Source: Minisyncoccota bacterium
Lineage (GTDB): Bacteria; Patescibacteriota; Minisyncoccia; Phycocordibacterales; UBA918
Reading direction: 5' to 3'
Length of the DNA: 40,976 nucleotides
NCBI GenBank assembly: GCA_022841645.1
Contig: JALHRC010000012.1
Span: forward strand, 1-40,976
Shown: piece by piece, positions 1-40,976 of the stretch
How positions within the stretch are numbered: the first letter of the stretch is position 1
How the letters are laid out: each line of letters starts with the position of its first letter
Translations under genes and position numbers: made by a program
Notes under the pieces: generated by a model
Told to the model about the DNA's origin: nothing
What the model saw: only the letters and a program-made list of their open reading frames with translations
Databases searched by the model: none

Positions 1-178
1 CGGCGGCTTTGGGCTTGCGGCCCCGCTTAGGTGCCTCTACGGCGGGCGTTTCTACAGCGGGCGTTTCTACAGCGGGTGCCTCGGGGCGGATAGCGGCAGA
101 CATGGTTTGCTCAGCGCTACGAACTTTTCCCAAGAGCGCCTCGATCGAATCGGCTTCAAAAACAATAGATAGTTTCAT
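1..178 (-). CDS. Acidic AT-hook protein, N-terminal part (cut by window edge)
   Basis: This is a partial leftward gene that runs off the window at position 1; its ATG is at 178. The 59 visible residues nearly match the N-terminus of the complete 148-residue protein at 39654-40100. They include the APAVETP repeat and the AT-hook-like KRGRKPK. The first 76 window bases are identical to 39923-39998; further differences are scattered and several are synonymous. It lies 16 bp downstream of the helicase gene, as does the right-hand copy. The function is unknown; the basic KRGRKPK patch suggests DNA contact, which is an inference. Confidence 0.8.
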   Translation of the reverse strand, partial: MKLSIVFEADSIEALLGKVRSAEQTMSAAIRPEAPAVETPAVETPAVEAPKRGRKPKAA

Positions 179-1050
179 TGTACGTTTTCCCTTCTTACAG
201 TTTATTTATTATTTGTCTCTTCCTTAAGTTCGACTCTAAAATCCGTTTGTCGAGTGAATTAGCAAAAACCAGATAGCGCACGTATACGTCGGCAGTTTGG
301 CCAATCCGGTGGGCCCGGTCGCTGGCCTGATCGTTAACCCCGGGCACCCAATCCCACTCACAAAAATCAACCCGCCGCGCTTTGGTGAGCGTTAAGCCCA
401 CACCAGCGGCGAGGTAGTTTGCGATAATGAGACGGCGAGCGGGCTCGGTCTGGAAGGCTTTTACAATATTGTGGCGCTCGTCCATCGGCGTGGCGCCGGT
501 AATAACTAAAGGATTAAATTTCTTTAACCCTTCGCGCAGCTTTTCAATTACTTCGGTGTGGAAGGCAAAAAGTATTAGCGCGTCTTCGCTTTCTTCCAAA
601 CTGGCTTTGGCGGCTTCAATGGCGGCGGGCACTTTTGCTAGGCCCAGCATTCGGCGATAAGTAGCCATATGGAGCTCGTCACCCTCTTTTAGTTCTCCGC
701 GGGCCTCGGCCATTTGGCGCATGGCCGCTTCTAATACGTCTTGGCCAGGCGAGAGCTTGGATAAAATACCGCGATCGAGCGCCGCAAGGCGGGCGGGCAT
801 GTCTTCGGCCACCACAAGCATTTCTTCTAACTTCGCGGGCAGGTCTTTTAAGACGTTTTTCTTCAGTCGCAGCATAAATTTGCCAAAGACTTTTTTCGCC
901 AAGCGCGCCACGTCTTCGGCACTGCCGCCGTTAAAATCGTAGCCGAAGCCGGTATCGTATCCGCCGCAGTATTTTATGCCGTAATCAAAACGACTCATAA
1001 AGTCGATCGTCTCTGGCGCCGAATGGGAGAGAATAGAAAAAAGCTCCATG
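1..1050. repeat. Left copy of the diverged terminal redundancy
   Basis: Bases 1-1050 align end to end with 39923-40976, with about 4 bases of net length difference. The first 76 bases are identical, then substitutions are scattered, many at third codon positions. The alignment covers the start of the AT-hook gene and the last 286 codons of the helicase gene. Confidence 0.9.
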
Positions 1051-1817
1051 GGCCTGTTAGGCATCGGCGTGCCGCTCATATAAATAATTCGATCGGCGGA
1101 ACACAAAAAACCTTTTACGTGCTGAAGGCGCCCAGTTTTTGGTGATTTACGTGAAAAGCCTAAAAGCGCTTTGGTGCGCTCGGTGTCGCCGTTTTTAAAA
1201 CGGTGGGCCTCGTCTACAAAGTAGACTATTTTTTTACCTGCTTCGCGGGCTTTGGCCAAAAGCCAGTTGATCTCTTCTTTGTGATCGGGGCGGGCGATTA
1301 GAGAGTCGGGCACGATTAAAAAATCGGCTTCGATTGGGTCTTCAAAATTGTAGCGCCGTGCAGATGCCTCGAAAGTTTTCCACCGCTTAAACTCCTCTTG
1401 CACGTTGCGGGTAAGAAACGGCGGGCACACGTATACAAAAAGCGTCGGCGCTTTTTTCGCCAAGGCGTTGGCCACCATTACGGCCACGATAGTTTTGCCC
1501 AATCCCGGGTCGAGCCCGAGGTACGAGCGGTTCCTTGAAAGGGAAAAAATAGCTGAATCAATTTGGTAGCTCTTAGGAGTTTCGGCTTGGGGAAAGGGTA
1601 GCGGCTCCGCCCACGGCTCTTGGTGGATTATCTTACGGTCTATTTCTCTTTTCGTTAGATCGTCAACTAAAGGGCGGAGGCGGGCCGCTACGGAATACGA
1701 TGGTGTGTAAAAAACTTTTTTGCTCTCATCAAAACGAAAGCCCGCGCTCTTGAGGACGTGGCGCTCTTCAAAAGAGCAGCGGGCGTAGAACTTACCTTTG
1801 TAGAACCTAAATTGCAC
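195..1817 (-). CDS. SNF2-family DEAD/DEAH helicase
   Basis: This 540-residue superfamily 2 ATPase should translocate on DNA during phage replication or recombination. Visible motifs are Walker A DPGLGKT (about residues 103-109), DEAH box VDEAHRFKN (about 201-209), motif III MSGTPMPNRP and motif VI SDRAHRIGQT (about 499-508). The first 70 residues form a small extra domain. The start is a GTG at 1817 with no strong Shine-Dalgarno. It heads the leftward early operon, divergent from the Cro-like gene. SNF2 proteins of this size occur beside VapE, PolA, DUF2800 and DUF2815 genes in many phages, which fits the context here. A diverged second copy is truncated at the right window edge. Confidence 0.93.
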   Translation of the reverse strand: MQFRFYKGKFYARCSFEERHVLKSAGFRFDESKKVFYTPSYSVAARLRPLVDDLTKREIDRKIIHQEPWAEPLPFPQAETPKSYQIDSAIFSLSRNRSYLGLDPGLGKTIVAVMVANALAKKAPTLFVYVCPPFLTRNVQEEFKRWKTFEASARRYNFEDPIEADFLIVPDSLIARPDHKEEINWLLAKAREAGKKIVYFVDEAHRFKNGDTERTKALLGFSRKSPKTGRLQHVKGFLCSADRIIYMSGTPMPNRPMELFSILSHSAPETIDFMSRFDYGIKYCGGYDTGFGYDFNGGSAEDVARLAKKVFGKFMLRLKKNVLKDLPAKLEEMLVVAEDMPARLAALDRGILSKLSPGQDVLEAAMRQMAEARGELKEGDELHMATYRRMLGLAKVPAAIEAAKASLEESEDALILFAFHTEVIEKLREGLKKFNPLVITGATPMDERHNIVKAFQTEPARRLIIANYLAAGVGLTLTKARRVDFCEWDWVPGVNDQASDRAHRIGQTADVYVRYLVFANSLDKRILESNLRKRQIINKL

Positions 1818-1861
1818 TTTGGCACTTTCGCGTGAGTATTCGTGACTGCTCGGTGTTTTGG

Positions 1862-1896
1862 AAAGCTACTTTAAGCTTTGCCTTTTTGTAAAGCTT
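1862..1896. promoter_or_regulatory. Candidate operator: AAGCTT inverted repeat in the divergent region
   Basis: AAGCTTT at 1873-1879 and AAAGCTT at 1890-1896 form a perfect 7-bp inverted repeat with a 10-bp spacer. A further AAAGCT sits at 1862-1867. These half-sites lie between the leftward helicase gene and the rightward Cro-like gene, where a small HTH dimer would be expected to act. Binding is inferred only from position and symmetry. Confidence 0.4.
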
Positions 1897-1907
1897 CAGG
1901 GTAAATT
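1878..1907 (+). promoter_or_regulatory. Candidate sigma70 promoter for the Cro-like/VapE operon
   Basis: TTGCCT (1878-1883) and TAAATT (1902-1907) are separated by 18 bp. Each matches the consensus hexamer at four of six positions. The -35 box lies within the AAGCTT inverted repeat, so a bound repressor would block it. It would give an untranslated leader of about 30 nt before the TTG start at 1942. The match is weak, and other promoters in this AT-rich stretch are possible. Confidence 0.3.
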
Positions 1908-1941
1908 TTTTTCCTTACTAATTTTTTTTCTCGGAGGGTTT

Positions 1942-2148
1942 TTGAAAAAGCTCAGCAAGTTCGCTGTTTGGGTCAATGCGTACGGTAAAAACAACCTTGC
2001 ACAAGATTTGGGCGTTACACGGCGCGTGGTAAATTTTTGGTTGCAACGCGGTGGCACGCCAAAGATTAGCAACATGGTAAAAATCTCTTCCCTATCTAAG
2101 GGGAAAATTTCTTTCAATAATATCCTCGACCACTTCCACCAAAACTAG
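1942..2148 (+). CDS. Small Cro/C1-like helix-turn-helix protein
   Basis: The 68-residue product contains an HTH-like segment, NNLAQDLGVTRRVVNFWLQR, resembling Cro-type DNA-binding proteins. I chose the TTG at 1942 because GGAGGG lies just upstream (1933-1938); an in-frame start at 1858 would add a hydrophobic stretch without a ribosome site. It is the first rightward gene, 10 bp before the PrimPol-VapE gene, and is divergent from the helicase. It probably controls the early operons through sites in 1818-1941. No integrase or second repressor gene is seen, so it may act as a lytic timing switch rather than in lysogeny. Confidence 0.6.
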   Translation: MKKLSKFAVWVNAYGKNNLAQDLGVTRRVVNFWLQRGGTPKISNMVKISSLSKGKISFNNILDHFHQN

Positions 2149-2158
2149 AAGGTAAGAA

Positions 2159-4468
2159 ATGCTAAACGAAACCAAAGCCCTCTTTGATCGGGGCTTCGCG
2201 ATCCATTGGATTAAACCAAAATCAAAAGCGCCGGTTAACTCCGGGTGGACATCGGGTCCACGCGCTACGTGGGATGAGCTTTTGAAACAGTACCGCCCCG
2301 GTATGAACGTGGGCGTTCGACTTGGCCGCGCTTCGAAAATCAAAAACGGATACTTGGCCGTGATCGACTGCGACGTAAAGAGCGGCGAGCAAAAGCACAC
2401 TTTCGAGATGCAGCAGAAATTAAAATCCCTCTTTGGTGGCTCGTGGATTGATTCAGCCCCGATCGTGCTCTCGGGCCGCGGCAACGGGTCAAGGCACATT
2501 TATGTTTTGACAAGTAGCCCGTGCGCGCCCAAGCGCCTCGCGCAAAGCCCAGTTAACGTAAAGGTCAAAATGCCCAGCGCCACCAAGCCTTCCAAAAAAG
2601 AGCAGGCCGAGCTTAGCGCCCAGGACCTAGCCGCCGGCTGGAGGCTCCGGCCCGCTTGGGAGATCGCCTTTATGCAGGAGGGCCAGCAGGTTGTTTTACC
2701 ACCCTCGACGCACCCCGACACGGGTGGGCTTTACAAATGGGCCAGGACGGGCGAAGAGCCTTTGGTAGACCTGGGGGCCGTACTTGAGGGGGAAAACGGC
2801 ACCCAGGGGCGGCCTGGGGCCCCAAAAACGATCGTGGGGGAGGGGTTCGCCCCCGTTGAGGTGGACCTTTTGAGCTCCGAGCTCTCGGACCGCATTTACT
2901 CGCTAATAACCGACGGAAAAGATTGCGAGGATAGAAGCGCCGCGTTGTTCTCGGCATCCCTCGCCATGGTCAAGGCAGGCTTTTCCGATAACGAAATTTT
3001 GAGCGTGCTCACGGACCCGGAAAACTATTTGGGCGGAGCGGCCTACGATCACGCAAAAACCAATTCGAGGAAAAGGGCTGCGGAGTGGGTGCAAAAATAC
3101 ACTTTGCAAAAAGCCAGAAAAGAAGCCGATGCCGCGGCGGCCTTCGACTGCGAGGTGGAGGTAAGCACCCTTAGCCCCGAGGAGCTCGCCGCTGTGAATG
3201 CGGATGCGGCTTTGGTGGACGATTGGAAAACACAAATTGAGCGCACGAGCCCGCAAAGTGGATCTAAGCCCAAAGCGACTTTCTCTAACGTGTTTTTGAT
3301 TCTCTCCAATGCCGTGGGCCAGGATGTATTTAAATACAACGAGTTCTCGGGCGCTAATCTTTACGGCCCCCGCCCCCTGCCCTGGAAAGAGGGCGCCGTC
3401 TTAGAACACCACGCGGTTAGGGATATTGACCTTTTGCAAATCAAAAAGTGGTTTGCCGACTTCTACCGCATTGAGCCCAATACGAATATGATCGCCGAGG
3501 CTGTGGCTACGATCTCTTATGAAAATAAATTCCACCCGGTGAGGGATTATTTAAATGCCCTGAAGTGGGATGGGGTGCCGCGGATCTCCACTTGGTTAAA
3601 GCGACACTTGAACGCCTCGGCGCCTGAGCCCTACCTCTCGGCGGTCAGCCGCAAAGTTATGGTGGCCATGGTAGCGCGGGTTATGGAGCCGGGCCGTAAA
3701 TTCGACCAGGTTTTGATTTTGGAAGGCGGCCAAGGGAAAGGAAAATCCACAGCCGTGCGCCACCTGGCGGGCGACAAGTGGTTTAGCGACGCGCACATTA
3801 ACATAAAAGATAAAGACGCCGTGCTCTCGCTGCAAGCTCATTGGATTATCGAGCTGGGCGAGCTCTCCGGCATGAGGAAAGCCGACGTTGATAGCTTAAA
3901 AGAATTCATCTCCCGCACCACGGATAAAATCCGCGTGCCCTACGGAAAGCTGCCCGAGGATTTTCCACGCCAGTGCGTTTTCATTGGCACCACAAATAAC
4001 GATGAGTTCTTAAAAGACGAAACAGGCAACCGCCGCTACTGGCCGGTATCCGTGGGTGAGTACGACTTTAAAAGCATTTTAAAGGAACGCGACCAGCTCT
4101 TTGCCGAGGCCAAGCTGGAGTGGGAGCTGGGCGAGCCCCTGTACCTGGAAGATAAAAGCGCCGCCGGCATCGCAGTCGATGAGCAGAAAAAGCGCATGGA
4201 GAGCGACACCCTAATTGAGCTCTTAGAAAATAAATTCACCGCCTTGGAAAAGTTGCCGGTGGCGGAACGCACCTTTTCGCCTGAGCGCTTTTGTATGAGC
4301 GAGCTTTTCCACGACATGGGCCCTCTGGCGGGCGTGCTCAAAGACGATATAGCTGGGCAAAAGCGTGTCGCTAAAGCCTTAAGGATGCTCGGCTATGAGA
4401 AAAAGACCGCAAGGGTGGAAGGGGGGCGTTTAAGGAAAATATGGACTAAAAGCGGAAAACGGGTGTAA
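2159..4468 (+). CDS. PrimPol-VapE fusion: phage primase-helicase
   Basis: This 769-residue protein likely primes and unwinds DNA at the phage origin. The N-terminus (about residues 1-200) looks like a bifunctional primase-polymerase domain, with the acidic VIDCD motif near residue 66 and the SGRGNGSRHIY motif. The C-terminal half is a virulence-associated-E type SF3-like ATPase, with Walker A EGGQGKGKST near residue 523, the acidic segment HWIIELGELSGM, and FIGTTNNDEFLKDETGNRRYWPV-like sensor residues split around TNNDEF and NRRYW. The ATG at 2159 follows AAGGTAAGA. It lies directly upstream of the repeat-rich AT-rich region at 4464-4750, consistent with acting at an origin there. Confidence 0.92.
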   Translation: MLNETKALFDRGFAIHWIKPKSKAPVNSGWTSGPRATWDELLKQYRPGMNVGVRLGRASKIKNGYLAVIDCDVKSGEQKHTFEMQQKLKSLFGGSWIDSAPIVLSGRGNGSRHIYVLTSSPCAPKRLAQSPVNVKVKMPSATKPSKKEQAELSAQDLAAGWRLRPAWEIAFMQEGQQVVLPPSTHPDTGGLYKWARTGEEPLVDLGAVLEGENGTQGRPGAPKTIVGEGFAPVEVDLLSSELSDRIYSLITDGKDCEDRSAALFSASLAMVKAGFSDNEILSVLTDPENYLGGAAYDHAKTNSRKRAAEWVQKYTLQKARKEADAAAAFDCEVEVSTLSPEELAAVNADAALVDDWKTQIERTSPQSGSKPKATFSNVFLILSNAVGQDVFKYNEFSGANLYGPRPLPWKEGAVLEHHAVRDIDLLQIKKWFADFYRIEPNTNMIAEAVATISYENKFHPVRDYLNALKWDGVPRISTWLKRHLNASAPEPYLSAVSRKVMVAMVARVMEPGRKFDQVLILEGGQGKGKSTAVRHLAGDKWFSDAHINIKDKDAVLSLQAHWIIELGELSGMRKADVDSLKEFISRTTDKIRVPYGKLPEDFPRQCVFIGTTNNDEFLKDETGNRRYWPVSVGEYDFKSILKERDQLFAEAKLEWELGEPLYLEDKSAAGIAVDEQKKRMESDTLIELLENKFTALEKLPVAERTFSPERFCMSELFHDMGPLAGVLKDDIAGQKRVAKALRMLGYEKKTARVEGGRLRKIWTKSGKRV

Positions 4469-4750
4469 CCCCTGTAACCCCTAAATTTTTAAGGGTAACA
4501 GAAAAAAAGCCCTTTGTTTTCGGCGTTGTTACCTTTGTTACCCTTGTTACCCTTACTACTATATAAGGGTACGGTAAGAATATTAGCATAGTATAGTATA
4601 ATACTACACTATATATTTGTATACTTATAGGAAAACGCGGTTTTTCAGGCAACAGAGTAACAAATGGGCTAAGTATTTAATATTAAAGGGGGATAATTGT
4701 TGCCCCCAAAACGGCTGTTACCCTGTGAGTTGAGTAACGGGCCAAAAAAA
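4464..4750. other. Putative replication origin: 9-bp iterons plus AT-rich stretch
   Basis: This is the longest non-coding stretch in the window (4469-4770). TGTAACCCC occurs twice in tandem (4464-4481). An inverted copy AAGGGTAACA lies at 4491-4500. TGTTACC recurs at 4527, 4536 and 4545 with an exact 9-bp period, and more copies flank it (GTTACCC near 4717, GTAAC at 4658 and 4734). Between about 4556 and 4630 is a strongly AT-rich segment with overlapping TATAGTATAATACTA palindromic elements, which could be a duplex unwinding element. The location right after the primase-helicase gene matches common phage origins. Origin function is inferred; no experiment is visible. Confidence 0.6.
4688..4707. 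other. G5/C5 hairpin near the iteron region
   Basis: GGGGG (4688-4692) and CCCCC (4703-4707) can pair around a 10-base loop. It lies between the AT-rich element and the last iteron-like copies. It could be part of the origin or a weak transcript hairpin. No T-run follows, so it is not a typical terminator. Confidence 0.35.
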
Positions 4751-4770
4751 TAGAAAAACGGAGAGAGAAA

Positions 4771-4953
4771 ATGAGCAAAAAATCGATTTTCAGCGAAAAA
4801 GAACGAGCCCAGCTTACCGCTTTGGTGTCCGGTAATTTGGTTTTGGCCTATTTTAGAATTAAGGGAAAACTACCTACCGAGTGCTCGGAGCTAGTTAAAT
4901 TGTCCAGAAACGTGGTCGTTTTGGCCGAAGAACTGGAAAAAGAGGCCGATTAG
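4771..4953 (+). CDS. Small early protein, unknown
   Basis: This 60-residue lysine- and glutamate-rich protein has a strong ribosome site (GGAGAGAG) 5 bp before the ATG. It is the first gene after the putative origin and begins the small early gene run. The sequence looks mostly alpha-helical (FSEKERAQLTALVSGN) with no motif I recognise. Confidence 0.7.
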   Translation: MSKKSIFSEKERAQLTALVSGNLVLAYFRIKGKLPTECSELVKLSRNVVVLAEELEKEAD

Positions 4954-4969
4954 GGCCGGCGGGGGTTAT

Positions 4970-5368
4970 GTGAGCAAAAAACCAAAAATAGCGCGCCAAA
5001 AGGCCAAAAAGCCAAAAGAGCCAAAAATAGACGGCTTAAGCGCCAAAGACGTAAAAAAGCTCCGCGCCGCTACCCGCATGGTGTGGCATTGGAGCCACCC
5101 CAAAAAGCTGGTTATAGCCAGATGCACGGGCCCGGACGGCTACCAGTACTGTGAGAGCTCCGCCCACCGGGGCGGCCCGTTCGACAAGAGCCGCCGCTGC
5201 CCAAAAGTTTACGTGGATCATATAGAGGCCGTTGGCGACCTTGACGGCGGGTACTTTGAAAGGCTATTTACGCCCTCTAAGAACCTGCAAGGCCTTTGCA
5301 AAAAGTGCCACGATAAAAAGACCCGCGAAGAAAGAGAGTGGGCCAGGCTAATGGGGGAGAGCTTGTGA
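4970..5368 (+). CDS. HNH-type endonuclease-like protein
   Basis: This 132-residue protein has a lysine-rich N-terminus followed by an HNH-like core: YVDHIEAVGD with the catalytic-type DH, then SKNLQGLCKKCHDKKT, giving the N and the CxxCH zinc-type signature. Cysteines at CTGPDGYQYC may form another zinc site. The start is GTG at 4970, overlapping an ATGTGA, with GGCGGGGG upstream. HNH proteins in phages serve in packaging, recombination or host DNA cutting. Its place among early genes, far from terminase, favours an early nuclease or a free-standing homing-type role; which of these is not settled by sequence. Confidence 0.75.
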   Translation: MSKKPKIARQKAKKPKEPKIDGLSAKDVKKLRAATRMVWHWSHPKKLVIARCTGPDGYQYCESSAHRGGPFDKSRRCPKVYVDHIEAVGDLDGGYFERLFTPSKNLQGLCKKCHDKKTREEREWARLMGESL

Positions 5369-5586
5369 GCGTTTCGATTTACCTAAACCCAAAAGGCCCC
5401 TCACATATTTTTTATTTAGATAAAAGGTTTGAGGATTTAACCGAGTACGTCCCCGCTGAAGAGCTGGAAAACTTGAGGGCCGAAAATAGGGCCTTGAGAA
5501 AAGAGCTCGACCGCCGCGACCTGGAAGACATGGCCAGGAGGAGAGAGCTAAAAATGTTCCACAAACCTTTTGAGGTGCAAAAATGA
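5365..5586 (+). CDS. Small early protein with coiled coil
   Basis: A 73-residue product starts at GTG 5365, overlapping the HNH stop codon as GTGA, with GGGGGAGAG just upstream; a start at 5338 would be less well placed. The N-terminal half (SVSIYLNPKGP) looks like a short beta domain. The rest is a charged coiled coil (EELENLRAENRALRKELDR). Function unknown. Confidence 0.7.
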   Translation: MSVSIYLNPKGPSHIFYLDKRFEDLTEYVPAEELENLRAENRALRKELDRRDLEDMARRRELKMFHKPFEVQK

Positions 5587-5867
5587 ATTACCTAATTTTC
5601 GCCGCCCTGCTGCTGGCCGGCTGCTTAAATAAACCGGTGTCTACCACGGCGACAAATAATCCTGAGCTCAATTTGAACCTGCTGTTTGAGCACGACGGGT
5701 GCAAGGTGTACCGCTTTTATGATGGCCGCTCGGTGTACTATACAGACTGCCGGGGCTCCGCCATGGCCCCAGTGACCACGAGCACCGGGAAAATTACCAC
5801 TACGTATATGGATGCGGTCCATTCAACGGGCCGTGCTGCCCACTCCGCGTCGGAGGTGCAAAAATGA
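5583..5867 (+). CDS. Early small lipoprotein
   Basis: This 94-residue protein begins with a short hydrophobic leader and a lipobox, LLAGC, so it should be lipidated and anchored in a membrane of a Gram-negative type cell. The mature part carries CKVYRFYDGRSVYYTDC, a pattern seen in small phage proteins of unknown role, with two cysteines that may form a disulfide. It overlaps its neighbour by ATGA. An early lipoprotein could alter the envelope or exclude other phages; this is inference. Confidence 0.7.
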   Translation: MNYLIFAALLLAGCLNKPVSTTATNNPELNLNLLFEHDGCKVYRFYDGRSVYYTDCRGSAMAPVTTSTGKITTTYMDAVHSTGRAAHSASEVQK

Positions 5868-6061
5868 GCTACATAGAAGCGCTAGAAGTACTGCGTGCCG
5901 AGCTAGACGCCGCCTTGAAGCGGGAGCATATGATCCGACAGGCACTTAAATTTATAATTTGGCGCGAAACCAACGCCACGGGGCCGGGCGGCGATCTAAG
6001 CGAAACATGCCGCTTTGCTAATTATATCCTCGCCGCCAACCCCGCCCCGGAGGAAAAATGA
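5864..6061 (+). CDS. Small early protein, unknown
   Basis: A 65-residue, probably helical protein is coupled by ATGA overlaps to both neighbours. The N-terminal half (YIEALEVLRAELDAALKREH) looks like a coiled coil. No known domain recognised. Confidence 0.65.
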   Translation: MSYIEALEVLRAELDAALKREHMIRQALKFIIWRETNATGPGGDLSETCRFANYILAANPAPEEK

Positions 6062-6276
6062 TCAAAGTTAAATGCTGTGTATGTGGAAAAGATGGGCAGT
6101 CTCCCAGCGCGGGGTTTGCCCCGCACGGGTGGCTCTCTCACGTAAAAGATAAAAATCTAGAAGTGCCCTACTGCTCAGAAAAGTGCATGCGAAAAATGTT
6201 TCCCGCTCTTGCCGCTGCCAACAACGACCCTTTTGAGGCGGCCAAGCTCTTTAAGGCTGCGCCGGAGGAAAAATGA
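6058..6276 (+). CDS. Small zinc-finger-like early protein
   Basis: The 72-residue product has CCVCGKDG near the N-terminus and YCSEKCMRKM further on, forming a CxxC...CxxxC set that probably binds zinc. Such treble-clef or MYND-like fingers are common in small phage proteins. It overlaps both neighbours by four bases in the early gene run. Function unknown. Confidence 0.7.
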   Translation: MIKVKCCVCGKDGQSPSAGFAPHGWLSHVKDKNLEVPYCSEKCMRKMFPALAAANNDPFEAAKLFKAAPEEK

Positions 6277-6560
6277 ACCAGTTCGATAAAACCACTGAGC
6301 GCACGGTCAAAAACGAGTATCCGTGGCATGGCGAAGAGCCCGCCTTAGATCAAGTTTACCGGGAAGGTCGAAACTCTACCAAGGCGAGCATGGAGATCCT
6401 GGCGCGTGATTTAATGAAGCGGAATTGCAATACATACATTGGGGTTGCCACTCCTGGGAAAGGGGTTCGGGTTCACTCCCCCGATTGCCGGAAATGCCGA
6501 ATTATCGCCGCCGTGAAAGCCAACGGCGACTGGCCACTAGTGGGGGCCCCCAGTGACTAA
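6273..6560 (+). CDS. Small early protein, unknown
   Basis: This 95-residue protein has a C-terminal CRKCR segment and a cysteine at NCNTYIG, so weak metal binding is possible. It is coupled to the upstream gene by ATGA and overlaps the next by 8 bp. No family recognised. Confidence 0.65.
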   Translation: MNQFDKTTERTVKNEYPWHGEEPALDQVYREGRNSTKASMEILARDLMKRNCNTYIGVATPGKGVRVHSPDCRKCRIIAAVKANGDWPLVGAPSD

Positions 6561-6843
6561 GCTACCTAAAAGCGTGCAGCAGCGGATTGAGAAAGAGGCG
6601 GATACCGCATTCCTCAAAGAACACGACTGGCTTCACGCCTGCCTTACGGGGGATTGTCCACACGACTATGAGCGCGAGTGTTTGCTGGCTGCATTCAAAG
6701 ATGGCGCCACAGCCTGGGCCGAGCGCTGCCAGAGGCTGGTGGAGGCGCTGAAGTACATTGGCACCGATTCTATTGATTGGCTGGAGGCCGCCCACGAAGC
6801 ACGAAATGCTCTCGCCGCATACCACTCGGAGGTGATCAAGTGA
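6553..6843 (+). CDS. Small early protein, first of a tandem paralogue pair
   Basis: This 96-residue protein starts at GTG 6553. Its N-terminus (KLPKSVQQRIEKEAD) is repeated almost exactly in the next gene, and the DNA of that stretch is nearly identical, so the pair arose by local duplication. The rest shares only the general EALxxIG...ARxAxAxY pattern. The sequence has several cysteines (CLTGDCPHDYERECL). Unknown function. Confidence 0.7.
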   Translation: MTKLPKSVQQRIEKEADTAFLKEHDWLHACLTGDCPHDYERECLLAAFKDGATAWAERCQRLVEALKYIGTDSIDWLEAAHEARNALAAYHSEVIK

Positions 6844-7088
6844 GCAAGCTACCTGAAAGCGTGCAGCAGCGGATTGAGAAAGAGGCGGAGAAATTCGCCT
6901 TTGTTGGCGACAGTGTTCCACCAGATGAGGTTGCCCGGAGGTGTCTCACCTCCGAAGCTTTGCGGGCCGAGCGGCTGGCGGAGGCTTTGGAAGCCATTGG
7001 GAATATGCCGAAAAGCACGGACCCGATCGCGCTCATAAAGCACGCTCGCCAGGCAGTAGCCACATACTACTTGGAGGTGGGGGAGTGA
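6840..7088 (+). CDS. Small early protein, second of the tandem paralogue pair
   Basis: An 82-residue protein starts at GTG 6840, overlapping the previous stop as GTGA. I chose this start over one at 6777 because it restores the shared N-terminus KLPESVQQRIEKEAEK. The C-terminus (IKHARQAVATYYLEVGE) also aligns with its neighbour, but the cysteine-rich middle is missing. Unknown function. Confidence 0.7.
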   Translation: MSKLPESVQQRIEKEAEKFAFVGDSVPPDEVARRCLTSEALRAERLAEALEAIGNMPKSTDPIALIKHARQAVATYYLEVGE

Positions 7089-7264
7089 AAGTCGCCTTTG
7101 CTTACGGCTTTATAGCCGGCGCCCTGGCCCTCTACGGCCTGTTTGAGGCCACCATGCTGGTGGCTTCTTACCGCGCCGACTGCGCCGGGCTCACCAAGGC
7201 CGGGGTGCGCCAAGAGCTCAAAGTCTGTGCCCACCGTTTTACGTGTGCCTGGTCTAAGTTTTAG
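7085..7264 (+). CDS. Small membrane protein
   Basis: The 59-residue protein starts at GTG 7085 (GTGA overlap with the previous stop, preceded by GGTGGGG). One transmembrane helix spans about residues 3-27 (AFAYGFIAGALALYGLFEA). The C-terminal tail contains three cysteines. It is the last gene before a 210-bp gap. Function unknown. Confidence 0.65.
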   Translation: MKVAFAYGFIAGALALYGLFEATMLVASYRADCAGLTKAGVRQELKVCAHRFTCAWSKF

Positions 7265-7324
7265 GCCCTCCTGGGGTGTAGTTTTAAAGTTACATCCTAT
7301 TGATATCTATAGACAATTTCTGTT

Positions 7325-7345
7325 TATGTTATGAAATATGTTATG
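7325..7345 (+). repeat. TATGTTATG direct repeat in the 7265-7474 gap
   Basis: TATGTTATG occurs at 7325-7333 and 7337-7345. The surrounding 210-bp gap carries no supportable gene. It also holds an AACGCCT/AGGCGTT inverted repeat (7395-7401, 7414-7420) and a GCCC/GGGC mini-hairpin near 7367. These may be regulatory or may end the upstream transcript, but no clear terminator is present. Confidence 0.4.
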
Positions 7346-7439
7346 TTCTAAAAGTGGCTACCACAGCCCCTTTTGGGCCATGTCTCCGGTTCGAAACGCC
7401 TAAGTTTTTTGCCAGGCGTTATATCGGGTCAATTACCCG

Positions 7440-7468
7440 TTGACTAATTTGGTACACTGCGTTACTAT
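7440..7468 (+). promoter_or_regulatory. Strong sigma70-type promoter, apparently leaderless
   Basis: TTGACT (7440-7445), a 17-bp spacer and TACTAT (7463-7468) make the best consensus promoter I see in the window. Only six bases separate the -10 box from ATG 7475, so transcription should start at or next to the start codon. The second half of the early gene run (7475-9235) would be transcribed from it. Confidence 0.65.
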
Positions 7469-7474
7469 TTATGT

Positions 7475-7579
7475 ATGGACAGCACCGAGCTTAAAATTTT
7501 GAACCCGGCGGTTGCCCTAAAAATGGGGCTCATAAACTGGTTCGAATACTTCGAAGCCGTGCGCCAAATACAGGAGTAA
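7475..7579 (+). CDS. 34-residue peptide, first gene after an early promoter
   Basis: The ATG at 7475 opens a 34-codon frame (MDSTELKILNPAVALKMG...EAVRQIQE) that ends four bases before the next gene. No ribosome site precedes it and the promoter's -10 box is six bases upstream, so it would be translated from a leaderless mRNA. The CAGGAG in its last codons serves as ribosome site of the next gene. It could be a leader peptide or a true small protein. Confidence 0.5.
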   Translation: MDSTELKILNPAVALKMGLINWFEYFEAVRQIQE

Positions 7580-7583
7580 AAAT

Positions 7584-7748
7584 ATGCTAGGTGTACTAAT
7601 TGGCCTCGGCTTTATCGTGCTTTTTTGCATCCCAATTTTTATGGTGGTTTGCTCAGCCGTGATTGTTTTTGGCTGGTGGAAGGGCGCCCGTGACCGCAAA
7701 CGCGCTGCCCTCGAGAGCGCCAAAGCCCGCCGCGTGGGGTTGGTGTAG
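7584..7748 (+). CDS. Small membrane protein
   Basis: A 54-residue protein has one long transmembrane helix (about residues 3-32, rich in L, I, F and V, ending GWWKGARDRKR) followed by a basic tail that should stay in the cytoplasm. CAGGAG lies 7 bp before the ATG. Unknown role. Confidence 0.65.
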   Translation: MLGVLIGLGFIVLFCIPIFMVVCSAVIVFGWWKGARDRKRAALESAKARRVGLV

Positions 7749-7750
7749 TT

Positions 7751-8011
7751 ATGAGCAAGCAGCACACACCGGGGCCTTGGTTGGCATTTAAATACCCCGA
7801 CTCAAAAACTTGGAGCGTTACGACTAACAAAAGCCTGGCGCGCATGATTGAGCGTGAAGAAGACGCCCGACTCATCGCCGCCGCGCCGGAGATGCTAGAG
7901 GCGTTGAAGCTAGTGACTGCCGCGCTCCACCGATATGCGGGGCCAGAAACACCCCTTTACGAAATCACCCAAGCGAAGGCGGCCATCGCCAAAGCGGAGG
8001 GCCGGGAATAA
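7751..8011 (+). CDS. Conserved small phage protein (HTPGPW / ARLIAAAPEMLEALK type)
   Basis: The 86-residue protein carries the two signatures of a very common phage family: HTPGPW at the N-terminus and EEDARLIAAAPEMLEALK in the middle. The family is widespread in phages of Proteobacteria but its function is unknown. It sits between small early genes with only 2 bp upstream spacing and none downstream. Confidence 0.85.
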   Translation: MSKQHTPGPWLAFKYPDSKTWSVTTNKSLARMIEREEDARLIAAAPEMLEALKLVTAALHRYAGPETPLYEITQAKAAIAKAEGRE

Positions 8012-8338
8012 ATGAAACACTACCCCTTGAGGCGCACGGTGCGGTTCGATTGCATGGTGGACCGCAACCTCCGCGACCGCGCAAACGTTCTGCGCAAAAG
8101 AACCTGGCCCGACTTGATCGAGGAGAAATTCCGTGAGATCGAATGCGGGTTCGATTTAGTGAAGCTCGAAAAGGCGTGCCTCCGCGCCATGGTGGCTATG
8201 GACTACTTAAACAAAATCGGCAGCACTGAAATCCCCGACGCTAAGGACATAGCCCACCAGTTGCGCGTGGCCCTTAAGTACGTGGAAGAGCGCGAGCGCA
8301 TACGAAAGGTCAAAAATGCAAAACCGGAAAACTGCTAA
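8012..8338 (+). CDS. Small early protein, unknown
   Basis: A 108-residue, basic protein begins immediately after the preceding stop. The N-terminus (LRRTVRFDCMVDRNLRDRANVLRKRTWPDLIEEKFREIE) has the strand-helix-helix look of a ribbon-helix-helix domain, but the match is loose. The remainder is helical. Unknown function; a DNA-binding role is possible. Confidence 0.65.
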   Translation: MKHYPLRRTVRFDCMVDRNLRDRANVLRKRTWPDLIEEKFREIECGFDLVKLEKACLRAMVAMDYLNKIGSTEIPDAKDIAHQLRVALKYVEERERIRKVKNAKPENC

Positions 8339-8489
8339 CCAGGTTCGCTTAAGCATCGACGAAATAGACGCCATACTGCGGGGCCTCGGGGCCCTGCCAC
8401 GGCTCGGGTTCGAAGTGCCGCCGGGTTTAACCGACAAATTAATTTGGGCCCAAGCCCGGATGTATGAAAAGAAGAAAGGCTCAAAATGA
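8316..8489 (+). CDS. 57-residue early protein
   Basis: A short frame starts at ATG 8316, inside the end of the previous gene, and stops as ATGA at the next gene's start. The product begins MQNRKTANQVRLSIDEIDAI and ends in a basic tail. It fills the gap between two coupled genes exactly, which supports it being real. The N-terminal strand-like QVRLSIDEIDAIL could be part of a small DNA-binding fold. Unknown function. Confidence 0.6.
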   Translation: MQNRKTANQVRLSIDEIDAILRGLGALPRLGFEVPPGLTDKLIWAQARMYEKKKGSK

Positions 8490-8998
8490 AAGCGCGGGGC
8501 ACCATACGCTGGTTCGACTTCCTTTCTCAGGAGGGCATAGCGTCCTTGGATGGGGTCGGTGGCATTTACATAAATAACGATCCGGCTTTTGGCCATTTGC
8601 TCAACGGTGGAAAATGGGGCGGCCTTTTCGGAACCAGTGTAAGTGGTAAGCCTCTCTATCTAGATAACGGTGATTTTGTCGAATGCGAAGTGGTGGAAAA
8701 CCAAGCTTCAAAAATCCGCCTGCTCAACACCCAAGAGATCGAGGATTACCTTTCTGATAAATTGATTGAGGCTTTAGAGGGGGAAAATGAGATAGTGCTA
8801 AGCTGCGCTATAAACGACATTCTTAATTGCAGAGAGACTTGGACCTACAGGGGCATGCTAATACACCTTGTTCCCGGCCCATTGCTTACGGAAACGCGTA
8901 TCCGTTCGTTAAAAACCACGACCAAAAAGTCGTACTTGTACGCTGACCTGCCCGAAGCTATGCGCGCCATGCTCTCTTGCAAAGCTAAAGCCCGTTGA
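8486..8998 (+). CDS. Cold-shock-like OB-fold protein with extra C-terminal domain
   Basis: The 170-residue protein opens with GTIRWFDFLSQEGIASLDG, then GGIYIN and GDFVECEVV. These follow the cold-shock domain pattern G.IKWF....G.I....G.D.F.H......G..V.F.V, although the nucleic-acid-binding positions are altered. The last 90 residues are unrelated to CspA and contain two cysteines and a basic patch (TTTKKSYLYADLPEAM). It may bind RNA or ssDNA. It overlaps the previous gene by ATGA. Confidence 0.6.
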   Translation: MKARGTIRWFDFLSQEGIASLDGVGGIYINNDPAFGHLLNGGKWGGLFGTSVSGKPLYLDNGDFVECEVVENQASKIRLLNTQEIEDYLSDKLIEALEGENEIVLSCAINDILNCRETWTYRGMLIHLVPGPLLTETRIRSLKTTTKKSYLYADLPEAMRAMLSCKAKAR

Positions 8999-9031
8999 CA
9001 TATCCGCCCACCGCATGGTGGAACTAAAGCA

Positions 9032-9235
9032 ATGCACCAAGCCAGTTTCTTTTTTAAAGACCAGTTCGCCTGTGCGCCCTGCGGAGATACCGGGGTTATC
9101 AAGGAGTGGGTGGTTACGCCCAAAAAGCAAATAATCCCTAAGCGAACGGCGTGCCCGTGCTGCAAGCTGGGGGAAGAGCTTAAAAAGAAATTCGGTGTGC
9201 AGGCTTATGAGCCGGATATGGAACGGGCCGACTGA
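9032..9235 (+). CDS. Small zinc-ribbon protein
   Basis: The 67-residue product has CAPCGDTGVI and ACPCCKLGEE, two CxxC knuckles typical of a zinc ribbon or DnaJ-type finger. It ends the early rightward gene run, about 60 bp before a strong terminator. A CCACC-GCAT-GGTGG hairpin at 9008-9021 precedes its start and would cover a GGTGG that could serve as ribosome site. Function unknown. Confidence 0.65.
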   Translation: MHQASFFFKDQFACAPCGDTGVIKEWVVTPKKQIIPKRTACPCCKLGEELKKKFGVQAYEPDMERAD

Positions 9236-9297
9236 AGCGCTTACACGGCGCCGCTAAATTCGTCCCTACAATCTAAAGCAAACTCTTGCAAAAAAGT

Positions 9298-9338
9298 AAA
9301 GCCGCCCTCACGATAAAAAGTTAAGGGCGGCTTTATTT
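9298..9338 (+). terminator. Intrinsic terminator closing the early rightward operon
   Basis: AAAGCCGCCCT (9298-9308) pairs perfectly with AGGGCGGCTTT (9324-9334), an 11-bp stem followed by ATTTT. It stands between the last early gene and the first packaging gene, so late transcription needs either read-through, antitermination or a promoter near here. The next gene's ATG begins 6 bases after the stem. Confidence 0.85.
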
Positions 9339-9339
9339 T

Positions 9340-9825
9340 ATGAAACCAAAAAAAGGCGATTACAAAGTCGGGTACGGCAAACCCCCGCGCCGTTTTAAAC
9401 CGGGCGCTGAGTGGGATGGAAACCGCGAGGGCGGTCGCGCCCACGACCCGATGAAACGAGCGCTTCGAAAGCTCACCACTGAAGAGCTCCACACCATTAT
9501 CACCATGCTGCTCGACTACAGCGTGCGCGACCTAAAGCGCGTTGCCCGGAACACCAAAGAGCGCGCCATGGTGAGGTGGATCGCCAAGGTGATTGAAGAC
9601 GGCATGGGCATGGGCCGCCGCAAAAACGAAGTGAGCTTCGAGATTCTAAACCGCCTGCTCGATCGCACGATCGGGCCCGTGGGATCTAAGGTGGAGCTCA
9701 CCGGTTCGAACGGCGGGCCGATCCAATCTAACCACGTGCAATCTTTCCTGGCCCTTACCCCCGCCCAGCGCCGCGAGGAACTAGAAAACCTGCGCCGCGA
9801 GCGCGAGAAACTGGGCGAGGATTAG
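9340..9825 (+). CDS. DUF5681-type protein, possible small terminase subunit
   Basis: This 161-residue basic protein begins DYKVGYGKPPRRFKPG, the signature of the DUF5681 family found upstream of large terminase genes. The middle is helical (LTTEELHTIITMLLDYSVRDL) and the C-terminus is a coiled coil (RREELENLRREREKL), as expected for an oligomeric DNA-recognition subunit. No ribosome site is visible between the terminator stem and ATG 9340. The small-terminase role is inferred from position; two unrelated genes separate it from the large subunit. Confidence 0.6.
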   Translation: MKPKKGDYKVGYGKPPRRFKPGAEWDGNREGGRAHDPMKRALRKLTTEELHTIITMLLDYSVRDLKRVARNTKERAMVRWIAKVIEDGMGMGRRKNEVSFEILNRLLDRTIGPVGSKVELTGSNGGPIQSNHVQSFLALTPAQRREELENLRREREKLGED

Positions 9826-10950
9826 ATGGCTACAAAGTTTGTCCTAAGAGGCTCGGCGCTCACGGCCTACAAACACTCCGGCGGTGGCAAAGCCGCGGTT
9901 ACCTACGCGCCTGCCACGACTATCCCCGCCCTGGTGACCGATGCCGGCGCGATCGGCGGCCAGGCGATAAACTATGATACGGGCCAAACCGCTATCCGCG
10001 GGCACAATTTTCCGGGCTTTGACAACTGCTCAAAAAACCAGGCGCAGTCAATTCTGCATCGGTTCGCGCCTAGGTATTCCGGCACGCCCTCGCAAAACCA
10101 ATCGATTATCTCGATCGCGGGCCCGAGCTTTTTGGCCAACCTCCTATCGCTCGGCATCCAAATTTACCACAACACCTCTGGCAACCTTTTAGTAACGGCC
10201 AACAATACGCGGGGCCAGGTAATCCTAACCGCCAACACAAACATGGGCGCGTGGTCGCCCACGAGCGGGCAGTACTACGATTTTTGCATCGTGTGGGATG
10301 GCACCACCGGCACCAACGCCTTCAAGTTCTACATCGACGGCACGCTCTTTTACCAAGCCACACCCTCGCGGGCGTGGGCGACCGACTCAAAAGATTTTAT
10401 CCAAAGCTCGATCATGCTGGGCGTGGGCCACAGGGGCATTCAGTTTGGTGACTACTACACCAATGAATTTATTATCTGGGATGAAACGATCGACCCTACC
10501 TCTAGCGGCTTAAACCTAAACGGGTCGAGCCGCTCTAGCTATGTGTCGATTACGGGCACGCTCGACCCCACCGACTCTAGCGACCCGGGCGAGGCCAACG
10601 TGAGATCGGCCACAGCCTACACGATCAACGGCGTGGCCAAGACGGGCACGGCTGCTATCCCGAGCGCTGCAAACGTGCGCCAAGGCACCGCGGTGGACGC
10701 CACCACGGGCACGCTCAACTTGCCCGCCGAGGCCAACGTAAAGAGCGGGATTACCTTTGACGGCGCCACCAAGACTGGCACGCTGGTGTCCACAGACCCG
10801 GGCGAAGCCAACGTGGCTAGTGGCGTCTCCTACACCATTGAGAGTGTGGCCAAGCTCGGCACGCGGGCGGTCGTAACCAACGTGCTCAGCGACGCCGTTC
10901 TAACAGGCCAGAGTTTAGAAGCTACCTTGATCGGGGGAGAAAATGATTAA
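9826..10950 (+). CDS. LamG-like lectin-fold structural protein with C-terminal repeats
   Basis: The N-terminal 230 residues look like a concanavalin/LamG jelly-roll domain (YYDFCIVWDGTTGTNAFKF, then FYIDGTLFYQA). The C-terminal 110 residues hold four short repeats of the type ANVRSATAYTINGVAKTGT, which phages often carry in fibre or decoration proteins. It is probably a virion surface protein that binds glycans on the host. It starts right after the previous stop (TAGATG) and overlaps the next gene by 8 bp. Its place between the packaging genes is unusual. Confidence 0.6.
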   Translation: MATKFVLRGSALTAYKHSGGGKAAVTYAPATTIPALVTDAGAIGGQAINYDTGQTAIRGHNFPGFDNCSKNQAQSILHRFAPRYSGTPSQNQSIISIAGPSFLANLLSLGIQIYHNTSGNLLVTANNTRGQVILTANTNMGAWSPTSGQYYDFCIVWDGTTGTNAFKFYIDGTLFYQATPSRAWATDSKDFIQSSIMLGVGHRGIQFGDYYTNEFIIWDETIDPTSSGLNLNGSSRSSYVSITGTLDPTDSSDPGEANVRSATAYTINGVAKTGTAAIPSAANVRQGTAVDATTGTLNLPAEANVKSGITFDGATKTGTLVSTDPGEANVASGVSYTIESVAKLGTRAVVTNVLSDAVLTGQSLEATLIGGEND

Positions 10951-11272
10951 CGTAACCCAAGGCGATACCGCGACCCTTACACTTTATGCAAAGTCGGGCG
11001 TGGGCGAGTTCCACGACCTAACGGGCGCGAGCTTTGAAACAAAAATTAAAAAAACCGATGGCACTTTTTTGACCCTAGCCAACTCGGTGCATACTGCCGA
11101 CGGCAACCAGACCACAAACAAGGGTAAATTTACTTTGGCCCTTTCGGCTGCCGACACCGCGGCGCTCGCCGCGGGCGTGCGCGAGATCGTTACCAAGGTT
11201 ACGCAAACCCCTAGCGTGGTCCATTTTAGGGCCAAGGTTTTGACCGTCAAAAAGACCAATCCCGAAGAGTAG
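10943..11272 (+). CDS. BppU-N-like beta-sandwich protein
   Basis: A 109-residue protein starts TQGDTATLTLYAKSG, followed by DLTGASFETKIKKTDG. This resembles the N-terminal domain of siphophage baseplate upper proteins, which docks fibres to the virion. It overlaps the LamG-like gene by 8 bp, so the two probably act together as a decoration or fibre pair. It lies 8 bp before the large terminase. Confidence 0.55.
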   Translation: MINVTQGDTATLTLYAKSGVGEFHDLTGASFETKIKKTDGTFLTLANSVHTADGNQTTNKGKFTLALSAADTAALAAGVREIVTKVTQTPSVVHFRAKVLTVKKTNPEE

Positions 11273-11280
11273 AAGAATGC

Positions 11281-12786
11281 ATGGGCGCCTTGGATATAGA
11301 GCTAAAAGAGTACGAGCTACGGCGCGCCGACAAGCTCGCCCGTGCGCGCTCAGGGCTGCTCAGCTTTACCACCTACACTAAATCCGACTATGAGGTGAGC
11401 TGGCACCACCGCTTAACGTGCCAGTATCTAAATAATTTTGTCGCCGGTAAAATCCCGCGGCTAATGATTTTCGAGCCTCCAAGGCACGGTAAATCGGAGC
11501 TCACCTCCAGGCGCCTGCCCGCCTACCTGTTTGGCCGCTACCCTAAAACCTCGATCATAGGCACGAGCTACTCCGCCGATCTCGCCTCCCGGATGAACCG
11601 TGACGTGCAGCGGATTATCGATTCGCCTGAGTACGCTGAGCTTTTTCCAGACACCAAGCTGTCGGGCGACACCGTGCGCACCGGGGCCGCCGGCTCTTGG
11701 CTTAGAAACTCGGACATATTCGAGATCGTGGAGCACGGCGGAACCTACCGGAGCGCCGGCGTTGGTGGCGGTATCACGGGCATGGGTGGCGAGTGGCTGC
11801 TAATTGACGACCCGATTAAAAACCAAGAGGAAGCCGACTCTGAAACTTACCGTGAAAAACTTTGGGAGTGGTACACCTCAACGCTCTACACGCGGCTAGA
11901 AAAAGACGGCAAAATCCTAATCATCCTCACGCGCTGGCACGAAGACGACCTGGCGGGCCGGCTGCTAGAGCTCGCCAAGAGCGACCCGGACGCCGACCAG
12001 TGGGTCGTGCTAAACCTGCCCGCGATATATGAGGCCAAAGAAGCGCACCCACAAGACCCGCGGCGGGAGGGCGAAGCCCTGTGGCCGGAAAAGTATTCCG
12101 CCGAAAGGCTAAAAAAACTAAGGGCTAGCGTGGGCTCGCGAGTGTTCAACGCCCTCTATCAGCAGCGGCCTTCGGCGACTGAAGGCGCCACCATAAAGCG
12201 CAACTGGCTCCGCTACTACACCAAGGCGCCTGACCGCTTTGACGAAATAATCCAGTCTTGGGATTTAACTTTTAAGGACGCCAAAAACTCCGACTACGTG
12301 GTGGGGCAGGTATGGGGGCGCGTGGCCGCGAACAAATATTTAATCGATGAGGTGCGCGGGCGCATGGATATCGTGGGGACGATCAACGCTATTCTAGCGC
12401 TTTCGGCCAAACACCCAAAAGCCTACTTAAAATTGATCGAGGATAAAGCAAACGGGCCCGCGGTGATATCGCTTTTAAAAGAAAAACTTTCGGGCATCGT
12501 GGCGGTCGAGCCCCAAGGGTCTAAAGATTCTAGGCTGCTATCGGTTGCGCCCGACTATGAAGCGGGTAACGTGTACTACCCCGACCCGAGCATAGCCCCT
12601 TGGATCGGCGACCACGTAGAAGAGATCGTGGGTTTTCCCACAGCCAAGTTCCGTGACCGGGTGGACACGGCCAGCCAAGCCTTAAACCGCCTAAGGTCTA
12701 ACGCCAGTTCGGCCTTTACAAAAGAGCATATCCCTAACAGAATTAGTTCAATTACTTCAGGATTAAGGGGAGCAGAGGCATGGTAA
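11281..12786 (+). CDS. terL: Terminase large subunit
   Basis: This 501-residue motor and nuclease packages DNA into the prohead. The ATPase domain has Walker A FEPPRHGKSE (residues 64-73), Walker B EWLLIDDP (171-178) and coupling motif LTRWHEDD. The RNase H-like nuclease domain starts near IIQSWDLTFKD (D328) and contains further acidic residues at LIEDKANG and a late DRVDTASQ. The length is normal for the family. The ATG at 11281 follows an AGAAG. The gene overlaps the portal gene by 7 bp, the usual order. Confidence 0.95.
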   Translation: MGALDIELKEYELRRADKLARARSGLLSFTTYTKSDYEVSWHHRLTCQYLNNFVAGKIPRLMIFEPPRHGKSELTSRRLPAYLFGRYPKTSIIGTSYSADLASRMNRDVQRIIDSPEYAELFPDTKLSGDTVRTGAAGSWLRNSDIFEIVEHGGTYRSAGVGGGITGMGGEWLLIDDPIKNQEEADSETYREKLWEWYTSTLYTRLEKDGKILIILTRWHEDDLAGRLLELAKSDPDADQWVVLNLPAIYEAKEAHPQDPRREGEALWPEKYSAERLKKLRASVGSRVFNALYQQRPSATEGATIKRNWLRYYTKAPDRFDEIIQSWDLTFKDAKNSDYVVGQVWGRVAANKYLIDEVRGRMDIVGTINAILALSAKHPKAYLKLIEDKANGPAVISLLKEKLSGIVAVEPQGSKDSRLLSVAPDYEAGNVYYPDPSIAPWIGDHVEEIVGFPTAKFRDRVDTASQALNRLRSNASSAFTKEHIPNRISSITSGLRGAEAW

Positions 12787-14147
12787 AGCGATTGTTGAAC
12801 GCCATCGGGCTTGGTGCTCCTGCTGCCCCCATCCCCTTTGACACGGCACCAAAGAAGACCGTGAAAATTGGCTCCGTTGGAACCGAAGTATACGCGGGCT
12901 ATTTTTCCGAAGAGTACCTCGACAAGCTCAAAGGGCATAAGCTCGCAAAAGAGTTCGATAAATTTCGCCGCTCCGACCCCCAGGCCAAAATGCTATTGCG
13001 CGCCGTTAAAAATCCGATCGTGGCGGCTAAGTGGGAAATTGAGCCGGCCTCTGATAGCCCTGAGGATATCGCCGACGCTGAGCTCGTTAACCACATTCTT
13101 TTTAAAGACTGTGAAAAGCCCTTTGCTAAGACCGTAAACGAGGCCCTTACCTGCGTTGATTTTGGGCACGCCGTTTTGGAAAAAACTTTTAAGACCGTCT
13201 ACAACCACCCCAAGTTTGGCACCTTCCACGGTATCGAGTCGCTAGACTTGATCTCTGCAAAAACTATTGAGCGGTGGAACTTTGACAATGAAACAAAAAA
13301 ATTAAAATCGATCACGCAACTGGCCGACGGGGATTTGCGTGCGCACGTAGAGATACCGATTTGCTACCTCATGCTTTTCTCTCTGGATATGGAGGGGGCA
13401 AACCACGAGGGCGTATCCTGGCTTCGCGCCTGCTACGGAAACTACTTTAGAAAAAACCTGTACCTAAAACTAAACGGCATCGGCATTGAAAAGTTCGCCG
13501 TTCCAACACCAATTTTAAAATTTGCTCAAGGCTCGCAAAACGATGAGCAATTTAACTACGTGCTGGAGGCCCTGGAGGTATACACCTCGGGCCAGTCTAA
13601 CTATCTAACTATCCCCCACGGGTACGAGCTAGAGCTAAACGGAAACAAGTACGAGCCCGATAAAGTCGAAGCCTCTATCGACAAAGAAGATGCCCGGATG
13701 AGCAAGGCTTTCCTGGCGAACTTCTTAGAGCTGGGCATGAGCGGCACGGGGGCCTATGCGCTATCCAATGATCTCTCCGACTTCTTTCTATCGGGCATAA
13801 CCCATATCGCCGATGAGGTGGTGGGCGTATTTAACCGCCACCTAATCCCCGAGCTCGTAAAGATGAACCGGGGCCCGCGCTCCGACTACCCCAAGCTAAA
13901 GCACGGGGGCATATCGGATAAAGCCGGCAAAGAGCTCGCCGAGATCATTAAGCTCTACATTGACGGCGGGGTTATCGTGCCGGACGACCAGCTAGAAGAG
14001 ACGATGCGGCGGCGCCACAACCTGCCCAAAGCGTCTTTGATCGGCCAGCGCAAACCCGCCCCGCCTGCCTTCGGTGGTGGGGGCTTCGGCGGCCCGCCCG
14101 CCCAAGGCACTCTCTCCGAGCGGGTTAGAAAAAAACTATATGGCTAA
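12780..14147 (+). CDS. Portal protein, DUF935 (Mu gp29-like)
   Basis: This 455-residue protein forms the dodecameric ring through which DNA enters the head. Its order of segments matches the DUF935 portal family: RSDPQAKMLLRAVKNPIVAA, DFGHAVLEKTF, DLISAKTIERWNFD and LGMSGTGAYALSNDLSDFF. The C-terminus becomes proline- and glycine-rich. The ATG overlaps the terminase end; AGGGGAG lies upstream. It overlaps the MuF gene by 8 bp. Confidence 0.9.
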   Translation: MVKRLLNAIGLGAPAAPIPFDTAPKKTVKIGSVGTEVYAGYFSEEYLDKLKGHKLAKEFDKFRRSDPQAKMLLRAVKNPIVAAKWEIEPASDSPEDIADAELVNHILFKDCEKPFAKTVNEALTCVDFGHAVLEKTFKTVYNHPKFGTFHGIESLDLISAKTIERWNFDNETKKLKSITQLADGDLRAHVEIPICYLMLFSLDMEGANHEGVSWLRACYGNYFRKNLYLKLNGIGIEKFAVPTPILKFAQGSQNDEQFNYVLEALEVYTSGQSNYLTIPHGYELELNGNKYEPDKVEASIDKEDARMSKAFLANFLELGMSGTGAYALSNDLSDFFLSGITHIADEVVGVFNRHLIPELVKMNRGPRSDYPKLKHGGISDKAGKELAEIIKLYIDGGVIVPDDQLEETMRRRHNLPKASLIGQRKPAPPAFGGGGFGGPPAQGTLSERVRKKLYG

Positions 14148-15015
14148 AAATACCCCGCGCTCGCTCATTAAAGAGTCAGCGTCTATCCTAAAAGAAGTGA
14201 TGCTCGTGGAGCTCTCCTCTATTGGAGACGCGATAATCGCTAAAATTATAGGGCGAGCGCGGGGGCTCTCTCCTTCGGAGCGTTTGCGTGCGATCAAGGA
14301 TGTACCTTGGCCGGGCGAGATGGCCTACCAGCAGCGGATTACCGAGGCCCTGGCAGAGATCGCTTTTGAGGCCCTGCAAAAAGCCCGCAAAGAAGTGCCC
14401 AAGGCCGAGCGCATCCGGCTGGTGGAAGAGCTCGACTCGACCCAGTTCGCGGCCACGACGCTTTTAGAAAAGCTGCCACGATCGACGCAAAAGTTTATCA
14501 GGAAACAAGCTGAGCTCTTGGTGGGAACGCAGCTCCAAGACCTGCAAAAAAATCTTTTCTACCAGTACACCGACTCTTACGACACAACGGACGACCTTGA
14601 CCTTGTGGGCGCGGACCTGCGCGAAGCCGCGGCGGAGTATATAGATGGGCAGGCCGTAACGGGCGGCGCCGGGTTGCTCGCTTCGAAGACGGTTAACGAA
14701 GCGCGAAATGCTTTTTTTTTCGAGCCCGAAGTTTTAGAGCAAGTAGACGCCTTCGAATTCGTAAACGGCGATCCCGTTACCGAGGTTTGCCAAGACCTTA
14801 ACGGTACCGTGTTTGCTAAAGACGACCCAGAAATGTTTCGCTACACGCCGCCCTTACACTGGAACTGTAAGAGCTATATTCGGCCCATTCTAAAAGGAAA
14901 GCTTGGGGGCCGGGAGATCGAAAAGCTAAAACCCTCCACCAAGGCGATTGAAGAAACTATCCAGTTTTCGGAAAATTACTTGACGACCTACCCGAGCTGC
15001 CCCCACCATTCCTAA
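14140..15015 (+). CDS. MuF-like minor head protein
   Basis: The 291-residue product is a minor capsid protein of the Mu gpF/SPP1 gp7 type, injected with or bound inside the head. The C-terminal signature is clear: EVCQDLNGTVFAKDDPEMF, then PPLHWNCKSYIRPIL, with the conserved C...DG..F....P.H..C pattern. The N-terminal 180 residues are helical. I chose ATG 14140, which overlaps the portal stop by 8 bp; an earlier in-frame start at 14074 would lie deep in the portal gene. Confidence 0.88.
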   Translation: MAKNTPRSLIKESASILKEVMLVELSSIGDAIIAKIIGRARGLSPSERLRAIKDVPWPGEMAYQQRITEALAEIAFEALQKARKEVPKAERIRLVEELDSTQFAATTLLEKLPRSTQKFIRKQAELLVGTQLQDLQKNLFYQYTDSYDTTDDLDLVGADLREAAAEYIDGQAVTGGAGLLASKTVNEARNAFFFEPEVLEQVDAFEFVNGDPVTEVCQDLNGTVFAKDDPEMFRYTPPLHWNCKSYIRPILKGKLGGREIEKLKPSTKAIEETIQFSENYLTTYPSCPHHS

Positions 15016-15017
15016 AT

Positions 15018-16016
15018 ATGCTGAAAAAATTACGCTTTCTCCCTTCGGAGATAAAGCTCTCGGAACTTGAAGCCGGCGCGGTCGCCCCGCCTAAGCGCAT
15101 TCAGGTTATGCGCACGGGAAAATTCCGGCACCCCGACGGTAATTTTAATATCACCAAAGAGCACCTCGACGGGTTTGTAAAAAACTTCAACGACAACACC
15201 CGCGGCATCGATATCATGCTCGACTATAAGCACGACTCGGAGGCCGAGGCCGCCGCGTGGTTTAAAGGGCTGGAAGTGCAGCCGCTCGAAAACGCAAACG
15301 AGTACGGCCTTTTTGCCGAAGTCGATTGGACCGAGCCGGGCGCCGAGAAAGTTTCTAAGAAAGAGTTTCGTTACGTCTCCGCGGATTTTACGCTGCGCTA
15401 CAAGGACAACGAAACCGGGAAAGATTTCGGCCCCGTACTGCTCGGTGCGGGGCTTACCAATCGGCCTTTCATTAAAGGGATGGAGCCGGTTGTACAATTG
15501 AGCGAAAACGAAAAAGGAGTTACCGGTATGAACCTAGAACAAGCGCTTGCTAAGATCGCCGAACTGGAAGCTAAGCTCGCCCAAATGGGCGGCATGCCCG
15601 AGCAAATGGGCCAAATGAAACAGCAGCTCTCCGACGCCCAAAAAGAGATCGACGCCTACAAAGCCAAAGAAGCTGAAGCCGACAAGGCTGTAAAGATGGC
15701 CGAGAAAACGAGCAAGTTCGACCGAATGCTCTCGGAGAAAAAAGTTGTTGAAGCCCAGCGCGCCCCCTTTATGGCTGACGACTTCGCCAAGTTCGCTGAG
15801 CTCGCCCAGCCTGTTTTGAAAGACAAAAAACTTTCTGAAGGCGGCGAAGGTGGCGAGGGCGGCGAAGGCGATAGCGACGCTCAAGACCAAATCATTAAGC
15901 TCGCTGAAGGCCTCGTAAAAGAAGGCAAAGTAAAAAGCCTGCGCGGCGGTATCTCCATGGTGCTCGCTGACCCGGCCAACAAAAAACTGGCCGAAGAATA
16001 TAACTCGCTCGTTTAA
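15018..16016 (+). CDS. Prohead protease with scaffold domain (Mu gpI-like)
   Basis: The first 170 residues resemble the Mu I prohead protease: an early MRTGKFRHPDG, then GIDIMLDYKHDSEAEAAAWF, and the late GAGLTNRPFIKGM. The last 160 residues are a coiled-coil scaffold with glutamine-rich (MGQMKQQLSDAQKEI) and glycine/glutamate-rich (EGGEGGEGGEGD) parts. The protein should assemble in the prohead, cleave head proteins and then itself. It lies 2 bp after the MuF gene. A strong internal start at 15528 would give the scaffold alone. Confidence 0.88.
   Translation: MLKKLRFLPSEIKLSELEAGAVAPPKRIQVMRTGKFRHPDGNFNITKEHLDGFVKNFNDNTRGIDIMLDYKHDSEAEAAAWFKGLEVQPLENANEYGLFAEVDWTEPGAEKVSKKEFRYVSADFTLRYKDNETGKDFGPVLLGAGLTNRPFIKGMEPVVQLSENEKGVTGMNLEQALAKIAELEAKLAQMGGMPEQMGQMKQQLSDAQKEIDAYKAKEAEADKAVKMAEKTSKFDRMLSEKKVVEAQRAPFMADDFAKFAELAQPVLKDKKLSEGGEGGEGGEGDSDAQDQIIKLAEGLVKEGKVKSLRGGISMVLADPANKKLAEEYNSLV
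15528..16016 (+). CDS. Nested in-frame scaffold protein (Mu gpZ-like)
   Basis: AAAAAGGAG (15511-15519) sits 8 bases before ATG 15528, in the same frame as the protease. Initiation here gives a 162-residue scaffold (MNLEQALAKIAELEAKLAQ...) without the catalytic domain. Mu and lambda make scaffold in excess by exactly this arrangement. The start falls at the boundary between protease and coiled-coil, which supports it. Confidence 0.75.
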   Translation: MNLEQALAKIAELEAKLAQMGGMPEQMGQMKQQLSDAQKEIDAYKAKEAEADKAVKMAEKTSKFDRMLSEKKVVEAQRAPFMADDFAKFAELAQPVLKDKKLSEGGEGGEGGEGDSDAQDQIIKLAEGLVKEGKVKSLRGGISMVLADPANKKLAEEYNSLV

Positions 16017-16046
16017 CATTTTACCAAAACCGAAAGGGAACAAAAT

Positions 16047-16436
16047 ATGTCCATGGGTACTACCTCTCCAAAACGTCTCCTGTCTTTCAAAGTTGCCGCC
16101 GCCTGCGCCCGCGGGCTCGTGGTAAAGCCCGGCTCTTCGCGTGAGCACGTGGCCGTGGTGTCCGCTGCCACCGATAAAGGTATCGGCATCCTGCAAAACA
16201 CCACGACCGCCGCTAACGAAATTGCCGAAGTGGCCCTGCCCGGCGGCGGCGCTATCGCCAAGCTCGGCGGCACCGTGGCCTTTGGCGATATGCTTGGCTT
16301 CAACACCGGTGGCAAATTGATCAAAGTAGCCCAAGCCTCTGACCGCGTAATTGCCATGGCGATGGAAGACGGCGTGGCCGATGACCTGATCGCCGTTGAA
16401 GTTATGGTGCATAAAGCCGAATCCGCGCAGTCTTAA
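16047..16436 (+). CDS. Capsid cement/decoration protein (DUF2190-like)
   Basis: The 129-residue protein lies between scaffold and major capsid genes, where decoration proteins usually sit. It has the small beta-rich pattern of DUF2190-type proteins: RGLVVKPGSSREHVAV, GIGILQNTTTAANEIAEVAL, GGTVAFGDMLGFNTGGKLI. It probably binds the outer capsid. A GAAAGGGAA ribosome site precedes the ATG. Confidence 0.75.
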   Translation: MSMGTTSPKRLLSFKVAAACARGLVVKPGSSREHVAVVSAATDKGIGILQNTTTAANEIAEVALPGGGAIAKLGGTVAFGDMLGFNTGGKLIKVAQASDRVIAMAMEDGVADDLIAVEVMVHKAESAQS

Positions 16437-16467
16437 TTTAAATTTCAAGGAAAGGAAAAACTAACTC

Positions 16468-17409
16468 ATGCCTTCTCAGAACAGAGCTATTGTAGACAAG
16501 TTGCTCACCAACGTGAGCAATATGAAATCCACCCAAGGGCACATTTCCGAAATGCTGCTCACCCCGCTGGACGTTAAACAGCGCACCGGTAAGGTTGCCG
16601 GCTACGGCCAAAACCACCTGCGTATTGTTAACTCGATCAAGCGTGGTCGCGGCAAATACCGCGAAGTTGAGGCCGTAGTTCGTAGCCAAACCAGCTACGA
16701 AATCGAAGGCCACGGCCTTGAGGGCATGATCACCCAAGAGGATTACGACAACGTAGAAGCGCCCTACGATGCCGAGCAAGACGAAGTGGAGTCGATCACC
16801 TCTATCCTGCTCCAGGAAAAAGAGTATATCCTCTCGCAGGCTCTCGCTGATACGGCGGTGCTCACCCAGAACACCACCCTGGCCGGCGCCCAGCAGTTCT
16901 CCGACTACAATAACTCCGACCCTCTTGCCATCGCTCTCGCCGCCCGTGCGGCTGTGCGCGCCGGCTGCGGCCAGGTAGCTAACGTAGCCTGGTGTGACTA
17001 TGCGGTAGCGGATACCCTCCGGTTCCACCCCCAAATCCTCGACTCTCTCGGATTTAAGCAAGCCCGCCCGGGCGGCCTCTCCGACGAAGAGCTCGCAAAA
17101 GCCTTCAAGGTGAAAAAATTCATGGTGGCCGAAGCCATGTACCAAAGCGCAAACGAAGGCCAAGGCAACTCGGCCCTCACCGCTCTCTGGGGCAAACACC
17201 TCTGGTTCGGTTGCATCGCCGACGGCGCCGCTAAACGCCAAACGACTCTGGGCTACCGCCTGGGCCTGACCGGCAAAGCTCCCCGTTCGGTATCGAAGTG
17301 GGCGATCAACAACCCCCGCGGCGCCACCGCCGTGTTGGTTGAAGACGAGTACGACTTCTTGCTTACCGACGTAGGCGCCGCCTACTTCGTTAAAAACGCC
17401 ATCGCTTAA
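16468..17409 (+). CDS. Major capsid protein
   Basis: This 313-residue protein follows the cement gene and has the size and layout of HK97-fold capsid proteins of Mu-like head modules: an N-arm, then KYREVEAVVRSQTSYEIEGHGLE (E-loop region), a helical middle with QEKEYILSQALADTAV, and WCDYAVADTLRFHPQILDSL in the P-domain. AAGGAAAGG upstream is a strong ribosome site. The bias to common codons and the GC-rich hairpin after it fit a highly expressed gene. Confidence 0.88.
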   Translation: MPSQNRAIVDKLLTNVSNMKSTQGHISEMLLTPLDVKQRTGKVAGYGQNHLRIVNSIKRGRGKYREVEAVVRSQTSYEIEGHGLEGMITQEDYDNVEAPYDAEQDEVESITSILLQEKEYILSQALADTAVLTQNTTLAGAQQFSDYNNSDPLAIALAARAAVRAGCGQVANVAWCDYAVADTLRFHPQILDSLGFKQARPGGLSDEELAKAFKVKKFMVAEAMYQSANEGQGNSALTALWGKHLWFGCIADGAAKRQTTLGYRLGLTGKAPRSVSKWAINNPRGATAVLVEDEYDFLLTDVGAAYFVKNAIA

Positions 17410-17440
17410 ACAAAAAACCAAACGCACTCGCGCCGCTAGT

Positions 17441-17468
17441 GGGGGAGGGAGGTAAAACCCCCTCCCCC
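17441..17468 (+). other. GC-rich hairpin downstream of the capsid gene
   Basis: GGGGGAGGG (17441-17449) and CCCTCCCCC (17460-17468) form a perfect 9-bp stem with a 10-base loop. No T-run follows, so it is more likely a transcript-stabilising or processing hairpin than a terminator. It separates the capsid gene from the next structural gene. Confidence 0.6.
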
Positions 17469-17494
17469 TGCGCACGAAAAGGGAGAAAGATTTT

Positions 17495-18157
17495 ATGAAA
17501 ATGATTTTTGCACTCGCTACTATGCTCGCCGGCATCACCTCCGAAGCCGCGACCCGCCCCTACTACCAGGACATTAAGCTGCCTACGCAGAAAATGATCG
17601 AGTTCCAAGCGATCGATAACCCGGCTGCCGCCTCGACTTCCAACGGTCTTTTGGCAAATGCCGGCGCAACCTCGGCTGCCGCCGTAGTTGTATCGACCTT
17701 CCTGGCCCAGCCCGACGTAGCCCGCAACCTCGTACTAACCCCTGGTGGAACCACCACGGACGTAGAGGCTTGCAACGTGGTGGCCGCTGGTACCGATATG
17801 AACAGCAACGCGATCACTGAGACGCTGGCTTTCTCGGCCAACGCATCCTCGGCAACCACCGGTAACAAGGCGTTTAAAACCCTCTCCTCGCTCACGTTTC
17901 CCGCGAACTGCGAGAGCGGCGCTTTTGGTGCGACCTGGAGCCTGGGCTACGGCGAGAAACTTGGCGTGAAACGCTGCATGGACAAAGCCGGCCACATTCT
18001 TTTCTCCACCCTCAACGGTGCGAAAGAAGCGACCGCCCCCACCATGGCGGCTGATGCCTCCGTGCTCTCCCTCAACACCGCGGACTATAACGGCACTATG
18101 AACGGCTCGAATGATTTTGAGCTCTTCTTTATGCAAAACTTCCGCTGCACCCGGTAA
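17495..18157 (+). CDS. Structural protein, possible head fibre or decoration
   Basis: The 220-residue protein has a short hydrophobic N-terminus, then NLVLTPGGTTTDVEA and ITETLAFSANASSATTGNKAFKTLSSLTFP. This beta-rich pattern recurs in virion proteins encoded just after the capsid gene. GGGAGAAAG precedes the ATG. The exact location in the virion is not visible. The N-terminal MKMIFALATMLAGITSEAA resembles a signal peptide, which would be odd for a head protein, so the start may lie elsewhere. Confidence 0.55.
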   Translation: MKMIFALATMLAGITSEAATRPYYQDIKLPTQKMIEFQAIDNPAAASTSNGLLANAGATSAAAVVVSTFLAQPDVARNLVLTPGGTTTDVEACNVVAAGTDMNSNAITETLAFSANASSATTGNKAFKTLSSLTFPANCESGAFGATWSLGYGEKLGVKRCMDKAGHILFSTLNGAKEATAPTMAADASVLSLNTADYNGTMNGSNDFELFFMQNFRCTR

Positions 18158-18163
18158 GCAGAT

Positions 18164-18604
18164 ATGAGAAAGTTTATCTGTAAAGGCAACTTTGTTACGG
18201 GCGAAAAAGGCTCGTACGTCCACCACCGTAAGGGCGAGGCGTTCGAACCTAAAGACGAAGCCCAGGCCCAAGAGCTCACTGCCGCGGGCCTCATCATTGA
18301 TCGCGATGAGATCACCGTGGAAGAGCTAGACGGCCTCCAAAAAAAGATCGATGCGGCGAGAAAAGAGCTCGCCGCATTAACGGACCAGTTGAAAACTTTG
18401 CAGTCAAAGCCGCTAGAGCCCGTGCAGAATCCCGCCGGAACCGAACCGAGTGGTGAGGAAGACGAGCCCGTGCAGAATCCCGCCGGAACCGAACCGAGTG
18501 GTGAGGAAGACGAGCCCGTGCAGAATCCCGCCGGAACCGAACCGAGTGGTGAGGAAGACGAGCCCGATTTTGACTATGCAAAAAAGAAAAAGAAAAACCG
18601 GTAA
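18164..18604 (+). CDS. Small structural protein with three identical 16-residue repeats
   Basis: This 146-residue protein has an N-terminal domain (RKFICKGNFVTGEKGSYVH) and a coiled coil (LQKKIDAARKELAALTDQLKTL). Three identical EPVQNPAGTEPSGEED repeats follow, then a basic tail (KKKKKNR). It sits between a structural gene and the DUF1320 connector gene, so a virion or connector role is likely. The repeat region is acidic and probably disordered. Confidence 0.65.
   Translation: MRKFICKGNFVTGEKGSYVHHRKGEAFEPKDEAQAQELTAAGLIIDRDEITVEELDGLQKKIDAARKELAALTDQLKTLQSKPLEPVQNPAGTEPSGEEDEPVQNPAGTEPSGEEDEPVQNPAGTEPSGEEDEPDFDYAKKKKKNR
18416..18559 (+). repeat. Three perfect 48-bp tandem repeats
   Basis: Units 18416-18463, 18464-18511 and 18512-18559 are identical over 48 bp, followed by a partial fourth (GAGCCCG). 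They are in frame inside the preceding gene. Perfect identity at all positions indicates recent expansion or gene conversion. Confidence 0.95.
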
Positions 18605-18613
18605 GAGGTAGCA

Positions 18614-19060
18614 ATGGCCTACGCCACCAAAGCACAAATTGCGTCCGAAGCCAAAATTGGCCGGGAGTTCGGTAGCGACACGCTGCCCACCGCCGACAAG
18701 GTGGACGAAATTATCGCCGAGGTGGAGGCCATGATCGACGCGGCGATCGGGAGAAAGTACACGGTGCCGGTTACCGGCGCCGCTAACCTCCTGATCGTCC
18801 GCTCGATCTCCATAGCGCTTTGCGTCGAGCGCGTGCGCGCCATAATGGACGCCAGCGAGCCGATCGAGGAGGGTAAGCCCGACCCCTCTAAGAACCAAAA
18901 AATGATCGCTAAAGACGCCCGCGGGCGCCTAGCCGCGATCGTGAGCGGAGAGCTGCCCCTCGCCGGCATGGGTCTCTTGAGCTCCAGCGACGGCATCCGT
19001 AGCTACGCTGTGTCAAACAGGATCGAGCCCGTACTGCGCCGCGGGGTCGATCAATGGTAA
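18614..19060 (+). CDS. Head-tail connector, DUF1320 (Mu gp36-like)
   Basis: The 148-residue protein resembles Mu gp36-type adaptors: it begins MAYATKAQIASE, then has the helical KVDEIIAEVEAMIDAAIGRKYTVPV pattern and ends near the YAVSNR.EP region. It should sit under the portal and link head and tail. It overlaps the next gene by 7 bp. Confidence 0.82.
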   Translation: MAYATKAQIASEAKIGREFGSDTLPTADKVDEIIAEVEAMIDAAIGRKYTVPVTGAANLLIVRSISIALCVERVRAIMDASEPIEEGKPDPSKNQKMIAKDARGRLAAIVSGELPLAGMGLLSSSDGIRSYAVSNRIEPVLRRGVDQW

Positions 19061-19542
19061 AACCCCAAGTTGACCCGGGCGGAAAACTCGCGGCGGCTTT
19101 AAGAAAAGCCGGGCAAAAGGTGAGTGACTTAACACTCCCCCTCCAATTAATTTCTCAGCAGTGGTTTAAATCAAACTTCGCCATTTTCACTTTGAAGAGC
19201 CAAGGCAAATACGTGGATCTCTCGGAGCTCTACAAGCCCCGCAAACAGGCCGCGGTGGGTTTTGTATACCCCATTTTGAAGCGCACGGGCCTGCTCTCTA
19301 AATCGATCACCGAGCCCGCGCACCCCAACGCGATCTCCCTTATCATAAATCGAAAGGCGCTCACCCTCGGCACCAACGTGGCGTATGCGAACTTTCTCCA
19401 CCAAGGGACGAAAAAAATGCCGGCGCGCCCCGTGGTGCTTTTTGGTAACGAGCAGGTGGCGCCCGGCGCGCTTAAGAACCGCGTAAAACAGTGGGAACAA
19501 GAGATCCTAAATTACGCGGCCCAAGTTTCGGGGGCGGTCTAG
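19054..19542 (+). CDS. Head-tail joining/tail completion protein (Mu gpG or HK97 gp10-like)
   Basis: This 162-residue basic protein ends with the family signature YANFLHQGTKKMPARPVVLF. The preceding ALTLGTNVAYA also fits phage virion morphogenesis proteins. It probably binds the connector and completes the head or tail. It overlaps the DUF1320 gene by 7 bp, a common pairing. Confidence 0.8.
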   Translation: MVKPQVDPGGKLAAALRKAGQKVSDLTLPLQLISQQWFKSNFAIFTLKSQGKYVDLSELYKPRKQAAVGFVYPILKRTGLLSKSITEPAHPNAISLIINRKALTLGTNVAYANFLHQGTKKMPARPVVLFGNEQVAPGALKNRVKQWEQEILNYAAQVSGAV

Positions 19543-19543
19543 C

Positions 19544-20026
19544 ATGGCTCGTTACGACCTTGAAGCCCTGCTGGCCGATCTAAAAAGCATCTGCACGACC
19601 AGCCTAAACGCCAAGCTCACGGAGATCACAACCGAGAAAGCCGACGCCGTGGCCATGCCGGAGATATCCGGGGACGCATATTTTTTTCAGCGTATCGAAA
19701 AGAACCGGGCCGCCGCGTTCCCCGCTTTTGTTTTCTACTCGGTGGAAGACCCCACAGCGGCGGACGGCCTCGGGCCGCACACGCTGGAGGATTACACGAT
19801 CACGTTTATCGTGGTGCTCAAAGACACCGCCGACGGCGAAAAGTTTTCTACGCGGCTGCTTCGGTACTCTCGGGCGCTTAAGGAATTGTTTGAAACCGCT
19901 AGTTACGGGAGCAAATTACGGGCTAAAATCCGTGTATCCAGTGTTAGCCCCCAGTCTTTCGGGATCGACGGCCTGGCCGGCGTATTCAAAGGCGTAGGGG
20001 TTCAAGTTAAAACGGTGGTGGGGTAA
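19544..20026 (+). CDS. Tail terminator-like protein (Mu gp37-like)
   Basis: The 160-residue protein lies between the head-tail joining gene and the tail tube gene, where tail terminators normally are. It begins with a helix (YDLEALLADLKSI), then strands AFPAFVFYSVEDPTA and DYTITFIVVLKDTADGEKF, consistent with that fold. Assignment rests mainly on position. Confidence 0.65.
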   Translation: MARYDLEALLADLKSICTTSLNAKLTEITTEKADAVAMPEISGDAYFFQRIEKNRAAAFPAFVFYSVEDPTAADGLGPHTLEDYTITFIVVLKDTADGEKFSTRLLRYSRALKELFETASYGSKLRAKIRVSSVSPQSFGIDGLAGVFKGVGVQVKTVVG

Positions 20027-20238
20027 TGGCGAAAAAAGAAAATTCAAAATTCGACCAGGCCATGCAGGACGAAGGTATGCCGGGGTTCGGCATTATGGGC
20101 CGCGTGGGCCGCGCAAAAAAAGATTTTGAGATCGTTCAAGGTGACGTAAAAATTTCGATAAAACAAGGTGACGAAATTTCGGAGGCGAAGGTTCCCAAAA
20201 AATATTGGGCGAACCTCAAGACCGAAGGCGTTCTATAA
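20026..20238 (+). CDS. Small tail-region protein
   Basis: The 70-residue lysine-rich product ends VPKKYWANLKTEGVL, a pattern recalling the small Mu gp38-type proteins (DUF2635) encoded just before the tail proteins. It starts on the previous gene's last base (TAATG). The role is unknown. Confidence 0.6.
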   Translation: MAKKENSKFDQAMQDEGMPGFGIMGRVGRAKKDFEIVQGDVKISIKQGDEISEAKVPKKYWANLKTEGVL

Positions 20239-20259
20239 CAAGGAAGGGGCTATAAATTT

Positions 20260-21141
20260 ATGGGCTTAAGCAATCCGCGTTCCACATACGGCATCCACTC
20301 GGCATCGCCGTACAACCGCTCTACGGGGCTTTTTTACGGCACGATGAAAGTGCTCGATTCTTCGAGCCTCTCGCTCACCGCCGAGCAAAACGACCTAACG
20401 GGCGGCTCTAACAAGTATCCCTGGGCTTCTGAAGACGGCGCGATCTCTGCGGAGATGAGCCTTAAAGTCGGCCAAATGGAAGATTTTATGTTTGAGCTTT
20501 TCCTAGGAAAAGCCCCCACCGCCCAGTCGGCTGAGACAAGCGGAAACGTGAGCACGCTCACAAATAAAAACGGCACCTCCGTGGTGGCCGCTACCGGTAT
20601 CGCTAGCGTGTCGGCTATCACCACGACTGGCCCCGCTAACCTGAAGTTTGGTAAATACGTGGTTAAAGCTATGAGCGCCACCACGGTAAAAGTTTACCAC
20701 TCGACCGATATTGACCACGCTCGCGGCACTGATGTCGAGTACGCCGACGACCAGCTCTCTGTTACCGCTTCGGCTCTCACGATCACCACGGGCGCGGATA
20801 CCAATATCGCCGCCCTCGGTGTAAAACTCGTGGGCGGCGCGGGCACCATTGGGATGACCACCGGTGATACCGCTACCTTCGAAGTTCGCCCGATCAACAC
20901 CAAGAGCATGGGCGTTCGCATCGGCGCCGCTGCCGACGTGTTCCCGGAGTTCGGCTGTATCATTATGGCCCAGCAGCGCTCGACCGGCGAAATGTTTGAA
21001 GTGGACGCATTCCGCTGCAAAGCTAGCGGCATGCCCATCGGCTTCGAAGCCTTCGCTTGGAACAAGCCCGAAGTAAAAGCCAAGCTGCTCTACGATAGCG
21101 TGAAAAACGGCGTATTCGACGTACGCCACGTGACGCCCTAA
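20260..21141 (+). CDS. Major tail tube protein
   Basis: The 293-residue protein sits directly before the tail chaperone and tape measure genes, the position of siphophage tail tube subunits. It is beta-rich: DSSSLSLTAEQNDLTGG, EDGAISAEMSLKVGQMEDFMFELF, and FPEFGCIIMAQQRSTGEMFEV, which fit a tube fold that can carry an Ig-like insertion. AAGGAAGGGG gives a strong ribosome site. A strong terminator follows. No sheath gene is nearby, so the tail is non-contractile. Confidence 0.8.
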   Translation: MGLSNPRSTYGIHSASPYNRSTGLFYGTMKVLDSSSLSLTAEQNDLTGGSNKYPWASEDGAISAEMSLKVGQMEDFMFELFLGKAPTAQSAETSGNVSTLTNKNGTSVVAATGIASVSAITTTGPANLKFGKYVVKAMSATTVKVYHSTDIDHARGTDVEYADDQLSVTASALTITTGADTNIAALGVKLVGGAGTIGMTTGDTATFEVRPINTKSMGVRIGAAADVFPEFGCIIMAQQRSTGEMFEVDAFRCKASGMPIGFEAFAWNKPEVKAKLLYDSVKNGVFDVRHVTP

Positions 21142-21153
21142 CTGCTAGAGATA

Positions 21154-21191
21154 AAAGCCCGCTCCGGGGGGAACCGGGGCGGGCTTTACTT
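21154..21191. terminator. Bidirectional intrinsic terminator after the tail tube gene
   Basis: AAAGCCCGC (21154-21162) pairs with GCGGGCTTT (21179-21187), and inner CCGG/CCGG extends the stem to about 13 bp. T-rich sequence follows on both strands (ACTTTTTT on the plus strand, TTATCT on the minus). It would limit rightward transcription after the tail tube gene and end leftward transcription from the small RHH gene, whose stop codon lies inside the stem. Confidence 0.85.
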
Positions 21192-21335
21192 TTTTGCGGC
21201 GATGCTAGAGCGGCGCACCCACTCGGACACGTTACCGTTGGTGTACGCGCTGGCCAGGAATCTAAGCCGCGCCCACTCTTCGGAGTTAACCCGGATCTCT
21301 ACCGTTTTTGTACGGACGCTTTTTTTCTTTCCCAT
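21186..21335 (-). CDS. 49-residue ribbon-helix-helix protein, antisense in the late region
   Basis: The minus strand from ATG 21335 encodes a 49-residue basic protein: a basic start, a strand KTVEIRVNSEEWARL, and a helix-turn-helix-like NGNVSEWVRRSSI. This strand-helix-helix pattern and size fit Arc/CopG-type RHH DNA-binding proteins. It is the only leftward gene in the 4.7-34.4 kb region. No ribosome site is present; a promoter at 21342-21370 places its -10 box 6 bases from the ATG. It likely regulates phage transcription or itself. Confidence 0.65.
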   Translation of the reverse strand: MGKKKSVRTKTVEIRVNSEEWARLRFLASAYTNGNVSEWVRRSSIAAKK

Positions 21336-21341
21336 GTTTGC

Positions 21342-21370
21342 ATTATGTAGGGACACGCCCTAAACTTCAA
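21342..21370 (-). promoter_or_regulatory. Leftward sigma70 promoter for the RHH gene
   Basis: On the minus strand TTGAAG (21370-21365), a 17-bp spacer and CATAAT (21347-21342) precede ATG 21335 by exactly six bases. The -10 box matches five of six consensus positions and the -35 box four of six. The same 6-base geometry occurs at the 7440 promoter, suggesting a leaderless transcript. The -35 box lies just upstream of the plus-strand chaperone start at 21374. Confidence 0.55.
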
Positions 21371-21373
21371 TGC

Positions 21374-21907
21374 ATGAAACCTGTTTCAATAGAAGACGTA
21401 ATCCCGGCGGCGCCTGAGTTTTTCCTAAAAAGAAAAGATCGGTTTTTTGAGATCCGCCCACCAAACATGCTCGACCAAGTTTGGTTCAAAGAAAAGTATC
21501 CGGGGGATGAAACCCTAGGCGGCATTTTGCAATCCCTCAACTGGCAGGAGATATGCAAAATCGTGTACCGCCTGCTCACCCCCGAGGCGCGGGCGGAGTT
21601 CCCGGCTACGGTCGCAAAAGACCTGGACGAAAACGGCGAGCCCACCGAAATGAAGCTCACCGGCCCCGAGCACTTGCTAGTTTCTCTGGGTGACCTAAAC
21701 GAATGCCTCGGGATGCTAACCGCGCTCACCCGTGCGATCATGCTCTCCAACCCCCTCGCCGCGGAAATGGTGGAGAGCGAGGTAAAAAAAAGTCTAGCGG
21801 CGATCAAGACGCAGGCCGTAAAACGTCCGGGCAAACCGACTGGGCACAAATCTTTTTCGACCTCCACGACGCGTTCGGCTGGTCGAAAGAATACATCGCG
21901 TCGCTAA
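21374..21907 (+). CDS. Tail assembly chaperone, short form (gpG-like)
   Basis: This 177-residue protein lies immediately before the tape measure gene, the usual place for a tail chaperone. I chose ATG 21374; an in-frame TTG at 21308 would add residues antisense to the RHH gene. It starts MKPVSIEDVIPAAPEFFLKR and has the PNMLDQVWFKEKYPGDE and NWQEICKIVYRLL segments. A run of eight A bases at 21784-21791 allows a -1 frameshift into the longer form. Confidence 0.8.
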   Translation: MKPVSIEDVIPAAPEFFLKRKDRFFEIRPPNMLDQVWFKEKYPGDETLGGILQSLNWQEICKIVYRLLTPEARAEFPATVAKDLDENGEPTEMKLTGPEHLLVSLGDLNECLGMLTALTRAIMLSNPLAAEMVESEVKKSLAAIKTQAVKRPGKPTGHKSFSTSTTRSAGRKNTSRR

Positions 21908-22131
21908 CGCCCAGATACATTTCTCTTCAGCTAGAGCGCCTCGGTGCTAGGATAGAAAGAGACGTAAGGCTACAGGCATCTTTTCACGGCATCCAGCTAC
22001 CCGAAGGCCCCGCGGCCAGGGCGGCGGGAGAGAATGAAAAACCTGTAGAGCTCACGCCTGAGCAAGAGGCCGCGGTTAAAAAACAACTGGCCGATGCGCA
22101 GGAACGCATTCGAGCGAGGATGAAAAAATAG
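21374..22131 (+). CDS. Tail assembly chaperone, frameshift fusion (gpGT-like)
   Basis: A -1 slip at 21784-21790 joins the first 139 codons of the short form to a 113-residue extension, about 252 residues in total. The extension (TDWAQIFFDLHDAFGWSKEY, ending QERIRARMKK) is typical of the T domain in tail chaperones: WSKEYIASLTPRYISLQ recalls the Y-x-x-x-P region. The extension ends directly at the tape measure start, as in lambda-like phages. The fusion should bind the tape measure and recruit tail tube subunits. Confidence 0.8.
21784..21791 (+). promoter_or_regulatory. Slippery A8 site for -1 programmed frameshift
   Basis: In the zero frame the heptamer A AAA AAA (21784-21790) fits the X XXY YYZ rule exactly. 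The two lysine codons AAA-AAA can re-pair one base back. Slipping by -1 opens the frame that ends at 22131, just before the tape measure. Without the slip, translation ends at 21907. Confidence 0.75.
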
Positions 22132-24450
22132 ATGGCAAAAGAGCTCGTAATACGCATAAACGGCGACGTGGCCGGGTACTCCGAAGCCCTAAACGAAGCG
22201 GCTGGGCAAACCGAAGAGCTCGGCTCGACGCTCGATAAAGTCACCATTGCATCCGGCCTGGCTTTCGCCGCTCTCACCGCAGAAATTTACTTGAGCGTAA
22301 AGGCCTTCAACGTAGAAGCGCTGGCGGTCGAAGAAGTAAATCAGGCCCTTCAAAACCAAGGCATTTTTACCGAGTCGCTCGCCCGCTCGTACAGGCGCGT
22401 AGCCGAGGAGATCGAAGCAAAAACCGGCGTCGATAGCGACTCGATCTCCAGCGCCCAGGCCGTGGCCCAAGGCTTGGTGGGGCAAATTGAGTTAACAGAC
22501 GATCTCACGCGGGCCGTAGTGGACCTAGCGGCCCGCCAGAAAATCGACGTTAGCTCGGCCTACACCCTCGTGGCTAAAGCCGTAAACGGCAACGTGGTGG
22601 GCTTGCAAAAGCTCGGCATTGAGCTCGACGCAACGGGCACCAAACAAGAGCGGCTGCAAGATATCACCGACGCGCTCTCCCAGCGCTACGCGGGCGCCGC
22701 TGAAGCGGCGTCGAAAGCCGCTGGCTCAACGGTTCTTTTAGAGTCGGCTTTTGGCAACTTGCAAAAAGAGATCGGCAAAAGGTTCGCGCCGCTCTTTGAC
22801 ACCGTGGTGGGGGCGCTCACCAGCTTTATCGACACGATCAAGGACAGCAAAGCCCTCACCGATTTTACTGTTTCCGTTATCGCCGCCGGCGTCGCGGTAT
22901 CCGGCGCGGGCCTTGTGGCGGGCGTTGCCGGCGGGCTCTATTTAAAACTCAGGGCCGCTTTGATCGCCGCCCAAGTAGCAACCGGCGCCATGACAATTGC
23001 CACCAGGGCCTTGGTGGGCGCCACGGGGTTGGGCCTCGTGGTGCTTTTGCTCACAGAAATATATTTAAACTGGCAAACTTTTTGGCCCCGTATGCAGGCC
23101 ATCTATAATGCCTTCGCAAACAATATCATAGAAGTCGCCAAGGGTCTGGGCAAAATCCTCTACGCGGTTTTCACACCCTCCACCAGCAGCTTGGCCGATA
23201 TCCAGGCCGGGGCTAAGCAGGTGGCCGACGCTGTAAAAAAAGGCTACGCCGAAGCCACGGCTAGCACCGAGCAGTTTGGCCCGCCCGTGCCGGGCGCCGT
23301 TCAAGACCCCGGTAAAAAGGGCGCGGCGGATGCCGCCGCACAAAAAGAAGCTGAAGCCGAAGCCAGGATGCTGGCCACAAAAAGGGCGAACCGGGAGCTT
23401 TTGCTTTTAGAGGAAGAAAACGCCTCGCTCGACATGATCGCTCTAAAGAAAAAAGAAGTGGAGCTTCTTAAAACTTTAGAGGATGAAAAGAACGCCGATA
23501 ACCGCGACATCCAACTGCGGCGCCTAGAAGAAAACAGGGCTCTCCAAGCTGAGCAAGAGCAGATAGATCGAGAGCGCCGCATATTAGTTCGAGACGAACT
23601 TTTAGCCGAAAACGAAGCTTTTCAGCAGCTAACTGCTGAGCAGCAGCAGCGCTTTATCGATCAAAATATCCAAAAGTTGGAGCAAGACGCCCTCACCAAA
23701 AGGACGATAAAAGAAAAGGCCGCCCAGGAAGAGCTCAAAATACAAATTGAGGCAAACAATAGGTTCCTGCTGGAGCAACAAAAATACGGAACGGCATACG
23801 CCACGATAAATAAGGCGATGCACACCGCCGTTTTTCAAGGTAGCAAGACCGCTTTCGGCGAGCTCGCGGCCTTGCAGGAGAGTTCAAACTCTACGCTAAA
23901 GAGCATCGGTAAGACCGCGGCGGTTGCAAACATTATTATTAAAACCGCCGAGTCGGCTATGAATATTTACGCCGGCTTTTCCACCATTCCGATCATCGGC
24001 CCCGCGCTTGGTGTGGCTGGCGCCGCGGCGGCTATCGCGTTCGGGGCTGAGCAGGTGGGCAAAGTTCGCGGAGCCGCAAAAGGCGGTCTTGCAACGGGCG
24101 GGGTCAAGGGCGTTGATTCCATTCCCTTTATGCTTCAAGACCAGGAGCTAGTGGCGCCTTCGAAAAATTTCGAGGAGGTTATCGGTTCCGTGCGTGCAAG
24201 CCGCGAGGCCCAAAAGTTTTTACCCGACGGCGGCTCGGGCGCAGGGGGCGGGGGAGATCCGCAAATGCTGGCGGTCCTAGAGTCGATCGATTCTAAGCTC
24301 TCACAGCCTAGCCAGGTGTTCCAAATCCAAGGGGACGTACTTTCCGAAGAATCTTTTATGCAAACTTTTGCGCAAAAACTCTCGGACGGTATACAGTTCG
24401 GTAACCTAAAAGTTTTTGGAGTCAACGGATTTAACGGGGTAACTTCTTAA
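22132..24450 (+). CDS. Tape measure protein
   Basis: The 772-residue protein sets tail length and is ejected with DNA. It has the expected features: an N-terminal helical domain (NEAAGQTEELGSTLDKVTIA), membrane-like segments (VSVIAAGVAVSGAGLVAGVA, ALVGATGLGLVVLLLTEIYL), a long charged coiled coil at about 390-560, and a C-terminal glycine/alanine-rich part (GPALGVAGAAAAIAFGAEQV, GGLATGGVKGVDSIPFMLQ). It starts directly after the chaperone stop. By the usual 0.15 nm per residue rule the tail would be near 115 nm. It overlaps the next gene by one base. Confidence 0.92.
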   Translation: MAKELVIRINGDVAGYSEALNEAAGQTEELGSTLDKVTIASGLAFAALTAEIYLSVKAFNVEALAVEEVNQALQNQGIFTESLARSYRRVAEEIEAKTGVDSDSISSAQAVAQGLVGQIELTDDLTRAVVDLAARQKIDVSSAYTLVAKAVNGNVVGLQKLGIELDATGTKQERLQDITDALSQRYAGAAEAASKAAGSTVLLESAFGNLQKEIGKRFAPLFDTVVGALTSFIDTIKDSKALTDFTVSVIAAGVAVSGAGLVAGVAGGLYLKLRAALIAAQVATGAMTIATRALVGATGLGLVVLLLTEIYLNWQTFWPRMQAIYNAFANNIIEVAKGLGKILYAVFTPSTSSLADIQAGAKQVADAVKKGYAEATASTEQFGPPVPGAVQDPGKKGAADAAAQKEAEAEARMLATKRANRELLLLEEENASLDMIALKKKEVELLKTLEDEKNADNRDIQLRRLEENRALQAEQEQIDRERRILVRDELLAENEAFQQLTAEQQQRFIDQNIQKLEQDALTKRTIKEKAAQEELKIQIEANNRFLLEQQKYGTAYATINKAMHTAVFQGSKTAFGELAALQESSNSTLKSIGKTAAVANIIIKTAESAMNIYAGFSTIPIIGPALGVAGAAAAIAFGAEQVGKVRGAAKGGLATGGVKGVDSIPFMLQDQELVAPSKNFEEVIGSVRASREAQKFLPDGGSGAGGGGDPQMLAVLESIDSKLSQPSQVFQIQGDVLSEESFMQTFAQKLSDGIQFGNLKVFGVNGFNGVTS

Positions 24451-25205
24451 TGGCCCACCATATCCCGAAAATTTCTTACGGCGGTTTAATCCCCACCGTT
24501 ATCACCCTCGAATACCCGCCGAGCAAAGACGACGGCGAATCTTACGACGTGGTGGAGCGCGTGCAAACGAGCGTATCGGGCGTTCGCCAAGTGCAGGTGG
24601 ATTATACCGAGGCGAACCGCCCTATCGTACTCTCCAGCGTAAGCCCCGCGCTTAAAACCGCTTTGGAAACTTTCTTCTTAAACCACGCCAGATACGGCAA
24701 AGCCTTTAGGTACTACGAAGACCAAAACTCTGCCTCCTACGTCGAGTACGAGCTCAAAGATTTAAAATTTAACCCCAAAAGGGTGGGCATCCGGGGCGAA
24801 AATCTTTTCGCTTGGGAGATCCCCCTAGCCCTTCGCCGCGTCGGGGGCGTAACTAGAGCCGAGGATTACGTGCAGCAGGATATTTTGAACAACCAAAGCT
24901 CCCCCTTGGATATTGAGGGGCTCCTACTAAACTCCGCCACTTACAAATCCGTTAAGATTTTCTTCGAAGTGTTTAGGAAAACCAGCGCCTCGGAGATCGT
25001 GGCCAACGGATTTTTGACCGCCACCTATAAAACCGGAACTGGCTCCTGGGATATAACCCCCGAGGGCACTTTCGACGGCGACAACCACGGCCTCACCTTT
25101 TCCGTATCCGCCGCCGGCCAAGTTAAATACGTCTCTAGCAATATGTCCGGCACCGGATACGGAGGCAAAATTTTACTGAGAAACTTTACGATAGTTGAAG
25201 GCTAA
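24450..25205 (+). CDS. Distal tail-like protein
   Basis: The 251-residue protein follows the tape measure directly (TAATG overlap), the typical place for Dit or a similar tail-tip hub protein. Its N-terminal half has the strand-rich pattern SGVRQVQVDYTEANRPIVLS and LETFFLNHARYGKAFRYYED. The C-terminal domain (GSWDITPEGTFDGDNHG) looks like a beta sandwich that may bind sugar. The assignment is mostly from position. Confidence 0.65.
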   Translation: MAHHIPKISYGGLIPTVITLEYPPSKDDGESYDVVERVQTSVSGVRQVQVDYTEANRPIVLSSVSPALKTALETFFLNHARYGKAFRYYEDQNSASYVEYELKDLKFNPKRVGIRGENLFAWEIPLALRRVGGVTRAEDYVQQDILNNQSSPLDIEGLLLNSATYKSVKIFFEVFRKTSASEIVANGFLTATYKTGTGSWDITPEGTFDGDNHGLTFSVSAAGQVKYVSSNMSGTGYGGKILLRNFTIVEG

Positions 25206-25208
25206 AAA

Positions 25209-26477
25209 ATGAAAAATAATTCTCTTATTTTAGTAGCCCTGGCCCTCTTTGCTCACGGCTTTCCGCCCTCTTGCTCTAAGGCCCAGGCGTCAATACCAAC
25301 CCGCATCGGCAACGGTCTTGTGGTGTCGCCTTACCTCTACCCCAAAGCTGCAAACCAAGAGCTTGGGGCTTCAACGCTCAAGTGGGATTTATGGGTGGAC
25401 GATATCAACGGCACCCCTTTTGCTTCTATCTCCCTGCCCTCGGGCGGCTCCACCACAGAGTACCTGCGCGGGGATAAAAGCTGGCAAACGCTAAACACCG
25501 CCGCGGTGCCTGAGAGCGGCAACCTCTACTATACGGACGTGCGGGCCCGTCTGGCCCTATCCGCGGGCGCGCCCATTAGCTACGATAGCGGCACCGGCGT
25601 GTTCTCAATGCCGGCGGGTAGCTCGATCGCCGACGGCTACATAACGAGCGCGGCTTTTAGCACCTTTAACGGTAAAGAGCCCGCGATCGCGCCGGGCGCC
25701 TCCACCCAGTATTTTCGGGGCGACAAAACTTTTCAGACCCTAAACACCGCCGCGGTGCCTGAGAGCGGCAACCTCTACTATACGGACGTGCGCGCCCGGG
25801 CGGCGCTATCGGCCACCGCCCCGGTGGCCTACGATAACAGCACTGGTGTGATCTCAATGCCGGCGGGTAGCTCCACCCAAAACGGCTACGTATCCACCAG
25901 CGCGCAAAGCGTGGCCGGGGAAAAGACCCACGAGAACGCGATCGGGCTAAAAGAGCTCTCCTCCACCCCCTCAAACCCGAGCGCGGGCTACCAAAAAATT
26001 TATGCCAAAAACGACGGCAAAGTGTACCGCCTTCAAAGCAGCGGCACGGAAACGGAGCTTGGGGCAGGAGGCGGCGGGGGCGGGGTTACACGTATCTCGG
26101 CCCAGTTCCAGCTTGGCGCCGACAATAACCCGGGCGCCGGCAACCCTTTTACTTTCTCCGTAGAAAACTGGGATACTAATAGCGCCTATAACACCGGCAC
26201 CGGGCTTTTCACAGTGCCCGAAGGCGGCCAGTATTTGGTGTCTTCGGCGGGCTGCACCGCCTCGGTTTCGCCCTTTTACGCCGACGTATACGTCAATTCG
26301 ACTAAGACCCACTTTCTCTTTCACGCTTTGACCACTTTCGCGGCGAGCGGCGCCGCCCAGGTGGCGGTAAGCGCAGGCGACACCATTAGCGTGAGGCCAA
26401 ATGCTTCGAACGCCCTCGGGTTTTCATCCGGCAACTACGCCTGTACAACCACGATCACCAAGCTGACCGGCCTTTAA
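25209..26477 (+). CDS. Tail fibre with duplicated 83-residue unit and C1q-like head
   Basis: The 422-residue protein has a hydrophobic N-terminus ending SCSKAQA. Two 83-residue units follow, starting LNTAAVPESGNLYYTDVRAR, a repeat found in phage fibres. The last 140 residues (FTFSVENWDTNSAYNTGTGL, FTVPEGGQYLVSSAGC) look like a C1q/TNF-type trimerising head that should bind the host surface. The lipoprotein-like leader is unexpected for a virion fibre. It sits between tail-tip genes. Confidence 0.65.
   Translation: MKNNSLILVALALFAHGFPPSCSKAQASIPTRIGNGLVVSPYLYPKAANQELGASTLKWDLWVDDINGTPFASISLPSGGSTTEYLRGDKSWQTLNTAAVPESGNLYYTDVRARLALSAGAPISYDSGTGVFSMPAGSSIADGYITSAAFSTFNGKEPAIAPGASTQYFRGDKTFQTLNTAAVPESGNLYYTDVRARAALSATAPVAYDNSTGVISMPAGSSTQNGYVSTSAQSVAGEKTHENAIGLKELSSTPSNPSAGYQKIYAKNDGKVYRLQSSGTETELGAGGGGGGVTRISAQFQLGADNNPGAGNPFTFSVENWDTNSAYNTGTGLFTVPEGGQYLVSSAGCTASVSPFYADVYVNSTKTHFLFHALTTFAASGAAQVAVSAGDTISVRPNASNALGFSSGNYACTTTITKLTGL
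25491..25793 (+). repeat. Duplicated fibre segment, 249-bp period
   Basis: The stretch beginning CTAAACACCGCCGCGGTGCC at 25491 recurs at 25740 with near identity over more than 50 bases (through ACGGACGTGCG). The 249-bp (83-codon) period keeps the reading frame, so the fibre gained length by internal duplication. Confidence 0.85.
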
Positions 26478-26486
26478 GAGGAACCT

Positions 26487-28283
26487 TTGACCACCTACGC
26501 GGATTCACTCGCAGAAAAAAAGTTTGTAGGAAACGTGGTGGTGCGTTTCCTTGGGCGCTATTTTACCCTTCGCGCCCCTGACTCCGGGCTCACGACCCGC
26601 GACGCCTACCAAAACTTGGTGGCCTCCCTCATTCTAAACCCCACCACGGTGGACCCTAAGCGGGTATCTACCACGATCGCTAGCTATTCGGTAAAAATGC
26701 TCGATCAAAACGGCGTGCTTTCGAGGCTCGTAAAAGACGCCGGCACCGACCTGGTTAACCAGACCGTAGAAATATGGCTGGGCAGAAACTTAGCCGGCTT
26801 CGGCGGCTCAATGGCCTTTTCCGAGTACTACAAGCTGCCGATCACGAGGGTAAAACGCTACAGCTACCAGGATGGCTCTTACACTTTTTCCTCGACTGAG
26901 GAAACGGATAGAATGAACCGCGATATTTTCTCTACGAAAACGCGCCTCTCCGGCAATATCCTCGCGGCAACCACCACGATAACCGCAAAGGACGATATAA
27001 CGGCCTACCCTTCTAGCGGCTACCTTCGCCTCGATTCTGAATTTGTCGGCTACACCTCTAAAAACAATACCGCGAAGACTTTTTCCGGGCTCACCCGCGG
27101 GGAGTTCAACACCACCCCCGCTGAGCACACCGATAACGTGGATATTTTTCTAGCCACGAGCCGCACCGCCAACCCCCTCACTCTAATTTTGCAGCTCTTG
27201 ATCTCCGGCGGGGGTGGTGGGGCTTACGACGTACTGCCTTCGGGGCTAGGCATTTCGCCCTCTTTGATCGATGTGGGCGGTATTGAGAGCATTCGAGACG
27301 AGCTATTTTCTGGGGTCGGGTTTAGGCTCGGGCTCTACAATATCTCAAACGCTCTCCAGTATATCGAGCGCGAGCTCTTGGCCCCATGTGGGCTAAGGTT
27401 TACCTACTCTCGCGGCTCTCTTCTTACCCTAGCGGTTTTAGATAAAGCACGCTTCGTAGAAACGACCGACATTGTGGGCGAAGACGCGCTCACAAAAAAT
27501 CCGCAGGTAAGCGTAGACGATAATAAAATAGTGAACCGCATTGAGATCGATTGGGGCTTTAACGAAAGCACCGGAAAATACGAAGAGCGAACGGTATTCG
27601 AAGATGCCGCCAGCGTTTCAGCTTACGGGGAAAAGTCGCCGCTCAATTTTAAATTTAAAGGCGTTCAAAGCGACCTGGCTGGGCTGGATTTTGTAACCGA
27701 ATTTGGAGGGGCGCTTTTGCGGCGCCTTTCTTTCCCCTCGCCGGAGATATCTATTAGCGCCCACGTTGATAAATCCCTCCTAAACGTGTGTGATAAAACG
27801 CTTCTGCGCTCTTCAAAAATTGCAAACGCTTCGGGCGTTCTAAATTTTGCCGAGGAAACTGAGATCGTATCTCGGGCGATCAACTACCAAACCGGTGATG
27901 TGCAAATGAAGCTCGCCTACACCTCCTTTACCGGCGTGCGCTCTTGCTACCTGGCGCCGGCTAGCAATTTTATTAGCGCCGCCTCCGACTCCGTTGGCAC
28001 TTTAGCATTAGACGCTGGTGCAATGTGGCAGGTGGGCTGGAAAGTTCGCCTCTGGGATAGAGTTTCGGACGAATACGCAACCGCCCAAGTAAATGGGATC
28101 AAGTCGATAAACGGGGACGAAATAACTTTCGCCGACCCGTGGGGTGTGACTTTGACCGCCAACCACAAATTAAAATTTGCCGATTACGACGACGTAACCG
28201 CCGAGCAAAAACGCTACTGCTTTATTTCGCCCACCGGGCTAGACTTTTCGACCATTGAAAAATCTTATAAGATAATTCCATAG
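26487..28283 (+). CDS. Tail-tip hub-like protein
   Basis: The 598-residue protein starts at TTG 26487 with AGAGGA upstream. Its middle has ITAYPSSGYLRLDSEFVGYT followed by FSGLTRGEFNTTPAEHTDN, a small domain frequent in phage baseplate hub and tail-tip proteins. The C-terminal part is rich in beta structure. It probably forms the tail-tip hub below the distal tail protein. No peptidase or lysozyme motif is visible. Confidence 0.65.
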   Translation: MTTYADSLAEKKFVGNVVVRFLGRYFTLRAPDSGLTTRDAYQNLVASLILNPTTVDPKRVSTTIASYSVKMLDQNGVLSRLVKDAGTDLVNQTVEIWLGRNLAGFGGSMAFSEYYKLPITRVKRYSYQDGSYTFSSTEETDRMNRDIFSTKTRLSGNILAATTTITAKDDITAYPSSGYLRLDSEFVGYTSKNNTAKTFSGLTRGEFNTTPAEHTDNVDIFLATSRTANPLTLILQLLISGGGGGAYDVLPSGLGISPSLIDVGGIESIRDELFSGVGFRLGLYNISNALQYIERELLAPCGLRFTYSRGSLLTLAVLDKARFVETTDIVGEDALTKNPQVSVDDNKIVNRIEIDWGFNESTGKYEERTVFEDAASVSAYGEKSPLNFKFKGVQSDLAGLDFVTEFGGALLRRLSFPSPEISISAHVDKSLLNVCDKTLLRSSKIANASGVLNFAEETEIVSRAINYQTGDVQMKLAYTSFTGVRSCYLAPASNFISAASDSVGTLALDAGAMWQVGWKVRLWDRVSDEYATAQVNGIKSINGDEITFADPWGVTLTANHKLKFADYDDVTAEQKRYCFISPTGLDFSTIEKSYKIIP

Positions 28284-28291
28284 GGGACACC

Positions 28292-29983
28292 ATGACTCTT
28301 GCCTATCCAATTTCTGCTAGCCAAACCGACGCAAAGAGCCCTGTGGATGGGCAGCTAATGGACGACATCCGCCTAAATTTAGGGGCGATCAAGGCCGCGG
28401 CTGAGCTCGCGGGCGCGTCCGATTATCTTTTTAAGATTAACGGTCTTTTGCCAGCCCTGCCGGTGGGCCGCTCGCGCCTTCGACTTGACGGCGTTGTTAT
28501 TTCTAAAGACGTAACTTTTCAAAAAGGCCAAGTGTATCTAGAAGAGCCTGGTCTTGGCGGCACCGTTCGCGTGGACGTAAGGCGCGCCACTAAGCCGGAT
28601 ACAAAAATCACGGCTATTTCTAGGCAATTTTCTTCGGCTATTAACTCTATCGCCCGTGCGGGCTCGGGAAACTCCACCCAGTCTATTACACGTGCGACCG
28701 CGCAAATTTCTACGCAGTCTATTACCTTGTGGAAAAGCGCCTTAAATATTTCTAGCATCGTGCCGCTGGGTAACAACCTATACCGGTACAACCTTGCTTC
28801 CACCGTAGATACCGACTGGGTGGTGGGTGATTCGGTAACGGCGGCCTCGTGCTCCAACGCCGCAAACGACGGCACTTTTACGATCGTGCGCGCCCGCGAG
28901 GACGGCGGTAACAATATCGTGGTGTCCAACGTGTCCGGCGTCGCCCAATCGGGCTCGGCGGGCACCCTTACTCTAGAGGCGTGGTCTTATAATTTTACTA
29001 ACCCCGTTTCGTCCCAATTCGCAGCGGGTGAGCAAGCTACTTTCGCCTCGCACTCCGCAGGCGGGAACAACGGCGCTTTAACGATTTACGCCATAAACCA
29101 GAGCGGTAATAATATTATCGTAAAAAATTCTAGTGGTGAGGCCCAGGGCAGTGCCGCCGGAACGGTTGACGTGCTCCGGTGGATTTTCGCTTTTTCTTCG
29201 GCGGCCTCGGCTACTGACTACGTGGTGGGCGAAACAGCCCTAACCGCGAGTCACAGCACAGGCGGAAACAACGCCGCGGCCTTACCGATTCGGGCGGTTA
29301 ACTCCGGCGGTAATAACGTGATTTTGTACAACCCTTCGGGCGCTGTGCAAGGGGGCGCCGCCGGTACGGTTAACACCAATCGATGGGTGTATTTCTTTTC
29401 GTCCGACCCAAGCGCCGACGTTAGCGCGGGCCACAGCGTTATCGTTACCTCAGCGACAAGCGCCGGGAATAACGGTGAGTTCGTCGTTAAAGAAGTAAAT
29501 CGCTCTACAAGCGGCAACCTCGTGGTATTCAACGCCTCGGGCGTGGCCCAGGGCGGAGCCGCTGGTACCCTGGTATCTAAGCGCGCCCTCGTCTCCTTTG
29601 CATCCGACCAATCCGCGACGATTACAACCGATAGCCAAATTACTCTTTACGGAACGGCAGCCCTGGCAAACGGCGGCACTTTTGACGTGCTCCAGGTAAA
29701 TCGCGGCGGCGGCGCAAACTATAATGCTGTTATTGAAACAACCGGCGCTGCCCAAGTGGGCGCTGCGGGCCGGGTGGTGTTTGAGACAAAAAGCCTTTTT
29801 GATACTAAGCCGGAAATCGTGATCCCGCCGAGCACCGCGGGCTTCGCAGCCACCCACGGCCGGGTGGCCGATGGGGTTTTAAATTCAACCCGCAAAACTG
29901 TTACAGCCGGTACACTTATTTTCGCCGACATTTTAAGTATACCGAGCGGCGCCCCTAGAAACTTAGTAGTGCGGCTTCTTTAA
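28292..29983 (+). CDS. Repeat-built tail fibre protein
   Basis: The 563-residue protein has an N-terminal attachment region (about 1-160) and then five units of about 62 residues. Each unit holds a strand like GGNNIVVSNVSGVAQSGSAG and ends AGT or AGR. The units line up as GNNI(I/V)V.N.SG.AQ.G.AGT. Such tandem beta units form long fibres. The last 60 residues differ and may dock to the glycine-rich tip encoded next. It follows the hub gene by 8 bp. Confidence 0.7.
   Translation: MTLAYPISASQTDAKSPVDGQLMDDIRLNLGAIKAAAELAGASDYLFKINGLLPALPVGRSRLRLDGVVISKDVTFQKGQVYLEEPGLGGTVRVDVRRATKPDTKITAISRQFSSAINSIARAGSGNSTQSITRATAQISTQSITLWKSALNISSIVPLGNNLYRYNLASTVDTDWVVGDSVTAASCSNAANDGTFTIVRAREDGGNNIVVSNVSGVAQSGSAGTLTLEAWSYNFTNPVSSQFAAGEQATFASHSAGGNNGALTIYAINQSGNNIIVKNSSGEAQGSAAGTVDVLRWIFAFSSAASATDYVVGETALTASHSTGGNNAAALPIRAVNSGGNNVILYNPSGAVQGGAAGTVNTNRWVYFFSSDPSADVSAGHSVIVTSATSAGNNGEFVVKEVNRSTSGNLVVFNASGVAQGGAAGTLVSKRALVSFASDQSATITTDSQITLYGTAALANGGTFDVLQVNRGGGANYNAVIETTGAAQVGAAGRVVFETKSLFDTKPEIVIPPSTAGFAATHGRVADGVLNSTRKTVTAGTLIFADILSIPSGAPRNLVVRLL
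28814..29790 (+). repeat. Five-fold beta-unit repeat region in the fibre gene
   Basis: Five diverged units of about 62 codons, each containing a GGNNI or equivalent strand and a SG.AQ.G.AGT end, run through this region. Divergence at DNA level indicates older duplication than the 48-bp repeats at 18416. Confidence 0.7.
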
Positions 29984-29995
29984 AGGAAAAAATCA

Positions 29996-30664
29996 ATGCA
30001 AACTTTTATCGAAAAACGACTTCGGCAGGAATACACCACGCCGGGCACCTATACGTATACGGCGCCTTTTACAGGCGTTATGCGATTTTTGGGCGTTGGC
30101 GGCGGCGGTTCGGGCGGCGGGGGCCGTAGCGGCGGCGCCGAAGGCGGCGGCGGCGGGGGCGGCGGCGATTTTAGTTTTGAAGATTTGCCGGTCACTGAAG
30201 GGGATACACTAACAATTGTGGTTGGCGCGGGCGGGGCCGCGGTAGCTGGTAACGCCGATGGAAACGCCGGGGGAAACACTACGGTTGCGATCAACGGCGC
30301 CCAGTGGCTCCGTTGGCTCGGGGGCAACTTCGGCTTTAGGAACGCGACCGCCGGCGCCGCCCGCGGCAACGGGGGCCCTGGCGGCCTTGGTGGCACCAGC
30401 CCGGGTGCGGGCGCCAACGGCGGCGCTCACCTTAGCCGGTTCGGTACGGGCCAGCCCGGTAACGGCGCGAGCTCCGGCGGCGGCATCGTGGGCGGCGGCG
30501 GGGGCGGCGGGGCCTCTTACGGTAACGGAAACTCCGGTACGGCCAACGCCGATAACGCCGGGGCCCCGGCGGGGTACGGTGGTGGCGGTTCGGGCGGTTC
30601 TACGGGCGGTGTTTCTTATTTGGGTGGCGCGGGTGGGGGTGGGTACCTGGCTATCTACTACTAA
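29996..30664 (+). CDS. Glycine-rich fibre-tip protein
   Basis: The 222-residue protein begins with a fibre-like head (YTTPGTYTYTAPFTGVMRFL) and is then very rich in glycine, with runs such as GGGGGGGGDFSFEDLPVTEG and SGGGIVGGGGGGGASYG. Such glycine-rich domains form polyglycine-II sandwiches in phage adhesins that set host range. It is last in the tail-fibre cluster, 12 bp after the repeat fibre, and is followed by a terminator. Confidence 0.75.
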   Translation: MQTFIEKRLRQEYTTPGTYTYTAPFTGVMRFLGVGGGGSGGGGRSGGAEGGGGGGGGDFSFEDLPVTEGDTLTIVVGAGGAAVAGNADGNAGGNTTVAINGAQWLRWLGGNFGFRNATAGAARGNGGPGGLGGTSPGAGANGGAHLSRFGTGQPGNGASSGGGIVGGGGGGGASYGNGNSGTANADNAGAPAGYGGGGSGGSTGGVSYLGGAGGGGYLAIYY

Positions 30665-30672
30665 CCGTGTAG

Positions 30673-30693
30673 CGCTTGCAAAAAAGCGTTTTT
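30673..30693 (+). terminator. Terminator between tail fibre and lysis genes
   Basis: CGCTT (30673-30677) pairs with AAGCG (30684-30688) and is followed by TTTTT. The stem is only 5 bp, so termination may be partial and the lysis genes could be read through. Confidence 0.6.
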
Positions 30694-30737
30694 CCCACCA
30701 CCATTTAACGAAACGTATAAAAAACTTTGGGGGTAAA

Positions 30738-31130
30738 ATGTTAAAAACTATTTCTTTTCTGGTGCTAGCCTTTTTCTCGGCGCTCTTTACGGTGGCCGCT
30801 TTTGCGTCCGACGGCGCCGTGGTGCCTCCTTCTAACGAAGAGATCGTGGCCTTGTTTACCGCTATCGGCGGGCTAAAAGGCGCTGGTGCCCTAGCTATCG
30901 CCGCGGTGGTTGTGCAAGCCCTACTGCTGGCAGTTCGCCACTCAATCGGCGACTTCCTCGGAAAATACAAACTCCTGGCTGTCTACGGCCTCACCATGGT
31001 GGCAGGCGTTCTCTCCTTGCACTTGGCTGGTGTGGAGCTCGGCGCTGCCCTGGTACACTCCAACACCTTAGCCGCCTTGCAAGTTTTTCTAAACCAAATC
31101 TGGAAACAGTTTTTCGTAAAGCAGGATTAA
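30738..31130 (+). CDS. Putative holin
   Basis: A 130-residue membrane protein starts at ATG 30738 with GGGGGT upstream. A frame extending back to 30258 is open but lies inside the glycine-rich gene and is not likely coding. It has a signal-like first helix (SFLVLAFFSALFTVAAF), a second helix (GALAIAAVVVQALLLAV) and a third (LLAVYGLTMVAGVLSLHLAG). The small size, two to three transmembrane helices and place at the head of the lysis cluster support a holin role. It should form the membrane hole that releases or activates the amidase. Confidence 0.6.
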   Translation: MLKTISFLVLAFFSALFTVAAFASDGAVVPPSNEEIVALFTAIGGLKGAGALAIAAVVVQALLLAVRHSIGDFLGKYKLLAVYGLTMVAGVLSLHLAGVELGAALVHSNTLAALQVFLNQIWKQFFVKQD

Positions 31131-31133
31131 AAA

Positions 31134-31502
31134 GTGGATTTAAGGGGAATCGAGGATAGTCTAGCTGTAGAGGTTCTTTACGAATCTTTTCTAAAAACTA
31201 AAATCCTCGGGCCACTTTTCCTTTGGGCTCCCATCCTAGGATGGGGGCCCTTTGGTTTTATAATCACCCTTATCGTTACAAAAATCGCCGGTAAAATCTT
31301 TAAAGAGCTCAAAGACTTTTCTGGAAACCTCTTTATCAAGTGGGCCCGTGATGGCTTAAAGGGTAATTTGGATGAGGCCGGGGCTGAGCTCGCGGTTATA
31401 GCCCTGGAAAAAGGGATAGAGTCGCCCGAGTTTAAAGCGGCCAGAAAGGTGCACAAAGATGCGCTATCTAAGTTTGCTCGTTTTGGTAAGCCTAAGTCTT
31501 AG
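31134..31502 (+). CDS. Membrane-associated protein of the lysis cluster
   Basis: This 122-residue protein starts at GTG 31134, 3 bp after the holin gene. One or two hydrophobic helices (LFLWAPILGWGPFGFIITLI) are followed by a charged, lysine-rich C-terminus. It could be an antiholin or a second holin, but no family signature is seen. Confidence 0.55.
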   Translation: MDLRGIEDSLAVEVLYESFLKTKILGPLFLWAPILGWGPFGFIITLIVTKIAGKIFKELKDFSGNLFIKWARDGLKGNLDEAGAELAVIALEKGIESPEFKAARKVHKDALSKFARFGKPKS

Positions 31503-31857
31503 CGGTTGCGTAAAAAAACAAAACACCAAAATATGCTCGGTGGCGGGCGTGCTCACCGCGGGCATGGATTGCAGCTATACCCTCTCCGATCACCAAGAGG
31601 AGATGGATTTAAAAACCTCGCTAGAGTTTCTAACCCCGCAGCCCGAGCGCCCCGATCCACTGCGACCCGGTAAAAGATTACCACCTCGTGCGGGCGCTAT
31701 TTGCATGAGCGCCGAAGATTGGAACAAAGACGCCACAACTTTAGAGCAAGCCTGTAAGGGAAAGTGCACCCAAGACGTGCAGCAGGATATAGACGAAATT
31801 TCGGAGCGGCTTCTAAAGCAGCAGAAACTAAGCATTTCTAGGATACCCAAAAATTAA
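31459..31857 (+). CDS. Lipoprotein of the lysis cluster (outer-membrane spanin candidate)
   Basis: The 132-residue protein begins with a signal peptide and lipobox (SLLVLVSLSLSGC), so it should be lipidated at its cysteine. The mature part is proline-rich (PQPERPDPLRPGKRLPP) and has four further cysteines. The ATG lies 44 bp inside the previous gene in another frame. An outer-membrane spanin would be lipidated and often proline-rich; a partner with one transmembrane helix is encoded at 34105. The spanin role is inferred. Confidence 0.6.
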   Translation: MRYLSLLVLVSLSLSGCVKKQNTKICSVAGVLTAGMDCSYTLSDHQEEMDLKTSLEFLTPQPERPDPLRPGKRLPPRAGAICMSAEDWNKDATTLEQACKGKCTQDVQQDIDEISERLLKQQKLSISRIPKN

Positions 31858-31924
31858 TTTGAATTTGAACGCGCCAACCGGCAGGCTGGTGTGAAAAATA
31901 AATTTAAAAAGCGGAGCCGGTAAA

Positions 31925-32587
31925 ATGGAAAAAGAAAGAGTAAGCGCTAGCGCCAGCGGCCAAAAACTGCTTTGGATTCCTTTTGCGGAAATCGTAAAGC
32001 CAGAAATGAAAGCGCGGGGTACCTATTCCAAGGGCTATCCGCAGGGCCTCGTGGTGCACCACACTGCTGGCCACCAGGATAAGCTCGGTAAATCCGGCGT
32101 AGCCTACGGGCGCGAGCAGGGCCACCTGTATCTCTACATGGATATGCACGGTAAAATTTTCCAAGCTTTTCCGCTCAATAAGTGGGGCTACCATGCCGGA
32201 AAATCTAGCTATCCGGGCCTTGGCTCCGGCGTGTCTGCAAAGCTTGTGGGCCTTGAGGTTGCTGCCGCAGGTAAGCTAGATCGCGCCGGCTCGGGCTGGA
32301 AAACCTACTGGGGAAAACCGCTGCCCAAAGAGCAGGTGCGCGAGATCCCTAAAAAGAACGCCAATCAGCAGCCCGGCGCCTACCAGCGCTACACTGCCGC
32401 TCAAGAGGCTTCGATCATTGAGCTATGCCTTTGGCTTAAGAAGAATAATCCCGCTGTGTTCAACTTCGATTACGTGCTCGGGCACGATGAGGTGGCGCCT
32501 ACGCGAAAAAACGATCCAGGGGGCAGCCTATCCATGACGATGCCGGCGCTGCGTGAGCTCTTAAAAAAGCGGTACGCAACGGCTTAA
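31925..32587 (+). CDS. Endolysin: N-acetylmuramoyl-L-alanine amidase
   Basis: The 220-residue protein is a type 2 amidase (PGRP-like) that cuts the bond between muramic acid and the peptide. The zinc-binding pattern is visible: VVHHTAG (H45/H46), a second histidine in GYHAGKS (H90) and LGHDEVAPTRKNDPGG near residues 185-200 with further H and D ligands. There is no signal peptide and no wall-binding domain, so release depends on the holin. GGAGCCGG precedes the ATG. Confidence 0.88.
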   Translation: MEKERVSASASGQKLLWIPFAEIVKPEMKARGTYSKGYPQGLVVHHTAGHQDKLGKSGVAYGREQGHLYLYMDMHGKIFQAFPLNKWGYHAGKSSYPGLGSGVSAKLVGLEVAAAGKLDRAGSGWKTYWGKPLPKEQVREIPKKNANQQPGAYQRYTAAQEASIIELCLWLKKNNPAVFNFDYVLGHDEVAPTRKNDPGGSLSMTMPALRELLKKRYATA

Positions 32588-32596
32588 ATTTCTAGC

Positions 32597-32669
32597 GCGC
32601 CCGGAGTGGTTGAGGCCCAAGAGAACTTTCACGCTCTTGAGGTACTGGGTTCGACACCCGGCGGGCGCG
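32597..32669 (+). tRNA. tRNA-like element, unusual anticodon arm
   Basis: The 73-base stretch folds like a tRNA. The acceptor stem GCGCCCG/CGGGCGC is 7 of 7 bp (32597-32603 with 32662-32668). The T arm is perfect, with loop TTCGACA (32650-32656). A 6-bp central stem CAAGAG/CTCTTG encloses a 10-base loop containing CTTTCAC, the loop of tRNA-Glu (UUC). The D arm is short, and CCT rather than CCA follows. It may be a degenerate tRNA-Glu, an unusual phage tRNA or a tRNA mimic. It lies in the only gap of the lysis cluster. Confidence 0.45.
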
Positions 32670-32691
32670 CCTCTTACAAAGGTAAAAATCG

Positions 32692-33837
32692 GTGAAAGAT
32701 TTAGCTCGTGAGTTTTCTCTTACCAGTTTGTTTCTATTAATTTACGTCTACCTCATGCCCGGTCAGCCCGAGCTCTGGCGGAACCAGGCGGCGGCAGGGC
32801 TTATCTTTACCTCCCTCGTAATCGCCCTGGGCTTAGGAGTTATCGCAAAAAGTTTTGCCGTCTCCGTAGTTGTTTTCTATTTTCTCTCCCACGCCACCAT
32901 GCCGTGGGCTGGCTCCAACTTTATAAACGCGTGGCAGGATTACGCCGCCGCCGGGTCTTTTAGTTTTTTACTTTCTATTTTGGTGGCCGTCTCTTTTCTG
33001 ACAAAAGTATCGAGCTACCGGATTTTGAACACCTTGGCGCTTCTGTGCTTTATCTCCTCCGTGGTGATTCTGGTTAAAAAAGCCCTGGGCCTACCGGTTT
33101 ACTTTTTTATGAACAACGCCGCAGCCGATGCCAGCATGATCGCCGTGCTCTATCCGCTGCTCGCGCTCCGCGACTGGTGGCCCCTACACTCAAACGTGTG
33201 GCTCTCGCGCCTGGCCTACGCCACCCCGATCGTGGCTGTGGGGGTGTCGGGCTCCACTACCGGCGCCGTGGCGCTCGCGCTCGCGGCCATATCCTGGTGT
33301 GTTGCATCGCGCAAAGACGGGATGGCCGTTTTCGCCTGGGTGGCCTCTAGCGTGACCGCCGTTTGCGCCCTGGCCGGAGCTCTTATTTTCTCTTCAGACG
33401 GCTTTTTCTCCGACAGTGGAAGGTATGCCACCTGGGCGCGCTCGATCGATTGGTGGTGGGCAAATGCAAGCGTATCGTGGGGCTCCGGCACTGGCCGCTT
33501 CTACGTGCTGGGCCCTAAAATCCAAATTTTAGAATATTGCCGCGCTATGCCGCAGGCCTGCGACCCGGAGCCAACGGGTGCAGCGCTGCGTAATCTTTTC
33601 TCATTCATGCATAACGACTACCTGCAAATTCTTTTTGAGCAAGGCGCCGTAGGTCTGTGCCTGTTTTTAGCTATTTCTATTATTGCTATGCGAAAATGCC
33701 TTGATCGACCGTGGCTTTTCTCGGCACTATTTACCTACGGAATGATCATGCTCACCCAATACCCGCTAAGATTTTTCGCCTCGGCTTTTATCGGCGCTAT
33801 TCTTTTGCGCGAAGCTTTTCTGGAGGCTGAAAAATGA
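32692..33837 (+). CDS. O-antigen ligase/polymerase-like membrane protein (Wzy_C type)
   Basis: This 381-residue protein starts at GTG 32692 (GGTAAAAATCG upstream). It has about ten transmembrane helices and a large loop near the C-terminus. In that loop SGRYATWARSIDWW, WGSGTGRFYVLG and MHNDYLQILFEQGAVGLCLF match the O-antigen ligase/polymerase pattern (G.G.G.F...HN.YLQ...E.G..GL). Such enzymes work in the inner membrane on lipid-linked sugar chains. In a phage this could change the host surface and block other phages. Its place among lysis genes means late expression. Substrate unknown. Confidence 0.7.
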   Translation: MKDLAREFSLTSLFLLIYVYLMPGQPELWRNQAAAGLIFTSLVIALGLGVIAKSFAVSVVVFYFLSHATMPWAGSNFINAWQDYAAAGSFSFLLSILVAVSFLTKVSSYRILNTLALLCFISSVVILVKKALGLPVYFFMNNAAADASMIAVLYPLLALRDWWPLHSNVWLSRLAYATPIVAVGVSGSTTGAVALALAAISWCVASRKDGMAVFAWVASSVTAVCALAGALIFSSDGFFSDSGRYATWARSIDWWWANASVSWGSGTGRFYVLGPKIQILEYCRAMPQACDPEPTGAALRNLFSFMHNDYLQILFEQGAVGLCLFLAISIIAMRKCLDRPWLFSALFTYGMIMLTQYPLRFFASAFIGAILLREAFLEAEK

Positions 33838-34130
33838 AAGAGATCCGAAGCGAGCGCTTTAGGCAAAAGCTTTTGCGGCTCATCGATGGCCGGGCCGACT
33901 TAATGCATTTCGCTCACCACTTAAATTACCTGGTACACGCCGAGCCCGTAGCCGACTGGCTACTAGTGCGCGGTATACGGGGCCAGAATCTATCCGAGTG
34001 GCTGAGCCAAAAACACGGGGGCTCTTTCATTAAAGCCGTGCAGGCGATCGTGCAGGATGTGAATAAAGCAAACGGCGTTAAGCCGATCATTTTTGGGCGA
34101 GACTATGGAAAAACCCCAGCCATCCAGTAA
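33834..34130 (+). CDS. Conserved small protein, unknown
   Basis: The 98-residue protein overlaps the previous gene by ATGA and the next by 26 bp. It is basic and helical, with several histidines (LMHFAHHLNYLVHAEPVADW). No membrane helix or known motif is visible. Coupling with the O-antigen-ligase-like gene suggests a shared role, but none is shown. Confidence 0.55.
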   Translation: MKEIRSERFRQKLLRLIDGRADLMHFAHHLNYLVHAEPVADWLLVRGIRGQNLSEWLSQKHGGSFIKAVQAIVQDVNKANGVKPIIFGRDYGKTPAIQ

Positions 34131-34413
34131 CACCAGGGAGGCGCAAATTCACGACCACTCCACGGTGCCGCTCCGGTGGGTTTTTGCCATTTGCTCGGTG
34201 ATCATTACCTACGCGATCTACACGGCAAAGTCGGACGTGGCCGGCATACGCGATGAAATCCGCACCATGAGCGTCAACGTGTCGAGCCTAAACTCTAGCG
34301 TTAGCACTTTGCTCACCGAGCGCGACTACACGAAAAAAGATATCGAAGAGCTAAAAGCCCGCACCGAAGCGCTCCGCCAGGCCCTTTGGGAGATGCAAAA
34401 GCGCTACCGCTAG
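34105..34413 (+). CDS. Membrane protein with coiled coil (inner-membrane spanin candidate)
   Basis: The 102-residue product starts at ATG 34105; a TTG at 34093 is an alternative. It has one transmembrane helix (WVFAICSVIITYAIY) followed by a coiled coil (EEIRTMSVNVSSLNSSVSTL-like heptads, then IEELKARTEALRQALWEMQK). This layout fits an inner-membrane spanin or a haemolysin XhlA-like protein. The candidate partner lipoprotein is at 31459. It ends 3 bp before the end of the leftward operon. Confidence 0.6.
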   Translation: MEKPQPSSNTREAQIHDHSTVPLRWVFAICSVIITYAIYTAKSDVAGIRDEIRTMSVNVSSLNSSVSTLLTERDYTKKDIEELKARTEALRQALWEMQKRYR

Positions 34414-34415
34414 CT

Positions 34416-34565
34416 CTACCACAGGGCTTCGTAGCAGAAGGCGTTGGTGTAGCCGGCTTTTGTACAAGCCAAAAAATCCTCATCCAGCCTTTTAAATCCG
34501 AAGTAGGCCAGGGCCGCCGCCAGCAGTAGAACCACAAAAAGACTCTCGGCATTTCGGCTGCTCAT
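34416..34565 (-). CDS. 49-residue membrane peptide, last gene of the leftward operon
   Basis: The ATG at 34565 follows TAGGAG by 4 bp, and the stop is at 34416. The product has one transmembrane helix (LFVVLLLAAALAYFGF) and a C-terminal part with two cysteines (FLACTKAGYTNAFCYE). It begins 8 bp after the polymerase stop. The good ribosome site and position support a real gene. Unknown role. Confidence 0.65.
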   Translation of the reverse strand: MSSRNAESLFVVLLLAAALAYFGFKRLDEDFLACTKAGYTNAFCYEALW

Positions 34566-34572
34566 AAAACTC

Positions 34573-36585
34573 CTATTTTTTATAGCGGGGGCCCTTCCAG
34601 CCTTCTACGCGCACGGGCAGGCCCGGGGCCCAGGCCGGCAAAGTTTCCAGAAGCTTGGCGTATTCCGCAGGATCTTTTTGCCCCACCGGCGCTTCCGATA
34701 AAAGCTCATCGTGGACCGTGAGCACCACGCGGTAGCCGGCTCTTCTTACCCGCAGCATGGCCTCGGCCATAATGTCGCGGGAGCTAGCCTGCACCACGTT
34801 CTCGGTGAGTTTGCCGCCGTAGGTCTGGAGCACCTCCCATTTTCTGGTGTACTTGTTTACGCCCCAGTAGAAAATCCCCTCGCGCTCTTCGCCCCATTTT
34901 ACCACCGGCTTTATATGCGGGCCGTAGTAGGAGAGCAGGCGCTTAGAGGGCAGCTCGCAGTGGAGAAATTTACCGCGCACAAACCAGGTGGTTTTATTTA
35001 TGGTGTAGCGTTTGCCGGGGTTTTTGATCGCCGACAGGGCCGCACGCTCTAGGTTGCCCCACATTTTCGTAACCGGGCGGTGCTTTTCCCGGTATTTTTT
35101 TACCGCCATATCCGCTGCGGCTTCGTCAATTTCGACGCCTTTTTTTATGCAATTTTTTCTAAAAGTAGGCCCGCCCATTTGGTAGCCGCAGCCCAAAATA
35201 GATTCTTTTCCGATGAAACGCTCGCGGCTATCTTTTGCAATTTTCTCAACGGGCAGGCCGTAAATGTCCGAGGCCATTTCTTTGTAAAGGTCACGCCTGG
35301 CGTGCAGCGCTTTTAGCCCCTCGGTGTGCTCGGCCATCCAGAAAAGTTTGTGCGTTTCGATCGCCACGTAATCGGCGCAGTGAAACTCCATACCCTCCCG
35401 CGGAATGATCATGGCGCGCAGGCACGAGGCAAATAGGTTCATTGGATCGCCGTAGAGCATACGGATTAAATCTAGGTCGCCCTCGCGCAGTATTTCTACC
35501 GCCTGCCAGGAGTCGAGGCCTTGAATGCCGCGGGGAAAGTTTTGCGGCTGCACGCCGGAGCCGCCCCAACGCCCGGTGGTGGCCGCCCAGTACATTAGGA
35601 TATCCCGAATACACCCGTCAAAGCGCGAACGCGTTTCCATGGCCACGTATTTGGCCGTCGAGGTTTTAGAGATCGCTTGGCGTATTTCTAAAATTCTTTT
35701 CGCCTCGCCTTGCACCAAGCCGGAGGCGATGGCGTCGCTTACGGTTTTGGCCTGGAGGTTTGGCAGCTTTATACCCTCGGCTTCTAAGAAGTCTAGCACC
35801 CCGTCGCGCTGGGCGGTCGAGGCGAGCGCGCCCAAGGTTATGGTGTCCGTTTCAGCGTTGAGGTTGGCTGACTCCTCTTCGATCATTTTTAGAATTTTTT
35901 GCACGAGCGGGCGGTCCACCCTAAAGCCGCGCATATTTATCTCTTGATCGAGCTCCCAAATTTGCCTCTCCAGCGGGTTTAAACCGGGGCAGGTTAAGAA
36001 GAGCTCCGTTTCCGTGTCTACGTCGGTTACGCAGTACTCTACGATACGGCGAAGCTCGGCGGCGTTGTTGTGAAAAAGCCTTGGATTATTTCGCGTGGGT
36101 TTTCTGGGCTTGCAATATTTTAAAACGAGCTTGTGCCCCACCAAGTCTTTTTGAACTTTTAAGCCCAGGGCGGCGCCGGCGCCCTCCAGCTTTCGCGGCA
36201 GCGCGAGCGCGGCGGCGGTGGCGGCTGTGCAATACCACCTGGAGCTTGGCAGGTCTTGAATTATGGCCTTTTTCTTGGGGCCTATAGTGTAGCGGGGCAA
36301 AACAAAGCGGGTGATCACCTGCTCAAAAAGCGCGTTGTGGGCGACGATCGTAACGGTTTCGTCGGCGAGCGCCTCGGCCAGTTCTCGGGGCACTATACCA
36401 CCGTCTAAAAAAGGCGACCACGACCTGGTGGGGGCGGTTCTTAGCTCTTCGCGGGTGCCCAGTTTCCAGGCCACGCAAAGGATGCGGGTGGAGGGGTGAG
36501 CCGCGTACTCAAAAGAGCCCGTTTTTTTCAGTGGAGCGCGGCTTCGCGTTTCGTAATCCAGAATTAAAAATCTTTGATCTCTCAC
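34573..36585 (-). CDS. polA: DNA polymerase, family A, with 3'-5' exonuclease
   Basis: The 670-residue enzyme replicates phage DNA. It has no 5'-3' exonuclease domain. The proofreading domain shows FLILDYETRS (DxE), VAHNALFEQV and YCVTDVDTETEL. The polymerase domain shows motif A FHCADYVAIETHK, motif B RFIGKESILGCGYQM and motif C VLTVHDELLSE. I chose GTG 36585, just before the exonuclease strand; a start at 36630 is possible. It overlaps the upstream zinc-finger gene by 77 bp and sits in the leftward replication operon. Confidence 0.95.
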   Translation of the reverse strand: MRDQRFLILDYETRSRAPLKKTGSFEYAAHPSTRILCVAWKLGTREELRTAPTRSWSPFLDGGIVPRELAEALADETVTIVAHNALFEQVITRFVLPRYTIGPKKKAIIQDLPSSRWYCTAATAAALALPRKLEGAGAALGLKVQKDLVGHKLVLKYCKPRKPTRNNPRLFHNNAAELRRIVEYCVTDVDTETELFLTCPGLNPLERQIWELDQEINMRGFRVDRPLVQKILKMIEEESANLNAETDTITLGALASTAQRDGVLDFLEAEGIKLPNLQAKTVSDAIASGLVQGEAKRILEIRQAISKTSTAKYVAMETRSRFDGCIRDILMYWAATTGRWGGSGVQPQNFPRGIQGLDSWQAVEILREGDLDLIRMLYGDPMNLFASCLRAMIIPREGMEFHCADYVAIETHKLFWMAEHTEGLKALHARRDLYKEMASDIYGLPVEKIAKDSRERFIGKESILGCGYQMGGPTFRKNCIKKGVEIDEAAADMAVKKYREKHRPVTKMWGNLERAALSAIKNPGKRYTINKTTWFVRGKFLHCELPSKRLLSYYGPHIKPVVKWGEEREGIFYWGVNKYTRKWEVLQTYGGKLTENVVQASSRDIMAEAMLRVRRAGYRVVLTVHDELLSEAPVGQKDPAEYAKLLETLPAWAPGLPVRVEGWKGPRYKK

Positions 36586-36871
36586 GGTGGTACTGCCTCT
36601 TGTATTCTTTTGTGCCGGAAACCAGCCCAAGGTTTAAAAGTTTTTCACGCACCCCGTATTTGGTGGGCTGAAGTGTGGACCACCGCCGAGGTGCGCCCGG
36701 CAGCCTTGGTGCGGGCTCAACGCGCTTTTGCGGATAGGCTTTTTTCTCGCACACCTTGCATATGCCCCTGCGGTAATCCTCGCCCAAAAAACGCCCCGAA
36801 CCGCTTTTTCTGCGGCGATAAAAAGCGTCTTTTGGTTTTGGGATTTTACAGCGCACGCATTTTTTGATCAT
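36509..36871 (-). CDS. Zinc-finger protein, endonuclease VII-like N-terminus
   Basis: The 120-residue basic protein begins KKCVRCKIPKPKDAFYRRRK and continues RRGICKVCEKKAYPQ, giving CxxC...CxxC zinc knuckles. This is the pattern at the start of phage T4 endonuclease VII-like nucleases, but the catalytic HN part is not obvious here. It may be a shortened nuclease or a DNA-binding protein. Its end overlaps the polymerase start by 77 bp, a longer overlap than elsewhere. Confidence 0.6.
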   Translation of the reverse strand: MIKKCVRCKIPKPKDAFYRRRKSGSGRFLGEDYRRGICKVCEKKAYPQKRVEPAPRLPGAPRRWSTLQPTKYGVREKLLNLGLVSGTKEYKRQYHRERSKIFNSGLRNAKPRSTEKNGLF

Positions 36872-37179
36872 TTAAGTATGTGCTCTCCGGCAGCGTCCAC
36901 CAGCCCGGTGGGCTCAGGCGCCTTTTCGAGCTTAAAGCCAAAGTGCTTTAAGCAAGAGTGCATCGCGTATTTGTTTTGGATACGCGCAACCGCGGCGCTA
37001 TCGAGCCCCGTTATATCTATCTTGGCAACCGGAAAAACATGCTCCACCGCATCCTCGTAATCTTTGAGATCGCGGCGCGCTTTTAAATCTAAAAGCGACT
37101 CAGCCGCGCCCGAGCACGCCATGGTGTTTTCATCGTTCAAGGCAAAGGTAAATCGCAAAGTCAAGTGGCCGTGCTTCAT
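36868..37179 (-). CDS. Small replication-operon protein, unknown
   Basis: The 103-residue product lies in the leftward replication operon, coupled by ATGA to the zinc-finger gene downstream. The start has AGAAGG upstream. The N-terminal half is strand-rich (KHGHLTLRFTFALNDE), then a helix (AAESLLDLKARRDLKDYED). No family recognised. Confidence 0.65.
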   Translation of the reverse strand: MKHGHLTLRFTFALNDENTMACSGAAESLLDLKARRDLKDYEDAVEHVFPVAKIDITGLDSAAVARIQNKYAMHSCLKHFGFKLEKAPEPTGLVDAAGEHILK

Positions 37180-37195
37180 ATTGGGCGACCTTCTT

Positions 37196-37426
37196 TTATT
37201 TTAGGTAGTCTTTTTCTAAAGCTTCAAGAGAGTCGAGCACCCTTTTACAGTCGCTTTGTGAGAGGCCCGAAGAGTGGGCTAGCAAAACCAATATGGTTTT
37301 ATCCTTTAGCTCGCAAGCGCGCCAGGCGCGAACGGCTTTAGAAATATCCCGGATCTCGCTAACAAAAACGTGGCTGGCGGCGTCGGCGTCTTTGACAACC
37401 TGTACTGTTTTCTTTTTAGTTGCCAT
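37196..37426 (-). CDS. Small replication-operon protein, unknown
   Basis: The 76-residue product starts at ATG 37426, after AAAGGAA. A longer frame from 37552 overlaps the terminator and the gene before, so it is rejected. The sequence is helical (DISKAVRAWRACELKDKTIL, then SQSDCKRVLDSLEALEKDYL), resembling a small HTH-like domain. Unknown. Confidence 0.65.
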   Translation of the reverse strand: MATKKKTVQVVKDADAASHVFVSEIRDISKAVRAWRACELKDKTILVLLAHSSGLSQSDCKRVLDSLEALEKDYLK

Positions 37427-37457
37427 AAATTTCCTTTGTAATTTTAAAGTTATAAAA

Positions 37458-37481
37458 TTGCCGGCGCCTAAACGCCGGCAA
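37458..37481 (-). terminator. Intrinsic terminator inside the leftward operon
   Basis: TTGCCGGCG (37458-37466) pairs perfectly with CGCCGGCAA (37473-37481) around a six-base loop. On the minus strand TTTTATAAC follows the stem. It stands between the 98-residue gene and the 76-residue gene, so it would reduce expression of the polymerase half of the operon unless read through. The plus strand also has T bases after the stem. Confidence 0.75.
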
Positions 37482-37487
37482 AAGTTT

Positions 37488-37784
37488 TTACAGTCTAGGT
37501 GGCCACGACCAGAAACCTGGCCGCGGCTCTTCGCTATAGAGCACTCGATCATTGAAGAAAAGCCCCGTCGGATTCATCACGCAAAGCCCGACGGTGGCGC
37601 CCTCTAGGTCAAGTACTTGGGTTACTATAGCCGCCCTAGCGCGAGAGTCGTACTCACCGCCAGGAGTGCCGTAGCTGGTATAGTGGACGATGCGGCCTAT
37701 GGTGGGCCGAACCGCGGGCACGGGCCCGTATTCGTTTGGATCTCTTAACGAAGAGCCCTGCTCGTTTGAAGTTCCGGCGCTCAT
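37488..37784 (-). CDS. Conserved phage protein (GRIVHYTSYGTPGGEY type)
   Basis: The 98-residue protein carries PTIGRIVHYTSYGTPGGEY, RARAAIVTQV, VGLCVMNPTGLFFN and PGFWSWPPRL. These are hallmarks of a small beta-barrel-like protein found in many phages, often near tail or replication genes. Function unknown. Its ATG begins right after the DUF2815 stop. Confidence 0.8.
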   Translation of the reverse strand: MSAGTSNEQGSSLRDPNEYGPVPAVRPTIGRIVHYTSYGTPGGEYDSRARAAIVTQVLDLEGATVGLCVMNPTGLFFNDRVLYSEEPRPGFWSWPPRL

Positions 37785-38384
37785 TTAAAGCATCCAGTCG
37801 TCTTCGGAGCTCGTGCCGTAGGCGTCCGGGCTTTCTGAGCTATCCTCTACAGCGTCGAAAACGTCTTCGGCTTTACGACGGCCCGAGAAAGCCTCACCAT
37901 CGCGGAGCTTTTGGATATTTTGCAGCGCGATCGAAACGCCGGGGGCGATGCCTTTTACGCCCTCTTTGGGGTAGGTAAAAGCGCGAACCTCGGCGCGGGC
38001 GTAGCAGCCGGCGTAAAAGCTCTCATCCTCTTTGGTGATCGGGGATTTATCGCGGTCGATAACCCCCGGGCGCTGCTTAGCGCTAGCGGTAGCGTGGAAG
38101 TGTCCGGCGTAGCCTTGCAGGTCTTCTTTTTCATCGCCGTCTTTTAGCGGCCATTTTTGCATAACGGATTTAGGCCATTTTTCTTTCGGGCCCCAGCGAT
38201 CAATGCACGCTTTAACAAGAGCATTTTTTAGATTGCTCATGTCTGATTTTTTCTTATCGAAGAGCATCACTACGGAGTATTTGGGCTCCTGGTCTTGAAA
38301 AGCCTTGGGCTCAAAAACAGCGGGGAAAGAGACGCGAAATTCTCCGGTTACTAGGGACGGGCTACTTTTTTTATCGGTACTCAT
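37785..38384 (-). CDS. DUF2815 protein, ssDNA-binding-like
   Basis: The 199-residue protein matches the DUF2815 family, which is regularly encoded next to DUF2800 and phage polymerase genes and is thought to act as a ssDNA-binding protein. Visible pattern: EFRVSFPAVFEPKAF, KYSVVMLFDKKK, DRDKSPITKEDESFYAGCYA. The end is acidic (AVEDSSESPDAYGTSSEDDW), as in SSB tails that bind partners. It overlaps DUF2800 by ATGA. Confidence 0.85.
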   Translation of the reverse strand: MSTDKKSSPSLVTGEFRVSFPAVFEPKAFQDQEPKYSVVMLFDKKKSDMSNLKNALVKACIDRWGPKEKWPKSVMQKWPLKDGDEKEDLQGYAGHFHATASAKQRPGVIDRDKSPITKEDESFYAGCYARAEVRAFTYPKEGVKGIAPGVSIALQNIQKLRDGEAFSGRRKAEDVFDAVEDSSESPDAYGTSSEDDWML

Positions 38385-39637
38385 TTTTTACCTTTCTTCT
38401 TTGGTTTTTCCATCTCTGGAAGTTGATCAAACGCATTTGCCGCGGGGTTAACCGCGGGCCGAGAGTCGCTCTCGGGCACCAAGGTGTAACCGCTCGACAC
38501 GTTGGTGGTGTTCTTTGCCACAAACTTTTTTATGGCCTCCGGGTCGTAATGCTCTTTTAGGGCTTTTTCTATTTGGGCCGGGGAGAGCAATTCTTTGGGC
38601 GCGTAGACTAGCGGGCCAAAAAGTTTCACCCCCGCTTTCTCCGCCGCCGAAACGTCGGCCCATTTTCTGGTGGAACGCTTAGCGACTAATTTAAAGCCGT
38701 CGATTTTGTGCCCCTTTTCTAAAACAAAGTGGGCGTGCGACCGCACGGCATCTATCCACTTTTCTAGCTTTTCACAGGCCTCCAAGATCTGTGGTAAATT
38801 TTTGATCGCCATAGTTTCGGGCGCCGGCACTGAAACGACTTCGGTAGTTTCATCGTCAAAGGCTATTTGCGCCTGAGTTATGGCGTGCTTAGAAATTTCG
38901 GGGCAGTTAACTTTTCCGCGGCAAAACCGGCAGTGATCGCCCGCCACAAATTTAGGATTTTTCGCCTTAGTCTTTTTTACGGCCTCTAGGAAAAAGTCGC
39001 GGTACTCTAGGAGATCGGCCATTTCAATCTGCCACGAGCGAACGCTTTGGCCGGTGTGGTGCTCGGCCCTGGGCTGGATAACCCCGAGCTCGACTTGGCT
39101 AAAATTATAGTCGTACTGCTTTGCCGCCCCGAGCGCGTAGAGGATGAGCTGCAAGTTACCTTCGGCGTCCACCGGAATGCCCGCACCATATTTAAAATCC
39201 CAAATTTGCAAAAGGCCAAACTCTTCCACGATCGCGCAGTCGAGGGTGCCAAACTGCTCGGCGTCGGTAAAATCCGAAATGTCTACTTTTTGCTCGGCGA
39301 CAACAATGGCGCCTGGGGGCGTCCGCCGCCATATCTCCTCGGCGGCCTCAAGGGCATGCTCCACCATGTCGGTGGGGTAGGCGCCCTTTAGCATTTTTCT
39401 GGTGGCGGCAACTTTTGCGCGGCCATTTTTTAAAAACATTTCAAAGCAGGTGTGCGCGTCGGTGCCCTCTTTTGCATAGGGGCTATCTTTTTCAGGCGGC
39501 GCATTCTCGCAGTGTTTGATCGAAGCGGGGCAGCTTGTCCACCGTTCGGCGGAACTTGGGCCGTAGACCGCGTGGGCTTTTTCTTTTAGGTTTTTCAAAA
39601 CTACCGCCTTTGGCGTTGGGGCCGGTGGGAAAGCCAC
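38381..39637 (-). CDS. DUF2800 protein, PD-(D/E)XK nuclease-like
   Basis: The 418-residue protein has SSAERWTSCPASIKHC, FGTLDCAIVEEFGLLQIWDF followed by KYGAG, and AEGNLQLILYALGAA. The D...D.K...Q pattern is that of Cas4/RecB-type exonucleases. A CRFCRGKVNC cluster may hold metal, perhaps with the early cysteines. It likely processes DNA ends or recombines in the replication set. The annotated start (GTG 39637) falls inside a perfect hairpin; a TTG 13 codons later (39598) is a real alternative. Confidence 0.85.
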   Translation of the reverse strand: MAFPPAPTPKAVVLKNLKEKAHAVYGPSSAERWTSCPASIKHCENAPPEKDSPYAKEGTDAHTCFEMFLKNGRAKVAATRKMLKGAYPTDMVEHALEAAEEIWRRTPPGAIVVAEQKVDISDFTDAEQFGTLDCAIVEEFGLLQIWDFKYGAGIPVDAEGNLQLILYALGAAKQYDYNFSQVELGVIQPRAEHHTGQSVRSWQIEMADLLEYRDFFLEAVKKTKAKNPKFVAGDHCRFCRGKVNCPEISKHAITQAQIAFDDETTEVVSVPAPETMAIKNLPQILEACEKLEKWIDAVRSHAHFVLEKGHKIDGFKLVAKRSTRKWADVSAAEKAGVKLFGPLVYAPKELLSPAQIEKALKEHYDPEAIKKFVAKNTTNVSSGYTLVPESDSRPAVNPAANAFDQLPEMEKPKKKGKK

Positions 39638-39652
39638 CGGCCTTAGGGTTTT
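39620..39652 (+). terminator. Perfect hairpin with T-run, plus-strand direction, at the DUF2800 start
   Basis: GGCCGGTGG (39620-39628) pairs with CCACCGGCC (39634-39642) and is followed on the plus strand by TTAGGGTTTTTTT. It looks like an intrinsic terminator pointing against the leftward operon. On the minus strand the same hairpin contains the GTG of DUF2800 and could hinder its translation. It may stop antisense transcripts or act on translation. Confidence 0.6.
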
Positions 39653-39653
39653 T

Positions 39654-40100
39654 TTATTTAGAAGCCAGTTTCTTAAGCACTTCGGCTCTTTTTTCAGCCG
39701 GGATAGCTTGCACGGATTTTACATTCATCTTTGCGAGCAGGGCCTTTGCCTTTTCGCGGTTGCCATCTTTTCTTTTGGCAAAATCATTGAAGGCCGCTAG
39801 CAGGTCTTTGTCGGAGACAGCTTCGGGGGCTTCGTCTTCTTCAAAACCAAAGTCGTCTTCGGCCTCGGCAGGCGCTTCGTTTTCCTCTGCCACTTCTTCG
39901 GGCTCAGCAGCGGCAACGGGCTCGGCGGCTTTGGGCTTGCGGCCCCGCTTAGGTGCCTCTACGGCGGGCGTTTCTACAGCGGGCGTTTCTACAGCGGGCG
40001 CCTCGGGGCGGATAGCAGCGGCCAAGGTTTGCTCAGCGCTACGGACTTTTCCCAAGAGCGCCTCGATCGAATCAGCTTCAAAAACAATAGACAGTTTCAT
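39654..40100 (-). CDS. Acidic AT-hook protein (complete copy)
   Basis: The 148-residue protein has a short N-terminal domain (MKLSIVFEADSIEALLGKVR), three APAVETP-like repeats, AT-hook-like KRGRKPK, a very acidic middle and a C-terminal helical domain (AFNDFAKRKDGNREKAKALL, then KSVQAIPAEKRAEVLKKL). The C-terminal pattern recurs in small phage proteins of replication operons. It may bind DNA or the replication proteins; unknown. A partial diverged copy lies at 1-178. Confidence 0.75.
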   Translation of the reverse strand: MKLSIVFEADSIEALLGKVRSAEQTLAAAIRPEAPAVETPAVETPAVEAPKRGRKPKAAEPVAAAEPEEVAEENEAPAEAEDDFGFEEDEAPEAVSDKDLLAAFNDFAKRKDGNREKAKALLAKMNVKSVQAIPAEKRAEVLKKLASK

Positions 40101-40976
40101 ATACGTGCTTTTCCTTTTTACAGTTTATTTATGATTTCTCTCTTCCGTAAGTTCGCCTCTAAAATCCTTTTATCGAGTGAGTTTGCAAAAACTAGGTACC
40201 GCACGTAAACGTCGGCGGTCTGACCAATCCGGTGGGCCCTGTCGCTGGCCTGCTCGTTAACCCCGGGCACCCAATCGAATTCACAAAAATCCACCCTACG
40301 CGCTTTGGTGAGCGTTAAGCCCACACCAGCGGCGTGGTAGTTTGCGATAATTAGCCTCCTGGCTGGATCGGTCTGAAAAGCGGCCACCATTTCGTGGCGC
40401 TCTTGCATGGACGTTTGCCCAGTTATCACTATGGGGTTAAATTTTCTTAATCCGCGGCTGAGCTCTTCGATAACCTCGGTGTGGTGGGCAAAAAGGATTA
40501 GCGCGTCTTCACTCTCTTCTAAGCTAGCCTTTGCCGCCTCAACGGCGGCGGGCACTTTCGCCAGCCCCAGCATGCGCCGATAGGTGGCCATATGAAAATC
40601 ACCGCCCTCTTTTACCTCGCCGCGGGCCTGGGCCATTTGGCGCAAAGCCTCTTGCACGATATTGTCGTTGCCCGGTGATACGCGTGAGAGGATGCCGCGG
40701 TCGAGGGCCGCGAGCCTGCCGGGCATGTCTTCGGCGATAACGAGCATTTCTTCTAGCTTTGCAGGCAGGTCTTTTAAAACGTCTTTCTTAAGACGCAGCA
40801 TAAATTTTGGGCAAATGAGTTTTGCAAGCCGGGCTACGTCTTCTTTGGTGCCACCATTAAAGTCGTAACCAAAGCCCGTATTGTAGCCTGCACAAAAGCG
40901 CATCCCAAAATCAAAGCGGCTCATAAAGCCGATCGTCTCCGGCGCTGAGTGAGAGAGGATGGGAAAAAGCTCCAAG
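39923..40976. repeat. Right copy of the diverged terminal redundancy
   Basis: This matches bases 1-1050 in gene content and order and in most bases, but is not identical. It stops at the window edge inside the helicase gene. Because gene order continues correctly across the join, the map behaves as a circle of about 39.9 kb. Confidence 0.9.
40118..40976 (-). CDS. SNF2-family helicase, C-terminal part (diverged second copy, cut by window edge)
   Basis: The last 286 residues of an SNF2 helicase run in from the window end. They align along their whole length with the C-terminus of the complete protein at 195-1817, about five of six residues identical. Motif VI (SDRAHRIGQT) is intact, but Walker A and DEAH lie outside. 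It precedes the AT-hook gene in the same order as at the left end. It is probably the same locus from a diverged variant, or a second gene copy. Confidence 0.9.
   Translation of the reverse strand, partial: LELFPILSHSAPETIGFMSRFDFGMRFCAGYNTGFGYDFNGGTKEDVARLAKLICPKFMLRLKKDVLKDLPAKLEEMLVIAEDMPGRLAALDRGILSRVSPGNDNIVQEALRQMAQARGEVKEGGDFHMATYRRMLGLAKVPAAVEAAKASLEESEDALILFAHHTEVIEELSRGLRKFNPIVITGQTSMQERHEMVAAFQTDPARRLIIANYHAAGVGLTLTKARRVDFCEFDWVPGVNEQASDRAHRIGQTADVYVRYLVFANSLDKRILEANLRKREIINKL

Follow-up and report, generated by a model that had tools for sequence, protein, structure and literature searches.

The window analysed here, a stretch of 40,976 nucleotides, is a whole contig (C12 of genome G000) that was binned into a genome of 1.1 Mb with small-genome relatives. 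It represents a tailed phage, with genes encoding TerL, a Mu-type portal and a VapE-like primase. The tail tube of this phage was absent from 98 relatives (0.4-1.7 Mb) of the 1.1-Mb bin genome holding the phage contig, and the assignment of the phage contig to the binned host is doubtful. The contig ends, 1-881 and 39923-40807, form a mutual repeat with 78-96% identity and a spacing of 39922-39926, a pattern that a join across strain variants would produce in a circular or terminally redundant genome of about 39.9 kb. The comparison of the tail-tube sequence with named phage records revealed no close relative, and the search for tRNA and Rfam families detected no tRNA and no Rfam match. A 48-bp unit is present in three perfect tandem copies inside a late gene (18416-18566). 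The starts of two adjacent small genes (6552-6602 and 6839-6889) share 94% identity over 51 nt, a possible tandem gene duplication. The membrane protein encoded at 32692-33837, adjoining an amidase gene, showed a weak match to O-antigen ligase (Wzy_C; 25 bits against a cut-off of 31.7), and its gene is possibly a surface modification gene.

Two loci of the window possess predicted promoters close to start codons (Table 1). At locus A, the promoter precedes a 34-aa ORF, and the next gene, starting at 7584, has its Shine-Dalgarno (SD) sequence within the end of this ORF. At locus B, the divergent ATGs at 21335 and 21374 are separated by 38 bp, which hold two overlapping, face-to-face promoters.

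Table 1. Features predicted or identified at loci A and B of the phage contig.
Feature	Position	Strand	Details
Promoter A, TTGACT-N17-TACTAT	7440..7468	+	TTGACT 7440-7445, TACTAT 7463-7468; highest promoter-at-start score (12.1) of 55 starts
Box A, TGTCCATACATAA, overlapping the ATG of 7475	7469..7481	-	Exact matches to core TGTCCNTACA and extended TGTCCMTACATAA
34-aa ORF, predicted leaderless, first gene of unit 7475-9235	7475..7579	+	No SD (+0.7); coding score
Site C, TCGTCCCTACAA, 80 nt upstream of putative TerS gene; candidate only	9260..9271	+	Best window match of the box matrix of the relatives
Terminator-like hairpin closing unit 7475-9235	9293..9339	+	-26 kcal/mol, z -6.6
Hairpin between convergent tail-tube and RHH genes, usable both ways	21154..21187	.	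Terminator-like
Gene of 49-aa RHH-like protein	21186..21335	-	Pfam NikA-like 2e-4, below cut-off; antisense gene conserved in relatives
Site D, CGTCCGTACA, second box-like site within 5' end of RHH gene	21309..21318	-	Box search and matrix
Divergent promoter TTGCAT-N17-TAAACT, 7 nt before ATG 21374	21338..21366	+	Score 10.4, second of 55
Promoter B of RHH gene, TTGAAG-N17-CATAAT	21342..21370	-	TTGAAG 21370-21365, CATAAT 21347-21342; score 10.2, third of 55
Box B, TGTCCCTACATAA, between the two divergent ATGs, over promoter B -10	21343..21355	-	Exact matches to core TGTCCNTACA and extended TGTCCMTACATAA
Gene in tail-assembly chaperone position, third SD-less start	21374..21907	+	SD +1.8; closest relative L017 has a promoter at the same gene

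The original prediction had placed promoters A and B six bases before their start codons and had described both starts as lacking the SD sequence that almost all other genes here possess. Both motifs and spacings were found, with the -10 of promoter A ending at 7468, six bases before ATG 7475, and that of promoter B ending at 21342, six bases before the minus-strand ATG 21335. The SD duplex energies are +0.7 (7475) and +1.0 (21335), while nearly all other starts range from -3 to -15, in agreement with that description. In the SD energy table, from which two entries with wrong start coordinates were left out, clearly positive values were confined to 7475, 21374, 21335 and 15018. The promoter fit was scored at 55 annotated starts, with the -10 ending 5-8 nt before the start, and the ranking was 7475, 21374, 21335 and then 15018 (6.2). 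The predicted leaderless class has at least three members, with 21374 added to 7475 and 21335, and 15018 is possibly a weak fourth. The 34-aa and 49-aa ORFs look coding, with scores of +0.5 and +0.17 bits per codon, respectively, both exceeding all 45 short spurious ORFs used as null. A minus-strand site near 4590 with a spacing of five bases was dropped as a further class member for lack of a coding signal (score -0.16).

Promoter sites of such quality are present in the window at or moderately above the number expected by chance (8 against 9.8 expected, and 17 against 9.2 expected). In contrast, the window contains two cases of a promoter followed by exactly six bases and an ATG with an ORF of at least 30 codons, whereas 60 dinucleotide shuffles gave 0.05 such cases on average and never two; here, as elsewhere in this analysis, thresholds were chosen with the data already in view. 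In leaderless genes of the TA-led type, a -10-like hexamer precedes the start by roughly 10-12 bp (PMC3160421), and both 7475 and 21335 have such a hexamer at this distance, together with the absence of an SD sequence that is the second mark of this type. With this -10 geometry, transcription would be expected to begin at the A of the ATG. This geometry, which fits best at SD-less genes of the window and recurs at SD-less ribbon-helix-helix (RHH), chaperone and TerS starts of relatives, argues for leaderless starts as originally proposed.

The 49-aa protein encoded by the gene at locus B is predicted to be a small, RHH-like DNA-binding protein. Its resemblance to the NikA-like (RHH) profile of Pfam is weak (21.9 bits, below the cut-off of 27), and a weak match to this profile was also obtained for nine out of eleven family members. 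AlphaFold gave a poor model (pLDDT 60), in which a candidate strand precedes two helices (18-32 and 38-48); the helix pattern would fit an RHH protein, for which a strand-helix-helix arrangement of about 45 residues is expected. Foldseek with this model detected no PDB match, the PDB sequence search with the 49-aa protein returned nothing, and PHROGs and NCBIfam provided no usable name for it.

About 40 IMG/VR contigs possess the RHH gene in the same place, antisense and immediately following the tail-tube gene. No relatives were found with the early genes 8486 and 2159 as queries, nor with the tail tube in GTDB genomes, and locus A (7475) is therefore outside the conservation comparison. Among the RHH, chaperone and TerS starts of the relatives, which are not independent of each other and whose starts were chosen by profile alignment, the best promoter is located 6-8 nt before the start in thirteen out of twenty-six SD-less starts and in one out of thirty-nine SD-bearing starts, the window excluded (Fisher 6.8e-6 overall, 8e-4 for RHH alone and 0.054 for chaperone alone). 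A strong promoter at this distance was found at seven out of forty-one RHH and TerS starts of the relatives, again without the window, against 0.37 in shuffles. Among SD-less RHH starts, those of L038, L053, L057, L021 and L046 have their best promoter 6-8 nt ahead of the ATG. The exact arrangement -35/N17/-10/N6/ATG is present at the TerS starts of three relatives, and the chaperone start of the closest relative, L017, reads TTGCCA-17-TAATCT-6-ATG.

Leaderless starts are probably real, yet they do not appear to be fixed across the relatives, in many of which the gene is preceded by a leader and an SD sequence. SD-like pairing was found at 21 of the 33 scored RHH starts, and the RHH gene thus has no need of leaderlessness. 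The RHH gene of L002 possesses the box described below, followed by a leader containing GGCGGAG. At the TerS start of G100, the word GGTGAT pairs with the anti-SD from a position 11 nt ahead of the ATG; it was judged too distant, and this start was counted as SD-less in the comparison above. Whether relatives that keep the genes also keep the promoters, which the original prediction had made a test, received a mixed answer: the RHH gene frequently occurs with an SD sequence and a longer leader. The same -10 to ATG distance, which the original prediction had proposed to look for in related phages, recurs at part of the SD-less starts, as given above; the broad histogram of these distances shows only a mild peak at 6-7. 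This mild peak, together with the near-chance number of promoter-like sites overall and a promoter motif that may not be that of the host, would suit chance look-alikes, the genes being transcribed with leaders from promoters located upstream or internally and translated independently of an SD sequence. We consider this quite unlikely, given the spacing-specific excess in the window and relatives alike, and given the RHH gene, which is antisense to its neighbours and therefore needs its own promoter.

Upstream regions of the RHH gene in relatives contain the palindrome TTGTN4ACAA, often as TTGTCCGTACAA, the right half of which can double as a -10. The full palindrome is present at eight out of thirty-eight RHH starts of relatives, against 0.13 expected and at most two in any of 300 shuffles. 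In L053 and L057, TTGTCCGTACAAT occurs exactly, 6-7 nt before the RHH ATG. The core TGTCCNTACA, taken from the relatives and derived with no part played by site A, has exactly two exact matches in the window, one over promoter B (21346-21355) and one over the start of A (7472-7481). The match of both sites extends to TGTCCMTACATAA, which has no other exact match in the window and is a variant of the palindrome. The palindrome over the RHH gene's own promoter is present but imperfect in the window; boxes A and B deviate from that of the relatives in the two outer positions, and the matrix of the relatives ranks them low. As at site A, the box overlaps the ATG in L010, L021 and L006. It lies directly before TerS in G099, G100 and G104, cases that were found through the box and hence not picked blind to it. 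Site C falls in the 4.5% non-coding part of the window, and is regarded as a candidate only, because the promoter search found no good promoter nearby and a hairpin lies downstream. At the RHH gene of L017, the closest relative, the box is absent. The pattern TTGTCCGKACAAT-N4-8-ATG, searched across viral contigs, yielded mostly chance matches and was set aside.

The original prediction had regarded a deliberate leaderless class, which could escape a control dependent on ribosome sites, as what joins both sites. Such an escaping class is not supported; the shared operator-like box and the gene of its likely binder explain the pair better. Real leaderless starts with no common regulator, the box being a coincidence or promoter sequence, would agree with the geometry evidence, which holds without the box, and with chaperone starts such as that of L017, leaderless-like without one. 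This account appears rather unlikely to us, as the core of the relatives matches the window exactly twice, at A and B, and the palindrome is enriched at RHH starts and also occurs before TerS.

The box differs among lineages, with TGTGATCACA in some. In L018, L041, L043, L045 and L048, a different palindrome, TTGTGATCACAA or near to it, replaces TTGTCCGTACAA upstream of the RHH gene, perhaps reflecting a changed operator specificity. The unrelated L158, a 71.7-kb phage contig, carries TTGTCCGTACAAT on its minus strand, at a distance of 8 nt from the following gene, whose product looks like a further small RHH protein but gave no match in the Pfam search. A host regulator or another phage protein as the reader of a real box would be consistent with this variation between lineages and with RHH binding being a prediction; it is very improbable in view of the box tracking the RHH gene start and of its occurrence in L158. 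The RHH protein could also be mainly a packaging or DNA-handling accessory of the NikA/MobC kind, with a packaging-related box on the TerS side. The NikA-like best Pfam resemblance and the box adjoining TerS point in this direction, whereas the position of the boxes on promoters and gene starts makes it very improbable as the main role. Packaging and regulatory roles are not exclusive, because RHH accessories such as MobC also autorepress (PMC4175270).

The reading that we consider probable is a small, self-controlled circuit of a tailed phage, in which the RHH protein would bind operators on leaderless promoters and regulate its own synthesis. It is built on features read from the DNA, namely promoter matches, spacing, SD absence, boxes, synteny and enrichment, from which we infer the transcription starts, leaderless translation, the identity of the binder, and repression rather than activation. 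The RHH gene, located antisense between the tail-tube and tail-chaperone genes, would have its own promoter and terminator. RHH and chaperone transcripts are predicted to begin at, or about one base from, the start codon, and such leaderless starts may result from the overlap of promoters and operators, with hardly any or no space remaining for a leader with an SD sequence. Bound to the central operator TGTCCCTACATAA, the RHH protein would shut its own gene and probably also the chaperone promoter. It would also control the unit 7475-9235, because the same box covers the start of the 7440 promoter; in relatives, this box appears to sit at the TerS promoter. The level of RHH protein would thereby set the RHH, chaperone and 7440 promoters, most likely by repression, which is preferred to activation because the boxes sit on -10 and start sites. 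More tentatively, and with doubt prevailing, a widespread, undescribed phage group may possess a leaderless, RHH-controlled switch governing RHH, the tail chaperone, TerS and an earlier unit, with operators reaching the start codons and one box acting at both promoter and start site.

To our knowledge, leaderless phage mRNAs are known mostly for immunity repressors, such as the leaderless repressor mRNA of lambda cI (PRM). P22 Arc is an RHH protein. PY54 cI and cro were found to be leaderless by RACE (PMC4488713). Similar to lambda cI and PY54 cI/cro, the window is predicted to have phage regulator transcripts starting at the AUG, in a divergent repressor region with operators over promoters. 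However, lambda cI and PY54 cI/cro are immunity repressors of the lambda type, and for PY54 the 5' ends have been mapped, while the window has an RHH-like protein within the tail module, and structural genes (the chaperone, and TerS in relatives) are apparently leaderless too, as predicted here. In the Anabaena CAST, CvkR and cas12k form a divergent pair of leaderless genes with a spacer of 82 nt, and the authors' assays point away from autoregulation of CvkR (PMC9938897). A regulator and a divergent target both leaderless (predicted for the window), a short spacer (82 nt against 38 bp) and a palindromic site are common to both, although CvkR is MerR-type and belongs to a different element. 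Among plasmid RHH autorepressors, MobC of RA3 has a promoter that contains a palindrome (PMC4175270). The window protein would share the RHH type with Arc and MobC, and with MobC also the palindrome over its own promoter; both differ in genomic place, and the likeness drawn here is one of protein type and, for MobC, of site.

The comparative leaderless signal reaches structural genes, namely those of the tail chaperone and the small terminase, and a single small, conserved regulator is linked to it. The RHH protein and its box offer a testable set of target promoters, and the relatives suggest that lineages switch the same gene between leaderless and SD-led starts.

Follow-up and report, generated by a model that had tools for sequence, protein, structure and literature searches.

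The main finding of this work was the identification of a small antisense cassette within the tail operon of an uncultured phage group, whose product, a ribbon-helix-helix (RHH) protein of 49 residues, probably represses its own synthesis. The window, i.e., the whole stretch of 40,976 nucleotides that was analysed, corresponds to a single contig (G000:C12). The cassette would comprise a late-facing terminator, the leftward RHH gene and a promoter-operator, placed between the genes in the tail tube and tail chaperone positions, names that rest on gene order. We hypothesize that an RHH dimer would bind the palindrome TGT-N3/4-ACA, which overlaps its own promoter and the start region of the second half of the tail operon, and that binding at its own promoter would shut down its own production. 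Several lineages carry contig-specific operator copies approximately 18-53 nt before terS, terL and other late genes, and in these the protein would most likely hold the late block back until its level has dropped or its effect is overridden. We give a probability of roughly 0.6 to this reading, in which a moron-like cassette encodes an autorepressor whose repression extends to late promoters in at least three lineages. From the gene, its fold, the selection on it, its conserved place, the operator motif, the terminator and the remote copies, all read from the sequence, we infer binding of these sites, repression rather than activation, and an effect on timing.

The RHH gene runs on the minus strand from 21335 to 21186 (ATG start, 49 codons and a TAA stop at 21188-21186), between the tube-position gene, ending at 21141, and the chaperone position, starting at 21374. 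The initial annotation had described it as a 49-residue RHH-like gene lying antisense between tube and chaperone genes, and the translation, the predicted fold and the conservation of the frame confirmed this description. A longer frame from a GTG at 21356 was rejected and the ATG at 21335 preferred, since the former start would put the operator within the gene. A chance open reading frame was also rejected, on conservation and selection; close pairs within one clade displayed dN/dS ratios of 0.08-0.18 (distant pairs, with ratios of 0.4-1.2, are saturated and were left out). The AF2 model of the monomer (mean pLDDT 90.4) has an extended N-terminus followed by helices at residues 18-31 and 36-46, which is the arrangement that characterizes the RHH superfamily, a short N-terminal strand and then two helices. 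As revealed by a structural second look, 18 of 21 rows bore the name of an RHH protein, with ArtA (Z 6.2) and Arc (Z 5.6) at the top and NikR, MazE and ParD among the others. Every Foldseek E-value exceeded 1 and none was significant, so that the fold assignment draws on the confidence of the model, on this second look and on Pfam matches. The NikA-like family of Pfam (PF21983) matched 22 of 44 members at E 0.01 or less (best 6.5e-9), the window protein staying below the curated cut-off with 21.9 vs. 27 bits, and the NCBIfam families MbpA and MobA matched 7 and 5 of the 44. The only sequence match with a solved structure was NikA (2ba3), a weak one (E 0.87). Taken together, structure prediction and profile search favour an RHH fold. 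A role as the antitoxin of a toxin pair was considered and rejected, as the window has no toxin gene adjoining the RHH gene and antitoxin families gave single weak matches among the 44 relatives.

The first relative, with 45% identity, was found antisense at the corresponding place of a 4-kb virus contig. A search with the tube-position gene (293 aa; 20260..21141, plus strand) confirmed 100 loci in the virus collection, of which 80 were retained; one Bdellovibrionales assembly and the window brought the set to 82. An iterated HMM run over 12,778 stop-to-stop ORFs detected the RHH gene in 54 loci and gave no match elsewhere; all 54 genes lie just downstream of the tube gene, on the opposite strand. 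With a divergent copy recognised by eye in L015, the antisense gene is present in 55 of 75 judgeable loci, the count leaving out seven loci whose sequence extends no more than 154 nt past the tube gene, and the frame is therefore conserved in relatives. The gene is missing from 19 of the 75 (15 of these were inspected, while L021, L055, L062 and L063 rest on a missing HMM match) and hence is dispensable; the remaining judgeable locus, L017, was counted as neither present nor absent. Where the gene is missing, the tube and chaperone genes are 3-45 nt apart in 14 of the 15 loci inspected and 181 nt apart in the other one. On the tube tree, presence (54 rows) and absence (19 rows) are explained by 5 changes, vs. 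16.9 for shuffled labels. The tube genes of three members had no match among cultured phage records, and the RHH proteins of two members had none, or only weak scattered matches in the case of the window protein. This phage group, without match among the cultured phage records searched, is known from environmental DNA alone. Some cassettes hold extra small antisense genes between tube and RHH genes (five in L013; also L011, L043, L044, L030, L040, L079, L008 and L032), two of which are common to L030 and L044, one with zinc-finger-like cysteines and histidines. In L030 (7407-7928, minus strand) an RHH domain is fused behind a stretch that was recognised by eye as GIY-YIG-nuclease-like, and in L026 a long HNH-like-looking frame lies upstream of the RHH frame.

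A terminator hairpin facing late transcription occupies 21154..21187 of the window on the plus strand, with 14 pairs and a T-rich tail (ACTTTTTTGC), and two of the three bases of the RHH stop codon fall within it. Termination in the minus direction scores as well, at a weaker level, which bears out the initial claim that the stop codon lies inside the stem of a bidirectional terminator. Among 40 loci (four with gaps above 420 nt were omitted), a late-facing terminator between the tube and RHH genes was predicted in 23, vs. 4.1 in shuffles, and one in the opposite direction in 5, vs. 1.6; of 13 loci devoid of the RHH gene, one has such a terminator. With a late-facing terminator after the tube gene, the cassette splits the late operon in two, although not universally, since the tube and RHH genes are 12 nt apart or less in 7 of the 40 loci. 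The divergent gap also shows a mild excess of promoter-like sites, towards the chaperone gene (21/34 vs. 13.6) as well as towards the RHH gene (18/34 vs. 12.0). These data support a regulator located midway along the tail operon. The accompanying suggestion, that this regulator could adjust the ratio of tail tube to downstream proteins, stood in part, given that the split operon fits it whereas a promoter towards the chaperone gene is only mildly enriched.

On the minus strand, a promoter-like sequence (21342..21370; TTGAAG at 21370-21365, a spacer of 17 and CATAAT at 21347-21342) matches the sigma-70 consensus at 9 of 12 positions, no more than chance gives. Its place in the chaperone leader, proposed from the outset, is upheld because relatives carry the operator there. 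The predicted transcription start falls on or beside the RHH ATG, which is preceded by no Shine-Dalgarno sequence; both window genes that face the divergent gap lack one, unlike most other genes of the window, and this would fit very short leaders. The predicted operator, TGTCCCTACA (21355-21346, minus strand), lies 20 nt before the start codon and overlaps or touches the -10 element. Within the 110 nt upstream of the RHH start codon, 20 of 43 loci have the motif TGT-N3/4-ACA, vs. 1.9 in dinucleotide shuffles (maximum 6 in 300 shuffles), and this motif ranks first among all the trinucleotide half-sites tried. Controls yielded 1/82 before the tube gene, 0/82 and 2/82 within it and 0/43 within the RHH gene, and the stretch 110-220 nt further up gave 7/43. 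When the whole divergent gap plus 15 nt of the gene was read, the motif was found in 29 of the 43 loci, vs. 2.84 (maximum 8 in 200 shuffles). These 43 loci exclude six near-copies (L033, L041, L045, L047, L078 and L084), L019, which has too little sequence, and L015, L026, L028, L030 and L042, for which no start was set. A symmetric repeat at 21348-21362 (TAGGG-N5-CCCTA) was discarded as the operator: it is unique in the window and not above chance as a pattern, and the relatives favour TGT-N3/4-ACA.

The core of the operator varies with the strand residue located two positions before a nearly invariant arginine. In counts that ignore kinship, glutamate at this residue goes with TGTCC in 3 of 4 cases (0 of 22 others), glycine with TGTTAAACA in 3 of 4 (1 of 22 others) and histidine with GAT/ATC in 5 of 6 (1 of 20 others). 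The combination of K-E with TGTCATGACA is common to L009 and L024, which stand apart in the tube tree. This covariation, together with the L009/L024 pair, gives the strongest indication that the operator may be read by the RHH protein. RHH proteins act as dimers that contact DNA through their paired strands, a mode on which the covariation bears indirectly. As for the sense of the regulation, RHH activators exist, and the recurrence of operators at late-gene starts would also be expected if the protein were an activator or timing factor of the late promoters and no repressor. In the window, L065, L067 and L082, however, the sites at the RHH promoter overlap the -10 element or lie directly downstream of it, which is the position of a repressor, and an activating role seems to us quite improbable.

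In addition to these sites, longer stretches of 18 contigs were searched, each with its own operator and allowing one mismatch at most. This yielded 17 extra copies, one of them inside the own promoter; operators taken from other contigs would give 3.1, and shuffled operators 4.6. Of the 16 copies outside the own promoter, 8 are noncoding or at a 5' edge, vs. 2 of 41 matches in 236 non-self pairs, and 0.15 noncoding copies would be expected where 8 were observed. In L040, one copy lies 35 nt upstream of terS and another 24 nt upstream of the protease-position gene; L044 has one 53 nt upstream of terS and a second in a divergent gap. L065 has copies 18 nt upstream of both terL and terS, L070 has one 18 nt upstream of a methylase gene adjoining terL, and in L077 a copy immediately precedes terS. 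The sequence at the corresponding position upstream of terS is TGTTTAACA in L065, TGTTATACA in L070 and TGTAAAACA in L072; an A-to-T change in the RHH operator of L070 recurs before both the methylase gene and terS. L030, from the clade of L040 and L044, keeps TTGTCCGTACAA 36 nt before terS, and its nuclease-fused RHH gene has no such site itself. The copies at terminase genes are limited to three lineages (L030/L040/L044; L065/L070/L072; L077), and in these relatives they point to regulation of the entire late block. Neither the operator nor its remote terminase copies were part of the earlier reading. An unguided local alignment of RHH-upstream with terL-upstream stretches returned mostly noise. 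In L006, a promoter-like segment of about 85 bases occurs twice, about 800 and 450 nt before terL and ahead of two successive genes, and contains AAACATAAT, as does the RHH operator region.

The distribution of these copies bears on a rival explanation, in which the cassette is an autonomous moron, RHH represses its own promoter only (sometimes with a few adjoining small antisense genes) and the terminator merely insulates. Most contigs fit it: 11 of 17 with a readable operator and a terL-upstream stretch had no clear copy there (L006, L013, L022, L024, L035, L036, L037, L038, L061, L082 and, at the stringency used, the window), and none of five further contigs, some of them short, had a clear copy. 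About a dozen loci with one to five extra small antisense genes adjoining the RHH gene look like accessory cassettes, and the 19 loci without the gene point in the same direction. Nevertheless, the excess of noncoding remote copies over the non-self controls, their location at terS and terL, and the joint change of remote sites and RHH operator in L065 and L070 argue against it, and we hold this explanation to be unlikely, if the least improbable of the alternatives. The sites near terS could instead mark a cos or pac region served by a packaging or relaxosome-like accessory protein, an idea encouraged by the nearest named family, that of the mobilisation protein NikA, and by the MbpA and MobA matches. 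Since the commonest site lies at the RHH gene's own promoter, far from terS, and L040 and L044 have copies ahead of a protease-position gene and within a divergent gap, respectively, we judge such a role to be the least probable of all. A bolder version of late-block repression may also be formulated, according to which the late operon would carry an antisense mid-operon repressor of its own start; RHH would shut the terminase and tail promoters, and late transcription, once escaping, would run counter to the RHH gene and silence it, creating a toggle for late timing or a lysogeny-like state. This toggle is doubtful, and we offer it tentatively.

Of the sites predicted in the window, the self-operator alone is firm, and the remote ones are suggestive. 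An operator-like CGTCCCTACA with one mismatch (9261..9270, plus strand) falls in the gap preceding the terS-position gene, and an operator-like TGTATGGACA (7472..7481, plus strand) lies at the predicted start of the promoter TTGACT-17-TACTAT (7440-7468); three matches with one mismatch or less arise in 10 of 100 shuffles of the window. The terS-position gene had no Pfam match. Also before this gene, positions 9288..9339 (plus strand) hold a repeat of the stretch that joins the RHH 3' end to the start of the terminator (GCAAAAAAGTAAAGC-CGCCC, 20/21), followed by a hairpin. The repeat in this gap (9236-9339) reached a score of 35, the best among 1,336 other segments being 28, and 9288-9339 is possibly the relic of a second RHH cassette.

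The window encodes a Mu-type portal (PF06074), a terminase (PF03237/PF17289), a family A DNA polymerase, a DUF2800 protein and an Enc34-type ssDNA-binding protein, and thus represents a tailed phage or prophage. A tape-measure protein (22132..24450, plus strand) was recognised by PHROG 3336 (E 1.4e-14). The tube gene had no convincing Pfam or PHROG match, and the gene in the chaperone position (21374..21907, plus strand) was assigned by gene order and by a slippery A-AAA-AAA read from the sequence at 21784-21790; its product had no PHROG match and, used as a query, found no relatives. A -1 shift predicted at 21784-21790 would enter a frame that terminates at 22131, an arrangement like that of G/GT tail chaperones. 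Of 26 virus records, 2 encode an integrase (PF00589), as does the Bdellovibrionales assembly, one integrase of which scores exactly like that of L029 (48.2 bits, 386-aa frame), so that some members at least may be temperate. The composition of the window compared with five stretches of its own assembly did not decide if the phage contig is part of the same genome; the assembly (G000) measures 1.1 Mb and those of relatives mostly 0.6-1.0 Mb. Two helicase-like genes, alike and not identical, lie one at each contig end (195-1817 and 40118-40975, minus strand), and the protein encoded at 18164-18604 has three 16-residue repeats (EPVQNPAGTEPSGEED).

Some known systems resemble the one described here. 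The Mnt gene of P22 is leftward, and Arc and Mnt are RHH proteins; as in P22, the RHH gene of the window lies inside a late operon. The immunity I region of P22 ("ant moron") is reported to be an independently expressed group with the repressors Mnt and Arc, inserted in the late operon just before a tail gene, with a supposed influence on how far late RNA polymerase reads through into the tailspike gene (PMC2629481). Here, in contrast, the RHH gene lies between tube and chaperone genes, usually alone; its divergent neighbour in the window and the loci inspected is the chaperone position and not an antirepressor gene, and operator copies precede the terminase genes. The searches made found no sequence similarity to the P22 system. 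With NikA/MobC-type proteins, the likeness is one of sequence, PF21983 being the best family, and autoregulation of an operon by its MobC has been reported (PMC4175270). The place differs, since the RHH gene belongs to a phage late operon and no relaxase or oriT was seen near it. We also compared the cassette with those of the Aca repressors, which control anti-CRISPR operons. These are small autorepressors with an inverted-repeat operator, on accessory cassettes among the structural genes of phage late regions, and those characterised are mostly helix-turn-helix proteins. Our cassette shares with them a small predicted autorepressor and an inverted-repeat operator, but most of the cassettes have no second gene and some loci carry the extra small antisense genes. 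As phage morons do, it is present or absent at one operon place (54 vs. 19 rows, 5 changes) and brings a terminator (23/40) and a promoter-operator (29/43). A literature search, with subscription papers largely outside its scope, found no precedent apart from the P22 region.

Our findings provide a candidate regulator of 49 residues, for which both the DNA site and a recognition code are predicted, in phages without a match among the cultured records searched. The operators of L065 and L070, changing together, amount to a small natural experiment on RHH specificity. If late-block repression by this autorepressor is right, one protein encoded backwards in the late operon would couple the packaging genes, the tail genes and its own dose, in a layout that would resemble the immunity I region of P22 but extend to the start of the late block.
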